Assembly (NCBI GenBank): GCA_035530615.1 | Contig: DATKUL010000003.1 | Span: 186,001 to 250,000 of the forward strand | DNA from: Candidatus Paceibacterota bacterium | Lineage (GTDB): Bacteria > Actinomycetota > Actinomycetes > Nanopelagicales > Nanopelagicaceae | Reading direction: 5' to 3' | DNA: 64,000 nt | Part shown: positions 1 through 64,000 of the stretch, one piece after another | Numbering within the stretch: position 1 is the stretch's first letter | Layout: every line of letters begins with the position of its first letter | Notes under the pieces: model-generated | Databases searched by the model: none | What the model saw: only the letters and a program-made list of their open reading frames with translations | What the model was told of the DNA's origin: nothing | Made by a program: the position numbers and the translations under genes

Positions 1-528
1 CAGGAGCATTTGCTTGATGGTAATGAGATTGGTGCTGCCAACGATTTACACCTGATTGGCTGCGCATACCGCGAGATTAAGAATTATGAAGATGCGATAA
101 TTAGTTTTAATGAGGCTAGGGCATTGTTTAAGAAGAACCGCGAGGTCATTCATGTTGCTCGTTGCGATCAGAAAATTGCGGCATGCCAGATTGAACTTGG
201 CAGGGGAGAAGAAGCCCTTATTTCTGCTCGCAAAGCTTTGGATGTTTTTGAGACTGCCCATGATCACCGTCGGGAAACCTTTGCCTTATTTGAATATGCC
301 AAGGCTCAAATTCTCCTTGGTCGCCTCGACGAAGGATTGATTACTCTCGAACAAGTCCTCCAGGCCTCAACAGATGAAGATTCGCGGGACTTCGAATTGA
401 TTGTGGATGTTGAAACTCGCATGGCTTCCGTGATGCGCTCGCAAGGGAAAGTGGCTGAAGCCGATGAAATTATCCGGCGGTTAGCGACGGTTTCGGAAGT
501 TCTCGACGATAAGCAGGAGGGCTCCTAA
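1..528 (+). CDS. TPR-repeat protein, 3' part
   Basis: The reading frame is open from the first base, so the gene begins upstream of the window. The visible part (about 175 residues) is made of helical pairs with tetratricopeptide character: repeated patterns of Ala/Gly/Tyr spacing such as LIGCAYREIKNYEDAIISF and KIAACQIELGRGEEALISA. These form a protein-protein interaction scaffold. No catalytic motif is seen and the specific partner is unknown. The last 48 bp overlap the 3' end of the MFS gene on the opposite strand. Confidence 0.7.
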   Translation, partial: QEHLLDGNEIGAANDLHLIGCAYREIKNYEDAIISFNEARALFKKNREVIHVARCDQKIAACQIELGRGEEALISARKALDVFETAHDHRRETFALFEYAKAQILLGRLDEGLITLEQVLQASTDEDSRDFELIVDVETRMASVMRSQGKVAEADEIIRRLATVSEVLDDKQEGS

Positions 529-1641
529 AGCTGCACCGACCGCCGCGATCATGAGCGGCCATTCGCGAACACCTGAGGTCCATAGGGCGCCTCCCCATAT
601 TCCTGCACCAAGAATTGCGAAGTTCATGCTGGCTTGGTACACGCCTTGGGCGCGTCCGCGATGATCATTTTCGCTCAGGCCAGCAATCCACGCTTTACCT
701 ACTCCGTCCGTGAGCGCTGGGAAGATTCCATAAAGAATGAGGGCGAAAATCGCAACCAGATGATTACTCGTGTATCCCAGGGTGAAATATGCGATAGCAA
801 AGGCGACTAATCCAATTGTGTAGACCGCTTGAGGTGAAAAACGATCTGCAAAGTATCCGGCGGGGAATGCCATCAGCATCGTGACACTACTAAAAAGGAC
901 GTATGCAATGACAACCCCTTGAGTATCGAAACCAATATCGTGCAAGCGAAGTAGTAAGAGCGCGTCTGGAATATTTGTCAATTGAATTAACACGAGAATG
1001 GTAATTGCCCTCTTTAAACTCGCCGGCAGCACGCCGTGCGAGGGCTTTGGCGGCTCTAACTTAATCTGCGCCCGAGACTTGTCTTTTATGAAGAAAGTGA
1101 AAGACACAGAAATAATCGCCGGGATGATTGCCCACATTGCGACTTTGCGAACATCTCCATCAAGCAAATAGAGACCGAACAACGCAAGAAGTGGTCCGAT
1201 GACAGCGCCTAAATTGTCTCCCGCCCGGTGAAATCCGAAAGCCTTCCCGAGGTGCTCCTTCGGCACTGAATCATGAATCAGGGCATCTCGCGGAGTACTC
1301 CGAAGGCCTTTTCCTACGCGGTCGATGACGCGACCAAAAAAGAAAAGCGGCCAGGCGGTTGCTGTCACAACTAAGACTTTGCCTAAGCCGGCAACTGAGT
1401 ACCCAGCCATGACAAAGGGTTTGCGTCCCAGGCGATCACTCGCTCTACCTGAATACAATTTTGTAAATCCCGCAGCAGCCTCAGCACACCCTTCGATTAC
1501 TCCAAGTGCAAGCGGGGCGGCACCGATAACACCAGTAAGAAGTATCGGCAAGAGTGGGTAGAGAAGTTCGCTTGCTGCGTCTTGCGCTAGCGAGACAATC
1601 GTCAAGACCATGAGGTTGCGAGAGAGCCATCCGTATTTCAT
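481..1641 (-). CDS. MFS transporter
   Basis: A 386-residue integral membrane protein of the major facilitator superfamily with about 12 hydrophobic segments. The loop 2-3 motif DRLGRKP and the DRVGKGLRSTPRDALI segment are typical of a bacterial MFS efflux subgroup. The substrate cannot be read from the sequence. The start at 1641 (MKYGWLSRN) was chosen over a longer frame because AAGGTGA lies just upstream. The gene follows the RNA methyltransferase by 35 bp on the same strand, so the two are probably cotranscribed. Its last 48 bp overlap the TPR gene tail by tail. Confidence 0.85.
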   Translation of the reverse strand: MKYGWLSRNLMVLTIVSLAQDAASELLYPLLPILLTGVIGAAPLALGVIEGCAEAAAGFTKLYSGRASDRLGRKPFVMAGYSVAGLGKVLVVTATAWPLFFFGRVIDRVGKGLRSTPRDALIHDSVPKEHLGKAFGFHRAGDNLGAVIGPLLALFGLYLLDGDVRKVAMWAIIPAIISVSFTFFIKDKSRAQIKLEPPKPSHGVLPASLKRAITILVLIQLTNIPDALLLLRLHDIGFDTQGVVIAYVLFSSVTMLMAFPAGYFADRFSPQAVYTIGLVAFAIAYFTLGYTSNHLVAIFALILYGIFPALTDGVGKAWIAGLSENDHRGRAQGVYQASMNFAILGAGIWGGALWTSGVREWPLMIAAVGAALGALLLIVENFRNRR

Positions 1642-1676
1642 GATGTCACCTTTCTCATGTGCAGCCTGGCCAGGAA

Positions 1677-2315
1677 TTATCGCGGAAGATGTTGGAGAGC
1701 CCAGTGGTACATAGCAATTGCGCCAGCGGCTGAAGCATTCATAGATCGTGTCGAGCCGTACTGCTCGATGGCGTAGAGCACCGAGCAGACTGCGACTGCT
1801 TCCTCTGACATTCCTGAGCCCTCTTGTCCAAAGAGCAGAACACATTCCTCAGGAAGTTCTGAACTTTCCAACTTGAGCGAGCCGGGAACGTTATCTATTC
1901 CAATGATTGGGATTGAATGCTCTTTGCACCAGAGGGAGAAATCTTGCACGCTCGGGTGATGGATAACGCTTAGGTATCGATCTGTGACCATTGCGCCACG
2001 CTTGTTCCAGTCACGCTTGCCAACGATATGTACCGCTGAGACGTTGAAAGCGTTTGCGGTGCGCACGACTGAGCCGATGTTGAGGTCGTGTTGCCAGTTC
2101 TCAATTGCAATCTGCAATTTGTGACGCTTGGTATTGAGGTCCGCAACTATTGCTTCAACGCTCCAGTACCTGTACTTATCGAGGACGTTGCGGCGATCGC
2201 CGAGTTCGAGTAATTCCGGGTCAAATTGGTTACCATCAGGCCATGGCTTTGGATGAGGTCCAACGCCGACAACCGGGAAAAATTCGCCGGGGCCGATAGT
2301 TGCAGGTGGAAGCAT
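1677..2315 (-). CDS. TrmH/SpoU-family RNA 2'-O-methyltransferase
   Basis: A 212-residue SAM-dependent RNA methyltransferase of the SPOUT (trefoil-knot) class. The three SpoU motifs are present: NIGSVVRTANAF, LFGQEGSGMSEE and the C-terminal YGSTRSMNASAAGAIAMY, which forms the knot and SAM site. It probably methylates a ribose in tRNA or rRNA; the exact nucleotide is not deducible. The ATG at 2315 is preferred over the GTG at 2324 because TAGAGT (minus strand, 2323-2328) lies 7 nt upstream, as expected for a leaderless message. It is first in an operon with the MFS gene. Confidence 0.88.
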   Translation of the reverse strand: MLPPATIGPGEFFPVVGVGPHPKPWPDGNQFDPELLELGDRRNVLDKYRYWSVEAIVADLNTKRHKLQIAIENWQHDLNIGSVVRTANAFNVSAVHIVGKRDWNKRGAMVTDRYLSVIHHPSVQDFSLWCKEHSIPIIGIDNVPGSLKLESSELPEECVLLFGQEGSGMSEEAVAVCSVLYAIEQYGSTRSMNASAAGAIAMYHWALQHLPR

Positions 2316-2322
2316 GAGTCGC

Positions 2323-2328
2323 ACTCTA
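2323..2328 (-). promoter_or_regulatory. -10 element, leaderless RNA methyltransferase
   Basis: TAGAGT on the minus strand, 7 nt before the ATG at 2315. It fits the TANNNT -10 consensus at a distance that places transcription start at or next to the start codon. Confidence 0.5.
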
Positions 2329-2387
2329 AACTGATTGGTTTAGAAAGGCTATCCGTGCATAATCAGAACCACTAGAAGGAGAATTTG

Positions 2388-2759
2388 ATGGGCGCTTTAA
2401 GTTTGATTAGCGATGTAGCACTAGCAATACACATTATTTCCATCATTGGACTGATGGTTTTGCTTCTTATGCAGGTTAACAAGAGCCCGCGTCGGATTCA
2501 CCCTGGCACATGGCACAGCGCCCTCACCGCCCTCGCAATGGGCCTTCTCATGGTTGGCATCCGCACCCCACTTCACAATGACGATCCCGCTAAGTGGCCC
2601 GAATTAGATAACACGATTATTGGAATCAAGTTCAGCATATTGATTGTGATTTTGGTGCTTATCCATCGCAATTACAAGAAGCCTCAAGTGCGCAATTCCA
2701 TCTGGGCCGCGCTTATCGGGCTCACCACAGCGAATATTCTCCTCGCTTTATTCGGGTAG
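2388..2759 (+). CDS. Small four-segment membrane protein, unknown function
   Basis: A 123-residue protein with about four hydrophobic helices (near residues 8-28, 46-62, 80-95, 104-122) and a conserved-looking cytosolic stretch with HPGTWHSAL and HNDDPAKWPELDN. The overall look is of a small heme- or quinone-associated membrane protein, but no family is recognised. The start at ATG 2388 is supported by GAAGGAG about 7 nt upstream. It lies 8 bp before dacB and may share its transcript. Confidence 0.7.
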   Translation: MGALSLISDVALAIHIISIIGLMVLLLMQVNKSPRRIHPGTWHSALTALAMGLLMVGIRTPLHNDDPAKWPELDNTIIGIKFSILIVILVLIHRNYKKPQVRNSIWAALIGLTTANILLALFG

Positions 2760-2767
2760 TCCTACAC

Positions 2768-4081
2768 ATGAAGCTTTCCCCATTTCGGTCAACGGCACTA
2801 CTAGTTATTGCAGTGCTGGGGATCAGCACGCTCCCTGCCTCTGCTGCAAATCTTGTTAGTACCGCAGAGATCTCTCGAGTTTTTAGCAAGATTTCCTTAT
2901 CGCCCCACCTGGCCAATCCTTCAATGATTTTGATTGATAGGAATACGGGTGAAGTGCTTTTCCAAAAGGGGACTGGAGCTCCTCGTAAACCCGCCTCAAT
3001 TTTGAAACTCCTCTCAACTACAACCGCGTTAGAGTTTTTGGATCCAAACTACAGATACGTAACCCAGGTGTCACTCGCTACTACGCCGCAGACCGTCATT
3101 ATCCAAGGCGCACTCGATCCTTGGATGACAACTAGTTATAAGTTGGCTAAAACTCAAAACCGTGCTCTATTGCCTTATCTTGCGACCAAGGCAATTTACG
3201 GACTGGTAGCGAAGGAGAATGGGCCACTTACAGACATCTCGGTTAGGCACATTGGACTCTTTACGGCAGATATTAATTATTTGCGCGAGTTTTTTAAGAG
3301 CAAGGGAATAACCGCACATTTTTCGACAATCGGACCGAATTACGTTGCTATCAATACTGAACGTGTGATCGCAAGTGTGACTTCGCCAACGATAACCGAG
3401 ATGGTCAAATTCGCTCTTACTTGGAGTGACAACCTTCTAGCCGATCGACTAGTAAGAGCTGCAGCGCGTGCCACGGGTTTCACAAATGATGACGTTGGTA
3501 TTTCGAATGTTATTAAGAAAATGTTGACGACTCTTCAGATTAGCGATGCCGGACTTTTTGTTCTTGACGGGAGCGGGCTGTCGAAAAGTGATCGCGTGAC
3601 GGTCAGGCTGGTAGCGGATTTACTTTTGAAAATCAGGGGAGATGAGAAATTTGCAGCGGTTTATGAAGGTTTGCCCGTTTCGGGAATCACCGGGACTTTG
3701 GAAGATCGCTTCTTAACAACTGCCCCACAGGCGGTCGGGCTAGTGCGTGCCAAGACAGGAACACTCAACGGCACTGTGAGCTTGGCGGGTTACGTCGAAT
3801 CCGGAGATCATGAGTATGTATTTGTGGCGATTGCAGACCGCATTAAAAAAGGATATGTGGCTGCCAAGATGGCTCGGGCGACCTTGGACAAATTGCTGGG
3901 GCGTATAACCGCCCCATTCATTTTCCCGACTCAGTCGTCGTCTTCGACGCCTTCGTCATCATCATCTGAGCCACCAGTGGGCATGACAGAGATGCCTCCT
4001 GCAACTGAACTACCGATTGGCGCAGATACGACTTCGTCGTCATCGGAGCCACCCGTTGGCTTGGTGAGCGGGGCAATTTGA
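2768..4081 (+). CDS. dacB: D-alanyl-D-alanine carboxypeptidase, PBP4 (S13) family
   Basis: A 437-residue secreted penicillin-binding protein that trims or cleaves D-Ala-D-Ala cross-links of peptidoglycan outside the membrane. It has a Sec signal peptide ending ASA (about residue 27), the SxxK nucleophile motif SILK at 77-80, the SDN motif near 222 and KTGT near 330, which is the full active-site triad of serine PBPs. The domain order matches peptidase S13. The last roughly 45 residues are a Ser/Pro-rich tail with two copies of SSSEPPVG. The DNA of this tail is also the coding DNA of the acidic protein on the other strand (151-bp overlap). The position beside tilS-hpt-ftsH is conserved in Actinobacteria. 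Confidence 0.9.
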   Translation: MKLSPFRSTALLVIAVLGISTLPASAANLVSTAEISRVFSKISLSPHLANPSMILIDRNTGEVLFQKGTGAPRKPASILKLLSTTTALEFLDPNYRYVTQVSLATTPQTVIIQGALDPWMTTSYKLAKTQNRALLPYLATKAIYGLVAKENGPLTDISVRHIGLFTADINYLREFFKSKGITAHFSTIGPNYVAINTERVIASVTSPTITEMVKFALTWSDNLLADRLVRAAARATGFTNDDVGISNVIKKMLTTLQISDAGLFVLDGSGLSKSDRVTVRLVADLLLKIRGDEKFAAVYEGLPVSGITGTLEDRFLTTAPQAVGLVRAKTGTLNGTVSLAGYVESGDHEYVFVAIADRIKKGYVAAKMARATLDKLLGRITAPFIFPTQSSSSTPSSSSSEPPVGMTEMPPATELPIGADTTSSSSEPPVGLVSGAI

Positions 4082-4380
4082 GATGAAGGAGTCGTGGTGA
4101 AGGAAGACGAGGCTATCCGCGCTTGAGAACCCGATGGTGCGGCCTGATTGGTAGCTGGCGTTGAATTGGAACCTTGAGTCTGTACGGGCGCCGCTGCCAG
4201 AATCGAATGTGCAGGCACTCCGGCGTTCGAGCCCTGGGCGACCATATAACTCATCCCCAAGACGAGGAGAGGGGTAGAGAGGGCAAGCATCCGCGTGACC
4301 CGATTGATACGGGGTCTAGGTTGGATTGAATCATCCTCTGTGAGCTGGAACCATTCTGGTTTTGGAATCTGGGGTGTCAT
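3931..4380 (-). CDS. Small single-pass membrane protein with acidic tail
   Basis: A 149-residue protein of unknown function. It has a basic N-terminal cytosolic segment (about 1-30), one hydrophobic helix near 31-50, a Ser/Thr/Ala/Gln-rich linker, and two copies of PTGGSDDDD-like acidic repeat ending in EDDD. AAAGGGA precedes the ATG. The C-terminal third is encoded antisense to the Ser-rich tail of dacB, where Ser codons (TCG/TCA) read as Asp codons on this strand. It is convergent with dacB and divergent from ctaB. The start, RBS and membrane helix lie outside the overlap, which supports a real gene. Confidence 0.65.
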   Translation of the reverse strand: MTPQIPKPEWFQLTEDDSIQPRPRINRVTRMLALSTPLLVLGMSYMVAQGSNAGVPAHSILAAAPVQTQGSNSTPATNQAAPSGSQARIASSSFTTTPSSQIAPLTKPTGGSDDDEVVSAPIGSSVAGGISVMPTGGSDDDDEGVEDDD

Positions 4381-4456
4381 GGGCTTCCCTTTCGTTGACC
4401 AAAAAGTAACTGACCAATCTGGGAGGTATCTGAGAACGCGATTTGGCGTTGCTGAG

Positions 4457-4462
4457 TAATCT
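4457..4462 (+). promoter_or_regulatory. -10 element, leaderless ctaB
   Basis: TAATCT, 6 nt before the GTG at 4469. No ribosome binding site is present, so a leaderless ctaB message is likely. Confidence 0.5.
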
Positions 4463-4468
4463 AAGCCA

Positions 4469-5398
4469 GTGACAAATTTTCCTCAGTTGCCCGCAAAGAT
4501 GCCCGCAAGGATGAGCGCGAACCTGAGCAGTGGGGCGGCCATTCGCGGTTACGTCGATCTGATGAAACTTCGCGTGGTAGAACTCCTACTTGTTACTACG
4601 CTGCCGGCAATGGTTCTGGCCCGCAAAGGATTACCGCCGATTGATCTCACCTTAGCCACAATCCTGGGGGGCACTCTTGCCGCTGGATCGGCGAATGCCT
4701 TCAATATGGTCATTGAGTGTGATCTAGATAAATTGATGCTACGGACGTCAAAGCGACCCTTAGTCACGGGCGTTGTTGGCAAGCGGCAGGCGACGATTTT
4801 CGCGGCCATGATTGGGGTTATCTCACTAGCCATCTTCTGGATCTTCACAACTGCGTTGGCGACATTTTTAACGTTTGTTGCCATTGCCTACTACGTCCTT
4901 GTCTACACGGTTGGCTTAAAGCCCCGAACCGTGCAGAACATCGTGTGGGGAGGCGCAGCTGGGTGCATGCCTGTCCTGATTGGATGGGCTGCGATTACAA
5001 ATTCACTTTCGTGGGCCGCGGTTGCTTTTTTCTTTGTAATTTTTTTCTGGACCCCGCCTCACTTCTGGGCGCTGGCAATAAAATATAAGGACGATTATGC
5101 AGCAGCTGGTTTTCCGATGTTGCCCGTGGTCGCTCCAAAATCAAAAGTCCGCGTTGAAATGTGGTTTCACACAATAGCAATGATTATTTCTTCCATTGCT
5201 CTCATCGAAATTGCGAAGCTTCCCATCTGGTCGTTATTAATTACTCTATCTTTGGGGTTGGTTTTTGCTTACCAACTTCTCCAACTCCGTGATGATTCGG
5301 ACTCCTACGGAAAAATCGCGGGAAAAATTTTCCAGTGGTCTATCAGTTACCTGAGTTTATTCTCAGTACTGCTTGTGGTCGCGCAACTTATTGCGTGA
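4469..5398 (+). CDS. ctaB: Protoheme IX farnesyltransferase (heme O synthase)
   Basis: A 309-residue polytopic prenyltransferase that adds a farnesyl group to heme B to give heme O for terminal oxidases. The UbiA-type aspartate-rich motif NAFNMVIECDLDKLMLRT followed by KRPLVTG and a second polar motif (KYKDDYAAAGFPMLP) identify CyoE/CtaB rather than menA. About eight to nine membrane helices are visible. GTG 4469 is taken as the start because TAATCT is 6 nt upstream; internal ATGs at 4499 and 4511 are alternatives. It stands alone, without cytochrome oxidase subunits in the window, and its end overlaps metZ by 11 bp. Confidence 0.93.
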   Translation: MTNFPQLPAKMPARMSANLSSGAAIRGYVDLMKLRVVELLLVTTLPAMVLARKGLPPIDLTLATILGGTLAAGSANAFNMVIECDLDKLMLRTSKRPLVTGVVGKRQATIFAAMIGVISLAIFWIFTTALATFLTFVAIAYYVLVYTVGLKPRTVQNIVWGGAAGCMPVLIGWAAITNSLSWAAVAFFFVIFFWTPPHFWALAIKYKDDYAAAGFPMLPVVAPKSKVRVEMWFHTIAMIISSIALIEIAKLPIWSLLITLSLGLVFAYQLLQLRDDSDSYGKIAGKIFQWSISYLSLFSVLLVVAQLIA

Positions 5399-6611
5399 GC
5401 GCCTGCTCGATATCTTTGAGTAGGTCAGATGGATGCTCTAATCCCACCGAAAGACGCATGACGGATTCAGTAATTCCCATTTCTGCCTGAACTTCTGGGG
5501 CAAGCCGTCGATGAGTTGTTGACGCGGGATGCGTAATCAGCGATTTGCTATCGCCAAGATTGTTTGAGATATCAATAACCCGCAAGGCATTCATGAATTC
5601 AAATACGTTCTTTTTTCCGCCCGCAAATTCGATGCCAATTGTTGTCCCGCCGCCCGACATCTGCTTCTGGGCAGTTTCGTAATCCTTATGCGATTTCAAT
5701 CCTGGGTACCTGACACTTTTTACTTGCGGACAGGTTTCAAGATATTGAGCCAGGGTGTGCGCGCTGTTGCTCATCTTTTCCACCCGCATCGACATGGTCT
5801 CGAGGGATTTCACCAAGACCCAGGCATTAAATGGGCTCAGTGATGGCCCGGTGTGACGAATAAATGGATTGAGGCTCTCGTGGATATACGAGAAGCTTCC
5901 GAGTATTGCGCCTGCTAATACGCGACCCTGTCCGTCAATGTGTTTGGTCGCAGAGTACATAACAACATCTGCCCCAAGTTGGAGTGGCTTTTGAAGTATG
6001 GGTGATGCCATGACGTTATCGACAATGACAACTGCGCCGACTTGATGGGCGAGATCGCTCACCATTCTTATATCGACGACATCCAGCATGGGATTGCTCG
6101 GAGTTTCGATAAAAACCGCTGCAGTTGGCTTGGAGAGTGCTTCTGCCCAGGCAACTGGATCGTTGCCTTTCACCAATTCTGTAGTAACCCCCCACTTAGG
6201 AAGAATTTCCATGAGGACCACATAGCAAGAACTAAACATTGATGCGGAGGCGACGACTCGGTCTCCGGCCTTAACTAGGCAGGCGACGGAGGCAAACATC
6301 GCTGACATTCCAGATCCTGTTGCTACGCAATATGGTGCACCTTCGATTGCTGCCAGGCGTTCTTCGAACATGGCGATCGTTGGATTGGCAAAGCGACCGT
6401 AGACAAAGTGGTCGGTTTCGTCGGTGAAGGACTCAACTGCTTGTTCTGCGCTGGCGTAGGTGAATCCGCTGGTGAGGTAGAGCGCTTCGGCAGTTTCACC
6501 GAAACCTGACCGAGCCAATCCGGCGCGAACTGCGTGCGTTTCGGGATGAAGGGACCACTGTGGATCCGGACGTTCGGGCAGAGGCTGGTATCCCCACGGG
6601 CGTTTACTCAT
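5388..6611 (-). CDS. metZ: O-succinylhomoserine sulfhydrylase-type Cys/Met PLP enzyme
   Basis: A 407-residue PLP-dependent enzyme of the Cys/Met metabolism family, probably making homocysteine from an activated homoserine and sulfide in the cytoplasm. YSATKHIDGQGRVLAGA carries the PLP lysine; VYGRFANPT, GSGMSAMFA and the late SLITHPASTTH are characteristic. Start at MSKRPWG (6611) gives the usual family length; the longer frame has no family similarity. O-acetylhomoserine sulfhydrylase or cystathionine gamma-synthase/lyase activity cannot be excluded. It is divergent from the ABC exporter with only 23 bp between starts. Confidence 0.85.
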   Translation of the reverse strand: MSKRPWGYQPLPERPDPQWSLHPETHAVRAGLARSGFGETAEALYLTSGFTYASAEQAVESFTDETDHFVYGRFANPTIAMFEERLAAIEGAPYCVATGSGMSAMFASVACLVKAGDRVVASASMFSSCYVVLMEILPKWGVTTELVKGNDPVAWAEALSKPTAAVFIETPSNPMLDVVDIRMVSDLAHQVGAVVIVDNVMASPILQKPLQLGADVVMYSATKHIDGQGRVLAGAILGSFSYIHESLNPFIRHTGPSLSPFNAWVLVKSLETMSMRVEKMSNSAHTLAQYLETCPQVKSVRYPGLKSHKDYETAQKQMSGGGTTIGIEFAGGKKNVFEFMNALRVIDISNNLGDSKSLITHPASTTHRRLAPEVQAEMGITESVMRLSVGLEHPSDLLKDIEQALTQ

Positions 6612-6617
6612 AGCCAA

Positions 6618-6627
6618 AGTGTAAGGT
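6618..6627. promoter_or_regulatory. Overlapping divergent leaderless promoters
   Basis: The 23 bp between the metZ and ABC exporter start codons hold two -10 elements that overlap by 2 bp. TACACT on the minus strand (6618-6623) is 6 nt from the metZ ATG. TAAGGT on the plus strand (6622-6627) is 7 nt from the ABC ATG. Only one polymerase could occupy the site at a time. Confidence 0.55.
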
Positions 6628-6634
6628 GGTCGCC

Positions 6635-7543
6635 ATGTCCGATCTTGCACTCTCGGTTCTGGATCTGAGCAAGAGCTACGGCGAGCAGAAGGCCGTCTCC
6701 CATGCCAGTTTTGCAGTTCCTTTCGGCACCATCTGCGGTTTTGTCGGACCCAATGGCTCTGGAAAAACGACCACCATGCGGATGCTTCTCGGTCTAATAA
6801 CCCCGACGGGTGGAAATGCACACGTGCTAGGCGAGCCAATCAGCCATCCGGAGCGTTACCTAGATCGGGTGGGGGCGATGATCGAGGGTCCGGCGTTCTA
6901 TCCAGCCTTGAGTGGTGCGGAGAACTTGAGAGTCCTGGCCACACTGGGAGGGCTTTCAATTGATCGAGTGCAGGGGCTCCTTGATCGCGTAGGACTGGGC
7001 GATAGAGCCAATTCAAAATACAAAACATACTCGCTCGGTATGAAACAGCGGCTTGGAATTGCGGCTGCGCTTCTGCCCACTCCGCAACTTCTCTTACTGG
7101 ACGAACCAACAAATGGTTTGGATCCGGCAGGGATTCAAGAGGTTCGCGAACTGCTTCGCTCACTTGCAGATGATGGGACAACGGTATTTGTTTCTTCACA
7201 TTTGCTCTCGGAAATCGAAACGATCAGTGATTCACTCGTCATGCTCCGTAAAGGCGACGTTATATTTGCAGGAAAGACTCAAGAGCTCCTCTTGCAACAA
7301 CAACCAACGATTATCGCAAAGAGCGCTGATCCGAAAGATCTCTTGAGATTGCTGGAGATTGCTCATCATGCCGGGCATGAGGGGTCGATAGTTGATGGCG
7401 TCGCTCGCATTCTTGGTCCAACTGAATGGGCTGTGACGCTAAATAAATTGGCATTCGACTCAGGAATTATTCTTTCGCAACTTTCTCCTGTCCTGCCAAG
7501 CCTGGAGGCGACCTTCTTTGAAATGACGGGGGACCCGCAGTGA
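6635..7543 (+). CDS. ABC exporter ATP-binding protein (BcrA-like)
   Basis: A 302-residue nucleotide-binding subunit. It has Walker A GPNGSGKTT (about 39-47), the signature YSLGMKQRLGIA, Walker B LLLLDEPTNGLDP and the switch histidine in FVSSHLLSEI. The C-terminal ~90 residues are of the type found in ABC-2 bacitracin/lantibiotic-resistance ATPases. It works with the permease that overlaps its end by 4 bp. The substrate is unknown. ATG 6635 is chosen from the -10 spacing; an in-frame GTG lies at 6626. Confidence 0.88.
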   Translation: MSDLALSVLDLSKSYGEQKAVSHASFAVPFGTICGFVGPNGSGKTTTMRMLLGLITPTGGNAHVLGEPISHPERYLDRVGAMIEGPAFYPALSGAENLRVLATLGGLSIDRVQGLLDRVGLGDRANSKYKTYSLGMKQRLGIAAALLPTPQLLLLDEPTNGLDPAGIQEVRELLRSLADDGTTVFVSSHLLSEIETISDSLVMLRKGDVIFAGKTQELLLQQQPTIIAKSADPKDLLRLLEIAHHAGHEGSIVDGVARILGPTEWAVTLNKLAFDSGIILSQLSPVLPSLEATFFEMTGDPQ

Positions 7544-8331
7544 TCAATGTATTTTTTGCCGAGTGGCGTAAGTTGCGTCGCCCCGGACTCTTTGTTGGAA
7601 CAATGGTGGCGGTTGTTGGAGTGAGTGCACTTGTGACCTCACTTCTCTTTCTCATGATCGACTCAACTCAAAATAATCCACATCAAGAGCAAATGGCCAA
7701 TCGAGCAACTCTGGAACTTCCGATTGGAGTGTCGGTTGGATTTGCCGCTTCCGCAGGATTGCTTGGATTGGTTGCCCTCTGTATCTTTGCTTCCCAGACC
7801 GCGCAGGAGTTCACCTACGGGACACTGCGCAATTTGTTGGTTCGTCAACCGCGCAGGCTGACACTTTTGCTCGGTAAGTTTTTTGCGATGAATCTCTTTG
7901 CACTCATTTCTGTTTTTCTTTCAGCGATTGTGAGTGTTTCACTGGCCTTCGCACTGTCAGGAAAGGCGAAAGTTGCCACGACTGCCTGGTCAACATCGGA
8001 GGCGAGGACTGCACTCCTTCACACCTTTGTTAATGTCCTTATCTCTGTGATTGCTTCCGGAACTATCGGCATGATTCTTGGACTGCTTCTACGTTCGCCT
8101 ATTAGTTCAATCTCAATTGGAGTCGGATGGTTGCTCGTGGTGGAAAATATAGTCGCCGCAACCGTGGATCGTTCAGGCAGATGGCTGCCTGGGCAGTTGA
8201 TCAATTCAGTTGCAGCAGGAGGCGATTTCAACGCTTCTTATTCGCATGCATTGCTCATACTTTCCGCGTATCTGGCTACCGGAGTGATTGTCGCCGCGGT
8301 GCTCTTTGGCCGACGTGACGTAGCAAATTAA
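7540..8331 (+). CDS. ABC-2 type exporter permease
   Basis: A 263-residue membrane protein with six hydrophobic segments: near 20-40, 65-85, a segment in the region 110-140, then 165-185, 188-208 and 240-258. It has the EFTYGTLRNLL element seen in ABC-2 permeases between helices 2 and 3. It begins with GTG within the stop of the ATPase gene (GTGA), so the two are translationally coupled. Substrate is not deducible; lipid, peptide antibiotic or cell-wall intermediate export are possible. Confidence 0.82.
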   Translation: MINVFFAEWRKLRRPGLFVGTMVAVVGVSALVTSLLFLMIDSTQNNPHQEQMANRATLELPIGVSVGFAASAGLLGLVALCIFASQTAQEFTYGTLRNLLVRQPRRLTLLLGKFFAMNLFALISVFLSAIVSVSLAFALSGKAKVATTAWSTSEARTALLHTFVNVLISVIASGTIGMILGLLLRSPISSISIGVGWLLVVENIVAATVDRSGRWLPGQLINSVAAGGDFNASYSHALLILSAYLATGVIVAAVLFGRRDVAN

Positions 8332-8373
8332 AGACACAGACTCCTAGGCAGGCGCATTCTCAGGATCGGCCTT

Positions 8374-8394
8374 TATTATTGACCCTTCAGGAGG
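8374..8394 (+). promoter_or_regulatory. Promoter -10 and strong Shine-Dalgarno of the NlpC/P60 gene
   Basis: TATTAT (8374-8379) could serve as the -10. A full AGGAGG (8389-8394) lies 6 nt before the TTG at 8401 and decides that rare start codon. Confidence 0.45.
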
Positions 8395-8400
8395 TTTCCC

Positions 8401-9612
8401 TTGCGTTTGATTCCCCGCAACCGCGTTTTAGTTATCACACTAGCCCTAGGGCTAGTGTGTAATGTCGCGCCTGCCTTCGCAAAATCTCCAAAGCCGACTT
8501 TGGCGCAGATCGAAGCCGCCAAGAAAGCAGAAGCAGCTAAACGTGCGGTCGCAAATGCGGCCGCAGCTGTACTAGCACAGGCAAACCAAACCCTCCGAAC
8601 CCTTACTTCCAAATCAGATGCTGCGCGCGCGAAGTATCTGCGCTCTCTCCAGGATCTGGCCGTCGCACAGAAGATTTCCAAAGCAGCAGCACGTCACGCA
8701 CTCCAAACTTCAGCTGCAGTGTTCCAAGCGCATCGAGTGATCGGGCAACTTGCAACGAATGCTTACATGATGGGTGGTGGACTCGCAGATATCGAACCAT
8801 TGTTAAGTTCGACTGGACCACAGGATCTTGTGGATCAACTTTCTAATTTGAATACGCTGGGTTCTAACAATTCAACTGCGCTCGATCGATACAAGGCGGC
8901 GGAAGTAGTTGCCCGAGCGGCACAAGCCGAGGCAGATGCGGCAAAGTTGGCACAGCAGAGGGCGACCATTGCAGTTGCAAGTGCAAAAAAGAGTGCGGAC
9001 GAGGCCAAGGCGGCACAGCAAGCAGAAGTTGATAAATTGCAGAAGGTGCAAGACGATTTGATGAAAGAACTTGCAAGTGCGAAGCGAGTACGTATCACTC
9101 TTGAACAGCAACGGCAGTTAGCACTTCTGGAAGAGGCGCAGGCAAATCAAGCCGCACAAACTCCTGGTCAAGCAAAAATTTGGCCAGATCGTGGATTTAG
9201 GGGCCGATCAACGCAACGGACTAATGCGGCTCAACAGTTACAGGCGGTTGCGTATGCTCGTGCTCAAGTTCTTGCCGGAAAGCCTTATGTCTGGGGGGCA
9301 CAAGGTCCCAATTCCTTTGATTGCTCGGGGTTGGTTTACGCCGCCTTCAAAGCCGCAGGATTAGGGTGGCCAAACTGGGATCGTCTCAATGCCGCTTTAT
9401 ATGCAGGCTATGTGAAGCATGTTTCGCTCAGCGAACTTCAACCCGGTGATCTTCTCTTCTACTCGTATAAAGGATCTATTGCTACGATTCATCACATCTC
9501 AATTTACGCTGGCGATGGCATGATGTGGGAAGCGCGATCAACCAAGTCGGGTTTGAGATTCTCAAATATGTACAGCGTGAGCGGACTTATGCCATTCGGC
9601 GGTCGGGTCTAG
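8401..9612 (+). CDS. Secreted NlpC/P60 peptidoglycan endopeptidase with coiled coil
   Basis: A 403-residue RipA/PcsB-style cell-wall hydrolase, probably cleaving peptide stems during division or growth outside the membrane. It has a signal peptide (about 1-28, ending AFA) and an Ala-rich coiled coil in two blocks (about 35-110 and 160-245). The C-terminal NlpC/P60 domain starts near 275, with catalytic Cys in FDCSGLVYAAF (about 308) and His in IHHISIYAGDGMMWEA. It starts with TTG after a perfect AGGAGG. A 24-bp perfect palindrome lies in the signal-peptide codons (8436-8459). Downstream tilS begins 11 bp later from its own promoter. Confidence 0.9.
   Translation: MRLIPRNRVLVITLALGLVCNVAPAFAKSPKPTLAQIEAAKKAEAAKRAVANAAAAVLAQANQTLRTLTSKSDAARAKYLRSLQDLAVAQKISKAAARHALQTSAAVFQAHRVIGQLATNAYMMGGGLADIEPLLSSTGPQDLVDQLSNLNTLGSNNSTALDRYKAAEVVARAAQAEADAAKLAQQRATIAVASAKKSADEAKAAQQAEVDKLQKVQDDLMKELASAKRVRITLEQQRQLALLEEAQANQAAQTPGQAKIWPDRGFRGRSTQRTNAAQQLQAVAYARAQVLAGKPYVWGAQGPNSFDCSGLVYAAFKAAGLGWPNWDRLNAALYAGYVKHVSLSELQPGDLLFYSYKGSIATIHHISIYAGDGMMWEARSTKSGLRFSNMYSVSGLMPFGGRV
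8436..8459. repeat. 24-bp perfect palindrome in signal-peptide codons
   Basis: The half-site CACACTAGCCCT is followed directly by its exact reverse complement. In RNA it would form a stem of about 10 bp with a CUAG loop roughly 35 nt after the TTG start. It could also be a DNA operator. Confidence 0.6.
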
Positions 9613-9615
9613 TCT
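9610..9615 (+). promoter_or_regulatory. -10 element, leaderless tilS
   Basis: TAGTCT, 7 nt before the ATG at 9623. Its first three bases are the stop codon of the NlpC/P60 gene. Confidence 0.5.
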
Positions 9616-9622
9616 TACCTGC

Positions 9623-10600
9623 ATGAGAGCATCCGCCACCGGTTCGATGGTGGCAATTCGCAGTGCGCTCCGCTCAGAGTTAGCGAAAATTGCCCCAGGT
9701 GAGAAAGTCATTGTGGCCTGCTCGGGCGGCGCCGATTCTCTCGCTTTAAGTTTTGCACTATCTGTTGAGGCCAAGCAGCGCGCTATCCAAGTTATCGGGG
9801 TTACGGTCGATCATCAGTTGCAGGAGGGCTCTGGTGAACAAGCCCAGAGAGTTGTTGATCAATTAGCAAGGATGGGAATCCAGCTCTGTGAAATTGCGAA
9901 GGTGAACGTCTCGCTCTCGGATGGTCTGGAAGCATCGGCCCGGCGGGCTCGGTATCTTGCCCTGGATGCCGCATGCGAGAGGCATGGTGCACGTAAAGTC
10001 TTCCTGGGCCACACCCGAGATGATCAAGCAGAAAGTGTTCTCCTCGGCCTAGCCCGTGGATCCGGGACACGATCCTTATCTGCAATGGCTACCTATTCGG
10101 GCAAGTACGTCCGCCCCCTGCTGGGGATTACTCGCGAACAGACGGTGGGCGCGTGCAAAGAAGCGGGGCTCATTGTCTGGGATGACCCGCATAATGAAGA
10201 TCCCAAATTCCTCCGTTCGCGGGTTCGAACCCAAGTCCTTCCTTTCCTGGAAGAGAAGATTGGTCCGGGTATTGCCGCGGCCTTGGCCCGCAGTGCGAGC
10301 CTGCTGCGAGATGATGCCGATGCGCTGGATGAATGGGCCATGAGCGAATTTGAGAAGGTGGACCCTACTTCGATGGATATTGCCGCTCTCGCACTGCTCC
10401 CCAGAGCGGTGCGGAGTCGGGTAATCCGAGCCGCCATCTATGCCAACGGAGCCCCGCCGGGCTCGATTTCGCTCGAGCACCTCAATCCAATTGAGGCTTT
10501 GGTCACCTCGTGGAGCGGGCAAGGGGCGGTCAGCCTGCCAGGCGGTGTGAAGGTGGAGCGATTATCGGGCAGACTTTCGCTCTCACCCCCAGTTAATTAA
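9623..10600 (+). CDS. tilS: tRNA(Ile)-lysidine synthase
   Basis: A 325-residue N-type ATP pyrophosphatase that converts C34 of the tRNA-Ile(CAU) anticodon to lysidine, an essential step for reading AUA. The PP-loop SGGADSLALSF is at about 33-43, with the downstream TVDHQLQEGSG and GHTRDDQAESVLLGLARGSG motifs that define TilS. The protein is shorter than E. coli TilS and lacks the long C-terminal domain, as is usual in Actinobacteria. ATG 9623 fits a leaderless message. An internal ATG at 9647 is an alternative. The tilS-hpt-ftsH order is conserved. Confidence 0.93.
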   Translation: MRASATGSMVAIRSALRSELAKIAPGEKVIVACSGGADSLALSFALSVEAKQRAIQVIGVTVDHQLQEGSGEQAQRVVDQLARMGIQLCEIAKVNVSLSDGLEASARRARYLALDAACERHGARKVFLGHTRDDQAESVLLGLARGSGTRSLSAMATYSGKYVRPLLGITREQTVGACKEAGLIVWDDPHNEDPKFLRSRVRTQVLPFLEEKIGPGIAAALARSASLLRDDADALDEWAMSEFEKVDPTSMDIAALALLPRAVRSRVIRAAIYANGAPPGSISLEHLNPIEALVTSWSGQGAVSLPGGVKVERLSGRLSLSPPVN

Positions 10601-10641
10601 GACCGGCGAATTAGGACAAGCGAGGAACCGTGGAGTTATCA

Positions 10642-11181
10642 ATGATTGGCAGCGATGTCGAACGTGTGATTGTGACTGAAGAGGAGATTGCCGCCAAAAT
10701 AAAAGAGTTGGCGGCCAAGGTCGAGGAGGATTACCGCGGGCGAGACCTGCTGATGGTGGGAGTGCTTAAGGGCGCTGTCATGGCAATGGCCGATCTATCA
10801 CGCGCGCTGCAACGCCACGTGGATATGGATTGGATGGCAGTATCGTCATACGGTTCCGGAACGAAGTCCAGCGGCGTTGTTCGGATTCTTAAGGATTTAG
10901 ATAGAGATATCACCGGCCGTGAAGTTCTTATTGTCGAAGACATTGTTGATTCGGGCCTCACGCTTTCGTGGCTGAAAGCCAATCTTGAGTCGCGTGGCGC
11001 TAAAAGTGTTGAGATACTGGCAATCTTGCGAAAGCCCGAAGCCGCCAAGGTTGATATTAAAGTCAAGTATGTTGGATTTGAAATTCCGGCAGACTTTGTT
11101 GTCGGCTACGGCCTCGATTTCAATGAGAAGTATCGCAATCTTCCGTTCGTTGGCGTACTCGCCAAGCATATGTACTCCTAA
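10642..11181 (+). CDS. hpt: Hypoxanthine-guanine phosphoribosyltransferase
   Basis: A 179-residue purine salvage enzyme joining hypoxanthine or guanine to PRPP. VLIVEDIVDSGLTLSW is the PRPP-binding motif, and VGVLKGAVMAMADL and VSSYGSGTKSSGVV are the pyrophosphate and flexible loops of the HPRT family. ATG 10642 is preferred because GGAG lies 6 nt upstream; a GTG at 10630 would add four residues but has a Shine-Dalgarno only 3 nt away. It sits between tilS and ftsH as in other Actinobacteria. Confidence 0.93.
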   Translation: MIGSDVERVIVTEEEIAAKIKELAAKVEEDYRGRDLLMVGVLKGAVMAMADLSRALQRHVDMDWMAVSSYGSGTKSSGVVRILKDLDRDITGREVLIVEDIVDSGLTLSWLKANLESRGAKSVEILAILRKPEAAKVDIKVKYVGFEIPADFVVGYGLDFNEKYRNLPFVGVLAKHMYS

Positions 11182-11201
11182 GAGAAGAGAACCTCCAAAA
11201 T

Positions 11202-13304
11202 ATGGCTCAGCAGAAGAAGGATAAGACAGAGAAGAAGATGAATAAGAAGAGCGAACGAAAGAAGCCTCAAACGCGCCCGCAGCGAATTTTGCGTGGGCCG
11301 CTTTTCTGGATCATCATCGCTATCGTCGCGGTGACGATCTTTGGTCAAGTCTCTGCAGCCAGTAATAAATATACAAAGGTCACTACCTCCCAGATAATTT
11401 CGGCCATCTCTAATGGGCAGGTTGATTCAGCTCTGCTCATTGATAAAGAGCAGCGGATCCAAGTCATTTTGAAATCCGGAATGCAGATAAATGGCTCTTC
11501 AAAAGTTGAAGCCAACTACATAACCGGTCAGGAACCGACACTTGTCGAGTTGCTGGTTGGCAATCCACCACCGCATGCATGGTCGGTAAAGATTGCCTCG
11601 CAATCTCTCTTGATCTCGCTCTTCTTCTCCTTCGGACCAATTCTTGTGATCGGCCTCCTCTTCTTCTTGATGATGGGACAAGCACAGGGCGGCAATAGGG
11701 CCTTTTCCTTCGGTCGCTCAAGGGCAAAATTGCAGAGCAATGATGTTCCTAAAACAACATTTGCGGATGTAGCTGGCTCAGATGAAGCTGTGGCTGAACT
11801 CAGTGAAATTAAGGACTTCCTGGCGAATCCTCCCAAATACGTTGCGCTGGGTGCCAAGATTCCTAAGGGTGTATTGCTTTATGGCCCACCAGGAACCGGC
11901 AAGACGCTTCTTGCGCGCGCGGTTGCGGGCGAAGCCAACGTGCCGTTCTATTCAATATCAGGTTCTGATTTTGTGGAGATGTTTGTCGGTGTCGGTGCTG
12001 CGCGCGTTCGAGATCTCTTCAATCAGGCAAAAGAGAACGCTCCGGCAATTGTCTTCGTTGATGAAATCGATGCCGTGGGTCGTCAACGTGGGGCAGGCAT
12101 GGGTGGCGGTCACGATGAACGCGAGCAGACTCTCAATCAATTGCTGGTTGAGATGGATGGCTTTGAGACAAACAGTTCTGTTATCTTAATTGCCGCTACT
12201 AACCGTCCAGATATTTTAGATCCTGCACTGCTGCGTCCGGGCCGTTTTGACCGTCAGATTCCAGTAGAGCGACCTGACTTAAAGGGGCGCGAGGAAATTC
12301 TAAAAGTTCACGCCAAGGGCAAGCCCCTTGCAGATGATGTTGATCTCCTCAATTTCGCGCGTCGCACTCCGGGATTTACCGGAGCTGATTTAGCGAATGT
12401 TCTCAATGAAGCCGCACTTCTCACTGCGCGTGAAGAGAAGAAGCTCATTACCAATACTGAATTGGATGAAGCGATTGACCGTGTCATGGCGGGGCCACAG
12501 CGTAAGAGTCGTTTGATGAGCGAAGAAGAACGACGTGTCACGGCTTACCACGAAGGTGGGCACGCCCTTGTTGCTCACGCTCTGCCACACACCGATCCAG
12601 TCCACAAGATTACGATCATGCCGCGCGGTCGCGCCCTGGGTTACACCATGGTTCTGCCAGATGATGATCGGTACTCCGTGACAAGAAACCAACTGCTCGA
12701 TAAATTGGCCTACTCACTTGGTGGCCGCGCTGCTGAAGAATTAATCTTCCACGATCCATCGACCGGCGCGAGTGATGACATTGATAAGGCGACAACTCTT
12801 GCACGCGCGATGGTTACTCAGTACGGAATGACAGAGTCAATAGGTGCGATCAAATTGGGCACAGATGCTTCAGAACCGTTTATGGGTCGCGATTACGGAC
12901 ACACTCGTGATTTCTCTGAAAGTGTCGCTGCATTGATTGACAGAGAGATCCGCACCTTCATTGAGAATGCTCACCAGGAGGCTTTCGATATTTTGGATGA
13001 AAACCGCGCCATTCTTGATGAAATGGTGGTGCAACTGCTCGAACGCGAAACTCTGAATAAAGAGGAGATTGCGGAGATTTTTGCGCAGGTTAAGCCGCGC
13101 CCTAATCGTCCGGCATGGACAGGTTCGAGCACTCGGAAGCCATCCTCTGTGCCACCCATCGCCACGCGGATAGCACTGTCGCGGGTCGCGCAAGAAGAGG
13201 GTACAAAACCTGCGAAAGTTAAGCAGAAGAGAACTCGCGCAAAACGAGTAACGTCGGCTCCAACTGTCAAACTAACGCCTGCGGAAGAGGCGCAAGATGA
13301 GTGA
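11202..13304 (+). CDS. ftsH: ATP-dependent zinc metalloprotease FtsH
   Basis: A 700-residue membrane-anchored AAA+ protease that degrades misfolded and regulatory membrane and cytosolic proteins. It has a lysine-rich cytosolic N-terminus, membrane helices near 31-50 and 135-155, Walker A GPPGTGKT (about 227), Walker B IVFVDEID and second-region RPGRFDRQ. The zinc site is HEGGHA (about 450), with the third ligand Asp in the ASDDIDKAT region. The C-terminal ~60 residues are basic and low complexity. It overlaps folE by 8 bp (ATGAGTGA). Confidence 0.97.
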
Positions 13305-13908
13305 GATCAGTTCGGTCTCTATGGGACCGCAGGATGGTCGTGCATCCGAACCTTACGATCAAGCGCGGGCCGAGCGCGCGGTCCGCGAACTTCTTTTAGC
13401 ACTTGGCGAAGACCCCGAACGTGAGGGGTTGCGAGATACTCCGAGTCGAGTAGCCCGCGCGTTTGCAGAGAACTTTGCTGGACTATGGCAATCGCCAGAA
13501 GACGTGTTAACGACGACTTTTGATATCGGTCACGAGGAACTCGTGATCATTAAAGATATCGAGGTTTACTCTCACTGCGAACATCATCTCACCCCGTTTC
13601 ATGGCGTAGCTCATGTGGGTTACATTCCCTCAGGAAGAATCACCGGCCTTTCCAAAATTGCGAGATTAGTCGACCTCTTTGCTCGTAGACCGCAGGTACA
13701 AGAACGAATGACAACGCAGATTGCGGATGCGCTCGTCGAAATTCTTAAGCCAGCTGGCGTGATAGTCATTATCGAGTGCGAACACCTCTGTATGTCTATG
13801 CGCGGTGTTCGCAAAGCCGAAGCACGTACGGTGACAAGTGCGGTTAGAGGAATATTGCGCGACCCAGCTACCCGTGCAGAAGCCATTAGTCTCATTACCC
13901 GAAAGTAG
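13297..13908 (+). CDS. folE: GTP cyclohydrolase I
   Basis: A 203-residue enzyme opening the pterin branch of folate synthesis (GTP to dihydroneopterin triphosphate). Zinc and catalytic residues are visible in [12 protein letters not shown] and [14 protein letters not shown]. The N-terminal ~20 residues are variable, as in the family. The start overlaps the ftsH stop by 8 bp, so translation is probably coupled. It is first of four consecutive folate genes. Confidence 0.96.
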
Positions 13909-13914
13909 ACCGTG

Positions 13915-14733
13915 ATGGCTCTGTCGGATTTGGGCCTGCCTATCGACCGGACGATTGTCATGGGTATTCTCAATGTCACTCCTGATTCTTTTGCCGATGG
14001 CGGGCGTTACTCCAATTTTGAACGAGCCGTCGCGCGCGGAACCGAATTGCTTAAGGAAGGCGCAGACATCATTGACATCGGCGGTGAATCCACCCGTCCG
14101 GGATCGACAAGGATCTCGGCTGAGGAGGAGATGGAGCGAGTTCTTTCCGTTATCGAAGAGTTAAGCGCTAGAGGTGCTTTACTGAGTATCGATACGACGC
14201 GGGCCACCGTTGCGAATGCCGCATTTGCGGCTGGTGCCCGCATAATCAATGACGTAAGTGCCGGATTAGCAGATCCAGGAATTCTCGAAGTGAGCGCTGC
14301 TTTGGATTGCCCATATATCGCGATGCATAGCAGGGGCGATTCCAAAGATATGCAGAGTCGCGCAATTTATGGCGATGTTGTTAAAGAAGTCATTGCGGAG
14401 TTGAGTCAGCGAGTAAGCGCAGCGTTGGCGGCAGGGATTAAGCCAGAAAACATAATCTTGGATCCAGGTATTGGATTTGCCAAAGATGCGGATCACAATT
14501 GGGCTCTCCTCAACAATTTGAATTCAATTGAGGCGCTGGGATTTCCCGTACTGGTGGGTGCATCGCGGAAGCGTTTTTTAGGAGCCCTTGTTGGATCAGA
14601 GGCACCTGATGACCGAGAGTCCGCAACAATCGCATTGACGGCGTTGCTTGCCCAACGAGGCACTTGGGGAGTCAGAGTCCATAACGTGAAGTCACATCTG
14701 GATGCGGTAGCTGTGGCGGGGAGATTCAAATGA
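13915..14733 (+). CDS. folP: Dihydropteroate synthase
   Basis: A 272-residue TIM-barrel enzyme, the sulfonamide target, condensing hydroxymethyl-dihydropterin diphosphate with p-aminobenzoate. The signatures MGILNVTPDSFADGGRY, DIGGESTRPGS and the C-terminal VLVGASRKRFLG are present. ATG 13915 is used; a GTG directly in front (13912) is equally possible. It lies 6 bp after folE and overlaps folB by ATGA. Confidence 0.96.
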   Translation: MALSDLGLPIDRTIVMGILNVTPDSFADGGRYSNFERAVARGTELLKEGADIIDIGGESTRPGSTRISAEEEMERVLSVIEELSARGALLSIDTTRATVANAAFAAGARIINDVSAGLADPGILEVSAALDCPYIAMHSRGDSKDMQSRAIYGDVVKEVIAELSQRVSAALAAGIKPENIILDPGIGFAKDADHNWALLNNLNSIEALGFPVLVGASRKRFLGALVGSEAPDDRESATIALTALLAQRGTWGVRVHNVKSHLDAVAVAGRFK

Positions 14734-15092
14734 GTGACGCAATAGAGATTAAGGGAATCCGTGCGTTTGGTTATCATGGAGTTTTTGATCATGAACGTGA
14801 AAATGGGCAAGAGTTCTTGGTTGATCTTTCATTGAATTTAGATCTAGGAAAAGCTTCGCGGAGCGACTTAGTGGAAGACACTGTCGATTATGGAAGTGTT
14901 TGCAATTTAGTTTTAGAGATGATTGTGGGTTCACCCGTCTCACTGATCGAAACACTCGCTTCGCAGATCGCGGACGGGCTGCTTTCAAATTTCTCACTTA
15001 TCAACTCAGTTGTTGTAGTGGTGCATAAACCACAAGCACCGGTGGAAGTAAATTTTGCGGATATCGCAATCAGAATTGAACGATCCCGTTGA
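14730..15092 (+). CDS. folB: Dihydroneopterin aldolase
   Basis: A 120-residue tunnelling-fold enzyme that converts dihydroneopterin to hydroxymethyl-dihydropterin. AFGYHGVFDHERENGQEF holds the active-site Tyr and Glu, and the later VVVHKPQAPV strand carries the catalytic Lys. Length matches the family. It overlaps folP by 4 bp and folK by 4 bp. Confidence 0.94.
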   Translation: MSDAIEIKGIRAFGYHGVFDHERENGQEFLVDLSLNLDLGKASRSDLVEDTVDYGSVCNLVLEMIVGSPVSLIETLASQIADGLLSNFSLINSVVVVVHKPQAPVEVNFADIAIRIERSR

Positions 15093-15541
15093 GAGCAGTT
15101 GTCGCGTTAGGTGCCAATTTGGCAGAGCCTGCAGAAGCCGTTGAGTTGGCCCTGGTTCTTCTAAAGGAATCAACCGACCTCGTTAGTAGGTCCCGACTCT
15201 ATGTAACTCGACCAGTCGGCGGACCTTCACAACCGGATTTTGTAAATGCGGTGTGCATTCTTGAATCGAACTTACCCGCACTTGATCTGCTGGGCGTGTT
15301 GCAAGGAATTGAAAAGAGCATGGGACGAGTTCGCACAGAAAAGTGGGGACCACGTGTTATCGATTTAGATCTCATTCAGTATGGACCCATTCTTAGCCAA
15401 GACGAGACTTTGACACTGCCACACCCTCTCGCCCATGAGCGACGCTTTGTTCTAGAGCCCTGGTTGGAGATAGATCCGGAAGCGGTCCTTATTACTCACG
15501 GGAGAGTAAGTGAAATTTTGGCGCAACTACCGCCTGCCTAG
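15089..15541 (+). CDS. folK: Hydroxymethyl-dihydropterin pyrophosphokinase
   Basis: A 150-residue HPPK that pyrophosphorylates the pterin before FolP. VVALGANLAEP, SRLYVTRPVGGPSQPDFVNAV and the GPRVIDLDLIQYG ATP/Mg motif identify it, as does LPHPLAHERRFVLEPW. It starts with TTG at 15089 inside the folB stop (TTGA). The DUF3180 gene that follows folK in many Actinobacteria is absent; panC comes next after 44 bp. Confidence 0.95.
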   Translation: MRAVVALGANLAEPAEAVELALVLLKESTDLVSRSRLYVTRPVGGPSQPDFVNAVCILESNLPALDLLGVLQGIEKSMGRVRTEKWGPRVIDLDLIQYGPILSQDETLTLPHPLAHERRFVLEPWLEIDPEAVLITHGRVSEILAQLPPA

Positions 15542-15585
15542 TAACCTGTAATTCTTAGCCCGGTACCACGGAAGGACTGGAGCAG

Positions 15586-16404
15586 ATGCGCGAAATAACC
15601 CATCTCAATCAACTTTTGCCTCATGAGGCCAGCAACATCGCCTTTGTTCCAACCATGGGTGCGCTCCATGCTGGCCACGCAAAGTTGATAGAGAGAGCAA
15701 GGCAGTGCTCCGCGAATGTGCTGGTGAGCGTTTTTATAAACCCCCTTCAATTCGGTGATCCCAAAGATTTGGAGAAGTATCCGCGCAATCCCGAGGCGGA
15801 TGCCGTAGTAGCCGCGCAATCTGGCGCGTCGATTCTCTGGCGGCCAGAGTTTAAGGAGATTTATCCCGGCCCGATCGACTTGATCTCTGCCGGCCCACTG
15901 GGCGAACTCTTCGAGGGAGTAAGCCGAAAAGGGCACTTTGATGGAATGCTGACCGTGGTGAATCGGCTTTTCAACCTCACCCGACCTCAGTGGGCTATTT
16001 TCGGCGAGAAGGACTTCCAGCAGCTCTTCTTGGTTGAGCAGATGGTGCGCCAGCAGGGCAAAAAGATCGAAATTATCGCCGTTCCGATTGTTCGGGATGT
16101 GGATGGTCTCGCTCTTTCTTCACGGAACATACGATTAAGCGATGAGGACCGGGTCGCAGCGCGCATCATATCCAGGGCGCTTATCAATGCTTCGATGGCG
16201 AATTCGCTTAAAGAGATGCAGGAGCGATTGGACAATACTCTTGGGCAGGAGCCAAGATTTACGCGTGATTACTCCGCAATTATTGATGAGGAGAATTTCA
16301 CATTGGCGAGCGAGAAGAGTATTGCTAAACGTGCCTTGGTTGCGGGCTGGATTAACGGTGTTAGGTTGATTGACAATATGGCGATACGAAATCAGTCCCG
16401 ATGA
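15586..16404 (+). CDS. panC: Pantothenate synthetase
   Basis: A 272-residue class I nucleotidyl-transferase-fold ligase joining pantoate and beta-alanine. The HIGH-type motif is in PTMGALHAGHAKLI, and VLVSVFINPLQF, FGEKDFQQLF and LALSSRNIRLS are the remaining signatures. GGAG lies 4 nt before the ATG. It is the first gene after a 44-bp gap and overlaps nadB by 4 bp. The panD gene, usually next to it in Actinobacteria, is not here. Confidence 0.96.
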   Translation: MREITHLNQLLPHEASNIAFVPTMGALHAGHAKLIERARQCSANVLVSVFINPLQFGDPKDLEKYPRNPEADAVVAAQSGASILWRPEFKEIYPGPIDLISAGPLGELFEGVSRKGHFDGMLTVVNRLFNLTRPQWAIFGEKDFQQLFLVEQMVRQQGKKIEIIAVPIVRDVDGLALSSRNIRLSDEDRVAARIISRALINASMANSLKEMQERLDNTLGQEPRFTRDYSAIIDEENFTLASEKSIAKRALVAGWINGVRLIDNMAIRNQSR

Positions 16405-18014
16405 AATTACTAGCTCCCAGCCCTGGTTGGACTGCGCGCGCAGACGTCATCGTGGTTGGATCTGGAGTGGCCGGACTTACCACTGCTCTGCAAGTGAGAA
16501 GTTTTGGGCTTTCAGTTTTATTAGTGACAAAAGCTCGCGTAGATGAGGGTTCGACAAAGTGGGCGCAGGGTGGAATTGCTGCCGCATTAGGCCCGGGGGA
16601 TACGCCCGACCAACACGAAAAAGACACACTTGTTGCAGGTGCTGGTTTGTGCGATAAGACCGCAGTAAAGGTTTTGGTATCCGAAGGTCCGGAGGCCGTC
16701 CGAAAGTTAATCGCCCGTGGCGCTGTTTTCGACAAAGAAGCAAGTGGGGAAATTTCCCTCACTCGTGAGGGCGGGCATCATCGCAATCGAATTCTGCACG
16801 CTGGCGGGGACGCAACTGGCGCAGAGGTATCTCGCGCCTTACTTGCAGCAGTAAGAGATGATCCAGAGATTGAAGTCATGGAGCACGCGCTCGTGTTGGA
16901 CGCGCTTAAGGATTCAAACGGTGCCGTTTGTGGCGTGACACTTCACGTTATTGGTGCAGGCACTAGGGATGGAGTCGGCCGCGCCATGGCACGGGCAACA
17001 GTTCTTGCCACCGGAGGACTGGGCCAAGTTTTCGCACAGACCACGAATCCATCTGTATCAACTGGTGACGGAGTTGCACTTGCGCTGCGAGCTGGAGCCG
17101 AAGTGGCCGATGTGGAATTCATTCAATTTCACCCAACCGTTCTCTGGCTGGGTGACGCATCGCAGGGACAGCAGCCGTTGATTAGTGAAGCGGTGCGCGG
17201 TGAAGGCGCATTCCTGGTTGATGACGATGGTGTTCGATTTATGGTTGGGCAACATCCCATGGCAGAGCTTGCCCCGCGCGACGTGGTTGCCAAAGCGATC
17301 ATGAGACATATGAATGAAACAGGTGCGCACCACGTCTGGTTGGATGTTCGCCACATTGCTGGCTTCGTCGAACGGTTCCCGACAATCTATGCATCTTGTT
17401 TGGTCCATGGAATAGATCCACTTACGGAATTGATTCCAGTTGCGCCCGCATCGCATTACGCTTCCGGCGGAGTACGAGTCGACCTTAATGGGCATTCAAG
17501 TATTTTCGGTTTGTATGCATGCGGCGAAACTGCCTGCACGGGAGTCCACGGTGCTAATCGCCTGGCATCTAATTCTTTGTTGGAAGGACTGGTCTTTAGT
17601 GCCCGCATTGCAGCCGATATTGCCGCGAATCCGCGGGAGTTTACTGAACCTGTTGATATTGCGCAGCCCACAATTCTCCTGGACCCAAAGGCGCGAAAAA
17701 CACTACAGGTGAGCATGAGCAAGGGCGCCGGAGTTCTGCGATCTGCACGTTCACTTCATAGCGCTGAGAAGGATTTGGTAGAAATTGCCGATCGAGTGAG
17801 TCTAGAACCCTGCGTAGAAGCCTGGGAAACAACCAACCTCTTCCAACTTGCGCAGGCCATTGTTCGTTCGGCTCTGACGCGCGAGGAGACGAGAGGCTCT
17901 CATTGGCGCGAAGATTTCCCAGCGCAACTTCCACGTTGGTCGCAAAGAATTCTGCAGCGGATGAGCATTGATGGTAAATGGGAAACCAGTTTTGAGGCGG
18001 TGGAAGAGTCATGA
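16401..18014 (+). CDS. nadB: L-aspartate oxidase
   Basis: A 537-residue FAD enzyme that oxidises aspartate to iminoaspartate for quinolinate and NAD synthesis. It has the N-terminal dinucleotide fold DVIVVGSGVAGLTTALQ, the STKWAQGGIAAAL segment, substrate-site TREGGHHRNRILHAGGDATG, and the succinate-dehydrogenase-like helical C-terminus. The ATG overlaps the panC stop. Only nadB and nadC are here; quinolinate synthase nadA is not in the window. Confidence 0.95.
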   Translation: MKLLAPSPGWTARADVIVVGSGVAGLTTALQVRSFGLSVLLVTKARVDEGSTKWAQGGIAAALGPGDTPDQHEKDTLVAGAGLCDKTAVKVLVSEGPEAVRKLIARGAVFDKEASGEISLTREGGHHRNRILHAGGDATGAEVSRALLAAVRDDPEIEVMEHALVLDALKDSNGAVCGVTLHVIGAGTRDGVGRAMARATVLATGGLGQVFAQTTNPSVSTGDGVALALRAGAEVADVEFIQFHPTVLWLGDASQGQQPLISEAVRGEGAFLVDDDGVRFMVGQHPMAELAPRDVVAKAIMRHMNETGAHHVWLDVRHIAGFVERFPTIYASCLVHGIDPLTELIPVAPASHYASGGVRVDLNGHSSIFGLYACGETACTGVHGANRLASNSLLEGLVFSARIAADIAANPREFTEPVDIAQPTILLDPKARKTLQVSMSKGAGVLRSARSLHSAEKDLVEIADRVSLEPCVEAWETTNLFQLAQAIVRSALTREETRGSHWREDFPAQLPRWSQRILQRMSIDGKWETSFEAVEES

Positions 18015-18901
18015 GGTATGAAGAAATCTCCGATCAAACACGGGCAGATTTGTTTGGGGCATCGCTCAACCCTGATCAAGTGATTGACCTGATTCACCGG
18101 GCATTTGAAGAGGATTTGCAGGGTGGGGAGGATGTGACATCCGTGGCTACCATCCCGGCAGATCATTTTTCCACGGGTGAATTTCGCACCCGTGCAACGG
18201 GAGTGGTTGCTGGGATTCCCATCGCGAGAGCTGTTCTTGAAACGGTAGGAATCGGAGATATTACGACTCCAATTTTGTGCGCTCATAAAGTGGAGTCCGG
18301 CGCAGTACTTATGAGCGTGCGCGCAAACACGAGAGCACTTCTCTTAGCGGAGCGAACTGCCCTGAATTTCTTGGGTCACCTCAGCGGCATCGCAACGTTG
18401 ACGAGAAGATGGGTAGATGAAGTAAGCGAATTTGGAACGTTGATACGAGATACGCGTAAGACAACCCCAGGTCTACGGGAGTTGGAGAAATACGCCGTGC
18501 GAAGGGGTGGCGGCACCAATCACCGGATGTCGCTCAGCGATGCTGCCCTCATTAAGGACAACCATATTGCGGCCGTCGGTGGAGTCGTCAAAGCTTTGCA
18601 AAGTGTGCGCTCGCTTTATCCAAATATAGAAGTCGAAATTGAAGTTGATACCTTGGAACAATTACAAGAGATACTTCCTTATAATCCTGATCTGGTGCTG
18701 CTCGACAACATGAGTGTTGAGGAGTGCCGGCAGGCGGTTGAAATTACTGCTGGCCGATGTGAATTGGAAGCATCGGGAGGGCTATCTCTTAAGAACGCCC
18801 GCGCATATGCGCAAACGGGTGTGGATTATTTAGCAGTTGGTGCCCTTACTCATTCGGCACCAGTTTTTGATATCGGACTCGACCTAAAGGCGGAGATCTA
18901 A
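18011..18901 (+). CDS. nadC: Nicotinate-nucleotide pyrophosphorylase (carboxylating)
   Basis: A 296-residue quinolinate phosphoribosyltransferase making nicotinate mononucleotide from quinolinate and PRPP. DTRKTTPGLRELEKYAVRRG, GGTNHRMSLSDAALIKDNHI, LLDNMSVEE and EASGGLSLKNARAYAQTGVD are family signatures. It overlaps nadB by 4 bp and abuts coaX with no gap. Confidence 0.96.
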   Translation: MRYEEISDQTRADLFGASLNPDQVIDLIHRAFEEDLQGGEDVTSVATIPADHFSTGEFRTRATGVVAGIPIARAVLETVGIGDITTPILCAHKVESGAVLMSVRANTRALLLAERTALNFLGHLSGIATLTRRWVDEVSEFGTLIRDTRKTTPGLRELEKYAVRRGGGTNHRMSLSDAALIKDNHIAAVGGVVKALQSVRSLYPNIEVEIEVDTLEQLQEILPYNPDLVLLDNMSVEECRQAVEITAGRCELEASGGLSLKNARAYAQTGVDYLAVGALTHSAPVFDIGLDLKAEI

Positions 18902-19669
18902 ATGTTACTTGCCATTGATGTTGGAAATACAAATACCGTTCTGGGAGTTTTTGATGGCAAAGTGTTGGTTCGCTCTTGGCGAGTAAAGACTGATCCACGC
19001 AATACTTCCGATGAGCTATGGCTTCAATTCGACGCCTTGGTTGACGGATATGCCATAACCGGCCTGGCTATCTGTTCGACAGTTCCGGCCAGTCTGCGCG
19101 AGATGCGAACGATGATCAATGCATATTTACCCGAAATACGGACCACTATCGTCGAGCCGGGAATCAAGACAGGCGTCCCACTGCTGGTTGATAATCCTAA
19201 GGAGATAGGTGCCGACAGGATCGTCAACACGATGGCAGCCCACACCCTTTATCCGCACGGCCCAGCAATAGTCGTCGATTTTGGGACTTCAACGAACCTA
19301 GATGTCGTCTCTTCGAAGGGCGAATTTATGGGCGGGGCGATCGCACCCGGAATTGAGATTTCAGTCGACGCTCTGGCATCGCGCGCGGCGCAGTTGCGTA
19401 AGGTGGAGTTGGTTCGACCGCGCGCGGCAATAGGAAAGAACACGGTAGAAGCGTTGCAGTCTGGGACGATTTTTGGATTTGCAGGTCAGGTCGATGCCTT
19501 GGTCCACCGAATTTCGGCCGAACTCAAAGAATCCCAACCGGGAAAGCCGGCGGTCATTGCCACTGGTGGATTGGCTCCGCTGGTAATAGGTATTTCAGAG
19601 ACCATCGAGCACCACGAACCAGATCTCACATTGATCGGTCTACGTCTGATTCACGAGAGAAATGGCTAA
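18902..19669 (+). CDS. coaX: Type III pantothenate kinase
   Basis: A 255-residue ASKHA-fold kinase for the first step of CoA synthesis, cytoplasmic and resistant to CoA feedback. DVGNTNTVLGVFDG is the phosphate-binding start, with LLVDNPKEIGADRIVN, DFGTSTNLDVV and GGAIAPGIEIS following. It starts at the base after the nadC stop, so it is in the same operon, linking pantothenate synthesis (panC) to its use. Confidence 0.95.
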   Translation: MLLAIDVGNTNTVLGVFDGKVLVRSWRVKTDPRNTSDELWLQFDALVDGYAITGLAICSTVPASLREMRTMINAYLPEIRTTIVEPGIKTGVPLLVDNPKEIGADRIVNTMAAHTLYPHGPAIVVDFGTSTNLDVVSSKGEFMGGAIAPGIEISVDALASRAAQLRKVELVRPRAAIGKNTVEALQSGTIFGFAGQVDALVHRISAELKESQPGKPAVIATGGLAPLVIGISETIEHHEPDLTLIGLRLIHERNG

Positions 19670-19674
19670 ATCGC

Positions 19675-19680
19675 TAGACT
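19675..19680 (+). promoter_or_regulatory. -10 element before lysS
   Basis: TAGACT, 9 nt before the lysS ATG in the 20-bp gap after coaX. There is no Shine-Dalgarno, so a leaderless or near-leaderless lysS start is likely. Confidence 0.4.
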
Positions 19681-19689
19681 CACCCCATT

Positions 19690-21198
19690 ATGGCTGAGAA
19701 TATAAAGATGGTTCCGGATGACAACCTGCCGGAGCAGTTACGCATTAGGCGTGAAAAGCGAGCCGATCTTCTCGAGCGCGGAGTGGAGCCATACCCGGTC
19801 TCGGTCCCACGGACAACGTCTCTGGCGCAAGTGCGTGCTACTTATACCGATCTTGCAATCGATGTTGCTACCGGAGATATTGAAAGTGTCACGGGACGAA
19901 TTATTTTTAAGCGCGACACCGGCAAACTCTGCTTCGCAACCCTGCGCGAAGGCGATGGAACCGAACTTCAAGCAATGCTTTCTCTGAATAAGGTGGGTGA
20001 GGATTCTTTAAATTCTTGGAAGAGTGACATTGACCTGGGCGATATTGTGAGTGTGACTGGAGAAATCATCACATCTAAGCGTGGCGAACTCTCCGTGCTG
20101 GCTAATGATTGGTCCCTTGCTGCCAAAGCCCTGCGTCCGCTTCCCAACGATTACACGCCGATGTCGGAGGAGACGCGCGTGCGGATGCGTTACGTCGATC
20201 TTATAGTCCGTCCCGAGGCGCGCAGTAATGCTCGTCTGCGCCCAGCTGTCATGCGATCTCTCCGAGAGACTTTTCATTCTCGTGATTACCTCGAAGTCGA
20301 AACGCCAATGCTGCAGGTGCAAGCTGGTGGTGCGGCAGCTCGCCCCTTCAAGACTTTTAGCAACGCATATGACATGGATCTTTTCTTACGTATCGCTCCC
20401 GAACTATTTCTCAAGCGGTGCGTAGTTGGCGGCATAGAACGAGTTTTTGAAATCAATCGCAATTTCAGAAATGAAGGCGCGGATTCCAGTCACTCTCCGG
20501 AGTTTGCGATGATCGAAAGTTATGAGGCGTATGGCGACTGGCGTACCACTGCTGAGCTTGCCCGTGCGCTGGTACAGAATTCGGCCCAGGCGATTTTCGG
20601 ATCACACGTTGTTATCCACCATGATGGAAAAGAATCCAACTTGGGTGGCAATTGGCGGGAGATCTCTCTCTTTGACGTCATTTCTGAAAATGTGGGCGAA
20701 CCTATTACCGCACTGACTCCAATGAATGAGTTGGAGAAGTTAGCAACTAAGTTGGGAATGAAGATTGACCCTAACTGGATTGCGGGCAAACTGGCTGAAG
20801 AAATCTTTGAGCATGTTGCGACTGGCAAACTGAACGAACCAACCTTTGTCATGGGATTCCCAATTGATAATGCCCCGTTGGTTCGCGGACATCGAGAGGT
20901 ACCAGGAGTTGTTGAGAAGTGGGATCTCTATGTCGATGGATTTGAATTGGCGACTGGATATTCCGAACTCATTGATCCAATCATTCAACGCGAGCGCTTG
21001 GTCGAACAGGGCCGCCTGGCCGTGAAGGGCGACTTGGAAGCAATGGGAGTCGATGAGGATTTCTTGCGCGCGATGGAATTTGGAATGCCACCGATGGGCG
21101 GATTGGGAATGGGTGTTGATCGCTTGCTGATGGCTCTGACCGGACTGGGAATTCGAGAGACGATTCTCTTTCCGCTCGTGAAGCCCGAGATTGATTAG
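19690..21198 (+). CDS. lysS: Lysyl-tRNA synthetase (class II)
   Basis: A 502-residue class II aminoacyl-tRNA synthetase. The N-terminal OB fold (about 55-160) binds the anticodon. Motif 1 is around VRPEARSNARLRPAVMRSLR, motif 2 is FEINRNFRNEGADSSHSPEF and motif 3 is GLGMGVDRLLMALTG. Length and order are typical of bacterial LysS. The coaX-lysS adjacency is conserved; the lsr2 gene often found downstream is missing here. Confidence 0.97.
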   Translation: MAENIKMVPDDNLPEQLRIRREKRADLLERGVEPYPVSVPRTTSLAQVRATYTDLAIDVATGDIESVTGRIIFKRDTGKLCFATLREGDGTELQAMLSLNKVGEDSLNSWKSDIDLGDIVSVTGEIITSKRGELSVLANDWSLAAKALRPLPNDYTPMSEETRVRMRYVDLIVRPEARSNARLRPAVMRSLRETFHSRDYLEVETPMLQVQAGGAAARPFKTFSNAYDMDLFLRIAPELFLKRCVVGGIERVFEINRNFRNEGADSSHSPEFAMIESYEAYGDWRTTAELARALVQNSAQAIFGSHVVIHHDGKESNLGGNWREISLFDVISENVGEPITALTPMNELEKLATKLGMKIDPNWIAGKLAEEIFEHVATGKLNEPTFVMGFPIDNAPLVRGHREVPGVVEKWDLYVDGFELATGYSELIDPIIQRERLVEQGRLAVKGDLEAMGVDEDFLRAMEFGMPPMGGLGMGVDRLLMALTGLGIRETILFPLVKPEID

Positions 21199-21200
21199 CA

Positions 21201-21695
21201 ATGATTGAGATTCGTCCCGCGAAATCAACCGATGTTAAGGGCATCCGCAAGCTCATTGATGCATACGCACCGCAACGTCGCTTGCTCTCCAAAGAGACAG
21301 TCACTCTTTATGAGAGCGTGCAGGAATTTACGGTGGCCATTGAAGCCGGCGAAGTAGTCGGCTGCGGTGCGCTCCATGTTCTCTGGGAAGATCTGGCAGA
21401 GGTCCGTACGGTTGCGGTTGCAGACCACCTGCGCGGACAAGGTGTTGGTGGGAAAATTCTGGAGGCAATCATCGGGCGCGCCCGCACGATTGGGGTGAAG
21501 CGGATCTTCTGCCTAACATTTGAGACCGCCTTCTTTAGTCGCTTCGGCTTTGAAGAGATTCAGGGAACTCCCGTGGAGCCGGAGGTGTATACCCAGCTTC
21601 TCCACTCGTATGACACCGGTATTGCCGAATTCCTTGATCTGGAGTCTGTGAAGCCAAATACGCTGGGAAATACCAGAATGCTCAAGGTCTTATAG
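21201..21695 (+). CDS. Amino-acid N-acetyltransferase (ArgA-like GNAT)
   Basis: A 164-residue GNAT acetyltransferase resembling the short actinobacterial glutamate N-acetyltransferase that starts arginine synthesis. EVVGCGALHVLWEDLAEVRT and the acetyl-CoA loop VADHLRGQGVGGKILE (about 74-89) are clear, followed by FFSRFGFEEI. It begins 2 bp after lysS and is probably cotranscribed with it. The arginine role is inferred from the resemblance, not proven by context. Confidence 0.75.
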   Translation: MIEIRPAKSTDVKGIRKLIDAYAPQRRLLSKETVTLYESVQEFTVAIEAGEVVGCGALHVLWEDLAEVRTVAVADHLRGQGVGGKILEAIIGRARTIGVKRIFCLTFETAFFSRFGFEEIQGTPVEPEVYTQLLHSYDTGIAEFLDLESVKPNTLGNTRMLKVL

Positions 21696-21773
21696 GTATT
21701 TGGGCATAAATAGTCCTGATCTACGGTTACAAGAATCAAGGAAGAGATTTCGCGCCTCACCCCCGCCTGGTAT

Positions 21774-21835
21774 TAGGCTTAGAGCGAGAAGTCCAGCGAG
21801 TAAATCAGAGAGTTCGCAGAAGAAAACCAGAGGAG
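21774..21835 (+). promoter_or_regulatory. clpC promoter region
   Basis: The 147-bp gap before clpC contains TAGGCT (21774-21779), a candidate -10, and AGAGGAG (21829-21835), a good Shine-Dalgarno 7 nt before the ATG. I see no clear ClgR, HspR or CIRCE operator. Confidence 0.4.
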
Positions 21836-21842
21836 TTCCCCG

Positions 21843-24350
21843 ATGTTTGAGCGCTTTACGGATAGAGCCAGACGGGTCGTTGTCCTGGCCCAAGAAGAAG
21901 CTCGTATGCTCAACCACAATTACATCGGTACTGAGCACATCCTCCTTGGTCTCATTCACGAAGGCGAAGGCGTTGCCGCTAAAGCCCTCGAATCCCTTGG
22001 CATCTCCCTGGAGGCGGTCCGCTCCCAGGTTGAAGAGATCATCGGACAAGGCCAGCAAGCACCAAGTGGTCATATTCCATTTACGCCGCGCGCCAAGAAG
22101 GTTCTCGAACTATCGTTGCGGGAGGCGCTTCAATTGGGCCATAACTACATTGGCACCGAACATATTTTGCTTGGCCTCATCCGCGAAGGCGAAGGCGTTG
22201 CCGCGCAGGTTCTGATGAAACTCGGTGCTGACCTAGCTCGGGTTCGGCAGCAAGTGATCCAACTTCTTTCGGGATATCAGGGTAAAGAGGCGGTTACAAC
22301 TGGCGGTCCTGCGGAAGGCACTCCATCGACCTCTCTCGTACTTGATCAATTCGGTCGTAATCTCACCCAAGCGGCTCGCGAGGGAAAACTCGACCCAGTT
22401 ATTGGGCGCGAGAAGGAAATCGAAAGAGTGATGCAGGTTCTGTCGCGCCGTACCAAGAACAACCCAGTTCTCATTGGGGAGCCGGGTGTTGGTAAAACCG
22501 CAGTGGTTGAAGGACTCGCTCAGGCGATCGTACGCGGAGATGTTCCAGAGATGTTGAAAGACAAGCAACTTTACTCACTCGACCTGGGCGCACTCGTTGC
22601 GGGTAGTCGTTACCGCGGAGATTTTGAAGAGCGCTTGAAGAAAGTCCTCAAAGAGATTCGCACACGTGGCGACATCATTCTCTTTATCGATGAGATTCAT
22701 ACTCTTGTCGGCGCCGGAGCGGCTGAAGGTGCGATTGATGCCGCCAGCATTTTGAAGCCAATGCTTGCCCGTGGCGAACTCCAGACGATTGGCGCGACAA
22801 CACTTGACGAGTACCGCAAGCACCTTGAGAAAGATGCTGCACTCGAGCGTCGCTTTCAGCCGATCCAAGTTGCGGAGCCAACGCTCGAACACACCATCGC
22901 AATCCTCAAAGGTCTACGTGATCGATATGAATCGCACCACCGCGTTTCGATTTCTGATGCCGCACTGGTTGCTGCTGCGACCCTCGCGGACCGATATGTC
23001 TCGGATCGATTCTTGCCAGATAAAGCAATTGACTTGATTGACGAGGCAGGATCGCGACTTCGCATCCGTCGCTTGACCGCACCTCCGGAGTTGCGTGAAT
23101 TTGACGAGAAGATTGCCAATGTCCGCCGCGAGAAGGAATCGGCCATTGATAGCCAGGACTTTGAAAAGGCTGCCGCTCTTCGTGACACAGAGAAGAATCT
23201 GATCAGCGAGAAGCATGAGCGTGAAAAGAACTGGAAGGCCGGCGACTTGGACATGGTCACCGAGGTAGATGAAGAACTCATTGCCGAAGTACTCTCAACC
23301 GCAACGGGGATCCCGGTCTTTAAGTTGACCGAAGAAGAGACTGCCCGTCTGCTTCACATGGAGGACGAGTTGCACCGCCGCGTGATCGGCCAGGATCAGG
23401 CCATTAAGGCTCTTTCGCAAGCGATCCGCCGCACGCGCGCAGGATTGAAAGATCCAAAACGTCCCGGTGGCTCCTTCATTTTCGCAGGGCCATCCGGTGT
23501 CGGCAAGACCGAACTCTCCCGAACTCTTGCTGCATTCCTTTTTGGAACAGCAGATGCGCTCATCCAACTTGATATGTCCGAGTACTCCGAGCGTCATACT
23601 GCTTCACGTCTTTTCGGAGCACCTCCCGGATATGTTGGTTATGACGAGGGTGGCCAGCTCACCGAGAAAGTGCGTCGCAAGCCTTTCTCTGTCGTGCTCT
23701 TTGATGAAATTGAGAAAGCACACCCAGATATCTTCAACTCACTGCTTCAAGTTCTTGAAGACGGCCACCTGACTGACGCACAAGGACGGCTCGTTGATTT
23801 CAAAAACACCGTCATCATCATGACCACCAACCTTGGCACACGCGATATCTCAAAGGGCGCGGGTCTTGGCTTTGCCAATTCCGAAGATGAAATGTCGAAC
23901 TACGAGCGGATGAAGGCGAAAGTTGGTGATGAGTTGAAGACTCATTTCCGTCCTGAATTCCTCAACCGCATCGATGACATCATCGTCTTCCACCAGTTGA
24001 CGAAGTTGGAAATTATTCAAATTGTTGATCTTATGATCACCAATCTTGATGAGCGGCTCAAGGCGAAAGATATGGGCATCGAACTCACGACCGCGGCGAA
24101 GAACTTGCTGGCGGCACGTGGATACGAGCCACTCCTTGGTGCCAGACCACTTCGACGGACAATTCAGCGTGAGATTGAAGATAGTCTTTCTGAGAAGATT
24201 CTTTTTGGCGAACTTAAGGCAGGCGAAATCGTTCTGGTTGATGTCGAGGGTGAAGGCGCTGAAGCAAAATTCACTTTCGTTGGCTCTCCGAAATCGCTGC
24301 TGCCTGACACGCCTAGTGATCTGACTGAAACTGAAGCACCAACTGCCTAA
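21843..24350 (+). CDS. clpC: ATP-dependent Clp protease ATP-binding subunit ClpC
   Basis: An 835-residue Hsp100 unfoldase that feeds proteins to ClpP. It has two N-terminal Clp repeats (1-145, each with [13 protein letters not shown]), the first AAA+ domain with GEPGVGKT (about 212), a UVR-containing middle region (about 420-460) typical of ClpC rather than ClpB, and the second AAA+ domain with GPSGVGKT (about 548). The C-terminal region carries the ClpP-docking loop. It has a good Shine-Dalgarno. The end overlaps vapC by 4 bp tail to tail. Confidence 0.97.
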
Positions 24351-24757
24351 GTTCTTGGGAGAACTCTCAGCCCATTCTTCTTTGCACAATTTGCGAGGCG
24401 TTTGTCATATGTGAGGAAAGTCATCTGTTGCCCCTTGACCCGTAGAGCAGAGGCAAGATGGATGGAATCTAGCGTGGCAAGGTTGTTTCCGGCGGCGACG
24501 TCACTTGCCCGCAAACTTAACTCTGAATCAAACTCCACTACATCAAATACGTTTATGTCTGTTTGAAACAGCTTGGCTGCGATTGCAAATTCAGTCGTAC
24601 TCAATCTCTTTCGCAAGTTGATCAAGGTTTCAGTAATAGTGATTCGAGACGTTATCCAGTGAGAATGCACATTTAGGATTGACTGACAGTCATCTGATTC
24701 AGGTTCTTGTACATACCGTTTTAACAGGGCGCTCGTCTCAACATAAAGGGAAGCCAT
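24347..24757 (-). CDS. vapC: VapC-like PIN-domain toxin
   Basis: A 136-residue PIN ribonuclease, probably the toxin of a type II system cutting RNA. Acidic metal ligands expected for PIN are seen as Glu in [10 protein letters not shown], Glu in TITETLINL, Asp in [11 protein letters not shown] and Asp in TYDKRLANC. The first is Glu where most PIN proteins have Asp. The ATG at 24757 overlaps the antitoxin stop (TAATG), so the longer frame is rejected. It is convergent with clpC. Confidence 0.85.
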
Positions 24758-25044
24758 TAGAAGCGCTCGGCGCGAGACTCGCGCAGGAGCTCGGTAGTGG
24801 ATTTTCCAGTTTTCCTTGCCTTGATCGGCTTCACTATTTGACGAGTATGCACTTTCGCTGGCGTTAGCCAACCTTCCTCAATTCCCTTTGTTAGATATGC
24901 AGGTCGTTTGACTTGAGTTACTTCTGTGGGTGAAATCTCGCAAAGAGGGCGGCCATGATGCGTAATAGTGATTTTCTCTCCAGCGTGAGCTCGGTGCAAA
25001 ATTTCTGAAAGACGGTCTTTCAGTTCGCGGATGCCAATTTCCAT
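24757..25044 (-). CDS. vapB: Phd/YefM-type antitoxin
   Basis: A 95-residue antitoxin. The N-terminal IGIRELKDRLSEILHRAHAG plus KITITHHGRPLCEISP is the Phd/YefM DNA-binding and dimer fold. The C-terminal basic tail (about 60-95) would wrap the PIN toxin. It directly precedes and overlaps vapC, as is usual. The upstream region has two overlapping palindromes covering its -10, fitting autorepression. Confidence 0.87.
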   Translation of the reverse strand: MEIGIRELKDRLSEILHRAHAGEKITITHHGRPLCEISPTEVTQVKRPAYLTKGIEEGWLTPAKVHTRQIVKPIKARKTGKSTTELLRESRAERF

Positions 25045-25050
25045 GTGGGT

Positions 25051-25079
25051 ACAATATCATGAAATTGTGGCCACAATTT
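25051..25079. promoter_or_regulatory. Tandem operator of the vapBC operon with leaderless -10
   Basis: TATTGT on the minus strand (25051-25056) is a -10 placed 6 nt from the vapB ATG. It lies in an imperfect palindrome ACAATATCATGAAATTGT (25051-25068). A perfect 18-bp palindrome AAATTGTGGCCACAATTT (25062-25079) overlaps it. The half-site ACAAT/ATTGT occurs three times in alternating orientation, suggesting cooperative antitoxin binding. Confidence 0.6.
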
Positions 25080-25635
25080 ATCTGGTGCCGTTCCATTTCA
25101 CGTTGCCTAAGGCGACGAGTGCGAGGATAAGGAGCACCTGAATCGCAATTGCCCAAGGCGACGTGATCTCACGGGTGATGAGCTTTCCGAGCGAGGAGTC
25201 CTTTAGCGCGCTCGCACTTGTGACGTAGAACGAATAACTAATGAGGCGTCCGCCCGCGAAGGCAATTAATAATGGTTTCAGGTCGATCCGCTTGATTATT
25301 CCAGCTCCCTCAAAGAGTTGTGCTGATGAGAGCGGGGAAATAAAGAAAAGAGCCAAGAGTCCGAAGACTCGACTCCGGTTCTTCTCGATCTGCATCCCCA
25401 TGGTTTCCATGTTGGCGACATATCCCTTTGGCAACCAATTTCGAATTGCCCGGAAGGAGTAGGCAAGGATTGTGCGCCCCATTGTTGCGCTCGCAACTCC
25501 GCAGAGGACTAGTGCGACAGGGTCCAAGTGGTATCTAATTGTGAAGAAAACAAGCAGTGACCACGTTGGTGGCGCGAATGCCGGGAGCATATTTGCGAAG
25601 GTGATTATCGCTACAACCGCCAGATAATTGGACAC
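25078..25635 (-). CDS. Polytopic membrane protein, DedA/VTT-like
   Basis: A 185-residue protein with four to five membrane segments. The N-terminal FANMLPAFAPPTWSLLVFF and the FGLLALFFISPLSSAQLFEGAG segment resemble the re-entrant loops of VTT/DedA-type or small-exporter membrane proteins, but the match is loose. GTG at 25635 is the start; TAGGCT on the minus strand (25642-25647) is 6 nt away, so it is leaderless. It is divergent from murQ and shares its -10 heptamer. Its stop codon lies in the vapBC operator. Confidence 0.6.
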   Translation of the reverse strand: MSNYLAVVAIITFANMLPAFAPPTWSLLVFFTIRYHLDPVALVLCGVASATMGRTILAYSFRAIRNWLPKGYVANMETMGMQIEKNRSRVFGLLALFFISPLSSAQLFEGAGIIKRIDLKPLLIAFAGGRLISYSFYVTSASALKDSSLGKLITREITSPWAIAIQVLLILALVALGNVKWNGTR

Positions 25636-25640
25636 ATCTT

Positions 25641-25647
25641 TAGCCTA
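25641..25647. promoter_or_regulatory. Bidirectional -10 heptamer (membrane protein / murQ)
   Basis: TAGCCTA reads TAGCCT on the plus strand toward murQ and TAGGCT on the minus strand toward the membrane protein (6 nt from its GTG). One site would serve both genes. Confidence 0.55.
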
Positions 25648-25662
25648 GACATATATTGAACT

Positions 25663-25676
25663 GTTTCCAATGAAAC
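25663..25676. promoter_or_regulatory. Dyad downstream of the murQ start site
   Basis: GTTTCCAATGAAAC has perfect 5-bp arms and lies about 10-25 bp after the expected murQ transcription start. It is a candidate operator for the RpiR/MurR-like regulator at 36014. GGAAGG (about 25704) is the ribosome site before the ATG. Confidence 0.35.
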
Positions 25677-25715
25677 TAAGGTCGGCAAAACCTTGATTTG
25701 AACGGAAGGTCTTAC

Positions 25716-26630
25716 ATGGGCGGCATTAAAGATTCATCTCTCGGCTTACTTCGCACGGAGCAGGTGAATTCCAAATTTCGGCACTTGGATCAGATGAGTG
25801 TTTCTGAACTTCTGCGTGCGATGAATGAAGGTGATGCAGAAGTCCCAAAGGCCATCGCACTTGAACTTCCCAAGATTGAACGTGCCATCGAAGCAATTGT
25901 TGAGCGAATGATGCACGGTGGGAGATTGATTTATATTGGAGCCGGAACTTCGGGCCGCCTTGGCGTGCTGGATGCGGTTGAGTGCAGACCGACATTCTCG
26001 GTTTCCGAAGACCAGGTTCTTGGATTAATGGCTGGTGGTGAACGCGCGTTGACTCATGCAGTTGAGGGCGCTGAGGATGATTTCCAAGCGGGGGAGAAGG
26101 ATCTGATTTCCATCAATCTTCGCCCCGCAGATTGCGTGGTTGGAATTGCTGCCAGTGGTCGGACTCCCTACGTCAAAGGAGGGCTGGCATACGCACGACA
26201 GGTTGGAGCCCTGACGATCGGGTTGACCTCCAATCCAGATTCGCAGATTTCTAAGGATGTGGAGCACCCTCTTGAAATCGACTCCGGACCCGAATTGCTG
26301 GCCGGATCAACCCGACTGAAATCTGGGACAGCTCAGAAGTTGGTACTGAACATGATCTCTACGATCACGATGGTCCGGCTGGGCAAAACATTTGGCAATC
26401 TGATGGTGGATCTGCAGATCACCAATGAGAAACTGCGAGATAGAGCGGTTCGCATCATTATGCAGGCCACGGACGCTCCTAACGAAAGGGCCTCGGCAGC
26501 GCTAGCGGAATCTGGGAATGAAGTGAAAGTGGCGATCTTGATGCTCCTTCTGAGCGTGGATGCTCCTAGCGCACGCGCACGATTGCTGGCGGGCTCGAAT
26601 CGAGTGCAGGAAGCGCTCAATTTAAATTAG
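25716..26630 (+). CDS. murQ: N-acetylmuramic acid 6-phosphate etherase
   Basis: A 304-residue SIS-domain lyase that removes the lactyl ether from MurNAc-6-phosphate to give GlcNAc-6-phosphate, the key cytoplasmic step of cell-wall sugar recycling. IYIGAGTSGRLGVLDAVECR holds the sugar-phosphate loop and the start of the catalytic region, and VGIAASGRTPYVKGGL and GSTRLKSGTAQKLVLNM are MurQ signatures. The C-terminal helical part is as in the E. coli enzyme. ATG 25716 follows GGAAGG; the TTG at 25698 is rejected. It heads the muropeptide-recycling region. Confidence 0.95.
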   Translation: MGGIKDSSLGLLRTEQVNSKFRHLDQMSVSELLRAMNEGDAEVPKAIALELPKIERAIEAIVERMMHGGRLIYIGAGTSGRLGVLDAVECRPTFSVSEDQVLGLMAGGERALTHAVEGAEDDFQAGEKDLISINLRPADCVVGIAASGRTPYVKGGLAYARQVGALTIGLTSNPDSQISKDVEHPLEIDSGPELLAGSTRLKSGTAQKLVLNMISTITMVRLGKTFGNLMVDLQITNEKLRDRAVRIIMQATDAPNERASAALAESGNEVKVAILMLLLSVDAPSARARLLAGSNRVQEALNLN

Positions 26631-26718
26631 TTCTGCCCTTCATCTCCCAGTAGTCCGTCCAAAAGTTATGCGAACGTTATGAGGCTCTCCGCCTAGCTCC
26701 ACTTGACCAACTCCAACT

Positions 26719-26769
26719 TTGAGGCAATGATTTCCACGGATAGACAGGGTCTATGAAGTTTTTTTTCAT
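26719..26769 (+). promoter_or_regulatory. Promoter and dyads before the oligopeptide importer
   Basis: TTGAGG (26719-26724) and TAGACA (26741-26746) are spaced 16 bp, like a sigma-70 promoter. The -10 begins a small inverted repeat TAGAC-AGG-GTCTA (26741-26753). ATGAAGTTTTTTTTCAT (26753-26769), an ATGAA/TTCAT dyad with a T-rich centre, follows at the expected start site. The rest of the 180-bp gap holds no gene. Confidence 0.4.
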
Positions 26770-26810
26770 GATGCCGCTACCGATGTCTTTCACCTTGAAA
26801 GGGGAAATAA

Positions 26811-28325
26811 GTGAAATTAGGAAAGAAGATTGCAGTCGTGGGTGTCTCTGCCGCCCTTGTGGCTGGAGTTGCTTTCGTGGCGCCTGCACAGGCCGCGAGC
26901 AAAGATCTCGTCATCGGTATCACTCTTGATATCGACAAACTAGATCCGCAGGGCGCAACCGGTTTCGGAACCGTCCGTGTACTTGGCCTGGTTTATGGCA
27001 GTTTGGTTGAAGTGGGACCCAAGCTTGATATTCGCTCTGGACTGGCAACATCCTGGGCTTTTAACGCTGCTGGCACTGCGTTGCGTCTGCACCTTCGCAA
27101 GAATGTGAAATTCCAAGATGGATCTACCTTCGATGCAACAGATGTGAAGGCATCTATCGAGAGAATTCTTGACCCCGCCAATAAGGCGGCTGCGCGCGCT
27201 AACTTGCTAACCATCAAGTCGGTCACTGTCGTCAGTAAGTACGACGTCAATTTGGACCTGACGACCCCTAATTCAGCGATTTTGGCTTCGCTAGATGGCG
27301 TCAACATTGCGATGCTTTCCAGTGATGACATCAAAGCCGGCAACGTTGGAAAGGTCGTCAACGGAACTGGGCCATTCGAGTATGTTTCTTGGGAGCCAGG
27401 TCAGTCGGTTAAGTTGGTAAAGAATTCAACCTATTGGGGTAAGACTCCCAAGTTGGATACCGTCACTTTCCGAATAATTCCAAGTGAGTCATCAGTTCTT
27501 TCTGCTCTCAATGCTGGAACAGTGCAGTTTGCAGTCATCACTGATCCATTGATTGCCAAGCAGGTTGGCAAGAATCTAAGAATGTATAAGACTCCTGCCC
27601 TTGCTTACATGGCACTTCAATTGAATGCTAGGAAAGCCCCTTTGGACAATGTAAATGTTCGCTTAGCAATTCAATGCGCGATTGATCGGGCTGAAGTTGT
27701 TAAGACCGCTCAATCTGGTGAGGGAACCGTCATCGGACCGATCACCAGCCCAGCCTACAAATCAAACCCAAATGATCGTCCATGTCCAAAGGCCAACATT
27801 GCCAAGGCCAAGCAGTATCTAACAACGGCGGGCTATCCAAACGGTCTCACCATTAAGACAATGGTTGCTCCTACCCAATTCGCAACCGCATCTGCAGTTG
27901 CACAGAGCCTGAAGGCCCAGTTGGCAAAGGCTGGCATCACCATGGATCTCGAATTGGTCGATGACTCGACTTTCGTATCTCGTTGGTTGGCTGCCGATTT
28001 CGTTACTTCCATTGCAAATAACGGTGGACGCATCGATCCAGACACGATGTACACCCGCTACTTCACCTCAACCGGCAACCTCAACAAGGTTGCAGGTTAC
28101 TCATCAGCGACACTTGATGCGCTCATGGCAAAGGGCAAGTCCACCGGCAACGTCACTCAGAGGAGAGCTGCTTACAAAGCAGTTTCTGAGGAACTTGAAA
28201 ATAATGCAGTTTGGATTTGGCTCTTCTCGCCATACGAGTACCGCGTTACTTCAAAGTCGTTGACTGGATTCATTCCGCTAGCGACTGGTTCACTTCTCGA
28301 ACTTCGCAAAGCAAACCTGAACTAA
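26811..28325 (+). CDS. Oligopeptide/muropeptide ABC importer, substrate-binding protein
   Basis: A 504-residue SBP_bac_5 family receptor. The Sec-type signal peptide (1-28, ending AQA) has no lipobox cysteine. The mature part shows the family segments LDPQGATGFGTVRVLG, YDVNLDLTTPNSAILASL, VNGTGPFEYVSWEPGQSVKLVKN and FRIIPSESSVLSALNAGTVQF. By context (murQ, anmK, epimerase) it may bind cell-wall peptides or anhydro-muropeptides; dipeptide binding is the conservative call. GTG start after AAAGGGG. A hairpin separates it from the permease genes. Confidence 0.88.
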   Translation: MKLGKKIAVVGVSAALVAGVAFVAPAQAASKDLVIGITLDIDKLDPQGATGFGTVRVLGLVYGSLVEVGPKLDIRSGLATSWAFNAAGTALRLHLRKNVKFQDGSTFDATDVKASIERILDPANKAAARANLLTIKSVTVVSKYDVNLDLTTPNSAILASLDGVNIAMLSSDDIKAGNVGKVVNGTGPFEYVSWEPGQSVKLVKNSTYWGKTPKLDTVTFRIIPSESSVLSALNAGTVQFAVITDPLIAKQVGKNLRMYKTPALAYMALQLNARKAPLDNVNVRLAIQCAIDRAEVVKTAQSGEGTVIGPITSPAYKSNPNDRPCPKANIAKAKQYLTTAGYPNGLTIKTMVAPTQFATASAVAQSLKAQLAKAGITMDLELVDDSTFVSRWLAADFVTSIANNGGRIDPDTMYTRYFTSTGNLNKVAGYSSATLDALMAKGKSTGNVTQRRAAYKAVSEELENNAVWIWLFSPYEYRVTSKSLTGFIPLATGSLLELRKANLN

Positions 28326-28332
28326 ATAAGTA

Positions 28333-28370
28333 GGGAACGGTGTGTAGATTTCTATCTCCACACCGTTCCC
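28333..28370 (+). terminator. Hairpin between binding protein and permease genes
   Basis: A 12-bp perfect stem (GGGAACGGTGTG with its complement), extended after one mismatch by 4 bp around a TTCT loop. Only a weak T-run follows, so it is more likely a partial terminator or a 3' RNA-stabilising hairpin that gives more binding protein than permease. Confidence 0.7.
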
Positions 28371-28440
28371 ATTTCTTAGCATTTCGCAGGCAAGTCTCGT
28401 AATTAATTCGAAGAATTCTTAAAGAGGGGAGTAACCGGAG

Positions 28441-29421
28441 ATGCAGGGCGTAACTAAACTGCAACGGTTCCTCTTTTCTGCTATTACCTTACGTATCTTC
28501 AGCATCATCACCACACTCTTTGGTATCTCCATCTTTGTCTTCCTGGTTCTTCGGGTCATTCCAGGCGACACGATTACCGGCTCTTTCGGGATTGAGACTG
28601 GAGTATTAACACCAGGTCAAATTTCCGAACTGCGCCATTATTACGGCATCGATCAATCCCTCTTTCTCCAGTACATCTCTTGGATGGGGAGCTTTCTGAC
28701 CGGGCACTTTGGATATTCTTTCTCAACTGGCGTCTCTGTCATGGCGTTGACCAAGTCAGCGCTACCGGTGACGATCGAACTTGCACTCATCGGCACCATT
28801 TTGGGTGTCATCATGGGTATTGCCATCGGAATGTTCAGTGCTCGTAAACCCGGCAGTTTCCGCGACTTCGGTGGACAGTTATTTGGTTTGCTGGCATTGG
28901 CGATTCCGGGATTTGTATTGAGCACTGCAATGGTGACAATCATGGCCAATGTTTTTCATTATTTTCCAAATGGTTTGGAGTACATGACACCATGGGAAGA
29001 CCCCTGGGTTAATTTTCAACAGATGATGTTTCCGGGCCTAGTCCTCGGTATCGCCGTGGCTGCTCCCATTATGCGGACCACTCGTTCAGCTCTATTGGAG
29101 ACGGTAGATAAAGATTTCATACGAACCGCCCACGGCAAGGGTGTCCCGCCACGTAAGGTGCAATTTCGCCACGTCCTTAGAAATTCTTTGATTCCTATTG
29201 TCACAATGACGGGAATTCAATTCGGGTACTTGCTAGGTGGCGCCGTAATTGTTGAGAAGATATTTGCCCTGCCAGGAATGGGCCGACAAGTCTTGGATGC
29301 GATCACCAAACGTGAGTACGCAACCGTACAGAGCAGCGTCATGATCTTTGCGATTATGTTCGTGACTATCAACGTTCTGACCGACGTCATTTATCGAAAG
29401 ATCGATCCGAGGATTAAGTGA
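28441..29421 (+). CDS. Oligopeptide-type ABC importer permease 1 (DppB/OppB-like)
   Basis: A 326-residue permease with six membrane helices. It has a large extracytoplasmic loop after helix 1 containing FLQYISWMGSFLTGHFGYS, a DppB/OppB hallmark. The EAA-type coupling loop is RTAHGKGVPPRKVQFRHVLRNSLIPIV. GGAG lies just before the ATG. It overlaps the second permease by 1 bp (TGATG). Confidence 0.93.
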   Translation: MQGVTKLQRFLFSAITLRIFSIITTLFGISIFVFLVLRVIPGDTITGSFGIETGVLTPGQISELRHYYGIDQSLFLQYISWMGSFLTGHFGYSFSTGVSVMALTKSALPVTIELALIGTILGVIMGIAIGMFSARKPGSFRDFGGQLFGLLALAIPGFVLSTAMVTIMANVFHYFPNGLEYMTPWEDPWVNFQQMMFPGLVLGIAVAAPIMRTTRSALLETVDKDFIRTAHGKGVPPRKVQFRHVLRNSLIPIVTMTGIQFGYLLGGAVIVEKIFALPGMGRQVLDAITKREYATVQSSVMIFAIMFVTINVLTDVIYRKIDPRIK

Positions 29422-30278
29422 TGAAGCGAAAAGAGGCAGGGACCAAGGGCGGACTGCACTACTACTTGCAGAGTACAAGTGGAATTATTGGGGCGATCTT
29501 GGTTTTCATTATGGTCATTGGAGCACTCTGCTCTGCTTTTGGTTGGCTGCCGCACGATCCCTTGAACCAGAATGTCAATGATGTTTTGAAGGGACCGTCA
29601 GGGAAATATTGGTTTGGCACTGATCAATTTGGCCGAGATATTTTCTCTCGAACCTTGGATGGACTTCGTCGTTCATTAACCGTCTCCATAGTGGCGGTCT
29701 CAATAGCGGCCTTTGTCGGCGTCACCCTGGGGATCTTGGGTGGTTATCTGGGTCGGTGGTTCGACATGCTCATTACGCGTCTGAGCGATGTTATTTTTGC
29801 CTTCCCTGCCATTCTCTTGGCTCTGGCGATCGTAAATAGCTTGGGTAACTCTTGGGTTGATACTGCGCTCTCCATTGCCATTGTTTACACGCCAATCTTC
29901 ATTCGAGTAGCGCGCGGGCCGGTCTTGGCCGTGAAGGAGATGGATTACGTCAAAGTCTCGCGAATTCTTGGATATTCCTCGCCGCGAATTCTCCTCAAAC
30001 ATATTCTCCCTAACGTCACTGCCCCAATTGTCGTCCAGACTGCACTCTCACTCTCTTGGGCGATCCTGACTGAGTCTGGTCTGAGCTTTCTGGGCTTGGG
30101 CACGCAACCACCTGATGCCTCGTTAGGTCTCATGGTCGCTGACGCACAGTCACTGGCGGCATTTGCGTGGTGGACTCTCGTCTTCCCATCCCTCTTCATC
30201 ACCATGGTCGTAGTAGGACTTAACCTTGTAGGCGATGGACTCCGTGACGCATGGGATCCGGCGCGGAGGAGTTCATGA
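29421..30278 (+). CDS. Oligopeptide-type ABC importer permease 2 (DppC/OppC-like)
   Basis: A 285-residue permease. The periplasmic segment after helix 1 carries HPLN-like HDPLNQNVND and YWFGTDQFGRDIFSRTLDGLRRSL, the OppC/DppC signature. The EAA loop is YVKVSRILGYSSPRILLKHILPN, and LSFLGLGTQPPDASLG follows. ATG 29421 is preferred over GTG 29418. It overlaps the ATPase gene by 4 bp. Confidence 0.93.
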   Translation: MKRKEAGTKGGLHYYLQSTSGIIGAILVFIMVIGALCSAFGWLPHDPLNQNVNDVLKGPSGKYWFGTDQFGRDIFSRTLDGLRRSLTVSIVAVSIAAFVGVTLGILGGYLGRWFDMLITRLSDVIFAFPAILLALAIVNSLGNSWVDTALSIAIVYTPIFIRVARGPVLAVKEMDYVKVSRILGYSSPRILLKHILPNVTAPIVVQTALSLSWAILTESGLSFLGLGTQPPDASLGLMVADAQSLAAFAWWTLVFPSLFITMVVVGLNLVGDGLRDAWDPARRSS

Positions 30279-31243
30279 GTACTCCGCTTCTGTCGGTAGA
30301 GAATCTCGCGATCTCCACTATTCAAGATCCACGCATCCTCATCAACGATGTCACCTTCGAGATTCGCGAAGGCGAAGCCGTTGGCGTAGTGGGTGAGAGC
30401 GGTTCTGGTAAGACGCTTACCGCGCTTTCGATACTTGGACTTCTGCCGCGCGGCGTTGCAGTGACACAAGGGTCGATAAAGTACAACGGGATTGATCTCA
30501 ACGCCATCTCAGCGGAGGAGATGCGCAAGATAAGAGGATCTGATATTTCCATGGTCTATCAAGATCCTATGACGGCGTTGAACCCCGTTATGAAACTTGG
30601 CAAGCAGCTGCGAGAGGTCATTGAGTCCCATGAAAAGGTGGATAGCAATACGGAGCAGCGGGTACGTGATGCTTTGATGGAAGTTGGCATTCCCGATGTC
30701 GCTCGCGCTATGGAGAGTTATCCTCATGAATTTTCGGGAGGGATGCGTCAACGAGTGATGATTGCGATGGCTCTCATTCTCTCTCCCAAATTACTTATTG
30801 CCGATGAGCCGACAACGGCCCTCGATGTCACGATTCAACAACAAATTTTGGCATTGGTAGCCGAAGAGAGACGCAAGCGGAACATGTCCATGCTCTGGAT
30901 TACCCATGATCTCGGAGTCGTTGCTAACTTGGTCGACAGACTCATAGTCATGTATGCCGGCCGCATTGTGGAAGCGGGTACCGTGAAAGAGATCTTTACC
31001 CATCCGCAACATCCATATACCTATGGACTTCTCTCCTCTCTTCCAACGACCGCTGATAAAGAGCGTAAACGTCTCACCTCCATTGCTGGGGTTCCGCAGA
31101 AGCCCTGGCTCGTAGGTCAATCTTGTTCCTTTGCACCGCGTTGCTTCAAAGCCACACCTGAGTGCCGCAGCACGATCCCCCAACTCGTCGGGACTCTTGA
31201 AAAGAGTGTCTCCTGCTTTCATCCCATAGGGGCCAAAATATGA
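30275..31243 (+). CDS. Oligopeptide ABC importer ATPase 1 (DppD/OppD-like)
   Basis: A 322-residue ATPase. It has Walker A GESGSGKT (about 40), the QDPMTALNPVMK Q-loop region typical of DppD, signature FSGGMRQRVMIAMAL, Walker B LLIADEPTTALDVT and switch WITHDLGVV. The C-terminal oligopeptide extension ends with the Cys-bearing CSFAPRCFKATPECR and SVSCFHP, a pattern known to hold an iron-sulfur cluster in OppD/DppD-type ATPases. Start at 30275 (MSTPLLSV) follows GGAGG. Confidence 0.93.
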   Translation: MSTPLLSVENLAISTIQDPRILINDVTFEIREGEAVGVVGESGSGKTLTALSILGLLPRGVAVTQGSIKYNGIDLNAISAEEMRKIRGSDISMVYQDPMTALNPVMKLGKQLREVIESHEKVDSNTEQRVRDALMEVGIPDVARAMESYPHEFSGGMRQRVMIAMALILSPKLLIADEPTTALDVTIQQQILALVAEERRKRNMSMLWITHDLGVVANLVDRLIVMYAGRIVEAGTVKEIFTHPQHPYTYGLLSSLPTTADKERKRLTSIAGVPQKPWLVGQSCSFAPRCFKATPECRSTIPQLVGTLEKSVSCFHPIGAKI

Positions 31244-32193
31244 GCCTAAATATTGAAAAAGTCGAGAAGCAGTACAAGATTCTTGCAACTGGCACCCTCA
31301 TTAATGCTCTCAATGGCATCTCCATTTCTTTAGAGAACGGTCAAACCCTTGGCATCGTTGGGGAGAGCGGTTGTGGAAAATCCACCCTGGCTCGTGTGAT
31401 TTCTGGCCTGGAGAGGCCAACAGTTGGAAAAATCACGTGGGAGGGTGGCGAAATTGCTGACAAGGCGAAGAATCATATGCGTCCACTTCGCTCCAGGGTC
31501 CAATTAGTTTTTCAAGACCCGTACTCATCGCTAGACCCACGCCAGCAGATTGGTGCCGCGATTTCTGAAGTGCTTACCGTGCATAAATTGGTTCCGAAGA
31601 ATCAAATCGTGGCACGCGTGGAGGAGCTTCTCTCAATCGTCGGTCTTACATCGGATCTAAAAAATCGCTACCCTCATCAACTTTCGGGCGGACAGAGACA
31701 ACGAGTGAGTATTGCGCGAGCTCTGGCATCTGAGCCAGATCTTCTCATTCTGGACGAGCCAGTGTCTGCCTTGGATGTTTCGGTACGCGCAGAAGTCATG
31801 AATCTCTTAATTGATTTGCGTGCCAAATATGGACTCACTTACATTTTTATCAGTCACGACCTAGCAATGGTGCGCTATGTAAGCGATGTAATTGCCGTGA
31901 TGTACTTAGGAAAAATAGTGGAGTTTGGTAGTTGGGATCAGATTATTGAAAGGCCGCTGCACCCTTACACCCGAGCTCTTATCGCTGCTATGCCCGATCA
32001 CAGCATTATTGGAAACCCCGAGACTCTTTCAAAGACACTTCAAGGTGAAGTACCAGATCCGGCACACTTGCCAACTGGCTGTGCCTTTCATGCGCGTTGT
32101 CCGATTTCAGTGCCGGAGTGCAGCACTCGAGTGCCTCTCTTACTAGAAGTTTCGCCGAAACACTACGTTGCATGTCCGGAGGTTAGTGAATGA
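31240..32193 (+). CDS. Oligopeptide ABC importer ATPase 2 (DppF/OppF-like)
   Basis: A 317-residue partner ATPase. It has Walker A GESGCGKSTL, QDPYSSLDPRQ, signature LSGGQRQRVSIARAL, Walker B LLILDEPVSALDVS and FISHDLAMV. The C-terminal extension has CAFHARCPISVPECS and CPEV cysteines as in OppF/DppF. It overlaps the preceding ATPase and the following anmK by 4 bp each, so the importer and anmK form one operon. Confidence 0.93.
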   Translation: MSLNIEKVEKQYKILATGTLINALNGISISLENGQTLGIVGESGCGKSTLARVISGLERPTVGKITWEGGEIADKAKNHMRPLRSRVQLVFQDPYSSLDPRQQIGAAISEVLTVHKLVPKNQIVARVEELLSIVGLTSDLKNRYPHQLSGGQRQRVSIARALASEPDLLILDEPVSALDVSVRAEVMNLLIDLRAKYGLTYIFISHDLAMVRYVSDVIAVMYLGKIVEFGSWDQIIERPLHPYTRALIAAMPDHSIIGNPETLSKTLQGEVPDPAHLPTGCAFHARCPISVPECSTRVPLLLEVSPKHYVACPEVSE

Positions 32194-33359
32194 AAGTAAT
32201 TGGAATGATTTCCGGAACGTCCTACGATGGGATAGATGTCGCCTGCTGCGAATTCACACAGGTGGGCGACGTGATCGAAGTCAAGCAAGTAGGTTTTTCA
32301 TCCCTTGAGTATTCAGATGAACTTCATCAATTGATCGCTGATTCAATGCCTCCTCGTTCGATTGATATGGAGCGAGTATGCGTCCTGGATACCTTGATCG
32401 GCCAAGCTTTTTCACGTGCCGCTCAGAAGGCAATTGCAGAAAATTCCTTTGAGCCCGATCTCATAGTTTCACACGGACAGACACTCTTTCATTGGATTGA
32501 TGCCAGCCACAAAGCCAAGGGGACGTTACAACTCGGAGAGGCTTCATGGATTGCCGAAGAAACGGGAGTGCAGGTGCTCTCTAACATCCGCTCCCGCGAC
32601 ATAGCCGCGGGTGGGCATGGGGCGCCACTGGTGAGTGTTTTGGATCAATTGCTTCTGGGCCACAGTGAAAGTCCAGAAGGTGCCCTTAACTTGGGCGGAA
32701 TTTCGAATATAACAATTGCTGGAAAATCGGTCCTTCCGATTGCCTATGACATCGGTCCGGCAAATGGATTACTTGATGCGGCAATCTCCGCCCATTCGCA
32801 AGGTCGCGTCTCCTTTGATGAGGATGGGAAAGTTGCAGGCGCAGGAACTGTTGATACCGAACTCCTCAACTCATTTCTTGCGGAGCCTTATTATGCTTTG
32901 CCCGCCCCAAAAACCACTGGCAAAGAACTATTTCATCTTCCGTATCTCATCACTCATGCAGGTCCTGTGGATTCGTGGAATATCGAAAACCTGATGGCCA
33001 CATTATTGGAGCTCACCGTCGAAACGGTGGCACGTGAAGTGGAGAGAAACTCCCTCTCAAAACTATTCATTGCAGGTGGCGGAAGTGCGAATCCGGTCAT
33101 GATGAAGCGACTGCAGGATCGCTTAACACAATGTAAAGTCTTATCGATCTCCGAATTAGGAATAGATCCACGAGCAAAAGAGTCAATCACCTTCGCGCTG
33201 ATTGGATATCTCACTCTTCATGGGTTGCCTGGCCAGATACCGAGTTGCACCGGGGCGGATGGCGAGAGACTCCTTGGTTCACTGACACCCGGCTCAGGGC
33301 CTTTTGTCGTGCCAACACCGCTTGATGTTAAGCCGGCAAGAATTAGAGTTGTGAAGTAA
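32190..33359 (+). CDS. anmK: 1,6-anhydro-N-acetylmuramic acid kinase
   Basis: A 389-residue ASKHA-fold kinase that opens and phosphorylates anhydro-MurNAc to MurNAc-6-phosphate, the substrate of MurQ. GMISGTSYDGIDVACCEF (near residue 5) and VSHGQTLFHW are the ATP/phosphate motifs, followed by LQLGEASWIAEETG, NIRSRDIAAGGHGAPLV and LNLGGISNITI, all AnmK signatures. Its coupling by ATGA to the importer ATPase gene strongly suggests the importer brings in anhydro-sugar-containing cell-wall fragments. The last 17 bp overlap the antisense GNAT gene. Confidence 0.95.
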   Translation: MKVIGMISGTSYDGIDVACCEFTQVGDVIEVKQVGFSSLEYSDELHQLIADSMPPRSIDMERVCVLDTLIGQAFSRAAQKAIAENSFEPDLIVSHGQTLFHWIDASHKAKGTLQLGEASWIAEETGVQVLSNIRSRDIAAGGHGAPLVSVLDQLLLGHSESPEGALNLGGISNITIAGKSVLPIAYDIGPANGLLDAAISAHSQGRVSFDEDGKVAGAGTVDTELLNSFLAEPYYALPAPKTTGKELFHLPYLITHAGPVDSWNIENLMATLLELTVETVAREVERNSLSKLFIAGGGSANPVMMKRLQDRLTQCKVLSISELGIDPRAKESITFALIGYLTLHGLPGQIPSCTGADGERLLGSLTPGSGPFVVPTPLDVKPARIRVVK

Positions 33360-33855
33360 CTTGGCTGCGAAGCAGTTCCATTTCCAGAGTGCGCCAACGA
33401 GGATCTGTGCGCTCTCTGCCAGTAGGTGCAAAGCCCAATTTCTTGTAGAGGCCGATTGCGCCAGGATTAGCTTTGAAAACCCAGAGTGAGATTTCACTAA
33501 ATTTACGCACTGATAATTTATCTAGTGCAGCGGTGAGGAGCGCCTGTCCAAAGCCCTTTCCGGCACTTTTTGGGTCTACATATAAAGAAAATAGGTGTCC
33601 TCGAGACGGAAAATCAGGATCGGAGCCTATGCGAGCAATTCCGATGGGAGCATCATCAATACAGGCAACGAGAGTCTCCCGATCAGCATGTGTAGATAAA
33701 GACGGTAACCAAAGTTCGTATGCTCTCTCTTCCGTCATGGCATTTCGAACTTCCTCATTCAGTACATCACGGTATGACTTCGTCCAGCAAGAACGAAAAA
33801 TCCGGACGATGGCATCAATGTCTTCCGCTGCGCCAGTGCGAATTGTGAATTCCAT
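33343..33855 (-). CDS. GNAT-family N-acetyltransferase
   Basis: A 170-residue acetyltransferase. It has the central GNAT strands VACIDDAPIGIARIG and GHLFSLYVDPKSAGKGFGQALLTAAL, the latter being the acetyl-CoA pyrophosphate loop, then NPGAIGLYKKLGFAPTGRERTD. Substrate unknown. Start at 33855 (MEFTIRTG) is supported by TAGGCT on the minus strand, 7 nt upstream. It is the only minus-strand gene inside the muropeptide region and is convergent with anmK. Confidence 0.85.
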   Translation of the reverse strand: MEFTIRTGAAEDIDAIVRIFRSCWTKSYRDVLNEEVRNAMTEERAYELWLPSLSTHADRETLVACIDDAPIGIARIGSDPDFPSRGHLFSLYVDPKSAGKGFGQALLTAALDKLSVRKFSEISLWVFKANPGAIGLYKKLGFAPTGRERTDPRWRTLEMELLRSQVTSQL

Positions 33856-33861
33856 GGAAGT

Positions 33862-33868
33862 TAGCCTA
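33862..33868. promoter_or_regulatory. Bidirectional -10 heptamer (GNAT / epimerase)
   Basis: TAGCCTA: TAGGCT on the minus strand sits 7 nt from the GNAT ATG (leaderless). TAGCCT on the plus strand serves the epimerase, whose message would have a short leader with GGAGGT (33879-33884). Confidence 0.55.
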
Positions 33869-33887
33869 CTCAATTTTTGGAGGTTCG

Positions 33888-34919
33888 ATGAATTCGGTTA
33901 GTCGCATCTCTATTCAAACTAAGTTGCGCCAACTGAAGGAACCTTTCCGAACATCCTTGCGCACTGTCACAAACTTTGAAGTAATTGAATTCAAGATTGA
34001 AACAGATGATGGATTTATTGCATACGGTGAGGCAGTTGAGACACCAGCAATTACCGGCGATACCCTGGAGATGATACTTGTTGATTTAAATGGGCCCATA
34101 AAGGAATTTCTTAGTGGTTCTACATTCTCCTCTGCACGTGAACTGTGCGCCGGTATTGCAGAGTTGTCGGTCGTATCGAGTACAAAAGCTGCTGCTGACG
34201 TAGCACTCTTCAATCTCTCCGCGGTGATGGAAAATCTATCCTTACCTGCATTTCTTGGTTGCCGAGCGCAATCTATTGCTACCGATGTGACGATTCCGAT
34301 CTCCGAGTTGGCTGACCTGTCTGCAATAATCCAGAACCGCATTGCAGAGGGATTTCATTCGTACAAAGTGAAACTTGCCATGGAGTCAATCGAGTTATCT
34401 GTTCAAAAACTTCAGTTGATCGATCATATGGTTGGGGATCTATCGAGCATTAGGGTGGATCCAAATCAAGCGTGGACAGTAGGGCACACCCTTGACTTTT
34501 TGAAAAGGGTTGAGTCGGCAGGGCTCATCATTGAATATTTGGAACAGCCAACTCCTGCGAAGGATAAGACGGCGTTAGCGCAGATTCGCCGTAATACTGA
34601 TGTGCCGATCATGGCCGATGAATCATGTTTTACCATGCAAGACCTTCATGAACTCATTGAGTTGGATGCGGTGGATTTCGTAAATCTCAAACTTCTTAAA
34701 TCTGGCGGGATTTCTCCGACACTTGAAATGGCTGAGATAGCCAAAGAAGCCGGAGTAAAAGCCCTGGTTGGAAGCATGATGGAGGGTGATCGAGGCGTGT
34801 ATGCCGCCGCAGCATTGGCGGCCACCATTGCGCCTGATGCGGTTCATGACCTGGATGCATCTTGGTGGGCGACAGATTCCCAGATCAAGTATGCCAATGG
34901 AGAGGTGAGCCTGACATGA
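33888..34919 (+). CDS. Dipeptide (L-Ala-D/L-Glu-type) epimerase, enolase superfamily
   Basis: A 343-residue muconate-lactonizing-subgroup enolase. FHSYKVKLAM holds the KxK catalytic lysine, RVDPNQAW the first metal Asp, EYLEQPTP the second ligand, ADESCF the third and VNLKLLKSGGISPTLEM the opposite catalytic lysine. This residue set fits L-Ala-D/L-Glu epimerases (YcjG/YkfB), which convert cell-wall L-Ala-D-Glu to L-Ala-L-Glu. A different dipeptide or o-succinylbenzoate synthase is unlikely because menC is elsewhere (57444). It overlaps the serine hydrolase gene by 4 bp. Confidence 0.87.
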   Translation: MNSVSRISIQTKLRQLKEPFRTSLRTVTNFEVIEFKIETDDGFIAYGEAVETPAITGDTLEMILVDLNGPIKEFLSGSTFSSARELCAGIAELSVVSSTKAAADVALFNLSAVMENLSLPAFLGCRAQSIATDVTIPISELADLSAIIQNRIAEGFHSYKVKLAMESIELSVQKLQLIDHMVGDLSSIRVDPNQAWTVGHTLDFLKRVESAGLIIEYLEQPTPAKDKTALAQIRRNTDVPIMADESCFTMQDLHELIELDAVDFVNLKLLKSGGISPTLEMAEIAKEAGVKALVGSMMEGDRGVYAAAALAATIAPDAVHDLDASWWATDSQIKYANGEVSLT

Positions 34920-36004
34920 AGCATTTGATTGATCAGACGCTTACCCAAGTCCCGGGAATGGTGCTGGGGCTCTCCGTCGGCGGAGTCAGAACAATTGATG
35001 CCTATGGAGATAGGCAAATCTTCGGACTCGATTCCCCTTTGCCCATGACAGTGGAGACATCTTTTGATGCAGGTTCGATTACCAAAGTTCTCGCAACCAC
35101 GGCTTCGATAATGCGATTGGTCGATGTAGGTGAAATTTCCTTAGATGCTAAAGCATCGAAATATTTAAGTGCATGGTCAAATTCCGATAAATACGAAATA
35201 ACGGTGCGTGACCTACTTCTCCACAGAAGCGGATTATGGGAATGGCGACCACTTTACATTTCGGTGCACGACCCTGCGATGATAGTTGAGGAAATTGCCC
35301 GGATGCCCTTGAGATATCCAATAGGTGAAGGCCGGCATTACTCTGATCTTGGCTTCATTTCACTCGGGCAAATTCTCATCTCAATAGTCGGTGCAGATTT
35401 GCCTACCTTGGTGAAGAATCTGGTTCTACAACCTCTTGGCATGAATGCAACATGGTATGCAAGGCCACGGCCGGGTGTCCCCGTGGCTGCTACATCCCTT
35501 GGGGATGTAATTGAAAAGCAGATGGTTGTTTCCAAGATTCCATTTCCAGTTCCGGAGGAAGCCACGCAATTCAATCGGTGGCGAACTCACGTGTTAGTCG
35601 GCGAAGTCAATGATGGAAATGCATTTCACCTCTTCGGAGGAGTCTCCGGACACGCTGGACTTTTCACGGATGCCGAAGATATGTTGACATTTGGCGAAGT
35701 GATGAATGCAAGTGCGCGAGATGAGGGGAGTTACTCTGGAAAAGTCACAAGTGAGTTCCTCACAACTGGCCCTGATTCTGGCCAGCAACTTGGTTTGAGG
35801 AGCTGGACTGATACTTACGAGGGGTGTACCTCTGAATTTTTTGGGCACACCGGCTTCCCCGGTGTTGTCCTTGCTTTCTCTCCGGAGCATGATTGCGTGG
35901 CTACTCTCCTGACAAACCGCCTTCACTGTGAAGGAGAAATACCCGTCACGGAACTGCTCTGGCAACCTTTTTTGAGGGCAATTCACCAGAAGATTCACGG
36001 CTAA
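34916..36004 (+). CDS. Beta-lactamase-fold serine hydrolase, cytoplasmic
   Basis: A 362-residue serine hydrolase of the class C beta-lactamase/esterase/DD-peptidase family. The nucleophile motif is SITK (54-57), the second motif YSD in HYSDLGFISLGQ (about 141) and the third HTG in FGHTGFPG (about 310). No signal peptide or membrane helix is seen, unusual for a penicillin-interactive enzyme but logical for a cytosolic muropeptide peptidase or amidase. It is translationally coupled to the epimerase. The exact bond it cuts is unknown. Confidence 0.85.
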   Translation: MKHLIDQTLTQVPGMVLGLSVGGVRTIDAYGDRQIFGLDSPLPMTVETSFDAGSITKVLATTASIMRLVDVGEISLDAKASKYLSAWSNSDKYEITVRDLLLHRSGLWEWRPLYISVHDPAMIVEEIARMPLRYPIGEGRHYSDLGFISLGQILISIVGADLPTLVKNLVLQPLGMNATWYARPRPGVPVAATSLGDVIEKQMVVSKIPFPVPEEATQFNRWRTHVLVGEVNDGNAFHLFGGVSGHAGLFTDAEDMLTFGEVMNASARDEGSYSGKVTSEFLTTGPDSGQQLGLRSWTDTYEGCTSEFFGHTGFPGVVLAFSPEHDCVATLLTNRLHCEGEIPVTELLWQPFLRAIHQKIHG

Positions 36005-36013
36005 GGGGACACT

Positions 36014-36919
36014 ATGGTTATGGATGATGGTACGAGGCAGATATCCAAAAATTACCAAGATCTTTTAGGAGATATTGCCAATTCATTCTCTTCATTTCAC
36101 GCAAGCGAGGCGGCGATTGCGCATGCGGTCCTCGATCATCCTGACGAGGTGGCTGGGATGAATATCTCTCAACTGGCGACATTTAGCGAAACTTCAGCTG
36201 CCTCTGTTGTTCGCTTTAGCAAGGCCATGGGTTTTAAGGGGTTTCCAGATTTTCGCATGGCTCTTGTCGGCGATTTGAGTCGGAGAGAGCACCTCGGAAT
36301 TCATGGAAGTGAACTTGATGGTGGTATCACCATTCAGGATTCACCAGAGGAAGTCATTCGCAAGATTTCGCAAGCGGATGCAAGAGCCATTCAATCTACA
36401 GCTGAGCGCCTCGATGTAGATAGTTTTGTGGCCACCGTTGATGCTTGGGAGAAAGCGGATGTAATTGGGTTGATCGGCGTGGCATCCAGTGGTTATGTGG
36501 TGATGGATTTGCAGTTGAAGTTGAATCGACTGGGTAAGAAGGCGATTGCATGGAGGGATGCCCATTCTGCCCTTACTTCGATCTCATTGCTCAAACCCAA
36601 TGATGTTCTGGTGGCCGTTAGCCATAGTGGAACAACCGTTGATATTGTCGATGTTATTACTGAATTCAAAGCACGTGGTGTGAAGATTGTTCTGATTACC
36701 AATGGTCTGCGCAGTCCTTCTACCGCTCTTGCAGATGTTGTCCTCTATACATCGGCCCGAGAAACCACTTTTCGAAGTGGAGCGACAGCCAGTCGCATCG
36801 CACAATTAACTGTTGTGGATTGTCTCTGCGTCGCACTGGCCCAGCGAAACTGGAGAGATACGAAGGCGGCTTTGGATCTCTCGAGAGAGGCGGTTGGAGC
36901 CCGCTCGGGTAAGAAGTAA
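36014..36919 (+). CDS. RpiR/MurR-family transcriptional regulator
   Basis: A 301-residue regulator with an N-terminal HTH_6 domain (about 15-90, helix-turn-helix around NISQLATFSETSAASVVRFSKAMGFKGF) and a C-terminal SIS sugar-phosphate domain (about 130-265, GVASSGYVVMDLQLKLNRLG and VLVAVSHSGTTVDIV). By analogy with E. coli MurR it probably senses MurNAc-6-phosphate or a related amino-sugar phosphate and controls the genes between 25716 and 36004. It begins 9 bp after the hydrolase. The alternative start is ATG 36020. Confidence 0.88.
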   Translation: MVMDDGTRQISKNYQDLLGDIANSFSSFHASEAAIAHAVLDHPDEVAGMNISQLATFSETSAASVVRFSKAMGFKGFPDFRMALVGDLSRREHLGIHGSELDGGITIQDSPEEVIRKISQADARAIQSTAERLDVDSFVATVDAWEKADVIGLIGVASSGYVVMDLQLKLNRLGKKAIAWRDAHSALTSISLLKPNDVLVAVSHSGTTVDIVDVITEFKARGVKIVLITNGLRSPSTALADVVLYTSARETTFRSGATASRIAQLTVVDCLCVALAQRNWRDTKAALDLSREAVGARSGKK

Positions 36920-36924
36920 GGAGT

Positions 36925-38292
36925 TCATTCCCCAGTGATCTTCACCCTCTGAAGTGCCTGGTCAAGTCTGGAAACTTCAACAATTTCCATACCATCTATC
37001 TTTGTGTCGCTTCCCGTTGGCACGAGAGCGCGCTTGAATCCCAGACGAAATGCCTCCGCCAATCTCCGATCGACACCGCTCACTTTTCGTATTTCGCCCG
37101 CAAGTCCGACTTCACCGATTGCAACCAGATCTCCAGGAAGTGCTAATCCTTTTGCTGCGGATGCGACTGCTAGGGCGAGGGCCAAGTCGGCCGCTGGCTC
37201 GGTTATCTTCATTCCGCCGACGGTTGCGGCGTAAACATCGCGGCCAGCAATCCTAATATTGGCGCGGAGCTCAAGGACGGCCAATGTCATTGATGTACGT
37301 GCAGAATCAAGTCCACTCGTGACTCGGCGGGCATTTCCGTAATCGTTCTCGCGACCGGCCCCGACGAGTGCTTGTATTTCTGCAAGTAGTGGGCGACGGC
37401 CTTCTAATGTCACCGTCACACACGTGCCTGGTACCGGTTCGGTGTGTCGTGAAGTGAATAGTCCAGTTGGATCCGCAACGCTTTCAATGCCACCGTCATG
37501 TAAGTCAAAGCAGCCAACTTCATCGCTTGTCCCGAAGCGATTCTTCGTTGCACGGATAAGTCGCAGTCGTGAATGGCGTTCGCCTTCGAATTGGAGTACG
37601 ACATCGACAATGTGTTCGAGCAAGCGGGGACCGGCGATTGAACCGTCCTTCGTAACATGACCGACAAGTAAGAGCGTGATGTCGCGCTCTTTTGTAAGCC
37701 GGATGAGTGCGGCTGCGACTTCGCGCACTTGAGTTACTCCGCCGGCGGCGCCTTCGGCGGCTCCACTGCTCATTGTCTGGATGCTGTCGATAATAAGTAG
37801 GTCCGGCTTTACCGAATCAATGTGCGAGATAACCGCACCGAGATCATTTTCAGAAGCAATCCAGAGAAGGGGATCGACCGCACCGATTCGCTCGGCGCGA
37901 AGCCGCACCTGTGAAGCTGATTCCTCACCACTTATGTAGAGCGCGCGCATTCCGCGCGACGCGCTCTTTGCGCAAACACTGAGGAGAAGCGTCGACTTTC
38001 CAACACCTGGTTCGCCCGCGAGAAGGATCGCTGCACCTGGAACCAACCCCCCACCAAGGACGCGGTCTAACTCCGATACACCAGTTGAACGAGCAGCAGC
38101 GCTGGAGAGGTCAACTTCACCGATAGGGGAGGCATCTTTTGTCACCGCACCGGGCACGAGCGAGAGGCGTTTTGGTGCGGCAATCTCTTCGACACTGCCC
38201 CACACCTGGCACTCTCCGCATCGACCAACCCATTTGTTGGTTGTCCATCCGCATTCGGAACAGCGGTATGGGTCCTTCTCGGGTTTTGCCAT
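36925..38292 (-). CDS. radA: DNA repair protein RadA (Sms)
   Basis: A 455-residue RecA-like branch-migration helicase for recombination. It has an N-terminal zinc finger C11-C14-C25-C28, Walker A GEPGVGKST (about 93), the RadA-specific KNRFG motif (ATKNRFGTSDEV) and a C-terminal Lon-protease-like domain (GGMKITEPAADLALALAV). It ends 5 bp from the RpiR gene tail to tail. The disA gene, often next to radA in Actinobacteria, is absent. ATG 38292 is 6 nt from a -10, fitting a leaderless message. Confidence 0.96.
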   Translation of the reverse strand: MAKPEKDPYRCSECGWTTNKWVGRCGECQVWGSVEEIAAPKRLSLVPGAVTKDASPIGEVDLSSAAARSTGVSELDRVLGGGLVPGAAILLAGEPGVGKSTLLLSVCAKSASRGMRALYISGEESASQVRLRAERIGAVDPLLWIASENDLGAVISHIDSVKPDLLIIDSIQTMSSGAAEGAAGGVTQVREVAAALIRLTKERDITLLLVGHVTKDGSIAGPRLLEHIVDVVLQFEGERHSRLRLIRATKNRFGTSDEVGCFDLHDGGIESVADPTGLFTSRHTEPVPGTCVTVTLEGRRPLLAEIQALVGAGRENDYGNARRVTSGLDSARTSMTLAVLELRANIRIAGRDVYAATVGGMKITEPAADLALALAVASAAKGLALPGDLVAIGEVGLAGEIRKVSGVDRRLAEAFRLGFKRALVPTGSDTKIDGMEIVEVSRLDQALQRVKITGE

Positions 38293-38298
38293 GGGGAC

Positions 38299-38304
38299 AG
38301 CCTA
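38299..38304 (-). promoter_or_regulatory. -10 element, leaderless radA
   Basis: TAGGCT on the minus strand, 6 nt before the radA ATG, in the 26-bp gap after the Cys-rich gene. radA can therefore be transcribed separately from its upstream neighbour. Confidence 0.5.
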
Positions 38305-38318
38305 GAGCGAAGGTCTGA

Positions 38319-39131
38319 CTAGATCCGCCCGGATGCGATTGAGGCGGGGTGGGAAAGCACGAATAGGGGGAGTTGGCGCTTTGAGAGTTCTTTGACTGCG
38401 GCGACTCTCTCATCACAGTACTTCACCAAAATGTCATAGACATCCTGGCCCAAGAGTGCGATGAGTTCGCTCCGGTTGGAGATATACACAGGTTTGAGGC
38501 CAACATGCGCCTCGGTATTACTCGTGCAGTACCAGTCGAAGTCGTCTCCGCCGTCGCCCCAGGCAAGACGTTCGTACTCGCCAATGACCGTTATTGAGTA
38601 TTCGCGCTCGCCGACTTCGCGAGTTTCAAAACTTCTACGGAGTGGAAGTTGCCAACAGACATCCGGTTTTGTATCAACGAAGTGTTTTCCTTCTTTCTGT
38701 GCGAGGTGGTGAAGTACGCATCCGAAAGTTCCAGTGAATCCTTCCGCCTCAAAACCTTTGCGATTGAGGAAGATGCATGATCCATCGACCGTTCGTGTCT
38801 TGCGTTCATTTTCTTCATCTGTCTCTGAGATTTGCAGAGAACCACCTGAGAGATCGGTATGTGCGCGGTCATAGAACTGCCACATATCGCGAGTAAGTAA
38901 ATTGGCTGCCTTCTGAACTCGAACTTCGTCGTCTTCGTCTGAGTACATTGCACCCTCAGTACAGCAACCATCATTGGGGCGATCGGCGAAAACTCCCTTA
39001 CAGCCATCTCCGTAAATACAGGTCCAATATGAAGTAAGCCAAGTTAAGTCGCACTTGTATATTTCAAGTTCGTCTTTAGGATCGGTAAATTCGATCCAAT
39101 CACGAGCGAAGCCTGGCTTTATTTCGGACAT
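38319..39131 (-). CDS. Conserved Cys-rich protein, YkgJ-like, unknown function
   Basis: A 270-residue soluble protein without a known catalytic motif. Cysteines at 27, 38, 44, 56 and 57 (including GDGCKG and DGCCTEGA) plus later ones in FGCVLHHLA, DVCWQLP and DWYCTSN suggest a metal or iron-sulfur site like that of YkgJ-type (CxnCC) proteins. The C-terminal part has two conserved-looking histidines. It is upstream of radA on the same strand, a pairing I recall from other Actinobacteria. Leaderless -10 TAGGCT (minus, 39140-39145) is 8 nt from the ATG. Confidence 0.7.
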   Translation of the reverse strand: MSEIKPGFARDWIEFTDPKDELEIYKCDLTWLTSYWTCIYGDGCKGVFADRPNDGCCTEGAMYSDEDDEVRVQKAANLLTRDMWQFYDRAHTDLSGGSLQISETDEENERKTRTVDGSCIFLNRKGFEAEGFTGTFGCVLHHLAQKEGKHFVDTKPDVCWQLPLRRSFETREVGEREYSITVIGEYERLAWGDGGDDFDWYCTSNTEAHVGLKPVYISNRSELIALLGQDVYDILVKYCDERVAAVKELSKRQLPLFVLSHPASIASGRI

Positions 39132-39139
39132 AGTCTCAG

Positions 39140-39145
39140 AGCCTA
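39140..39145 (-). promoter_or_regulatory. -10 element before the Cys-rich gene
   Basis: TAGGCT on the minus strand, 8 nt before the ATG at 39131. The divergent proC promoter lies 36 bp away. Confidence 0.4.
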
Positions 39146-39180
39146 CGGGCTATGGCTTCATAACGCACATCAGTTGCGGG

Positions 39181-39186
39181 TAGCCT
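39181..39186 (+). promoter_or_regulatory. -10 element, leaderless proC
   Basis: TAGCCT, 6 nt before the proC ATG. No Shine-Dalgarno is present. Confidence 0.5.
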
Positions 39187-39192
39187 TGAGAC

Positions 39193-40005
39193 ATGACGAG
39201 CATCGACAAACCTGGACACATTGGTGTGATTGGCGCGGGCATTATGGGTGAAGCGCTTATCAGCGCCATGATCTCAGCGGGTGTCAGACCCGAGGCCATC
39301 ACCATTTCGGAGAAGCGCGAAGAACGTGCGGCCGAATTGACTGATACTTATGGGGTAGGAGTCGCTGACTTGGAGAGCAATGTCGCAATGAGCGAAGTAA
39401 TGCTCCTTGTCGTTAAACCGCAGGATATGGCATCTCTCTTATCTGAGATGAAGGGTCTAATTCGCCCAACGACGTTGCTCGTTTCATTTGTCGCCGGAAA
39501 GCGCATTGAGTTCATTTCACATCTTCTAGATTCGGCAAATCCGGTAATTCGCGTGATGCCAAACACGCCTGCACTGGTTGGCGAGGGAATGGCAGCAATT
39601 TCAATTGGCCCAAATGTAACGCCCGAACAATCTCAATTTGTCCGCGACTTTCTTTCCGCCACGGGCCGAGTTGTCGAAGTTGATGAGAGTTTGCAGGATG
39701 CGGTCACGGCGGTTAGTGGTTCAGGTCCGGCCTATTTCTTTTATTTTGTGGAGTCAATGATCAAAGCTGGGGTAGACCTTGGACTCTCCGAAGCGATTGC
39801 AACCGAGTTGACGATCCAGACAATAGTTGGGTCGGCAAAATTGCTGTCTGCTTCTGAGAAAAGCCCCGCAACCCTTCGTCAGAATGTGACAAGTCCAAAT
39901 GGAACGACGGCTGCTGCGATTGCTTCCTTCTCGCAATCTGATCTGCCGGCAATAGTGAAAAAGGCGATGGTCGCAGCACGTGATCGTTCGCAAGAATTGG
40001 CCTAA
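39193..40005 (+). CDS. proC: Pyrroline-5-carboxylate reductase
   Basis: A 270-residue NAD(P)H enzyme for the last step of proline synthesis. The N-terminal Rossmann motif is IGVIGAGIMGEALISAM. VIRVMPNTPALVGEGMAAI and the C-terminal VSGSGPAYFFYFVESM plus RQNVTSPNGTTAAAI are ProC signatures. It is 11 bp before a secreted protein gene. In Mycobacterium proC is followed by bldC and bS22; here the order is interrupted. Confidence 0.95.
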   Translation: MTSIDKPGHIGVIGAGIMGEALISAMISAGVRPEAITISEKREERAAELTDTYGVGVADLESNVAMSEVMLLVVKPQDMASLLSEMKGLIRPTTLLVSFVAGKRIEFISHLLDSANPVIRVMPNTPALVGEGMAAISIGPNVTPEQSQFVRDFLSATGRVVEVDESLQDAVTAVSGSGPAYFFYFVESMIKAGVDLGLSEAIATELTIQTIVGSAKLLSASEKSPATLRQNVTSPNGTTAAAIASFSQSDLPAIVKKAMVAARDRSQELA

Positions 40006-40015
40006 CGAGGCGATC

Positions 40016-41263
40016 ATGAAGAAAGCTTCCCTATTTTTGGTCTCCGTAATACTCCTAGTTGCTCTTCCAATGGCTGCCCAGGGCGTGACTCCTGCCGTTG
40101 CTATTCAACCTATGTCACTCATCACGAAACTTTCCGGTGCAGATCAAACGTACGGAATGCTCGTGAGAGGCAGAAACATCTACCTGTTTGGAAACGTGAC
40201 TGGGGTGGTTAGCACCGACGGATATGTGCAGGCGCTCGACGAAACTGGACAAGTTCAGTGGTCTCTCGCACTCGATTCAGGGCAGAATGAAATCGCGACT
40301 GCTGCGACGATAGATGCACGGGGAAGTATTTGGGTTCTTGGCTCCTCAGCCACTGCGACCCTCCCGAGTCCTTCTGACACTGCCACAGCCACTTCTGCTC
40401 CTTCGACCACTCCAACTCCCATCGCGCTCAATCCTGATTCGGTTCAGGTTGAACCTGCGTTGCCGCAACGCCTCGATCTCACAAACGTGATTGCCTGGAA
40501 GGTTTCACGAAGTGGAAACTTGTTGGGGACTTTCACCCTGGCGATGAGTCGACCAGTTCTGGTACGAGCCGCGATCGGTACTTCTTCTGGAGTTGCCTTT
40601 GCTGGAATCACGTCCACCACGTCGGGCAGCGCTGGTTTTTATGCCACATCCGATTTGAGTGGAGTAATGAGCAAACCCATGAACCTCGGGAGGGTGGACA
40701 CTGAATTAAACGCCCTGGTGAAAATGGCAAAGAACACAGTTGGTATTTTTGGGGCTAGTTCTGAATCAATTTCAGGAACAAAATTGATGGGTCGGAGAGA
40801 TGGAATCATCTCCTCAGTTTTGGAGACAGGAAAACTCGGCAAGGTCATCCGGAGTTCGAATGCGAAAAGTACCCGATCATGGCAGAGTGCAACCAACTCG
40901 TTATTCCTTGGTGGTGACGCAATAACGGCTGGGAAAATGGAAGCCGTCGTCACGAAGTTCTCTTCCACCTTTGTGCCAACCTGGACTACCCGCTACCCGT
41001 CATCCTCACCAGCGATGACGGCCGATGGAGTCATCTCCCGCTTTGCCCTCTTCTCATCTACCTCCCTCATCCAAGGGGTAAAAGGTTGGAAGCCAGCCAG
41101 CCAGACCTCTGTAATGATTGCATTTGACGCTAAAGGGGCTATTACTGGTGCATATCGAGTTGCTGGCACGCCAGTCTCCATTGGATATACCCGAGACCTG
41201 GGAGTTGTGGTCCTAGGCAGGGGCGCTTTGGGCGTTTCCATCTTTCATACCTTGACCAGGTAA
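40016..41263 (+). CDS. Secreted propeller-like protein, unknown function
   Basis: A 415-residue exported protein. It has a signal peptide at 1-22 (KKASLFLVSVILLVALPMAAQG). The body shows repeated short beta segments with DGYVQALDETGQVQWSLAL and ARGSIWVLGSSA, like PQQ/WD-type propeller blades, and a Ser/Thr/Pro-rich insertion (about 112-140). No catalytic motif is seen. ATG 40016 is chosen for its signal peptide and GAGG upstream. It sits between proC and bS22. Confidence 0.7.
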   Translation: MKKASLFLVSVILLVALPMAAQGVTPAVAIQPMSLITKLSGADQTYGMLVRGRNIYLFGNVTGVVSTDGYVQALDETGQVQWSLALDSGQNEIATAATIDARGSIWVLGSSATATLPSPSDTATATSAPSTTPTPIALNPDSVQVEPALPQRLDLTNVIAWKVSRSGNLLGTFTLAMSRPVLVRAAIGTSSGVAFAGITSTTSGSAGFYATSDLSGVMSKPMNLGRVDTELNALVKMAKNTVGIFGASSESISGTKLMGRRDGIISSVLETGKLGKVIRSSNAKSTRSWQSATNSLFLGGDAITAGKMEAVVTKFSSTFVPTWTTRYPSSSPAMTADGVISRFALFSSTSLIQGVKGWKPASQTSVMIAFDAKGAITGAYRVAGTPVSIGYTRDLGVVVLGRGALGVSIFHTLTR

Positions 41264-41313
41264 TGTAACCCCCTTAGAGGGTCAAGCATTAAATCAAAAG
41301 GAGAAAGTGGCGT

Positions 41314-41412
41314 ATGGGTTCAGTTATTAAGAAGCGACGTAAACGGATGGCCAAGAAGAAGCATAAGAAACTTCTGAAGAAAACCCGTATTCAGCGTCGC
41401 AACGCCAAGTAA
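41314..41412 (+). CDS. Small ribosomal protein bS22 (AURKAIP1/COX24 domain)
   Basis: A 32-residue very basic protein, beginning [19 protein letters not shown] and ending RIQRRNAK. It nearly matches the actinobacterial 30S protein bS22 seen in mycobacterial ribosome structures. AGGAGA lies about 9 nt before the ATG. It is too short for most gene finders. Its neighbourhood near proC is conserved in Actinobacteria. Confidence 0.93.
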
Positions 41413-41432
41413 TACATCTTCTCTCCTTATTC

Positions 41433-43808
41433 CTAGGGTCTAACTAGGCTTATTTTACCTGCGACCGAAACCACCGCATAGCGCACCTTATTGACTCTCA
41501 CCCAAGCACTATCTTGGGTGAGAGTGCCTCGTACATTTGAAATAAGGTGAATAGAGTTTTTAGCTCCGGCGGAACTGAGATCGGCAGCGCATAGCCGACT
41601 CTGACATCCAAAAATTAAGGTTCGAGTATCAATACTGAGTTGGGCGTTTGGGAGTCCATAATTCTCGGTTGTGAGTGTCACGGGAAGCGTCGGGTCGGAA
41701 ACATTGTCCCATCGGATTTGAGTCGGTTGTGGAATTGAGATTCGGCTGGCGGTAAGCCAACTCGCAATGACACCCGCAGCCGTCTTATTGAGGGAGACTC
41801 CATAACCTGCAACAGCAATCGCGCCGTTAGAGGCATCCAAAGTTCGGTAGTTCCACTGTGGCGAATTTCCTGCTCTAGTTGCAAGTCGGACTTCACCAGC
41901 GATGACCTGTTTCTGTTGATTGACTTGGAGTACCGAGTCGTAGAGGACACTTACTTTAGAGCCTACGGCGACGGCACTTAAATGAGTACCAACATCGCCA
42001 GTGGTTCGATTGTCAGTCTTTCTATCGCCGTCAACTAGCTCGTATGCCCATTTTCCAGTCACCCCTTTGAACGCACCAAGCAGAATTCCTTGCGTTTCAT
42101 CGCGATAGAAAACCTGTAGGCCAATTGCAGTACTCGCACACGCATTGCTAATGCTTACATCGCTTGCGGTCCTAACTCTGTTTGGCTGATCGTATGGTTG
42201 AACGATGGGTCCATTTCCATCGACGATCTCAAACTTGAATTTGTTGCCGTCGTATGTTGCATGGCGCAAATCATCATCTACGAGATCGGAATAGAAAATG
42301 TGTAATGTCTGATTTCGATTGCTCCCACTTACACAAACTGAGACGGGCCCAGATGTGTCGTGAACCGTTCTCCCGAGTGTGCCACCTCGCCCATCAACCG
42401 TGATCTTTCTCCAGATTTTGCCAGTCCAGAGGGCCAATTTGAGATTCTTCCTTGTGCTCGATGTATAAACAATTGCGGGTTGAGATCTAAAAAGTGTGGA
42501 AGCTATGTGCTTTCCGTCAGAACCTGCATCCAAAATAGTCGCCTTCCACGCGGTTTGTGGTGTGACTGGATTTGTCTGGACCGTTTCGGATTGTCCTAGA
42601 TCGTTCTTTGCGAAGATGGAGAAGCTGTAGGTAACGCCATTTTTTAGCCCAGAGACAAAAACCGGACTTGATGTGGTGGTAATTTGCTCGCCCGTTTTCT
42701 CGTTTCTGATCCCGTATTCGGCTATTTGGGCGCGACGCACATTGGCGGGCAGATCGAAAGTTATGATCGTCGAACGGTCTCCAACCAACGCAGAGGGATT
42801 TTGTGGAGGAAGCGGAATTGCGCTGGGGATACCGGCGGGTGGTTTATTTCTTAAGTCCGTGAGCATGGCGACTAACAATGGACCAGGATCGTGAAAGACC
42901 TCACCCGATCCTAAATCGGGAGTCATGATTGCATTTTGCGAGGAGGCAAAAGTTGCTTCATCAAGATGGCTAACAGAAGATCCGACTTCATACCGAGATG
43001 GAGTGTAAAGAAGCGGCTTCACACCATTATTCGCCGCGATTCCTAACGGTCCAGACCACACGAGAGTATTCGTAAGTGCGATTCCTAAGTCATGCGAGGG
43101 GGATTGGAAGTCGGAAAGCCGTTGGCCGTCCAGGGTTTGCGCGTAGGCATCAAAGGCAGTTGGCTGATCGAGGATTCCATACTTGAAATATGGATCGAAC
43201 GCATTCGTGGAGAGGAAACCTAGCCCGTGGCCAAGTTCGTGGATAAAGACGGATTCCAAGTCATATTCAGTTTTCGTTGGTGCGCCATCGTTGCGCATGT
43301 CCCAAGCCGCATCTGAGTTTGCCTGGATGACTATCTCTGGGTTTGCTGGGTCCAAATCTTTGCCCGCAATTGCATTTGCTAGAGCTGAGGGATACCAGAG
43401 GGTTGCATCCGGTGTGTTTTCAAAATTCGAGAAATAGTTGCCGGGACGCGCGCTCCCCAGAATTCCAGAAGAGGACGAGCGACCCCAAGTTGCGTCCACC
43501 AAAATTGGGACACTTGATGCGAAATTCGCCGACCAGGTATCGATTGCGGCTTGTACATCTCTCTTAGCCCACTCAGGGAAATTGTTGTAGGTGACGACGA
43601 AATTGCTCTGCTTCTCCAGGTTGGTACTTGAAGTTTTCGCTGCGGTTGCATATGTGGTTGCAGATCCTGCGTACGTGTGCCCCCAAATAGTGGATGGGAT
43701 TTCATGAAAGGCAGACAGCGCAGGAGCAGAGGGGGCGCTTACGAACCCAGCAAGTACCGCCACAAGAGCAAAGCTGATGCGGATTCGGTTACGTAGGTCA
43801 GTTTTCAT
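41433..43808 (-). CDS. Large secreted metalloprotease-like protein with Fn3 domain
   Basis: A 791-residue exported protein. It has a signal peptide (about 1-32) and a zinc-protease-like domain (about 70-330) with HELGHGLGFLS at 190-200 and a Met-turn-like NAIMTPD near 297. The place of the third metzincin ligand is Ser (S200), not His or Asp. A fibronectin type III domain follows (about 340-430: GDRSTIITFDLP, YSFSIFAKNDLGQSETV). The C-terminal half (about 440-790) is beta-rich and propeller-like. It may degrade extracellular protein, but activity is uncertain. Confidence 0.75.
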   Translation of the reverse strand: MKTDLRNRIRISFALVAVLAGFVSAPSAPALSAFHEIPSTIWGHTYAGSATTYATAAKTSSTNLEKQSNFVVTYNNFPEWAKRDVQAAIDTWSANFASSVPILVDATWGRSSSSGILGSARPGNYFSNFENTPDATLWYPSALANAIAGKDLDPANPEIVIQANSDAAWDMRNDGAPTKTEYDLESVFIHELGHGLGFLSTNAFDPYFKYGILDQPTAFDAYAQTLDGQRLSDFQSPSHDLGIALTNTLVWSGPLGIAANNGVKPLLYTPSRYEVGSSVSHLDEATFASSQNAIMTPDLGSGEVFHDPGPLLVAMLTDLRNKPPAGIPSAIPLPPQNPSALVGDRSTIITFDLPANVRRAQIAEYGIRNEKTGEQITTTSSPVFVSGLKNGVTYSFSIFAKNDLGQSETVQTNPVTPQTAWKATILDAGSDGKHIASTLFRSQPAIVYTSSTRKNLKLALWTGKIWRKITVDGRGGTLGRTVHDTSGPVSVCVSGSNRNQTLHIFYSDLVDDDLRHATYDGNKFKFEIVDGNGPIVQPYDQPNRVRTASDVSISNACASTAIGLQVFYRDETQGILLGAFKGVTGKWAYELVDGDRKTDNRTTGDVGTHLSAVAVGSKVSVLYDSVLQVNQQKQVIAGEVRLATRAGNSPQWNYRTLDASNGAIAVAGYGVSLNKTAAGVIASWLTASRISIPQPTQIRWDNVSDPTLPVTLTTENYGLPNAQLSIDTRTLIFGCQSRLCAADLSSAGAKNSIHLISNVRGTLTQDSAWVRVNKVRYAVVSVAGKISLVRP

Positions 43809-43856
43809 ATTGGGAAAAGGTATCAGGATGAGAGGGTGCCGCGATCGTGGGCTACA

Positions 43857-43880
43857 GTGCTATTAGTGGTGCTATTAGAG
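43857..43880 (+). repeat. 12-bp tandem duplication upstream of the glutaredoxin-like gene
   Basis: GTGCTATTAGTG is followed directly by GTGCTATTAGAG (11 of 12 identical). It lies in the 98-bp gap between the divergent metalloprotease and glutaredoxin-like genes. TACAGT (43853-43858) could be a -10. Confidence 0.55.
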
Positions 43881-43906
43881 GCGGCGTTGGTCGCTCAGAA
43901 AGGTCG

Positions 43907-44164
43907 ATGATGCGTCCTCTCGTAACTGTTTACGGCCGGCATGGCTGCCATCTCTGTGAAGTTGCTGTCAGTACGCTGGAATTACTACAAAATGAAAGAG
44001 AATTTGATATAGAAGAGCGGTTCATTGACGGGGATGTTGCTCTGGAGAAAGCCTATGGCGAGCAAGTACCGGTGATTCATATTGACGGCGAGCATCACGA
44101 TTTTTTCCGAGTCGACCCAGATAGATTCAAATCTTCCCTTGATAAACGTCGTCGGCATCAATAA
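43907..44164 (+). CDS. Glutaredoxin-like thiol protein
   Basis: An 85-residue thioredoxin-fold protein of the glutaredoxin 2-like family. VTVYGRHGCHLCEVAVSTL has the CxxC redox pair (C14, C17) and VPVIHIDGEHH is the cis-proline strand. AAAGG precedes the paired ATG ATG (43907/43910). A longer frame from GTG 43847 would include the tandem repeat and is rejected. Its last 38 bp overlap the XPB gene tail to tail. The partner protein is unknown. Confidence 0.82.
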   Translation: MMRPLVTVYGRHGCHLCEVAVSTLELLQNEREFDIEERFIDGDVALEKAYGEQVPVIHIDGEHHDFFRVDPDRFKSSLDKRRRHQ

Positions 44165-45776
44165 TTCGATACGAGTATCCCTGCTCGGAGAGAAAGCGTT
44201 GACGATTCTGGGCAAAGTCTTGATCGATAGTGTCACGTGAAACCAGGGAGTAAAATCGTGCGGTCCGCCCATCTGGCTTAGGACGCAGAATTCTGCCAAG
44301 GCGTTGTGCCTCTTCTTGTCTTGATCCAAATGCACCGGAGACTTGAATAGCCACCGTTGCATCCGGTAAGTCGATGGAAAAGTTTGCTACTTTCGAAACG
44401 ACAAGGCATTTGATTTCGCCTTTCCGAAATAGGTTAAAAAGTCGTTCACGCTCTTTAATAGGTGTCTCACCCTTAATGAGTGGTACGTCAAGTACCTCTG
44501 CGAGCTCATCAAGTTGGTCGATGTACTGCCCGATAACAAGTACTTGGTCATTGGCGTGGTGCTTGGCCAATTCTTCGACAACCTTCCTTTTGGTCACGGT
44601 TGTCGAGCAGCGACGGTATCGATTCTCCGGTTCGGATGTTGCGTAGGCAATTCGTTCAGCTTCAGTCAGTGTCACTCGAACTTCAATACATTCGGCCGGC
44701 GCGATGTACCCTTGAGCTTCGATCTCTTTCCAAGGTACGTCATATCTCTTTGGTCCGATCAGTGAAAATACTTCACCTTCTAGTCCATCTTCGCGAACGA
44801 GGGTCGCCGTAAGTCCAAGGCGGCGACGCGACTGGATATCGGCGGTGAAACGGAAAATAGGGGCGGGCAGAAGGTGGACTTCGTCATAAATAATTAGTCC
44901 CCAGTCGTGAGTATCGAAAAGATCAAGGTGGGCGTAGACGCCATTCTTTTTCTTCGTCATCACTTGGTAAGTGGCAATTGTGACTGGGCGGATTTCCTTT
45001 TTGGATCCGGAATACTCTCCGATTTCATCGTCGTTCAGGGTGGTTCGCAGAAGAAGCTCTTCGCGCCATTGACGAGCCGCGATCGTATTGGTGACAAGAA
45101 TAAGAGTGGTTGCTTTTGCATGCGCCATGGCGGCAGCGCCAACAATGGTCTTTCCTGCACCGCAGGGGAGTACAACTACGCCTGAACCGCCGTGCCAGAA
45201 GCCTTCTGCCGCGAGCATTTGGTATGGACGAACTTTCCATCCGTCTTCGACGAGTGCAATCTCATGGGCCTGCCCATCGACGTATCCTGCGAAATCCTCG
45301 GCTGGCCATCCAAGTCGCAAGAGCGCCTGCTTGATATGACCGCGCTGACTGGCATGTACGCAGGTTGTTTGCGGGTCAATTCTGGCGCCCAGCAAAGGGG
45401 CAATCTTCTTTGCGCGGATCACTTCTTCTAGTACCGCGGTGTCCGTGGTTACGAGAATAAGTCCATGTACTGGGTCTGCTTCCAGACGCAAACGGCCATA
45501 TCGCGACATTGTCTCTGCAACATCGACAAGAATGGAATGAGGCACCGCGTAGCGAGAGTACTTAATGAGAGTGTCGATCACTTGTTCTGCGTCATGCCCA
45601 GCTGCACGGGCATTCCACAATCCAAGCGAAGTTAGCCGATACGTATGAATGTGCTCGGGCGAACGTTCTAACTCTGCAAATGGTGCGATAGCGCGGCGGC
45701 ACTCAGTGCTTAAAGGATGATCGATATCAAGGAGAAGAGTTTTATCGCTCTGGACGATTAGTGGTCCATCACTCAT
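44127..45776 (-). CDS. XPB/Ssl2-type DNA helicase
   Basis: A 549-residue superfamily 2 helicase like eukaryotic and actinobacterial XPB (ERCC3), probably acting in DNA repair or transcription. The N-terminal damage-recognition-like region is at 1-175. Motif I is LPCGAGKTIVG (about 203), motif Ia VTNTIAARQWREE, DEVH box IIYDEVHLLP (about 296), motif III GLTATLVREDGLE and motif VI QRLGRILRPKPDG. Start at 45776 (MSDGPL) overlaps the M20 peptidase stop by 8 bp; the longer frame lacks family similarity. Confidence 0.93.
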   Translation of the reverse strand: MSDGPLIVQSDKTLLLDIDHPLSTECRRAIAPFAELERSPEHIHTYRLTSLGLWNARAAGHDAEQVIDTLIKYSRYAVPHSILVDVAETMSRYGRLRLEADPVHGLILVTTDTAVLEEVIRAKKIAPLLGARIDPQTTCVHASQRGHIKQALLRLGWPAEDFAGYVDGQAHEIALVEDGWKVRPYQMLAAEGFWHGGSGVVVLPCGAGKTIVGAAAMAHAKATTLILVTNTIAARQWREELLLRTTLNDDEIGEYSGSKKEIRPVTIATYQVMTKKKNGVYAHLDLFDTHDWGLIIYDEVHLLPAPIFRFTADIQSRRRLGLTATLVREDGLEGEVFSLIGPKRYDVPWKEIEAQGYIAPAECIEVRVTLTEAERIAYATSEPENRYRRCSTTVTKRKVVEELAKHHANDQVLVIGQYIDQLDELAEVLDVPLIKGETPIKERERLFNLFRKGEIKCLVVSKVANFSIDLPDATVAIQVSGAFGSRQEEAQRLGRILRPKPDGRTARFYSLVSRDTIDQDFAQNRQRFLSEQGYSYRIIDADDVYQGKI

Positions 45777-46851
45777 GAAGCAACACTTTAATAAATTGGT
45801 GGAGGAATTCGCTCCGTGTCGAAAATTCTTTGACGCTAGCCCACTCGTCCTTGGCGTGCGCCCCCGACCCCACAGCACCTAAACCATCGAGTACATTGGC
45901 ACCAGCAGCTGCGGCGAAGTTTCCATCGCTGGCACCACCAACACTCGCAGCTCCGAGTTCGAAGCCCATCTCCTTGGCAACTTTTGCGGCAAGTTCATAC
46001 AAAGATTTAGTGGAAGCTGGCTCAAGAGGCGGACGATTGAGGCCGCCGGAAATCTCAATCCGCGCGTTCGAATTCTGGGGCGTAAGTGTGCGGATAGCTT
46101 GGTCGATGCGGATTAATTCTGCATTTGAGTAGGACCTAATATCGACATCGAGGGTTGCTAGATCAGGGACGGTATTTGTGGTGTTGCCCGCGCGAAGGAC
46201 AGTAGGTACAACCGTTGTTCCGTGTGACGGGTTTTCTAGAGCTGCCATCTGCAGAACAATCGAGGCCATTTCGGTAGTGGCGTTAATTCCCTTTTCCGGT
46301 TCGAGACCGGCGTGCGCTGCCCTGCCATGCACGGATATTTGGTACATAGACGTGCCTTTTCGGCCAATTTTGACCTTTCCATCAACTGAGGCCTCCAGCA
46401 CGAGTACCGCTTGTGCTGATCGAGAGATTTCCTCAATCATTTCTCGAGATGTCGCACTGCCCGTTTCTTCATCCGTTGTCGCAACGAGGGCAATCGAGCC
46501 GTCCACTCCGCGCAGTGCAAAGAGCGCCTGGATAAATCCCGCTTTCATATCGAAAATTCCCGGACCCCGCGCGACATCCCCGGTTACGTCCCAGAGTGGT
46601 TGGAAAGAGCCCTTGGGCCAGACGGTATCCAGGTGTCCCAGTAGGACAACTTGTGGCTTTTCATTCCCCCACCAGAAGACAGGACGTCCTTTTACGCTGC
46701 GAATTCGGGCGGGCTTGCCGAGAACTCGCAAGGCAATATCGCTGGCGACTTGTACTACTTCAGAACAGGCCGCAAGATCTTCGCTGGGGGACTCGCAGCG
46801 CACCAATGTTTCTAGTTCGGTCAGCATGGAAGCACTACTCATGGGCGCCAT
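45769..46851 (-). CDS. M20 family metallopeptidase
   Basis: A 360-residue zinc-dependent exopeptidase of the ArgE/DapE/CPG2 family. VVLLGHLDTVWP and GPGIFDMKAGF hold the first metal ligands, ATTDEETGS the catalytic and metal glutamates. The dimerisation insert includes VHGRAAHAG, and GGASDGNFAAAAGANVLDG carries the last ligand region. No signal peptide. The substrate may be a glutamate- or peptide-type amide. It is wedged between the XPB helicase (8-bp overlap) and its usual partner gene. Confidence 0.88.
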   Translation of the reverse strand: MAPMSSASMLTELETLVRCESPSEDLAACSEVVQVASDIALRVLGKPARIRSVKGRPVFWWGNEKPQVVLLGHLDTVWPKGSFQPLWDVTGDVARGPGIFDMKAGFIQALFALRGVDGSIALVATTDEETGSATSREMIEEISRSAQAVLVLEASVDGKVKIGRKGTSMYQISVHGRAAHAGLEPEKGINATTEMASIVLQMAALENPSHGTTVVPTVLRAGNTTNTVPDLATLDVDIRSYSNAELIRIDQAIRTLTPQNSNARIEISGGLNRPPLEPASTKSLYELAAKVAKEMGFELGAASVGGASDGNFAAAAGANVLDGLGAVGSGAHAKDEWASVKEFSTRSEFLHQFIKVLLHE

Positions 46852-46893
46852 TCTTCCCTATCTTGGCTGGAATTGAAGACTCGACTGGGGTAC

Positions 46894-49089
46894 TCAAAGT
46901 GGGGCAACGCCAGTTATGCGCGGAATTCGAAAGGTTTGAATCTCGCCGGTGCCGTGATCGCGCGCAATAAGGGAGCCGGCGCTGATGCTCAGCGGATCAA
47001 TGATCCGGTGCGTCACAGCTCCGTTGTTATCGGCATATCCGATGGAGAGAGTTCGAGTTTCCTTTATAAATGTGTTGAGGAGATCCAAGGTCTCATTTGC
47101 GCTCGTTCTTGGAAGCGAGCCGAGGGCGTCGGCCGCAATTTTCCGAAGTGAATTCTGCTTATGACTTGATCGCTCTCCTGCACGCAGTGAGCGGAGCGCT
47201 GCTAGGAGTGCCTCCTCCGCGGGATTTTCGATATCCCCCATCACTCTTGGTGGACGAGGTTTTGACTTGGCGCGATTGAGGCGCTGGCCAGTGAGAAGAA
47301 TTCCCGAACCAGATTCCGCAGCTGGTAAATACCCTGCCAGACGAAGAGCTGGAACTATTTCATTTGCTTCAAGATCACAGACCAGAACTTCGGGTGCAAT
47401 CCGACGAAGTGGTAATCCTTCGAGTTTCTTGTCGCTAAGAATTTGCGTGATGAGAGTCGGGTCTTCGCAGCGCAGGTATGCACTTGTATTGCCGACACGG
47501 AGACGACCATGTCGTTTAGAGACATCTGTAATGAGGTAATCAAGTGGTTGTGGAAGGGGAGTTTTCGAGCATTTCCTTAGGAAGTCTTTGATTTCTTCCC
47601 CAGTCCGGCCATGATCTAGTCCTCGCCTAATCGACGTTTCGCTAAATCGATAGACGGTGGCGCCGCCGCGACTTTCAATATCAGCGATGGAATCGAGAAT
47701 TCGCGCGATCTCAATTTCCAGGCGGCCAGGCGCTATTGCGGTGTTGTCTGCCTGGATGAGAATGTGATCAATGGATTTTGGTAAATCTTTATCAATCTCA
47801 AGTTCGCTATCTGCTTGGAGAAGTCGCACGCCATATCGTGAAATGACGCCTTGTCCAGTTATTCCGAGCCACTCAGCTTCACGAACTGTCCATCGAACCA
47901 AATCGGCCTGTATGGAGGAATTTCGGCGCGAAGGTGCCAACCATTTGGCCAGAGCGAGGAGACTTTCCATGTCGGGAGATATGCCGGGATGATCGTTTAG
48001 GATCCCAAGAGTAGTTCTCCGAGCACTTGCCGCATTGATGCGATCTAGTTCTGGACCGAGTGCAGCGATGTTCTTTGACTCCACCCTCCCAATGAGTCCG
48101 CTGACCCGTGAGGTTAGTAGCCAGAGTGAAATCAGATTGCGCCAACGACTTTGTGGACTCTGCGTGAGCCAGAGATCAAAAGCGTGAGTGGGGAGTATTC
48201 GATCGTCTGTGTCGATAACAACAAGTCCACCGAGATAGACGAGTTCTGCGACGAACGCAGCGCAATCTTCATCAACTCCCAGGTGCTGTGCTGTTGCTCT
48301 GAGGTCACGGACGCCCAAGCCTCCGGCACGCAATGCACTAGGTGGCTCCTCCGACCAGAAATTGAGAATCTCTTCGCACCAGCGAAGCAGAGTTGCAATA
48401 TTGGCGATTGCCGCACGATCAACCGCTTTCTGTTCGATCTTCTTTCCGTTGAGAATCGGTGGATTTGGCACGGGGTTCTTATGGATTTTCCCACCGCGTA
48501 AATAGAGGGCCACATTACGAGGGAGCACAACGGTGCGTTGGTCCAGCGGTATGAGGAAATTCTCTTTTAACAACCAGGCAATACCCGGCCCTGGGTTGCG
48601 AATGTCACCCACGCTTCCGCGTGGTGGCCCCCAGGTCAGTCGTTCTAGAACCTTTTTCGATGCCTCTGGCGCTTCATCCAACTTCTTCATCGATAGTTTC
48701 GCCATGGAAGCGGGACCGAGTCCAGCAGGTTCGTTGCCTAGTACATCTCTTAAAGTGCTGGGTAGACGCAGACCGTCCTTGGATTTGTAGATAAGGCCCA
48801 TTGCGATGAGGTGAGGAATGACAAATTTGGCAGAGGTATCTGTGAGAGAGAGTATTTCTTTCTCGGTCATTGGTTCATTAAGGGCGGTGCACGCTTCCAG
48901 AACTTGGAACTGCCACTCATTGAGACTTTCAACTGCACGAGAAAGGCTTGGTGCAGAGTTCGCGCGGATAGCCAATGAAGAGAGTTCAGGGGGGACTGGC
49001 GAGACAATGTCTGGCCGCAGGGCAAACATGGAGAGGAGCGCCGTGTCATCTAGCCCACGGAGGTAGTCAGTAAAGGAGCGCGTTTCCAT
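46894..49089 (-). CDS. XPB-associated protein with Helicase_C_3 domain
   Basis: A 731-residue protein of the actinobacterial family encoded beside XPB. It has N-terminal winged-helix-like segments (about 45-130, FQVLEACTALNEPMTEKEIL), a long helical middle, and near 445-600 the helicase-C-like domain (DHILIQADNTAIAPGRLE to LAGYLPAAES). The C-terminus (about 640-731) ends in a WYL-like strand pattern (LSIGYADNNGAVTHRIIDP). No ATPase motif of its own. It probably binds DNA or assists XPB. Confidence 0.87.
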   Translation of the reverse strand: METRSFTDYLRGLDDTALLSMFALRPDIVSPVPPELSSLAIRANSAPSLSRAVESLNEWQFQVLEACTALNEPMTEKEILSLTDTSAKFVIPHLIAMGLIYKSKDGLRLPSTLRDVLGNEPAGLGPASMAKLSMKKLDEAPEASKKVLERLTWGPPRGSVGDIRNPGPGIAWLLKENFLIPLDQRTVVLPRNVALYLRGGKIHKNPVPNPPILNGKKIEQKAVDRAAIANIATLLRWCEEILNFWSEEPPSALRAGGLGVRDLRATAQHLGVDEDCAAFVAELVYLGGLVVIDTDDRILPTHAFDLWLTQSPQSRWRNLISLWLLTSRVSGLIGRVESKNIAALGPELDRINAASARRTTLGILNDHPGISPDMESLLALAKWLAPSRRNSSIQADLVRWTVREAEWLGITGQGVISRYGVRLLQADSELEIDKDLPKSIDHILIQADNTAIAPGRLEIEIARILDSIADIESRGGATVYRFSETSIRRGLDHGRTGEEIKDFLRKCSKTPLPQPLDYLITDVSKRHGRLRVGNTSAYLRCEDPTLITQILSDKKLEGLPLRRIAPEVLVCDLEANEIVPALRLAGYLPAAESGSGILLTGQRLNRAKSKPRPPRVMGDIENPAEEALLAALRSLRAGERSSHKQNSLRKIAADALGSLPRTSANETLDLLNTFIKETRTLSIGYADNNGAVTHRIIDPLSISAGSLIARDHGTGEIQTFRIPRITGVAPL

Positions 49090-49125
49090 AACCGCTCTAC
49101 ATTAGTGCTTGGGAGAGGTCAGTGT

Positions 49126-49902
49126 TTACCGATCCTTCTCGCGTTTGCCGCGGGGTAGCAGCAAGATGGCGACAGAGGCGACGCGACTAAAGAAAGGACC
49201 GCAGATTCGGTTGATGACGCGTGCCCGTCTGAAATCGTGGATTGGCCACTTTTCGCGGAGGGCGCGAATTCTCAGCACGGCATCAGGATTAATGGCGCTC
49301 GGGTGTCCGACTGCAAGTAGGAGTGGGAGGTCATTATGGCTATCTGAGTAGGCGTAACAATTCGCCAGATCAAATTCACGCTTGATGGCCAACTCTGCAA
49401 TCGCGATTGCCTTCTCTTTGCCGTGTAGAAGATTGCCGGACATTGCACCGGTGTAGACCCCATCCTTAATTTCAGCCCGGCTTCCCAATGCACCAGTGAA
49501 ACCAAGTCTTTCCGATATTAGATGGGCTAAGTCTTGCGGCGCTGCTGTTACGAGCCAGACTTCTTCGTCGTTGCGCAGATGTCTCTGAGCAATATCTATG
49601 GTTCCTTGCCACAAAGCGGGTGAAACGTACTCGTCATAGACCGCTTGGGCCACGAGTGCGATGTCATCAACCTTATGACCGCCAATGAAATCTGTAGCCG
49701 CCTTCTGCCAGCGCTTCATTTCCTCAGGATTCTCTTTACCTGTCATTCGAAAGCGCAGGTTGGCCAGAACAAAGCGTGAGATGTCCGATTTACTGAAGAA
49801 GCCGCGCTGATACATACCGCGACCAAGGAAGTAGAGACTAGATCCCCGTATGAGCGTGTTATCGACATCGAAGAATGCTGCTCTTTTGGGGGTGGGAGCC
49901 AT
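49126..49902 (-). CDS. HAD-IB family phosphatase (SerB-like)
   Basis: A 258-residue phosphatase. The nucleophile motif is FFDVDNTLIRGSS (D12, D14), with motif II in WLVTAAPQ and motif III/IV in HGKEKAIAI and AYSDSHNDLPLL. It belongs to the TIGR01490-like group near proC/bS22 in Actinobacteria; phosphoserine or another small phosphate may be the substrate. A leaderless -10 (TAGGCT, minus) lies 6 nt from the ATG. Confidence 0.88.
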   Translation of the reverse strand: MAPTPKRAAFFDVDNTLIRGSSLYFLGRGMYQRGFFSKSDISRFVLANLRFRMTGKENPEEMKRWQKAATDFIGGHKVDDIALVAQAVYDEYVSPALWQGTIDIAQRHLRNDEEVWLVTAAPQDLAHLISERLGFTGALGSRAEIKDGVYTGAMSGNLLHGKEKAIAIAELAIKREFDLANCYAYSDSHNDLPLLLAVGHPSAINPDAVLRIRALREKWPIHDFRRARVINRICGPFFSRVASVAILLLPRGKREKDR

Positions 49903-49907
49903 GTGCC

Positions 49908-49914
49908 TAGCCTA
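49908..49914. promoter_or_regulatory. Bidirectional -10 heptamer (HAD phosphatase / histidine phosphatase)
   Basis: TAGCCTA. The minus-strand TAGGCT is 6 nt from the HAD ATG. The plus-strand TAGCCT is 6 nt from an in-frame TTG at 49920. A second plus -10, TATGCT (49941-49946), sits 6 nt from the ATG at 49953. Confidence 0.5.
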
Positions 49915-49952
49915 GCGATTTGGAGAAGACGCCAACGCTTTATGCTTTCCCT

Positions 49953-50582
49953 ATGATCTCAAGTGGGGCTTCAAAGGTTCATGTCATTCGTCACGGTGAA
50001 GTAGAAAATCCAAAAAAGATTCTCTATGGTCGCCAATCAGGTTGGCGATTATCTGAGCGCGGTCAGGAAATGGCGCAAACTTTGGGCGAATGGTCCAAAA
50101 GCCTTGATCTTGGCGCGCTCCACGTCTCGCCGCTGGAGCGAGCACAAGAGACCGCGCTACCGATTTCGCAAGCCCACAATCTGCCAATTTCTACGGATGA
50201 AAGATTGATTGAAGCGTCTAATATTTTTGAAGGAGAGCCATTCGGAGTAGGTGATGGCGCGCTGCTGCACCCCAGGGCTTGGCGACATCTCTGGAACCCC
50301 TGGAAACCTTCATGGGGTGAACCCTATGTTGAGCAAGTAAATCGGATGCTGGCCGCTGTTTTCGCTGCCCGCGAAGCTGCCGGCGGGAAAGATGCAATCT
50401 GTGTTTCTCATCAGCTTCCTATTTGGATCCTTCGCAGTTCAATTGAGGGAAGACACATGATCCATGATCCCCGAAAAAGGGAGTGCTCACTTGCCTCCGT
50501 CACAACCATACATTTCGATGACCAGGACATGATTGCGGGAATTAGTTATTCAGAACCAGCGCGTCATCTAGTGAAGAAGTAA
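49953..50582 (+). CDS. Histidine phosphatase family protein
   Basis: A 209-residue phosphoglycerate-mutase-fold protein. VHVIRHGEVENP has the catalytic RHG; RQSGWRLSERGQEMA and VSPLERAQETALPI follow, and ICVSHQLPIWILRS carries the second His. It is the conserved first gene of the actinobacterial cytochrome c maturation operon, although its substrate is unknown. ATG 49953 is taken because TATGCT lies 6 nt upstream. A leaderless TTG at 49920 is an alternative. It overlaps tlpA by 1 bp (TAATG). Confidence 0.88.
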   Translation: MISSGASKVHVIRHGEVENPKKILYGRQSGWRLSERGQEMAQTLGEWSKSLDLGALHVSPLERAQETALPISQAHNLPISTDERLIEASNIFEGEPFGVGDGALLHPRAWRHLWNPWKPSWGEPYVEQVNRMLAAVFAAREAAGGKDAICVSHQLPIWILRSSIEGRHMIHDPRKRECSLASVTTIHFDDQDMIAGISYSEPARHLVKK

Positions 50583-51130
50583 TGAAAGGGATTTGGCGCT
50601 TATCCCTTGTCGGGGTCGTGGCCGCACTATTCCTATCTGGTTGCGCCGGTAGAAGTTCTTCAACCGGATCACGAAGTTTTATTGCAGGCAACGGCGCTGT
50701 TACTACTGTCGATGTCAAAGATCGAATCTCCGCTCCGAAAATTGAAGGAAAGACTCTGGATGGCGCCTATTACCGGCTCGAAAAGGGGCGTGTTGGAGTC
50801 CTTAATGTCTGGGCTTCATGGTGTGCACCGTGCCGTGCGGAAGCACCATCACTTGCTTCCCTCTCCGAAACTTTCCCTGAGGTGAGTTTCGTTGGCGTCC
50901 TGACGAGAGACAACCTCTCGACTGCGCGCGCTTTTGTCAGACGGTTCGCGATCCCATACCCAACCCTTGTCGATGACTCGCTTTTACTGGGCTTTCACAA
51001 TTCCCTCATAGCCAATGCAATTCCTACAACCCTAGTGATAGATAAAAATGGCAAAGTTGCGGCGAGAATATCGGGCGAAATCACGATCGCTTCGTTGACC
51101 GATTTGATTGAGCGGGTCTCCAAAGGATGA
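50582..51130 (+). CDS. TlpA/ResA-type thiol-disulfide lipoprotein
   Basis: A 182-residue membrane-anchored thioredoxin-fold protein that reduces apocytochrome c cysteines before heme attachment. It has a lipoprotein signal with LSGC (C21) and active site WASWCAPCRAEAPSL (near 80). The cis-Pro strand is AIPTTLVID. It is in the operon with ccdA, resB and ccsA, overlapping ccdA by 4 bp. Confidence 0.93.
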   Translation: MKGIWRLSLVGVVAALFLSGCAGRSSSTGSRSFIAGNGAVTTVDVKDRISAPKIEGKTLDGAYYRLEKGRVGVLNVWASWCAPCRAEAPSLASLSETFPEVSFVGVLTRDNLSTARAFVRRFAIPYPTLVDDSLLLGFHNSLIANAIPTTLVIDKNGKVAARISGEITIASLTDLIERVSKG

Positions 51131-51852
51131 AAGATCTTTTTGTAAATCAGATATTGGATGGCGCACTATTAGTCGCCTTCCCATTTGCAATGGTTGCCGG
51201 CCTCATCTCTTTTCTTTCGCCGTGCGTGCTTCCACTTGTGCCGGGCTATCTGTCATATGCCGCGGGTATGTCAAAGAGTCGTGGGAGGGTACTGCTCGGT
51301 TCGATTTTGTTTATTTCTGGATTTACCGTTCTCTTTGTCTCCTATGGTGCACTCTTCGGCGGACTGGGTTCGAAGATTCTCAGTCACCAAAGTGGCATCA
51401 CCAGAATTCTCGGTTTCTTCACCATCGCACTTGGCATTATTTTTATGGGAGTTTTCCCGATGATGCCTACATATAGACCAAAAATGTCGACCGTAGGAGG
51501 ACTGGCAGGCGCGCCGGTTCTTGGCTTCTTATTCGGCGTCGGTTGGACACCCTGCATCGGTCCAGCCCTAGCGGCAGTTGAGACGCTGGCCTTTGAGCAG
51601 GCAAGCGCGCTCCGAGGTGCGATCTTGTCGCTGGGTTACTCCATTGGCCTTGGTATCCCATTCATCCTCTCCGGGCTGTATCTGGATAAGTCCGAGAGGC
51701 TGCGACGGTTCATGAGTCGACATGGCAATGTGATTAGCAACGTCGGAGGAGCGTTCTTAATCTTTATTGGATTGTTGCAAGTCTTTGGAGTTTGGAACGA
51801 AGTCATGAATTCTCTTCGTGCGATGATCTCAAATTTTATTCCGGTGGTTTAA
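51127..51852 (+). CDS. ccdA: Cytochrome c biogenesis protein CcdA
   Basis: A 241-residue six-helix membrane protein that passes electrons from cytosolic thioredoxin to ResA/TlpA. The two redox cysteines are in FLSPCVLPLVPGYLSYAAG and GVGWTPCIGPALAAVE. Length fits CcdA and not full DsbD. It overlaps tlpA by ATGA and abuts resB. Confidence 0.95.
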   Translation: MKDLFVNQILDGALLVAFPFAMVAGLISFLSPCVLPLVPGYLSYAAGMSKSRGRVLLGSILFISGFTVLFVSYGALFGGLGSKILSHQSGITRILGFFTIALGIIFMGVFPMMPTYRPKMSTVGGLAGAPVLGFLFGVGWTPCIGPALAAVETLAFEQASALRGAILSLGYSIGLGIPFILSGLYLDKSERLRRFMSRHGNVISNVGGAFLIFIGLLQVFGVWNEVMNSLRAMISNFIPVV

Positions 51853-53328
51853 ATGAGCGATCATACCGATCTTCCCGAATTAGGAATTGTCAGTTTATTT
51901 AGGTTTGCGTGGAGACAACTGACAAGTATGCGCACGGCTTTGATGTTACTCCTCCTATTAGCGGTTGCTTCTGTGCCAGGTTCCTTAGTCCCGCAGAGAA
52001 CACAGAACCCAATGAAAGTTCAGGAATATTTTACAAACGATCCTGCCTTGGCGAAACTGATGGACCGCTTCTCTCTCTTTGACGTTTATGGGTCTCCCTG
52101 GTTTAGTGCTATTTATATTCTGCTTTTCATCTCGCTCATCGGCTGCGTTCTGCCGCGCACGTTCGAGCACCTTCGTGCCGCGCGTGCTCTTCCCCCGCTG
52201 ACCCCGCAGTATTTGGATCGGATGGAGTTCTTTCAATCATGGGATGGAACCGGCACTGAAATCGAGAGTGCAAAAAAGTGGCTGAAAGGAAAGCGATTTC
52301 GCATTCGCGAAGTCGATGGATCCATATCGGCAGAGAAAGGCTATTTGAGAGAGACGGGAAACCTCCTTTTTCACCTAGCGCTTATTCTGATTCTCATTGG
52401 AGTAAGCCTGGGAGCGCTTTTTGGTATGCGCGGAGAGGCAATAGTCAACGTCGGAGAACGATTTACGAATACACCAACAACCTATGACAGTTTGAGTTAT
52501 GGCAAATTATTCGGAGATCGATCGCTCTCTCCCTTTATGTTGAGGATGGACAATTTCGTGGCCAAGTACAACCCGGTTACAAACGCTCCGGAGGATTACA
52601 CCCTCAAGGTCACAGTGACTGCAAAGCCTGGTGCGCCTAAGGTGCAACGGACCATCAAAGTGAATTCTCCCTTGACGCTGGGAAACACCAATGTTTATTT
52701 GCAGGCAAATGGCTACTCGCCCATTGTCACAGTCAGAGATAAGTCAGGTGCCATAGTTCTACAGGGTCCGATTCCTTTCCTTCCGCAGGATGCAAATCTG
52801 TCCTCAATCGGGGCGATCAAAGTTCCAGATTCCACTCCACAACTTGGTTTTGTAGCTTCGTTCTTGCCCACAGCTGCCAGAGACAGGATACGTGGAGGAT
52901 TTTCATCTTTTCCAGAAGCCCTTGATCCGAAACTGCTTCTCTCTGCTTGGAAGGGTGACCTCGGATTAGATCGAGGGATTCCACAATCTGTTTATCGAAT
53001 TGATACTTCGAAAATGGAGAAGATTGGTTTGAAGTCCCTCAACCTTGGTGAAACATTCACATTTGCTGGGGGGAGCATCACTTTTGACGCAATAGTTCCG
53101 TGGGTCAACCTGCAGGTGGTGAGGGATCCCGGGAAGTTGTATGCGCTTCTTGGGGGTATTCTTGCCATCCTTGGTCTGCTTGGATCCCTTTTCACTCGCC
53201 GTCGCCGAATTTGGATTCGTCAGCGTGATGGCGTAGTCGAGGTGGCGGGACTGGCAAAAAATGGCGCCCCAGGTTTAGAGAATGAGATAGTTGCCTTGGT
53301 AGATGTATTGAAGAAGGTGGGCGAATGA
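51853..53328 (+). CDS. resB: Cytochrome c biogenesis protein ResB
   Basis: A 491-residue system II heme-lyase subunit. It has N-terminal helices near 28-47 and 82-100, a third near 172-192, a large extracytoplasmic domain (about 195-430) and a last helix near 432-450. RTALMLLLLLAVASVPGSL and GCVLPRTFEHLRAAR are ResB signatures. It works with CcsA to export heme and attach it to CXXCH sites. It starts at the base after ccdA and overlaps ccsA by 4 bp. Confidence 0.94.
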   Translation: MSDHTDLPELGIVSLFRFAWRQLTSMRTALMLLLLLAVASVPGSLVPQRTQNPMKVQEYFTNDPALAKLMDRFSLFDVYGSPWFSAIYILLFISLIGCVLPRTFEHLRAARALPPLTPQYLDRMEFFQSWDGTGTEIESAKKWLKGKRFRIREVDGSISAEKGYLRETGNLLFHLALILILIGVSLGALFGMRGEAIVNVGERFTNTPTTYDSLSYGKLFGDRSLSPFMLRMDNFVAKYNPVTNAPEDYTLKVTVTAKPGAPKVQRTIKVNSPLTLGNTNVYLQANGYSPIVTVRDKSGAIVLQGPIPFLPQDANLSSIGAIKVPDSTPQLGFVASFLPTAARDRIRGGFSSFPEALDPKLLLSAWKGDLGLDRGIPQSVYRIDTSKMEKIGLKSLNLGETFTFAGGSITFDAIVPWVNLQVVRDPGKLYALLGGILAILGLLGSLFTRRRRIWIRQRDGVVEVAGLAKNGAPGLENEIVALVDVLKKVGE

Positions 53329-54257
53329 CAAATTCATCATGGGCGTTCCTTTCCAATTATTTTGTTTATTCGTCTATGGCAGTTTTCACCTTGGCATTTT
53401 TTACTCACGCATATGAGACCGCCTGGGCTGTCCGCGCACCCCAGGGTGAGGCCACATCCGAAGCGGACGCCTCTTCCGAGAACCTTCTCGTTAAGACTTT
53501 GGATTACAAACGGACGGAAAAAGCCGGGCGAGTTGCGACCGCATTTATGATCTTAGGTTTCCTACTTCTCCTTGTCGGCGTGGCTGCCAGAGGAGTCTCT
53601 GCTGGTCGGGTGCCGTGGGGAAATATGTACGAATTCTCAATTACCGGTGCCCTCGCCTTCTGCGGTGCTTACCTTTTTACACTTCGCAAATATGACCTGC
53701 GCTGGATGGGTCTTTTGGTTGCGATATTTGTATTGCTTACTCTCGGAACCGCCGTCGCGGTCCTTTACCGCCCCAGCGCCCCTTTAGTGCCTGCCCTTAA
53801 GTCCACGTGGTTGGTTATCCACGTCTCCGCAGCGATTATCTCGGGAGGTGTCTTTCTTCTAGCAAACACAATTGCGGCGACCTACCTTTACCTGGATGCG
53901 ATGGAGCAGAAGGGCGAGCGGAAGACCTGGGCGAAGCGGCTCCCTTCCCTCGAAGTCCTCGATCAACTTTCGTACCGCCTGGTTGCCTTTGTTTTCCCAC
54001 TGTGGACCTTTGCCGTAATCGCCGGAGCTATTTGGGCCGAACACGCATGGGGCAGATATTGGGGTTGGGATCCAAAAGAGACCTGGGCTTTTATTACTTG
54101 GGTTGCGTATGCCGCATACCTGCATGCCCGAGTCACCGTAGGTTGGAGAGGACGTAAGGCTGCCTGGCTCTGTCTTTTTGCGGGTTCGACTTTCTTATTT
54201 AATTACGTATACATAAATATTTGGGGTACGGGAAAGCACACGTACTCGGGTCTTTAA
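53325..54257 (+). CDS. ccsA: Cytochrome c biogenesis protein CcsA (ResC/CcsB)
   Basis: A 310-residue polytopic heme handler. The tryptophan-rich WWD-type motif is WGRYWGWDPKETWAFITW, and the external/histidine ligands are in LVIHVSAAIISGG and LHARVTVGWRG. About eight helices. It completes system II together with ResB and the thiol proteins upstream. Confidence 0.95.
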   Translation: MTNSSWAFLSNYFVYSSMAVFTLAFFTHAYETAWAVRAPQGEATSEADASSENLLVKTLDYKRTEKAGRVATAFMILGFLLLLVGVAARGVSAGRVPWGNMYEFSITGALAFCGAYLFTLRKYDLRWMGLLVAIFVLLTLGTAVAVLYRPSAPLVPALKSTWLVIHVSAAIISGGVFLLANTIAATYLYLDAMEQKGERKTWAKRLPSLEVLDQLSYRLVAFVFPLWTFAVIAGAIWAEHAWGRYWGWDPKETWAFITWVAYAAYLHARVTVGWRGRKAAWLCLFAGSTFLFNYVYINIWGTGKHTYSGL

Positions 54258-54284
54258 TTGCCCGACTTTAAGTGATTGAGGTTT

Positions 54285-54536
54285 TTAAAGGTTTCGCAGA
54301 AAATCAGGATTGTCATCCGGTGGAAGGGTTCGGCGGTATCTGCCACCAGAATTTCCCAGCCGACGCGGCCGACCAGCGATCCAATAAGCAATTGCGCCAA
54401 TAAGCCCTACGAAAATAATTATGAGTAGCCATCCCCATTTTGGAAGGTTACGAATTTCCGATGTCTCAGTACCTGCGCAATCAACCAGGGTATAAATGGT
54501 GAAAATAATGGGCAGGATGAACAATAGGAAACGCAT
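54285..54536 (-). CDS. Small PLDc_N-type membrane protein
   Basis: An 83-residue protein with two membrane helices (about 3-20 and 33-53) and a basic tail. TIYTLVDCAGTETSEIRNLPKWGWLLIIIF matches the PLDc_N (phospholipase D/cardiolipin synthase N-terminal) module found as stand-alone genes in Actinobacteria. No catalytic HKD motif. Function unknown. Leaderless: TACACT is 6 nt from the ATG. It sits in the conserved place between ccsA and menA. Confidence 0.82.
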   Translation of the reverse strand: MRFLLFILPIIFTIYTLVDCAGTETSEIRNLPKWGWLLIIIFVGLIGAIAYWIAGRPRRLGNSGGRYRRTLPPDDNPDFLRNL

Positions 54537-54542
54537 ACCGAA

Positions 54543-54548
54543 AGTGTA
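54543..54548 (-). promoter_or_regulatory. -10 element, leaderless PLDc_N gene
   Basis: TACACT on the minus strand, 6 nt before the ATG at 54536. Confidence 0.5.
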
Positions 54549-54556
54549 ACCCTAGA

Positions 54557-55411
54557 TTATGCGAGCCACAGTGCCAGTGCTAACAGCCCCGCAAAAAGTA
54601 GTTGAAGTTCTCCGGTCCTGGCCAAACTGGGGATAAGTGCACTTCCGTGAATCTGTGATTTTACCGAGTGGGCCAGTTGGAAGGTCAGCGGAGCGAGAAT
54701 GAGCGTGAGCAACGCCCAGGGAGTAATGAGCAGTGAGGAAAGATGGGCAAGCAGAAGTAATCCCACAAAAAAATTGCGACTCCCTTGATCTCCTAAACGC
54801 ACCGCTACAGTGCGTTTGCCCGCGGCTTGGTCTTTCTCTCGATCGCGAATGTTATTGATTGCCAGAATTGCACAGGCGAGCGCACCCACAGGAATTGCCG
54901 TTAGAAAACTCTTAAGAGTGATTTCTTCCGTCTGGACAAAATACGAACCCATTGTCGCGACGAGTCCGAAGAAGAGAAAGACGGCAATCTCACCTAGACC
55001 GCTATATCCGTAAGGTTTCTTTCCCCCTGTGTAATACCAAGCTGCAAGGATGGCAGTGGCACCCACTGCTATTAGCCACCACGATGTGAGGATGGCCAGG
55101 ACTAAACCAGCAATCGCACCGACCAAAAAGGAGATGATCGCCGCCGTTTTTACGGAATTGGGGGTTGCCAGACCACTCGCCACGATTCGAATGGGCCCAA
55201 CCCGATCTGAGTCGGTTCCGCGGATTCCATCTGAGTAATCATTGGAGTAGTTGACACCTATTTGAAGAGAGAGACTGACTAAGAGCGCAAGGGCAGCGCG
55301 CGATGCCATCGCCTCACTTCCGGCCAAAGCGGTTGCGACGATAACGGGGGCAAGCGCCGCCGCAAGGGTTCGTGGTCGCGCGCCCTTCACCCAGGTATCA
55401 AGTGTCGTCAA
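54557..55411 (-). CDS. menA: 1,4-dihydroxy-2-naphthoate polyprenyltransferase
   Basis: A 284-residue UbiA-family enzyme that prenylates dihydroxynaphthoate to demethylmenaquinone at the membrane. The first Asp-rich motif is NYSNDYSDGIRGTD and the second is NNIRDREKDQAAGKRT. About eight helices. It starts with TTG overlapping the menE stop (TTGA), so the two are translationally coupled. Confidence 0.94.
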   Translation of the reverse strand: MTTLDTWVKGARPRTLAAALAPVIVATALAGSEAMASRAALALLVSLSLQIGVNYSNDYSDGIRGTDSDRVGPIRIVASGLATPNSVKTAAIISFLVGAIAGLVLAILTSWWLIAVGATAILAAWYYTGGKKPYGYSGLGEIAVFLFFGLVATMGSYFVQTEEITLKSFLTAIPVGALACAILAINNIRDREKDQAAGKRTVAVRLGDQGSRNFFVGLLLLAHLSSLLITPWALLTLILAPLTFQLAHSVKSQIHGSALIPSLARTGELQLLFAGLLALALWLA

Positions 55412-56523
55412 TTTATTAAACCTCTCTGGGCCAGTTGGACAAGTGCGCTTCGATCAATTTTGCCGATACCGATAAGCGGTAACTCCAATAGTCTATGAAA
55501 TCCCTTAGGTTTTCCTACTTCGCCAAAAGTTTGAGCCAGAAGTGAGGAAATCTCTGCATCGGAGATTAATGTATCGGCTGCAATCGCAATATGAAGCGTG
55601 GATCCCCATTCTGGGTCGGGAACTGCGAAGGCGGCTAATTCAACCCCCGCGAAGTGGGCTTTCAGAGTTTCCTCGACCGCGCTTATAGAGACTTTCTCCC
55701 CTCCGCTGACGATGACATCGTCTGCTCTTCCCAAGATTTCTAATCTGCCATTTACATAAGTCCCGCGATCGTGTGTAATGAGCCAACCGTCTTGCAATGA
55801 CTCTTGCCATCCGGGTTCGTCATTGATGTAGGTGCTGGCAAGCGTCGTTCCCTTTATCGCCACGGTACCTTCAATAATCCTCACTTCAACGCCCGATAGT
55901 GGCCTGCCGTTGTATACGCAGCCGCCAGAAGTTTCACTCATGCCATATGTCGTAACAAGGTTGATGCCGGCTGCTTTGGCGCGCGTCGCAAGTGCAGGAG
56001 CGAGGGCAGCACCACCCACGAGAACTGCTCTGCACGTCTTCAGATGTTCCAAGAGCTCAGTTTCTCCATTTAAGGCACGAAAAAGTTGAGTCGGCACGAT
56101 TGCGGTGAAATCAGTTTTTTTATATCTCTGCTTCTGTCTCCGCTTATGCGATGAATCTCGCAGATCAACGGGCATAGTGCCAAGTTCGAGTGAGCGGACC
56201 AAGACGTTGATGCCCGCAATATGGCTCAGAGGAAGCAGGAGCGACCAGACCTGTCCGAAAGTTGCCCCAAGGAATGCATGAGATGCTCGAGCCGACGAGA
56301 GTAGAGCCGAGGCACTTAGTCCTACCTCCTTGGGCGTCCTTGTCGATCCGGATGTCGCCGTGACAACAGCTACCCCCTCGGGGACGCGGGTAGTTCTGAT
56401 ATCCCCAAAGCCGAGGGCGGGACCTTTTCCGGCTAGTGCCCTTGCCAACTCGACCATCAGAGTGGGTAGGTCGTTGGATGCGGGTATCAGCGGGCGCAGA
56501 GTTCGTTGTGACGAGTTTTCCAT
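55408..56523 (-). CDS. menE: o-Succinylbenzoate-CoA ligase
   Basis: A 371-residue adenylate-forming ligase activating o-succinylbenzoate for MenB. P-loop ATSGSTRTPKEVGLSAS, GMSETSGGCVYNGRPL, and the hinge/C-terminal ILGRADDVIVSGGEKVS and GIGKIDRSAL motifs are present. It is short, as actinobacterial MenE is. The ATG at 56523 is chosen over a GTG at 56529. It is divergent from menB and shares its -10 heptamer. Confidence 0.93.
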   Translation of the reverse strand: MENSSQRTLRPLIPASNDLPTLMVELARALAGKGPALGFGDIRTTRVPEGVAVVTATSGSTRTPKEVGLSASALLSSARASHAFLGATFGQVWSLLLPLSHIAGINVLVRSLELGTMPVDLRDSSHKRRQKQRYKKTDFTAIVPTQLFRALNGETELLEHLKTCRAVLVGGAALAPALATRAKAAGINLVTTYGMSETSGGCVYNGRPLSGVEVRIIEGTVAIKGTTLASTYINDEPGWQESLQDGWLITHDRGTYVNGRLEILGRADDVIVSGGEKVSISAVEETLKAHFAGVELAAFAVPDPEWGSTLHIAIAADTLISDAEISSLLAQTFGEVGKPKGFHRLLELPLIGIGKIDRSALVQLAQRGLIN

Positions 56524-56531
56524 TGCCACCG

Positions 56532-56538
56532 TAGGCTA
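56532..56538. promoter_or_regulatory. Bidirectional -10 heptamer (menE-menA / menB-menC-menD)
   Basis: TAGGCTA: TAGGCT on the plus strand serves menB (leader with AGGAGG at 56555-56560). TAGCCT on the minus strand serves menE, 9 nt from its ATG. Both arms of the menaquinone pathway would be fired from one site. Confidence 0.55.
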
Positions 56539-56564
56539 TCGGTCGTAACCGCGTAGGAGGAAAT

Positions 56565-57443
56565 ATGAGCAAACCGATTAAGCGTGAATTTGGCGGTCGA
56601 TCTATCCCGACATGGGAGGTCGGCCCGGGTGGTGAATCTTTCCTTGATGTCGTCTATGAAATCGCCGAAGGAATGGCGAAGATAACAATCAACCGCCCAC
56701 AGGTGCGTAACGCTTTTCGTCCGCAGACGATTATTGAATTGCAGCAAGCGTTCTCGCTAGCCAGAGATGAAGAGGAAGTTGGCGTCATTATTCTCACGGG
56801 TGCCGGCACGGAAGCATTCTGCTCTGGCGGCGATATCTCCTCTCGCGGAGACGATGGATATTTAGGCGATGATGCGCTCGCAAAGAAGGGGATTGGACGA
56901 CTTAACGTACTTGATCTACAAGTGCAGATTCGTCGCACACCAAAACCGGTTGTGGCGATGGTTGCCGGATGGGCTGTCGGTGGTGGTCATGTTCTCCACG
57001 TCGTCTGTGATCTGACAATCGCCGCTGACAATGCAAAGTTCGGACAGACGGGACCAATGGTTGGCTCATTTGACGGCGGTTATGGTGCAGGACTTCTCGC
57101 CGCACACGTCGGTCAGAAGAAGGCTCGCGAGATCTGGTTCTTAACTCGTGAATATGACGCGCAAGAGGCGCTGGAAATGGGATTGGTTAACACAGTGGTT
57201 CCTCTTGCCGAGCTTGAGGCTGAGACAGTTTCGTGGGCCCGAGAGATGCTTCGGCAATCGCCGCTGGCACTTCGACTATTGAAGGCGAGTTTGAACGCAG
57301 CAGATGACGGATTGGCGGGAGTCCAACAACTTGCAGGAGATGCCACGCTTCTCTTTTACATGACCGAAGAAGGTCAAGAGGGGCGAGACGCGTATAAAGA
57401 GAAGCGCCTTCCTAACTTTGGAAAATTTCCCAGGCGCCCGTAA
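56565..57443 (+). CDS. menB: 1,4-dihydroxy-2-naphthoyl-CoA synthase
   Basis: A 292-residue crotonase-fold enzyme that closes the second ring of menaquinone. The oxyanion-hole strands are [15 protein letters not shown] and [40 protein letters not shown] is a MenB signature and the C-terminal [14 protein letters not shown] is typical. It has a full AGGAGG before the ATG and abuts menC. Confidence 0.96.
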
Positions 57444-58430
57444 ATGCTTGATTCAATTTTTGAATCCTTACGTGTTGTTTCGGTCCCAACCAAGACTAAT
57501 TTTCGCTCTGTGCAACATCGTGAGTTTGCACTCTTCGAAGGTCCGCAAGGATGGGGAGAATTTTCTCCATTTCTTGAATACGACCCACGTGAGTGCGTTC
57601 CGTGGCTGGTGAGTGGAATTGAAGCAGCCATTGTTGCAGCACCATCGGTGAAGCGAACTGAGATCGATATCAATGCAACTCTGCCTTGCGTCAACGGTCG
57701 AGAGGAAATCGCGAGGATACTCTCCTGGTTTTCTGGCTGCAAAACCGTGAAAATCAAGGTAGGCAATGACCTGCAAGCAGACCTCACCCGTATTGCAACG
57801 GTGCGAGAGATTTTGCCAGAGGCAAGAATTCGCATTGATGTAAACGGTTCGTGGACGCTCACAGAGGCATTACGCGCCCTGCGAGCTATCCATGCTCAGG
57901 GTGATATCGAGTATGTCGAGCAACCTTGTGTGACTGTCGAGGAATTGCGCGCACTCAAAAAAGAGTTGGATGTTCCAGTGCAGATAGCAGGAGATGAGAT
58001 AGTACGAAAATCCCCAAACCCATTGGCTATCGATTTGAATGGCGCTATTGACGTCCTTCTGTTGAAAGTCGCCCCACTAGGCGGGATCAAGCGATCCATG
58101 GAAATTGCAAGTACTCATCATCTTCCGGTTGTCGTGTCCAGCGCACTCGATTCTGCGGTTGGGATTTCCTACGGATTGAAACTTGCCGCCGCACTTGCGC
58201 ATCTCGACTTTGCCTGCGGATTGGGAACGGGACAGTTGCTCGCCGATGACATTGGGGTATTGCCGATTAAGAATGGAAAGATTGAAGTTCAAACGGTTGT
58301 TCCGAGTCCGTCTGCTTTGAGAAAGCACGAAGTATCCTCAGATCGCCTCCACTGGTGGCGTGATCGAATTCGCCAGACGTGGGATGCTGGTGCCTCACAA
58401 TGGGTTGCTTCAGAGGGGTGGCATTGGTGA
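57444..58430 (+). CDS. menC: o-Succinylbenzoate synthase
   Basis: A 328-residue enolase-superfamily dehydratase of the actinobacterial MenC type. KTVKIKVG holds the catalytic KxK, RIDVNGSW the first metal Asp, EYVEQPC the second, AGDEIV the third and LLLKVAPLGGIKRSMEI the second lysine. It starts at the base after the menB stop and overlaps menD by 4 bp. Confidence 0.93.
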   Translation: MLDSIFESLRVVSVPTKTNFRSVQHREFALFEGPQGWGEFSPFLEYDPRECVPWLVSGIEAAIVAAPSVKRTEIDINATLPCVNGREEIARILSWFSGCKTVKIKVGNDLQADLTRIATVREILPEARIRIDVNGSWTLTEALRALRAIHAQGDIEYVEQPCVTVEELRALKKELDVPVQIAGDEIVRKSPNPLAIDLNGAIDVLLLKVAPLGGIKRSMEIASTHHLPVVVSSALDSAVGISYGLKLAAALAHLDFACGLGTGQLLADDIGVLPIKNGKIEVQTVVPSPSALRKHEVSSDRLHWWRDRIRQTWDAGASQWVASEGWHW

Positions 58431-60013
58431 ACGCTTCGACGCAGCTCGCGCGGGGAATAGTTCGTCAGATCATTGAAGTCGGAATCACTGACGTGGTTCT
58501 CTCACCTGGATCACGCAATGCTCCTATCTCAATTGCTCTGTACTCTGCCAAGAAACTCGGATTCCTCAATTTACATGTACGAATTGACGAGCGGACGGCT
58601 GGATTTCTTGCCCTTGGAATATCAAAAGCGTCTAAACGCCCCGTTGCACTTCTATGCACCAGTGGAACAGCGGTGGCCAACTACCACCCAGCCGTTTTAG
58701 AGGCGCACCACTGTCAAATTCCACTGCTCGTAATATCAGCAGACCGCCCTGCTTATCTTCGACAGACTGGTGCCAATCAAACAACACTCCAGGCAGGGTT
58801 ATTTGGCACTGCTGTCTCATTTTCGGCCGATATTTCAGCGCCCGATTCGAATTTGGATGCAGTGATTTCCCATTTGCATTCTGGTCCCGTTCATCTCAAC
58901 GTTCAATTGGACGAACCCTTATTGCCCGATGATGAGAGCGATTGGTTAGCGGGAGTAAGGCCAGGGCATTGGATAAATGGGGAATTGAAAGAGTCAGAAG
59001 AGCTGACGCTCTCTCTTTCACGTGGAGTGATCGTCGTGGGTCATGACCGCGCTGGGCTCAGCGTTGAGGAAATTGAGAACTTCGCAATTGAGATTGGCTG
59101 GCCACTTGTTGTCGAAGACCCACTCTCATTCTCGAGAGCCGTTCCACATGCCTCACTCTTCTTGTCATCGCAAAGGATCAGAGATCTTTTACGTCCCGAG
59201 ACCGCAATTGTCGTTGGTCGCACGACGCTGTCGCGATCGATTAATGCGCTTGTGAAATCAGCGGCTCAGGAGTTCGTAGTCGACCCCAGAGCTGAGAGCA
59301 TTGATGTAAAACGAAATGCGACGCAGGTCTTCTTCTCCTTGCCAAAGGTCGAGAAGAGATTCGAGCAGGATTCAACGTGGGAAGCGACGTGGAATTCCTT
59401 CGGCGAACAAACCGCGGCACTCATATCGGGAATTCCTAATTGGTCCGAACAGAATATTGCGCGAACACTCGGTGCAAGCTTGGTACCGGGCACAACACTC
59501 TTCGTGTCGTCTTCTCGACCTATAAGAGATCTTGAAGGCTTTGCATCCCCGCGAACCGGTGTTGAAACCTTTGCCAATCGCGGACTTGCTGGCATAGATG
59601 GAAATATTTCCATGACTCTCGGTATAGCGAGTCAACGTGAGTCCACGGTCGCGCTCCTGGGAGATCTCTCCTTCTTGCATGACATTACCGGACTCGTCGG
59701 TTTAATGGGTCAGAAGCGTATAAACCTGCGCCTTGTCATAGTGAACAATGACGGCGGCGGAATTTTCTCAACCCTTCCTCAAAATGGGGTCCCAGGGTTT
59801 GAAGAGATATTCGGAACCCCACATGGGCTTGATTTAGCAGCGATTTCCGCCTCTTTTGGTCTAGATACGATGATTGTTACCAGCATTGATCAGTTAAGTG
59901 GAAAACTGCTGCAGCCGATCGTTGGCGTCTCCGTGGTTATCGCGAATGTTCCAAGCCGTGATGAGAATGCTCGTGCTTTACGAGAACTAAACATCAAAAT
60001 AAGTTCGCTTTAG
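58427..60013 (+). CDS. menD: SEPHCHC synthase MenD
   Basis: A 528-residue thiamine-diphosphate enzyme joining isochorismate and 2-oxoglutarate. DVVLSPGSRNAPISIAL, RIDERTAGFLALGISKAS, LCTSGTAVANYHPAVLEA and the ThDP site LLGDLSFLHDITGLV and VNNDGGGIFSTLP are clear. GTG 58427 lies in the menC stop (GTGA). The stop overlaps menF by 4 bp. The menH gene that acts next is not recognised in the window. Confidence 0.95.
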   Translation: MNASTQLARGIVRQIIEVGITDVVLSPGSRNAPISIALYSAKKLGFLNLHVRIDERTAGFLALGISKASKRPVALLCTSGTAVANYHPAVLEAHHCQIPLLVISADRPAYLRQTGANQTTLQAGLFGTAVSFSADISAPDSNLDAVISHLHSGPVHLNVQLDEPLLPDDESDWLAGVRPGHWINGELKESEELTLSLSRGVIVVGHDRAGLSVEEIENFAIEIGWPLVVEDPLSFSRAVPHASLFLSSQRIRDLLRPETAIVVGRTTLSRSINALVKSAAQEFVVDPRAESIDVKRNATQVFFSLPKVEKRFEQDSTWEATWNSFGEQTAALISGIPNWSEQNIARTLGASLVPGTTLFVSSSRPIRDLEGFASPRTGVETFANRGLAGIDGNISMTLGIASQRESTVALLGDLSFLHDITGLVGLMGQKRINLRLVIVNNDGGGIFSTLPQNGVPGFEEIFGTPHGLDLAAISASFGLDTMIVTSIDQLSGKLLQPIVGVSVVIANVPSRDENARALRELNIKISSL

Positions 60014-61236
60014 TTTCTTCCCAATGCACTCATCATGGGTGCAAACTTTGCTTGGCTCTCTGCCAGTTCACGTTGAGGATCTGATCCAGCCACGATCCCA
60101 CAGCCCGCAAAAAGTCTGATTTCGTTATGCGATATCTGGCCACAGCGAAGAGCGATACCCAACTCGCCATCACCTCGGGCATCGATCCAACCAACAGGTC
60201 CGGCATAACGACCTCGTGGCATACCCTCTAACTCGGCAATTGCCTTCGTTGCCATTTCCGTGGGGGTTCCACAAACCGCGGCTGAGGGATGGAGTTTTTC
60301 CAGTATCGAAAATGTGTCCACATGTTGTGGGAACTCAGAAATCGCTCCAGTTACGTCCGTTGCTAAATGCATGACATTGGCAAGGTGAAGAACAAAGGGG
60401 GAGTCTGGAACGTTTGTTGATGTGCAGAACGGTGCTAAAGATTCTGCCACGGAGCGAACTGCGTACATATGTTCTTCGAGATCTTTTGAAGATCGCGCAA
60501 GAGATGCTGCGAGCGCCAAGTCCTTTTCGTCATCACCAGTTCGACTGATCGTCCCTGCTAACACTCTTGACGTGACCATGGCACGGTTGAGGCGCAGTAA
60601 GAGTTCTGGGGTTGCGCCAACTAGTCCTGCGATTGAGAAGCACCACGTTGCGGGATATTCCACTGCCAAGTTTCGCAAAATGGAGCGTGGATCGATCTGA
60701 TCTGTTGTGGATCCATTTAAGTCGCGTGCAAGCACGACTTTGTCGATTGTTTTTGATTGAATCGACTCGATCGCCTTCGCGACCTGGCCTTGCCATTCAT
60801 CCACGGTGATCGTGCCGTTTCGCCACGAATAATTTCCGGGAACTACAGAATCCGCGATATCGAGAAGTTCAGGTTGAGGTCCCTCTCCAATCCAGGTGAT
60901 CCATGACTGCCCTGCCCGCATACCAACAACGACTTTCGGGATAGTGAGGACGGACTCCTCATCTGGTGAGAAGGAGAAAGAAGTGAAGAGGATGGGGCCA
61001 GTGCCGGATAAGTGGACCGAGTCCGTGACGGCCAATTTTTCGAGTTCTTGATGCCACCACTGCCGTGCCTGGTGAAACCTTTCTGGGCCGCTCACGGTGG
61101 TGCTGGCATGAACACCCCAGCCGACTAACCCCTCTCCGCGCCGAACCCACGTGAGGGGATGTGCGTCCGGGAGGAGTTCGAGGAGTGGAAGGTGCTCGCC
61201 GAGGCGCGCGGTGGTGACAGGTGTCAGTTGGGGCAT
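60010..61236 (-). CDS. menF: Isochorismate synthase
   Basis: A 408-residue chorismate-binding enzyme (MenF/EntC family). VVLARDLNG, ATPELLLRLNRAMVTSRVLAGT, SSKDLEEHMYAVRSVAESLAPF and LEKLHPSAAVCGTPTEMA are the family's substrate and Mg motifs. Its position beside menD argues for the menaquinone role. It lies 6 bp after bioY, so it appears to be transcribed with a biotin transporter. Confidence 0.9.
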   Translation of the reverse strand: MPQLTPVTTARLGEHLPLLELLPDAHPLTWVRRGEGLVGWGVHASTTVSGPERFHQARQWWHQELEKLAVTDSVHLSGTGPILFTSFSFSPDEESVLTIPKVVVGMRAGQSWITWIGEGPQPELLDIADSVVPGNYSWRNGTITVDEWQGQVAKAIESIQSKTIDKVVLARDLNGSTTDQIDPRSILRNLAVEYPATWCFSIAGLVGATPELLLRLNRAMVTSRVLAGTISRTGDDEKDLALAASLARSSKDLEEHMYAVRSVAESLAPFCTSTNVPDSPFVLHLANVMHLATDVTGAISEFPQHVDTFSILEKLHPSAAVCGTPTEMATKAIAELEGMPRGRYAGPVGWIDARGDGELGIALRCGQISHNEIRLFAGCGIVAGSDPQRELAESQAKFAPMMSALGRN

Positions 61237-61242
61237 CGCAAA

Positions 61243-61815
61243 TTATCTCTGGACGAATCGCCAGACGAGAGGCAGCGAAGTGCCCGCGATGGCGATTTTA
61301 ATTACCTCTCCAAGGATAAAGGGTGTAAATCCAGCTGAAATAGTCCATCCCCAGCTCTTATCCGTGAAGGAATGAAGCCAGATAAGGCCAAAGGAGAAGA
61401 TGATCGCGTTGCCCAGAAGCATGCTGGGTAGCGCAGTGCTCAATCGATGATCCCAACGACGACCGGCCAGGGCTCCAACGACAAGGGAGGCAACGAGCAT
61501 TCCAATGAGATACCCACCCGTAGCACCGGTGAGTCGGGCAACGCCGTGTCCACCATCAGCAAAAACAGGTACCCCGGCCATGCCAACGAGTAAATATGTC
61601 AGCACGGTCGAGAACCCCAGGACTGAGCCATAACTACTTCCGATAAGAAGAATTCCGAGCGTCTGCCCAGTTACCGGGACGGGAGAGCCAGGGATCGGGA
61701 GGGCAATTTGGGCGAGAGCGGCGAGAAAAAGTGTCCCACCAGATACGAGAAGTACGTTATTGAGGGCGCTTGAGCGTGGGAATACGGCACTTCGTAAAGT
61801 GGTGATCGTCGACAT
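61243..61815 (-). CDS. bioY: Biotin transporter S-component BioY
   Basis: A 190-residue ECF-type substrate-binding membrane protein for biotin uptake. LAQIALPIPGSPVPVTGQTLGILLIG is the BioY signature, followed by GVPVFADGGHGVARLTGATGGYLIG. Six helices. No bioM/bioN energising genes are adjacent. AAGGAG lies 5 nt before the ATG. A dyad at 61830-61849 may be the operator. Confidence 0.94.
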   Translation of the reverse strand: MSTITTLRSAVFPRSSALNNVLLVSGGTLFLAALAQIALPIPGSPVPVTGQTLGILLIGSSYGSVLGFSTVLTYLLVGMAGVPVFADGGHGVARLTGATGGYLIGMLVASLVVGALAGRRWDHRLSTALPSMLLGNAIIFSFGLIWLHSFTDKSWGWTISAGFTPFILGEVIKIAIAGTSLPLVWRFVQR

Positions 61816-61829
61816 GACAGCTCCTTAGG

Positions 61830-61849
61830 TTGGTCACATATGTGGTCAA
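61830..61849. promoter_or_regulatory. Dyad upstream of bioY-menF
   Basis: TTGGTCACATATGTGGTCAA has a perfect CACATATGTG core and outer TTG/CAA pairs (8 of 10 positions paired). It is 14 bp before the bioY ATG. It is a candidate operator for biotin-responsive control, although it does not match the BioQ or BioR motifs I know. Confidence 0.4.
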
Positions 61850-61924
61850 AGGTAGGTCTGGGTTAATTATCGTGACAAATATTTTGATTTGTAGGTGAAG
61901 CCTATCCTGCACGAGAATAAGTAC

Positions 61925-62620
61925 ATGTCCCGCGCCAATCTTGATAAGAATCCAGATGAGGTGGCGGCCATGTTTGACGGTGTAGCCAAACGCTATGACC
62001 TGGTCAATGATCTCCTCAGCCTGGGGCGAGCAAAGGTTTGGCGAAAGGCGGCCACCGCCATTATCGACCCAAAGCCCGGGATGAAGATCTTGGATTTAGC
62101 GGCGGGGACGGGGTCTTCCAGCGAACCATTGGCCCGAGCCGGAGCCGAGGTTATCCCGGCAGATTTTTCGGAGGGGATGTTGGCGGCCGGGCGAAAAGCC
62201 CGTCCCGACCTGCCTTTTACCAAGGCCGATGCCCTCAATCTGCCCTTTGCGGATGGACATTTCGATTGTGTGACCATCTCTTTTGGTCTTCGAAATACCG
62301 CGGATATTGATAAAGCCCTGCGTGAGATGCTCAGAGTCACCAAAGGCGGCGGTCAGCTGGTTGTCGTTGAATTTTCTTCCCTGGTCTGGCGACCCTTTAG
62401 GTTTGTCTACCGCAATTATTTGATGCGAATACTCCCCTCTATCGCCCGAATTACCTCAAGCAATCCGCAGGCCTATATCTATCTGGCCCAATCCATTAGA
62501 GCCTGGCCAGATCAGGCCGCCCTTGCTCACAGAATTGCCGATGCTGGCTGGCAACAGGTTGGATGGACGAATCTCACTGGTGGAGTTGTCGCAGTTCACA
62601 GGGCAATGAAGGCAAAGTGA
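61925..62620 (+). CDS. menG: Demethylmenaquinone methyltransferase
   Basis: A 231-residue SAM methyltransferase of the UbiE/MenG family, last step of menaquinone synthesis. [38 protein letters not shown] and [24 protein letters not shown] are the signatures. ATG 61925 ([13 protein letters not shown]) matches the family N-terminus; a GTG at 61895 is less likely. It precedes the nuo operon by 40 bp. Confidence 0.94.
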
Positions 62621-62660
62621 TTAGAGGTATGGGGCTGACGAGCCTAGGATTTCATTCATT

Positions 62661-63032
62661 ATGACAACTGCATCGAACCCGTATATTCCAATCTTTGTTA
62701 TCGGCGCAATCGGTTTTGGCTTTGCAGCAATCTCGGTGATAGTCACATCTGTCACTGGTCCCAAGCGTTACAACCGTGCGAAATCAGCAGCGTATGAATG
62801 CGGAATCGAACCAAGTCCGCAAGCAGCTGAAGGCGGGCGCTTTCCCGTCAAATACTTCTTGACCGCAATGCTTTTTATCATTTTCGATATTGAAATTGTT
62901 TTTCTCTATCCGTGGGCCGTCACCTTCGACAAGTTAGGGCTCTTTGGATTGGTTGAGATGGGAATCTTCGTTGCAACCGTCTTTGTTGCGTATGCCTATG
63001 TTTGGCGCCGCGGCGGACTGGAGTGGGATTAA
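62661..63032 (+). CDS. nuoA: NADH-quinone oxidoreductase subunit A
   Basis: A 123-residue three-helix membrane subunit of complex [44 protein letters not shown] contains the conserved loop Cys and acidic helix-2 residues (quoted here in part as YECGIEP and [11 protein letters not shown]). It starts the nuo operon, 2 bp from nuoB. Menaquinone from the preceding genes is the expected electron acceptor. Confidence 0.95.
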
Positions 63033-63034
63033 AA

Positions 63035-63589
63035 ATGGGCCTAGAAGAAAAATTACCAAGCGGAGTTGTCCTAACTAGCGTTGAGAAACTTGCTGGCTAC
63101 ATGCGCAAGAACTCACTTTGGCCGGCTACTTTTGGACTCGCATGCTGTGCAATCGAGATGATGGCCGCTGGCGGAGGTCGATACGACCTCGCACGTTTCG
63201 GGATGGAAGTTTTTCGAGCATCCCCACGCCAAGCTGATCTCATGATTGTTGCCGGCCGGGTTTCAAACAAGATGGCGCCCGTTCTTCGACAGATTTACGA
63301 TCAAATGGCGGCTCCAAAATGGGTTATCGCGATGGGGGCGTGTGCTTCCTCTGGCGGGATGTTCAACAATTACGCCATTGTGCAAGGTGTCGACCACATT
63401 GTGCCCGTAGATATTTACTTACCGGGATGTCCACCGCGTCCAGAAATGTTGATGGATGCGATTTTGAAACTCCACGCTCAAATCTTTGATGAGAAGCTCG
63501 GCTCGAATCGTCAGCAAATCATTCAAGAAGTTGAAGCAGCAGCGATGGCTGCCAAGCCAACTCATCAATTGAAGGGTTTGCTTGCGTGA
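63035..63589 (+). CDS. nuoB: NADH-quinone oxidoreductase subunit B
   Basis: A 184-residue peripheral subunit carrying the terminal N2 4Fe-4S cluster. The Cys pattern is [21 protein letters not shown] and [14 protein letters not shown] 63035 follows nuoA by 2 bp; the longer frame from 63002 overlaps nuoA and is rejected. It overlaps nuoC by 4 bp. Confidence 0.96.
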
Positions 63590-64000
63590 AAAAAGAGAAG
63601 AATTTATCTGTGGGACATGGGGCGTTTGGGTCCGGAGACACTGGTGATACCTCAGGCTATGGAGGCTTGGTGCGTGCCGCCACATCACCTGGTTCAGGTG
63701 AGCGACCCTACGGCTCTTATTTTGATGAAGTTGTCGACGATTTAGAGCGTGCATATCCAGATTTTGCAGATGCGATTGAACATATCGTTGTCTATCGCGG
63801 CGAACTTACTTTGCATGTGAAACGTGAGAAATTAGTTGAAGTTGCCCTCATTCTGCGTAACAAACTTCTATTTGAGATGTGTCTTGGTGTCAGTGGGGTT
63901 CACTATCCAACCGATACCAATCGCGAACTTCATGCGGTGTATCCGCTTCTTTCCATGACACACAATCGTCGTATTCGACTCGAAGTGTCCGTATCTGATT
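63586..64000 (+). CDS. nuoC: NADH-quinone oxidoreductase subunit C, 5' part
   Basis: The first ~138 residues are visible; the gene runs past the window. It begins with GTG in the nuoB stop (GTGA). An N-terminal Gly-rich region (about 9-40) is typical of actinobacterial NuoC. The 30-kDa subunit fold then starts: [53 protein letters not shown] and [18 protein letters not shown]. Confidence 0.93.

Follow-up and report, generated by a model that had tools for sequence, protein, structure and literature searches.

How do Gram-positive bacteria that have neither AmpG nor MurP take up cell-wall fragments? Streptomyces coelicolor recycles MurNAc, and no MurP orthologue was found there (PMC5061867). 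The question is raised by a gene cluster of a freshwater-type actinobacterium, which is predicted to import such fragments and to break down both their sugar and their peptide. The cluster is located in the window analysed here, a stretch of 64,000 nt from contig DATKUL010000003.1 of assembly GCA_035530615.1, and all coordinates given below are positions in this window. The original prediction is partly supported as an interpretation of the locus. All ten genes which it named were found, with the overlaps as described, but its layout as a single run is broken by a gene on the minus strand, coding for a GNAT acetyltransferase, which splits anmK from the epimerase gene. The features are:

25629–25657, + strand: candidate murQ promoter, TGGACA-N17-TATATT
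25663–25676, + strand: inverted repeat GTTTC-CAAT-GAAAC, 3' of the candidate murQ promoter, possible RpiR operator
25716–26630, + strand: murQ, MurNAc-6-phosphate etherase (TIGR00274 above cut-off; 52% identity to E. coli MurQ)
26703–26731, + strand: candidate promoter of the importer operon, TTGACC-N17-AATGAT
26754–26768, + strand: repeat TGAA-N7-TTCA, possible RpiR operator
26811–28325, + strand: substrate-binding protein (SBP, SBP_bac_5; dedicated clade, anchor Asp replaced by Gly, NGGRxDPD motif)
28332–28371, + strand: intergenic hairpin between the SBP and first permease genes, which likely sets their expression ratio
28441–29421, + strand: OppB-type permease (PF00528/PF19300)
29421–30278, + strand: OppC-type permease (PF00528)
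30275–31243, + strand: OppD-type ATPase (PF00005 and PF08352)
31240–32193, + strand: OppF-type ATPase (PF00005 and PF08352)
32190–33359, + strand: anmK, anhydro-MurNAc kinase (PF03702, E 1.7e-104; NF007146 above cut-off)
33343–33855, − strand: GNAT acetyltransferase (PF00583), a conserved cluster member
33888–34919, + strand: L-Ala-D/L-Glu dipeptide epimerase (agrees with B. subtilis YkfB in all catalytic and DxD residues)
34916–36004, + strand: serine hydrolase (PF00144, like YfeW and AmiE), cytosolic and proposed to act as a MurNAc-L-Ala amidase
36014–36919, + strand: RpiR/MurR-family regulator (PF01418 and PF01380; 32% identity to E. coli MurR)

The anmK gene overlaps the OppF gene by 4 bp, as does the serine hydrolase gene with that of the epimerase, while the GNAT gene overlaps the end of anmK by 17 bp. 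Because the GNAT gene is on the opposite strand between anmK and the epimerase gene, there must be at least three plus-strand transcription units: murQ alone; SBP to anmK; and epimerase, hydrolase, and RpiR. The GNAT gene was absent from the original prediction, as was the idea that the hydrolase is the missing amidase.

MurQ and AnmK are full-length matches with scores above the respective equivalog cut-offs (TIGR00274, 382 vs. 302 bits; NF007146, 506.8 vs. 440 bits). The regulator combines the RpiR helix-turn-helix with a SIS domain and is a member of the MurR family; at 125.8 bits against a cut-off of 408 for the MurR equivalog NF012026, this family assignment does not establish orthology to MurR. 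The closest solved relative of the epimerase is the L-Ala-D/L-Glu epimerase of B. subtilis (1jpm/1tkk, E 3e-51). Residues K160, K162, D191, E219, D244, K268, D321, and D323 do not vary among 17 sequences, that of E. coli YcjG included; the KxK motif, the D/E/D metal ligands, the lysine on the opposite face, the DxD for the dipeptide amine, and the LR motif were all found. The protein scores below the NCBIfam equivalog cut-offs (NF041118, 175 vs. 500 bits; NF011708, 89 vs. 343 bits), each of these models representing a single lineage.

The repeat upstream of murQ also precedes murQ in a related locus (L019) and occurs in degenerate form in another (L020). The promoter and repeat blocks of the importer operon are kept in 6/6 loci, the surrounding intergenic DNA being otherwise unconserved. 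A hairpin of varying sequence occupies the gap between the SBP and permease genes in all 13 other Nanopelagicales-type loci examined. The two repeats differ, and no RpiR operator common to the murQ and SBP promoters, or shared with high-GC relatives, could be identified. The term regulon, as used in the original prediction, is suggested by the linkage to RpiR together with the candidate operators.

The cluster reaches well beyond the host genome. Among the 80 closest AnmK loci, the importer adjoins anmK in 60, which belong to Actinomycetota and Chloroflexota, and a search with the SBP only led to the same cluster on a plasmid of Rhizobium jaguaris, so that it is known from at least three phyla. 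Ascertainment bias due to the AnmK query was rejected, as searches starting from the SBP reached the AnmK/MurQ cluster (in genome G175 and on the Rhizobium jaguaris plasmid) and every top match examined was linked to AnmK. In the host family, 10 genomes have both SBP and AnmK, and 27 have neither. Of 50 long loci with the importer, 47 encode the serine hydrolase and 46 encode RpiR. The epimerase is found in 12/40 clusters outside Nanopelagicales and is missing from many otherwise complete clusters; the peptide branch is therefore optional. In related loci the set is extended by NagA, NagB-II, and D-lactate dehydrogenase, in keeping with catabolism. D-lactate dehydrogenase genes (PF02913) of two types adjoin the cluster in many relatives, and Thermomicrobium roseum has a NagB-type SIS gene, nagA, the serine hydrolase gene, and anmK in a row. 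The genes form a conserved unit for the breakdown of MurNAc and stem peptide, as had been proposed. Six clusters from Nonomuraea, Knoellia, and Streptomyces have no MurQ gene nearby, which, like the frequent lack of the epimerase, counts against the pathway laid out below. The same cluster occurs in the large genomes of Nonomuraea, Microbacterium, and Rhizobium and is therefore not peculiar to streamlined bacteria.

We consider it rather probable that the locus serves the dedicated uptake and breakdown of MurNAc-bearing fragments, most likely (1,6-anhydro)MurNAc-peptides devoid of GlcNAc, with a predicted ligand and a putative amidase activity. The fragment would be captured by the SBP and imported by OppBCDF, and the serine hydrolase would cleave the lactyl-L-Ala amide in the cytosol, which is the job of AmpD. 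AnmK would convert anhydro-MurNAc to MurNAc-6-P, and MurQ would produce GlcNAc-6-P and D-lactate (strong family assignments for both). NagA, NagB-II, and D-lactate dehydrogenase, whose genes lie outside the cluster in the host genome and within it in relatives, would by family assignment pass these products to central metabolism. After trimming by peptidases, L-Ala-D-Glu would be turned into L-Ala-L-Glu by the epimerase (strong residue match). The murQ and importer promoters are probably repressed by RpiR, which a MurNAc or GlcNAc phosphate would release.

AmiE, encoded in the murQRP operon of B. subtilis, is a PF00144 protein (PMC10653849) and a MurNAc-L-Ala amidase (PMC5061867). The amidase activity proposed here is borrowed from AmiE, to which the serine hydrolase is likened by family and motifs: SxxK (S54, K57), Y142, and H311xG (H311, G313) are conserved, as in the AmiE type. 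No export signal was found in the hydrolase, which is 26% identical to YfeW from the E. coli murQP-yfeW operon and has R61 DD-peptidase among the top folds for its AF2 model (pLDDT 97.6). It would be the likeliest replacement for AmpD. Against this assignment, PF00144 also includes esterases, DD-peptidases, and beta-lactamases, and the host genome encodes a second amidase candidate, a CwlM-like Amidase_3 protein without a signal. Members of GH3 (NagZ), Amidase_2 (AmpD), and Peptidase_S66 (LdcA) were not found in the complete host genome, so that NagZ, AmpD, or LdcA encoded elsewhere can be discarded. Their absence, noted originally for the locus, holds genome-wide; that of AmpG and MurP is a local observation.

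It is quite possible that the system chiefly recycles material from turnover of the cell's own wall, instead of exploiting debris of foreign walls, with unchanged biochemistry. MurNAc recycling has been demonstrated in Gram-positive bacteria including S. coelicolor (PMC5061867), and actinobacteria produce lytic enzymes of their own. Against this, the cluster looks like an optional catabolic trait: within one genus it is patchy (8/21 genomes, including that of the host), it is found on a Rhizobium plasmid, and NagA, NagB-II, and D-lactate dehydrogenase are added.

As to the ligand, the binding protein does look specialised. The cluster SBPs form one clade (support 98/94) apart from DppA, OppA, and MppA, with E. 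coli YejA as a distant long branch, and in 53/54 of them Gly replaces the Asp by which OppA, DppA, and MppA anchor the peptide amine. Plain peptides are therefore unlikely ligands, judged by sequence. In Foldseek comparisons, binders of peptides, glutathione, opines, metals, and sialic acid score alike, which does not fix the ligand. Some members of the SBP_bac_5 family bind sugars, opines, or metals, and the ligand could thus be a free amino sugar. The importer would then take up anhMurNAc, MurNAc, or GlcNAc-anhMurNAc after extracellular removal of the peptide, with hydrolase and epimerase serving separately imported peptides. We consider this unlikely, even though opine and sialic-acid binders are among the structural neighbours, loss of the Asp is expected for any ligand lacking a free peptide N-terminus, AnmK and MurQ act on the sugar only, and the epimerase is often missing. 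The serine hydrolase is found in the clusters almost as regularly as AnmK and carries no export signal, and for cleavage of GlcNAc-anhMurNAc the host genome has no GH3 enzyme, GH3 being the hexosaminidase family searched.

Very improbable is an ordinary di/tripeptide importer which shares locus and regulator with MurNAc catabolism and imports only peptides containing L-Ala-D-Glu. Its subunits resemble Dpp/Opp, the epimerase substrate is L-Ala-D-Glu, and in E. coli the murein tripeptide enters via MppA-Opp; the Asp-to-Gly change and the separate SBP clade, which disfavour a generic Dpp importer, stand against it, as do the strict co-occurrence of SBP and AnmK and the lower conservation of the epimerase compared to AnmK and MurQ. 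Chance or an annotation artefact is ruled out by the family matches and the conservation across loci.

For the import of MurNAc-peptides there is a precedent. YejBEF-YepA of Agrobacterium (Rhizobiales/Rhodobacterales) imports anhydro-muropeptides (PMC9790009); by its published description it is likewise an Opp-type ABC importer, and, as is proposed for the present system, it has a muropeptide-specialised SBP, is used in place of AmpG, and delivers anhydroMurNAc products to AnmK. That system has ampD and nagZ, whose families are absent here, and leads MurNAc via MupP/AmgK/MurU to UDP-MurNAc; linkage of yejABEF to murQ or anmK was not reported (PMC9790009), whereas in the present case the importer is encoded in one cluster with AnmK, MurQ, hydrolase, and regulator, a type also found on a Rhizobium plasmid. 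The B. subtilis cluster murQRP-amiE-nagZ-ybbC also unites MurQ, the RpiR-type MurR, and a PF00144 hydrolase, but its PTS MurP takes up free MurNAc after extracellular digestion, NagZ is present, no AnmK is listed, and its hydrolase differs from ours, which has no export signal (PMC5061867, PMC10653849). E. coli murR/murQ-murP-yfeW shares MurR and MurQ homologues and the related YfeW, which has an N-terminal hydrophobic, signal-like segment; its importer is PTS MurP, and anmK, ampG, ampD, nagZ, and ldcA are located elsewhere. E. coli MppA-OppBCDF with YcjG/MpaA shares Opp-type import of murein peptides and the epimerase, but MppA retains the amine-binding Asp, groups with OppA, and has no linkage to MurQ or AnmK. 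The route thus differs from AmpG/NagZ/AmpD/LdcA and from PTS MurP, as originally claimed; the gene set matches none of the described routes and is, provisionally, a variant of known recycling. No paper on this cluster was found in open-access PMC text, and its novelty is likewise provisional.

We tentatively propose that the cluster may be a horizontally spread cassette which adds another route of muropeptide import to those via AmpG, MurP, and YejBEF-YepA. In it, an SBP would bind MurNAc-peptides whose amino end is blocked, a serine amidase of the penicillin fold would replace the zinc enzyme AmpD in the cytosol, and the fragments would become carbon and nitrogen sources. If so, this importer of Actinomycetota, Chloroflexota, and rhizobial plasmids would be a directly testable answer to the uptake question, muropeptides would be nutrients that can be exploited in fresh water and in soil, and a testable function would follow for the PF00144 hydrolases that recur in linkage to murQ.

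The GNAT protein has no role in the proposed pathway, which counts against it. GNAT orthologues adjoin AnmK in most Nanopelagicales-type clusters and in half of the others; speculatively, they may re-acetylate de-N-acetylated muramyl fragments for use by AnmK and MurQ.

Conservation of the cluster was assessed in the 80 closest AnmK loci, each taken with up to 10 kb on either side and searched with the proteins of the window. Importer genes directly adjoin anmK in 60 of these loci; one further relative (L042) was left out of this count because its Opp genes are located more than 5 kb away on the opposite strand. In the window, whose host genome (2.16 Mb) is essentially complete, the cluster consists of murQ, an Opp-type importer, anmK, a GNAT gene, and the genes for a dipeptide epimerase, a serine hydrolase, and an RpiR-type regulator. 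It is located between genes which we take, from reading their translations, to be clpC (21843) and radA/proC (36925-40005). The 4 bp overlaps of the original prediction (OppF-anmK and epimerase-hydrolase) were borne out, and the cluster is divided by a gene absent from that prediction:

33343-33855, minus strand, GNAT acetyltransferase gene

Clusters of both Actinomycetota and Chloroflexota contain orthologues of the GNAT gene; we assign it no step in the proposed pathway. Also encoded in the window are a VapC-like PIN-domain protein shortly upstream of the cluster (24347-24871, minus strand), a 791-aa ORF with no Pfam match (41433-43808), and an XPB-type helicase of 583 aa with a Helicase_C_3 protein of 731 aa nearby (44127-49089, minus strand).

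Gene order in Nanopelagicales-type genomes is mostly that of the window, with RpiR relocated between murQ and the gene for the substrate-binding protein (SBP) in a few of them. Other Actinomycetota show the order RpiR(-) // SBP-OppB-OppC-MurQ-AnmK-[GNAT]-[epimerase]-hydrolase-OppD-OppF, and two Chloroflexota loci (L043, L050) have the core SBP-OppB-OppC-MurQ-AnmK-OppD-OppF in common with it. In most loci with the non-Nanopelagicales order, the genes for MurQ and AnmK share 4 bp or 1 bp, and thus translational coupling is retained despite the altered order. The ten long Nanopelagicales-type loci carry the hydrolase (10), GNAT (10), and the epimerase (9); the 40 long loci from elsewhere, L042 included, carry RpiR (38), the hydrolase (37), MurQ (33), GNAT (20), and the epimerase (12). 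In some Micrococcales, an MFS transporter, possibly a second muropeptide transporter, is found between AnmK (or GNAT) and the remaining cluster (L045:11176-12357, L067:11645-13120). An AnmK locus devoid of importer and MurQ is present in several Microbacterium genomes; in L057 (8455-14949), the genes surrounding it include those for a ROK kinase and a HAD hydrolase and a GHL10 glycoside-hydrolase-like gene. A MAG labelled Streptomycetaceae (L037) has a Nanopelagicales-type cluster, and its SBP groups with that of Ca. Planktophila (L026); the label is probably wrong.

Because the 80 loci had been picked by AnmK, we also searched with the SBP alone. Among 60 relatives, the SBP clade was found in exactly those members of the host family which have AnmK (10 of the 37 members carry both, the other 27 neither). 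The chance of this pattern would be 3e-9 for independent members, a figure that overstates its significance as they are related, but within the genus presence is patchy (8 of 21 genomes, that of the window included). The sole further match in the phylum was a genome (G175) in which the whole cluster is present. Plasmid records from Nonomuraea, Embleya, and Rhizobium also matched, and plasmid pRCCGE525c of Rhizobium jaguaris carries RpiR // MurA-like - BadF kinase - MurQ - SBP - OppB - OppC - OppDF - hydrolase - AnmK. The MurA-like gene of this plasmid cluster belongs to the EPSP-synthase family, and the BadF kinase next to it is NagK-like (L138:6258-8623). In Thermomicrobium roseum, a NagB-type SIS protein, NagA, the hydrolase, and AnmK are encoded consecutively, close to an annotated beta-N-acetylhexosaminidase, a BadF kinase, and MurQ. 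A DUF1028 protein with a PG_binding_2 domain immediately follows the importer permeases there (L139:2809-3711).

All 54 cluster SBPs form a single clade (support 98/94), separate from eight SBP_bac_5 paralogues of the window's genome and from E. coli OppA, MppA, DppA, GsiB, and YejA; some of these outgroups are on long branches. OppA (D445), DppA (D436; both in precursor numbering), and MppA have an Asp which binds the free alpha-amine of the peptide; a structural study of DppA includes the variant R383D+D436R (8z1z). At this position, 53 of 54 cluster SBPs have Gly, which is part of an NGGRxDPD motif that hardly varies. The missing anchor fits a muramyl-peptide, since its amine is joined to the lactyl group, and fits a sugar equally. 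The AF2 model of the SBP is of good quality (pLDDT 90), but its structural neighbours bind many kinds of ligand and thus do not single out one. We infer that the importer transports a MurNAc-bearing fragment. Family searches retrieved neither GH3, the hexosaminidase family searched, nor Peptidase_S66 from this genome; the former result suggests that the imported fragment is devoid of GlcNAc.

The serine hydrolase is a PF00144 protein with conserved SxxK (S54, K57), Y142, and H311xG. It shows 26% identity (E 2e-31) to YfeW, whose gene is third in the murQ operon of E. coli. AmiE from the murQRP operon of B. subtilis is likewise a PF00144 member (PMC10653849) and acts as MurNAc-L-Ala amidase (PMC5061867). 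The hydrolase has a median N-terminal hydrophobicity of 0.83, on a par with AnmK (0.87), whereas the SBPs reach 2.1 and E. coli YfeW 1.8. Based on the kinship to YfeW and AmiE, the absence of Amidase_2 (AmpD family) in a family search of this genome, and the hydrophobic N-terminal segment of its only other PF00144 protein, we propose that the hydrolase may be a cytosolic AmiE-like amidase. A CwlM-like Amidase_3 protein is the alternative enzyme for this step. The system as a whole would serve recycling or scavenging.

MurQ yields D-lactate and GlcNAc-6-P (PMC5061867), and the neighbouring genes fit full catabolism of these products: NagA and NagB-II are encoded at the cluster in L020 and L026, and relatives have D-lactate dehydrogenase-type genes, in two architectures, next to it. 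In the window's genome, NagA and NagB-II are encoded side by side elsewhere (C1:159.9 kb), and a 931-residue FAD/Fe-S oxidase (near C1:7-10 kb) shows 51% identity to the cluster-adjoining one of Psychromicrobium (L070). Elsewhere among the relatives, genes for a sugar ABC importer and a NagK-like BadF kinase come after the cluster. The epimerase retains all catalytic residues and the DxD motif. Among known systems, the cluster comes closest to YejBEF-YepA (PMC9790009), the murQRP-amiE-nagZ operon of B. subtilis (PMC5061867), and murQP-yfeW of E. coli; it unites features of all three, a combination for which no paper was found in the open-access literature.

Six loci share TTGACC-N17-AATGAT and a TGAA-N7-TTCA repeat in the intergenic region upstream of the SBP gene, the remainder of which is not conserved. 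A separate promoter-like site with a GTTTC-N4-GAAAC repeat precedes murQ. Both may be RpiR sites, but the two repeats are unlike each other, and a promoter scan gave no excess over shuffled sequence. Between SBP and OppB, a strong hairpin (28332-28371) is found in all Nanopelagicales-type loci examined, its position being kept while its sequence varies.

Follow-up and report, generated by a model that had tools for sequence, protein, structure and literature searches.

The window analyzed here, a stretch of DNA of 64,000 nucleotides, carries a cluster of genes around the anhydro-MurNAc (anhMurNAc) kinase AnmK, and the question it raises is which enzyme frees the sugar from its peptide. AnmK and MurQ together convert anhMurNAc to GlcNAc-6-P, and the substrate of the epimerase class found in the cluster is L-Ala-D-Glu. 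The step without a named enzyme is the cut that gives both anhMurNAc and L-Ala-D-Glu. An earlier note on this DNA had proposed that the serine enzyme encoded after the epimerase makes one of two missing cuts, in the sugar-peptide bond or in the stem peptide. The gene order is MurQ, binding protein, two permeases, two ATPases, AnmK, a GNAT acetyltransferase on the opposite strand, epimerase, serine enzyme, and MurR/RpiR-type regulator (Table 1). The observation in that note is borne out, and the cluster proved to be longer, with MurQ at one end and the MurR/RpiR-like gene at the other, neither of which had been mentioned. No MurP was found among the cluster genes scanned. The identity of the epimerase is tentative because its best NCBIfam score is below the cut-off.

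Table 1. Features of the cluster and of related genes (positions in the window unless another contig is named)
Feature	Position	Strand	Basis or remark
S13 carboxypeptidase	2768-4081		
NlpC/P60 protein with leader-like start	8401-9612	+	possible source of L-Ala-D-Glu stems
MurQ, MurNAc-6-phosphate etherase	25698-26630	+	TIGR00274, 381.7 bits (cut-off 302); SIS domains
Family-5 solute-binding protein with leader	26811-28325	+	PF00496; leader by simple hydropathy rule
Peptide-type ABC permease 1	28441-29421	+	profile matches
Peptide-type ABC permease 2	29418-30278	+	profile matches
Opp/Dpp-type ATPase 1	30251-31243	+	profile matches
Opp/Dpp-type ATPase 2	31240-32193	+	profile matches
AnmK, anhydro-MurNAc kinase	32190-33359	+	NF007146, 506.8 bits (cut-off 440); PF03702
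GNAT acetyltransferase, convergent with AnmK	33343-33873	-	PF00583; match in 9/9 syntenic orthologous loci
Enolase-superfamily epimerase, L-Ala-D/L-Glu type (tentative)	33888-34919	+	PF13378; best NCBIfam NF041118, 175 bits (cut-off 500)
ATGA overlap, epimerase stop and enzyme start	34916-34919	+	sequence; 4 bp
S12/PF00144 serine hydrolase, proposed cytoplasmic (anhydro)MurNAc-L-alanine amidase	34916-36004	+	ATG to TAA, 362 aa
SITK motif, nucleophile S54 and K57	35075-35086	+	S and K unchanged across window protein and 9 orthologs
YSD motif, Y142-D144	35339-35347	+	sequence, alignment
HTG motif, H311-G313	35846-35854	+	sequence, alignment
MurR/RpiR-type regulator with SIS domain	36014-36919	+	PF01418 and PF01380; best NCBIfam is MurR/RpiR family regulator, below cut-off
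Sole Amidase_3 gene of the genome	L050:1417-2550; genome contig C3 near 56330-56854	- (L050)	peptidoglycan-binding-like N-terminal part, no leader by eye

The Pfam profile search gave the enzyme a PF00144 match of 164.4 bits over residues 3 to 337 (cut-off, 27), which rules out a chance open reading frame; this is its only Pfam domain, and Amidase_2 was not matched. S54, T56, K57, Y142, S143, D144, H311, and G313 do not vary among the window protein and nine orthologs, which share 37 to 72% identity with it, and I55 and T312 are variable positions within the motifs. R295, R335, H238, and N232 are candidate residues for contact with a sugar-peptide. S54 and K57 are also constant in the wider set of compared rows that are ungapped at the SITK position. 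An AlphaFold model from these ten sequences (pLDDT, 83.4; pTM, 0.86) has a plain S12 fold, with 6kjh as top structural match (Z, 34.6; rmsd, 2.6; 318 residues aligned). Profile score, SxxK nucleophile motif, and fold thus all place the protein in S12; the earlier note had described a serine enzyme of beta-lactamase fold with SITK, YSD, and HTG. The fold by itself does not point to one function, since it is common to esterases, DD-peptidases, D-peptidases, and beta-lactamases, and in the structure search esterases, DD-peptidases, beta-lactamases, and an acyltransferase score alike. Among curated families, PBP4B/YfeW is the best match at 107.5 bits, with class C beta-lactamases at 55.4 at most. 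Class C enzymes have the signature YxN and KTG. That the protein is a beta-lactamase for resistance is scarcely credible: it has the PF00144 match and a weak class C similarity, but the class C score lies far under the cut-off of 415 for NF033085, YSD and HTG replace YxN and KTG, no leader is found, and the gene sits in a cluster of recycling genes.

The start of the enzyme gene overlaps the end of the epimerase gene, which suggests translational coupling. The location of the enzyme was judged with a simple hydropathy rule devised for this analysis rather than with SignalP. In its first version, the rule called a leader in 10 of 12 binding proteins, all 13 permeases, and 13 of 20 NagZ proteins, and in none of 17 AnmK, 14 MurQ, 16 ATPase, and 2 epimerase proteins; applied to the enzyme, it also flagged two loci (L113 and L118), in which the call was triggered by the first strand of the fold. 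The tightened rule considers only the stretch ahead of the domain and called both of its positive controls, YfeW and the binding protein of the window. By the hydropathy rule, there is no leader from the annotated start, from the in-frame starts upstream (34862 and 34865) and downstream (34925), or in the nine orthologs from any start tested. The AlphaFold model places the start of the first helix at residue 2 and that of the first strand at residue 14, which would leave no room for a leader. The missing signal peptide claimed from the sequence was thus borne out for the alternative starts too, and secretion from a different start is ruled out, every in-frame start being leaderless by this rule.

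We then asked what the genome offers in place of the enzyme. In the whole genome (2,162,394 bases in 3 contigs, rated 100% complete), Pfam searches gave no match to Amidase_2 (AmpD), GH3 (NagZ), S66 (LdcA), or NamZ, so that the absence noted earlier for the cluster holds genome-wide for these families. With the same profiles, matches were found in 6, 10, 6, and 3 of 14 control genomes, respectively. The sole Amidase_3 protein, which we take to be CwlM-like by its architecture, has DPSGGG where three aligned solved amidases have DPGHGG, has Asp at the position of their Glu, and starts without a leader. As both catalytic residues, His and Glu, are replaced, it is ruled out as the missing amidase, and its sequence suggests that it is probably a catalytically dead CwlM-like regulator. 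A second PF00144 protein (C2:103176) was likewise rejected, as its start holds a membrane segment (by eye). MltG is present, and there are five NlpC/P60 matches, one of which is the protein at 8401-9612 of the window; judged by eye, the frames of four have leader-like starts.

The absence of LdcA fits a different role for the enzyme, that of a stem peptidase, either a cytoplasmic carboxypeptidase removing D-Ala or a dipeptidase acting on L-Ala-D/L-Glu beside the epimerase. The gene overlap with the epimerase, the structural matches, which include the R61 DD-peptidase and D-peptidases, and the nearest curated family point the same way; yfeW (PBP4B) was reported as a DD-carboxypeptidase, going by a title cited in PMC5061867. 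We nevertheless consider a stem peptidase unlikely. The S13 protein of the window may already cover DD-carboxypeptidase work, and AnmK would be left without free anhMurNAc, there being no other intact amidase among the families searched.

The distribution of the enzyme was followed in 60 genomes, this one included, of which 37 form one family (f1). An ortholog at an E value below 1e-60 was found in 10 of the 60, all within the family, and AnmK was found in exactly these 10 of the 37 family genomes, with no match in the remaining 27; these 37 genomes are not independent trials, because the genes of the cluster are inherited together and several of the genomes are incomplete. Amidase_2 occurs in 1 of the 37 (G015, 83% complete). 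The order importer, AnmK, GNAT, (epimerase), enzyme is retained in 9/9 orthologous loci, within the limits set by the contig ends. In two of them (L032 and L039), the epimerase is absent from its usual place while AnmK and the enzyme are retained, which indicates that the enzyme tracks AnmK and argues against a stem peptidase. MurR is not adjacent to the enzyme in L037, and none was seen in L038. Outside the family, AnmK above the cut-off is present in three of the 60 genomes (G043, G052, and G055), all of which also have Amidase_2, and only G055 has a stretch homologous to the enzyme near AnmK (about 3.4 kb away); AnmK is thus not always accompanied by such an enzyme. Several relatives have genes for a sugar-type ABC importer and a kinase of the BadF/BcrA type after MurR or the enzyme (L036:11267-15262; also L032, L035, and L037 by gene sizes), possibly for uptake of MurNAc or GlcNAc with a MurK-like kinase; both are absent from the corresponding place in the window genome.

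A wider search of genome contigs with this protein family as query gave at least 568 confirmed loci, and the best 80 matches were named and their context read; the frequencies that follow describe the nearest kin only, because these 80 are the best matches to the query. Within 9 kb, AnmK together with an ABC importer was found in 14 of the best 80, AnmK alone in 3, NagZ without AnmK in 17, and none of these in 46. The epimerase of the window was matched in only 2 of the 14 loci with AnmK and importer (among the best 80 of 568, some loci being cut short), a further point against a stem peptidase. As to location, leader-like N-termini were found in none of the 17 AnmK-linked loci among the best 80 of 568 and in none of the 10 family loci, versus 33 of the 43 untruncated loci that have neither AnmK nor NagZ within 9 kb (best 80 of 568; three truncated loci of 46 set aside). 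A Fisher test of 0/17 against 33/43 gives 2e-8, a figure inflated by relatedness; the 17 NagZ-linked loci were excluded, two of them being flagged via stretches inside the upstream frame. With relatedness allowed for, the association of leader and AnmK context is not significant, with 3 independent pairs on supported branches.

The GNAT gene lies beside the cluster in 9/9 orthologous loci, and a GNAT was matched in 7 of the 14 loci with AnmK and importer (best 80 of 568), in L097 about 8 kb off. In three Bacillaceae clusters, the GNAT protein has two matched stretches (L110:8965-9915, L107:3558-4538, and L131:4408-5358). We are aware of no MurNAc route with a GNAT step; speculatively, the substrate of the one in the cluster may be a de-N-acetylated sugar or an amino acid set free in the breakdown.

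Phylogenetic analysis was done on 91 rows by quick search with midpoint rooting and SH-aLRT support, the context label of the window and the nine orthologs being assigned by hand. The window enzyme falls in a group of 16 rows (SH-aLRT 96, starred) made up of the window, the nine family orthologs, and six named loci, all from Actinomycetota wherever a phylum is listed. All 16 adjoin AnmK, and the importer was seen in 15, the contig of L031 ending within AnmK. Escherichia coli YfeW has a long branch and clusters with 16 proteins from Bacillota (91, not starred), 15 of which have leaders. A third group of 33 rows (99, starred) comprises proteins linked to NagZ, others apparently fused to it, and a second set next to AnmK and ABC importers, namely, L118 and a subgroup of six (90, drawn open) from Paenibacillus, Thalassobacillus, Sporosarcina, Geodermatophilaceae, and an unclassified bacterium; a further row of this context, L058, stands apart from the other groups. 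In Paenibacillus sp. N3.4 (L124), the locus reads AnmK, binding protein, two permeases, enzyme, two ATPases, MurQ, a short epimerase-like frame (264 aa), and a MurR match, and in Bacillus litorisediminis (L110) the order is GNAT, enzyme, NagZ, AnmK. This second set and these two layouts show that the pairing with AnmK occurs in separate parts of the tree.

Two further arrangements were observed among the named loci. A homologous domain is apparently fused behind a GH3 NagZ in L099, L100, L101, L103, L105, L115, L119, L120, L128, and L130, where the frame is open far upstream and the NagZ match lies about 1.5 kb ahead of the domain, as in RmNag3. Oceanobacillus L131:4408-12321, with GNAT, MupG, NagZ, a leaderless homolog of the enzyme, and a MurR match, is another layout of a recycling cluster.

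The context also bears on an esterase or deacylase, similar to family VIII esterases, that would act on recycled fragments or other imported compounds as a passenger in the operon. Although many relatives by S12 fold are esterases (IS11, EstB, and Est-Y29), the co-occurrence with AnmK in the family and the repeated finding of such enzymes alongside AnmK, MurQ, and NagZ in other phyla make such a role very unlikely. A 6-O-acetylesterase in particular would have no obvious substrate beside AnmK, because 1,6-anhydro-MurNAc has no free O6 for an acetyl group.

That the enzyme makes one of the two missing cuts, which we infer as the earlier note did, is supported by the genome-wide absence of AmpD, NagZ, LdcA, and NamZ, the co-occurrence with AnmK in the family, the lack of a leader, the recurrence beside AnmK and an ABC importer in other phyla, and the existence of characterized relatives in operons for MurNAc. 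The sugar-peptide (MurNAc-L-Ala) amide is a likelier target than a bond of the stem peptide. Judging from the sequence and its context, we think it probable that the protein is a cytoplasmic S12 serine amidase of the AmiE type that does the job of AmpD, cutting the lactyl-L-Ala amide of (1,6-anhydro)MurNAc in an imported stem, and its substrate is probably the L-Ala-D-Glu form of the (anhydro)MurNAc-peptide.

Known systems provide parallels for such an amidase. AmpD is a zinc enzyme of the Amidase_2 family. The proposed role, to free anhMurNAc from the stem in the cytoplasm so that AnmK can use it, is that of AmpD, whereas the window enzyme is a serine S12 protein in a genome without an Amidase_2 match. 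AmiE (YbbE) of Bacillus subtilis belongs to PF00144 and is given as an extracellular MurNAc-L-Ala amidase, encoded in the operon murQ-murR-murP-amiE-nagZ-ybbC (PMC5061867, PMC10653849; also PMC6987092). Likened by description rather than by alignment, the two share PF00144 and a cluster with MurQ and a MurR-type gene, and by analogy may share the cut of MurNAc-L-Ala. AmiE, however, works outside the cell with NagZ, NamZ, and the PTS importer MurP, whereas the window enzyme is leaderless and goes with an ABC importer and AnmK, in a cluster without NagZ, NamZ, or MurP. YfeW, encoded by the last gene of E. coli murQP-yfeW, shares SxxK, YSD, HTG, and a GHAGLF block, but the score of the window enzyme is far below the cut-off of 385 for NF002968, YfeW has a leader where the window enzyme has none by the hydropathy rule, the two lie in different groups of the tree, and R335 of the window enzyme is K in the 17 rows of the YfeW group. 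As AmiE and PBP4B each have defining features that were looked for and not found, the enzyme is filed as neither.

In RmNag3 of Rhodothermus marinus, a NagZ-type GH3 is fused to a beta-lactamase domain, and its authors link it to peptidoglycan turnover (PMC6987092); as described there, it is GH3 fused and has a signal peptide, whereas the window enzyme is stand-alone and leaderless. Import of muropeptides by an ABC transporter into cytoplasmic recycling was shown for YejBEF-YepA of Agrobacterium tumefaciens (PMC9790009); the importer is of the peptide type as in the window, but the amidase there is AmpD, and NagZ is present. With AmiE, YfeW, RmNag3, and the Agrobacterium importer, each step has a precedent, and MurQ and AmiE make the proposal of the earlier note less novel than it had appeared. 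In titles and abstract openings of the open-license literature, which are weak evidence of absence, we noticed no report of a leaderless S12 amidase combined with AnmK and an ABC importer, and what appears new here, as read from the sequence, is this combination in a genome without AmpD or NagZ.

The proposed amidase would act in the following route. Wall cutting outside the cell would give anhMurNAc-peptides, from which a secreted NlpC/P60 enzyme, cutting after D-Glu, would produce anhMurNAc-L-Ala-D-Glu, a form usable by a cluster without LdcA. The peptide-type ABC importer would carry this presumed cargo into the cell; as no NagZ was found, the cargo must come without GlcNAc, or another enzyme must act. 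S54, presumably activated by K57 and Y142, would attack the amide to form an acyl enzyme on the lactyl carbonyl and free the dipeptide, and water would release anhMurNAc. AnmK would then make MurNAc-6-P, which MurQ would convert to GlcNAc-6-P and D-lactate, and the epimerase would turn L-Ala-D-Glu into L-Ala-L-Glu for breakdown. The MurR/RpiR protein may sense a sugar phosphate. That the whole cluster is a self-sufficient route for anhMurNAc-L-Ala-D-Glu without AmpG, AmpD, NagZ, or LdcA, by ABC import, serine amidase, AnmK, MurQ, epimerase, and MurR, we put forward only tentatively. AnmK, the ABC importer, the serine amidase, MurQ, an epimerase-like gene, and a MurR match recur together in the Paenibacillus locus, and since the amidase there lies elsewhere in the tree, replacement of AmpD by a cytoplasmic serine enzyme may have happened more than once.

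In Actinobacteria and in many Bacillota, the recycling of peptidoglycan shows gaps at the steps of AmpG, AmpD, and NagZ. If the proposal is true, a serine enzyme that is conserved next to AnmK and a peptide importer would take the place of the missing amidase and explain the supply of substrate to AnmK. It would also correct "beta-lactamase" annotations and give a testable enzyme for clusters in several phyla.

Two other genes of the window, both on the reverse strand, encode proteins without a Pfam match at 1e-5. One, adjoining radA (38319-39131), encodes 270 residues and is 73 to 89% identical in four relatives where it was read. The other (41433-43808) encodes an exported-looking protein of 791 residues that contains HELGHGLGF, a zinc-metalloprotease-like motif.
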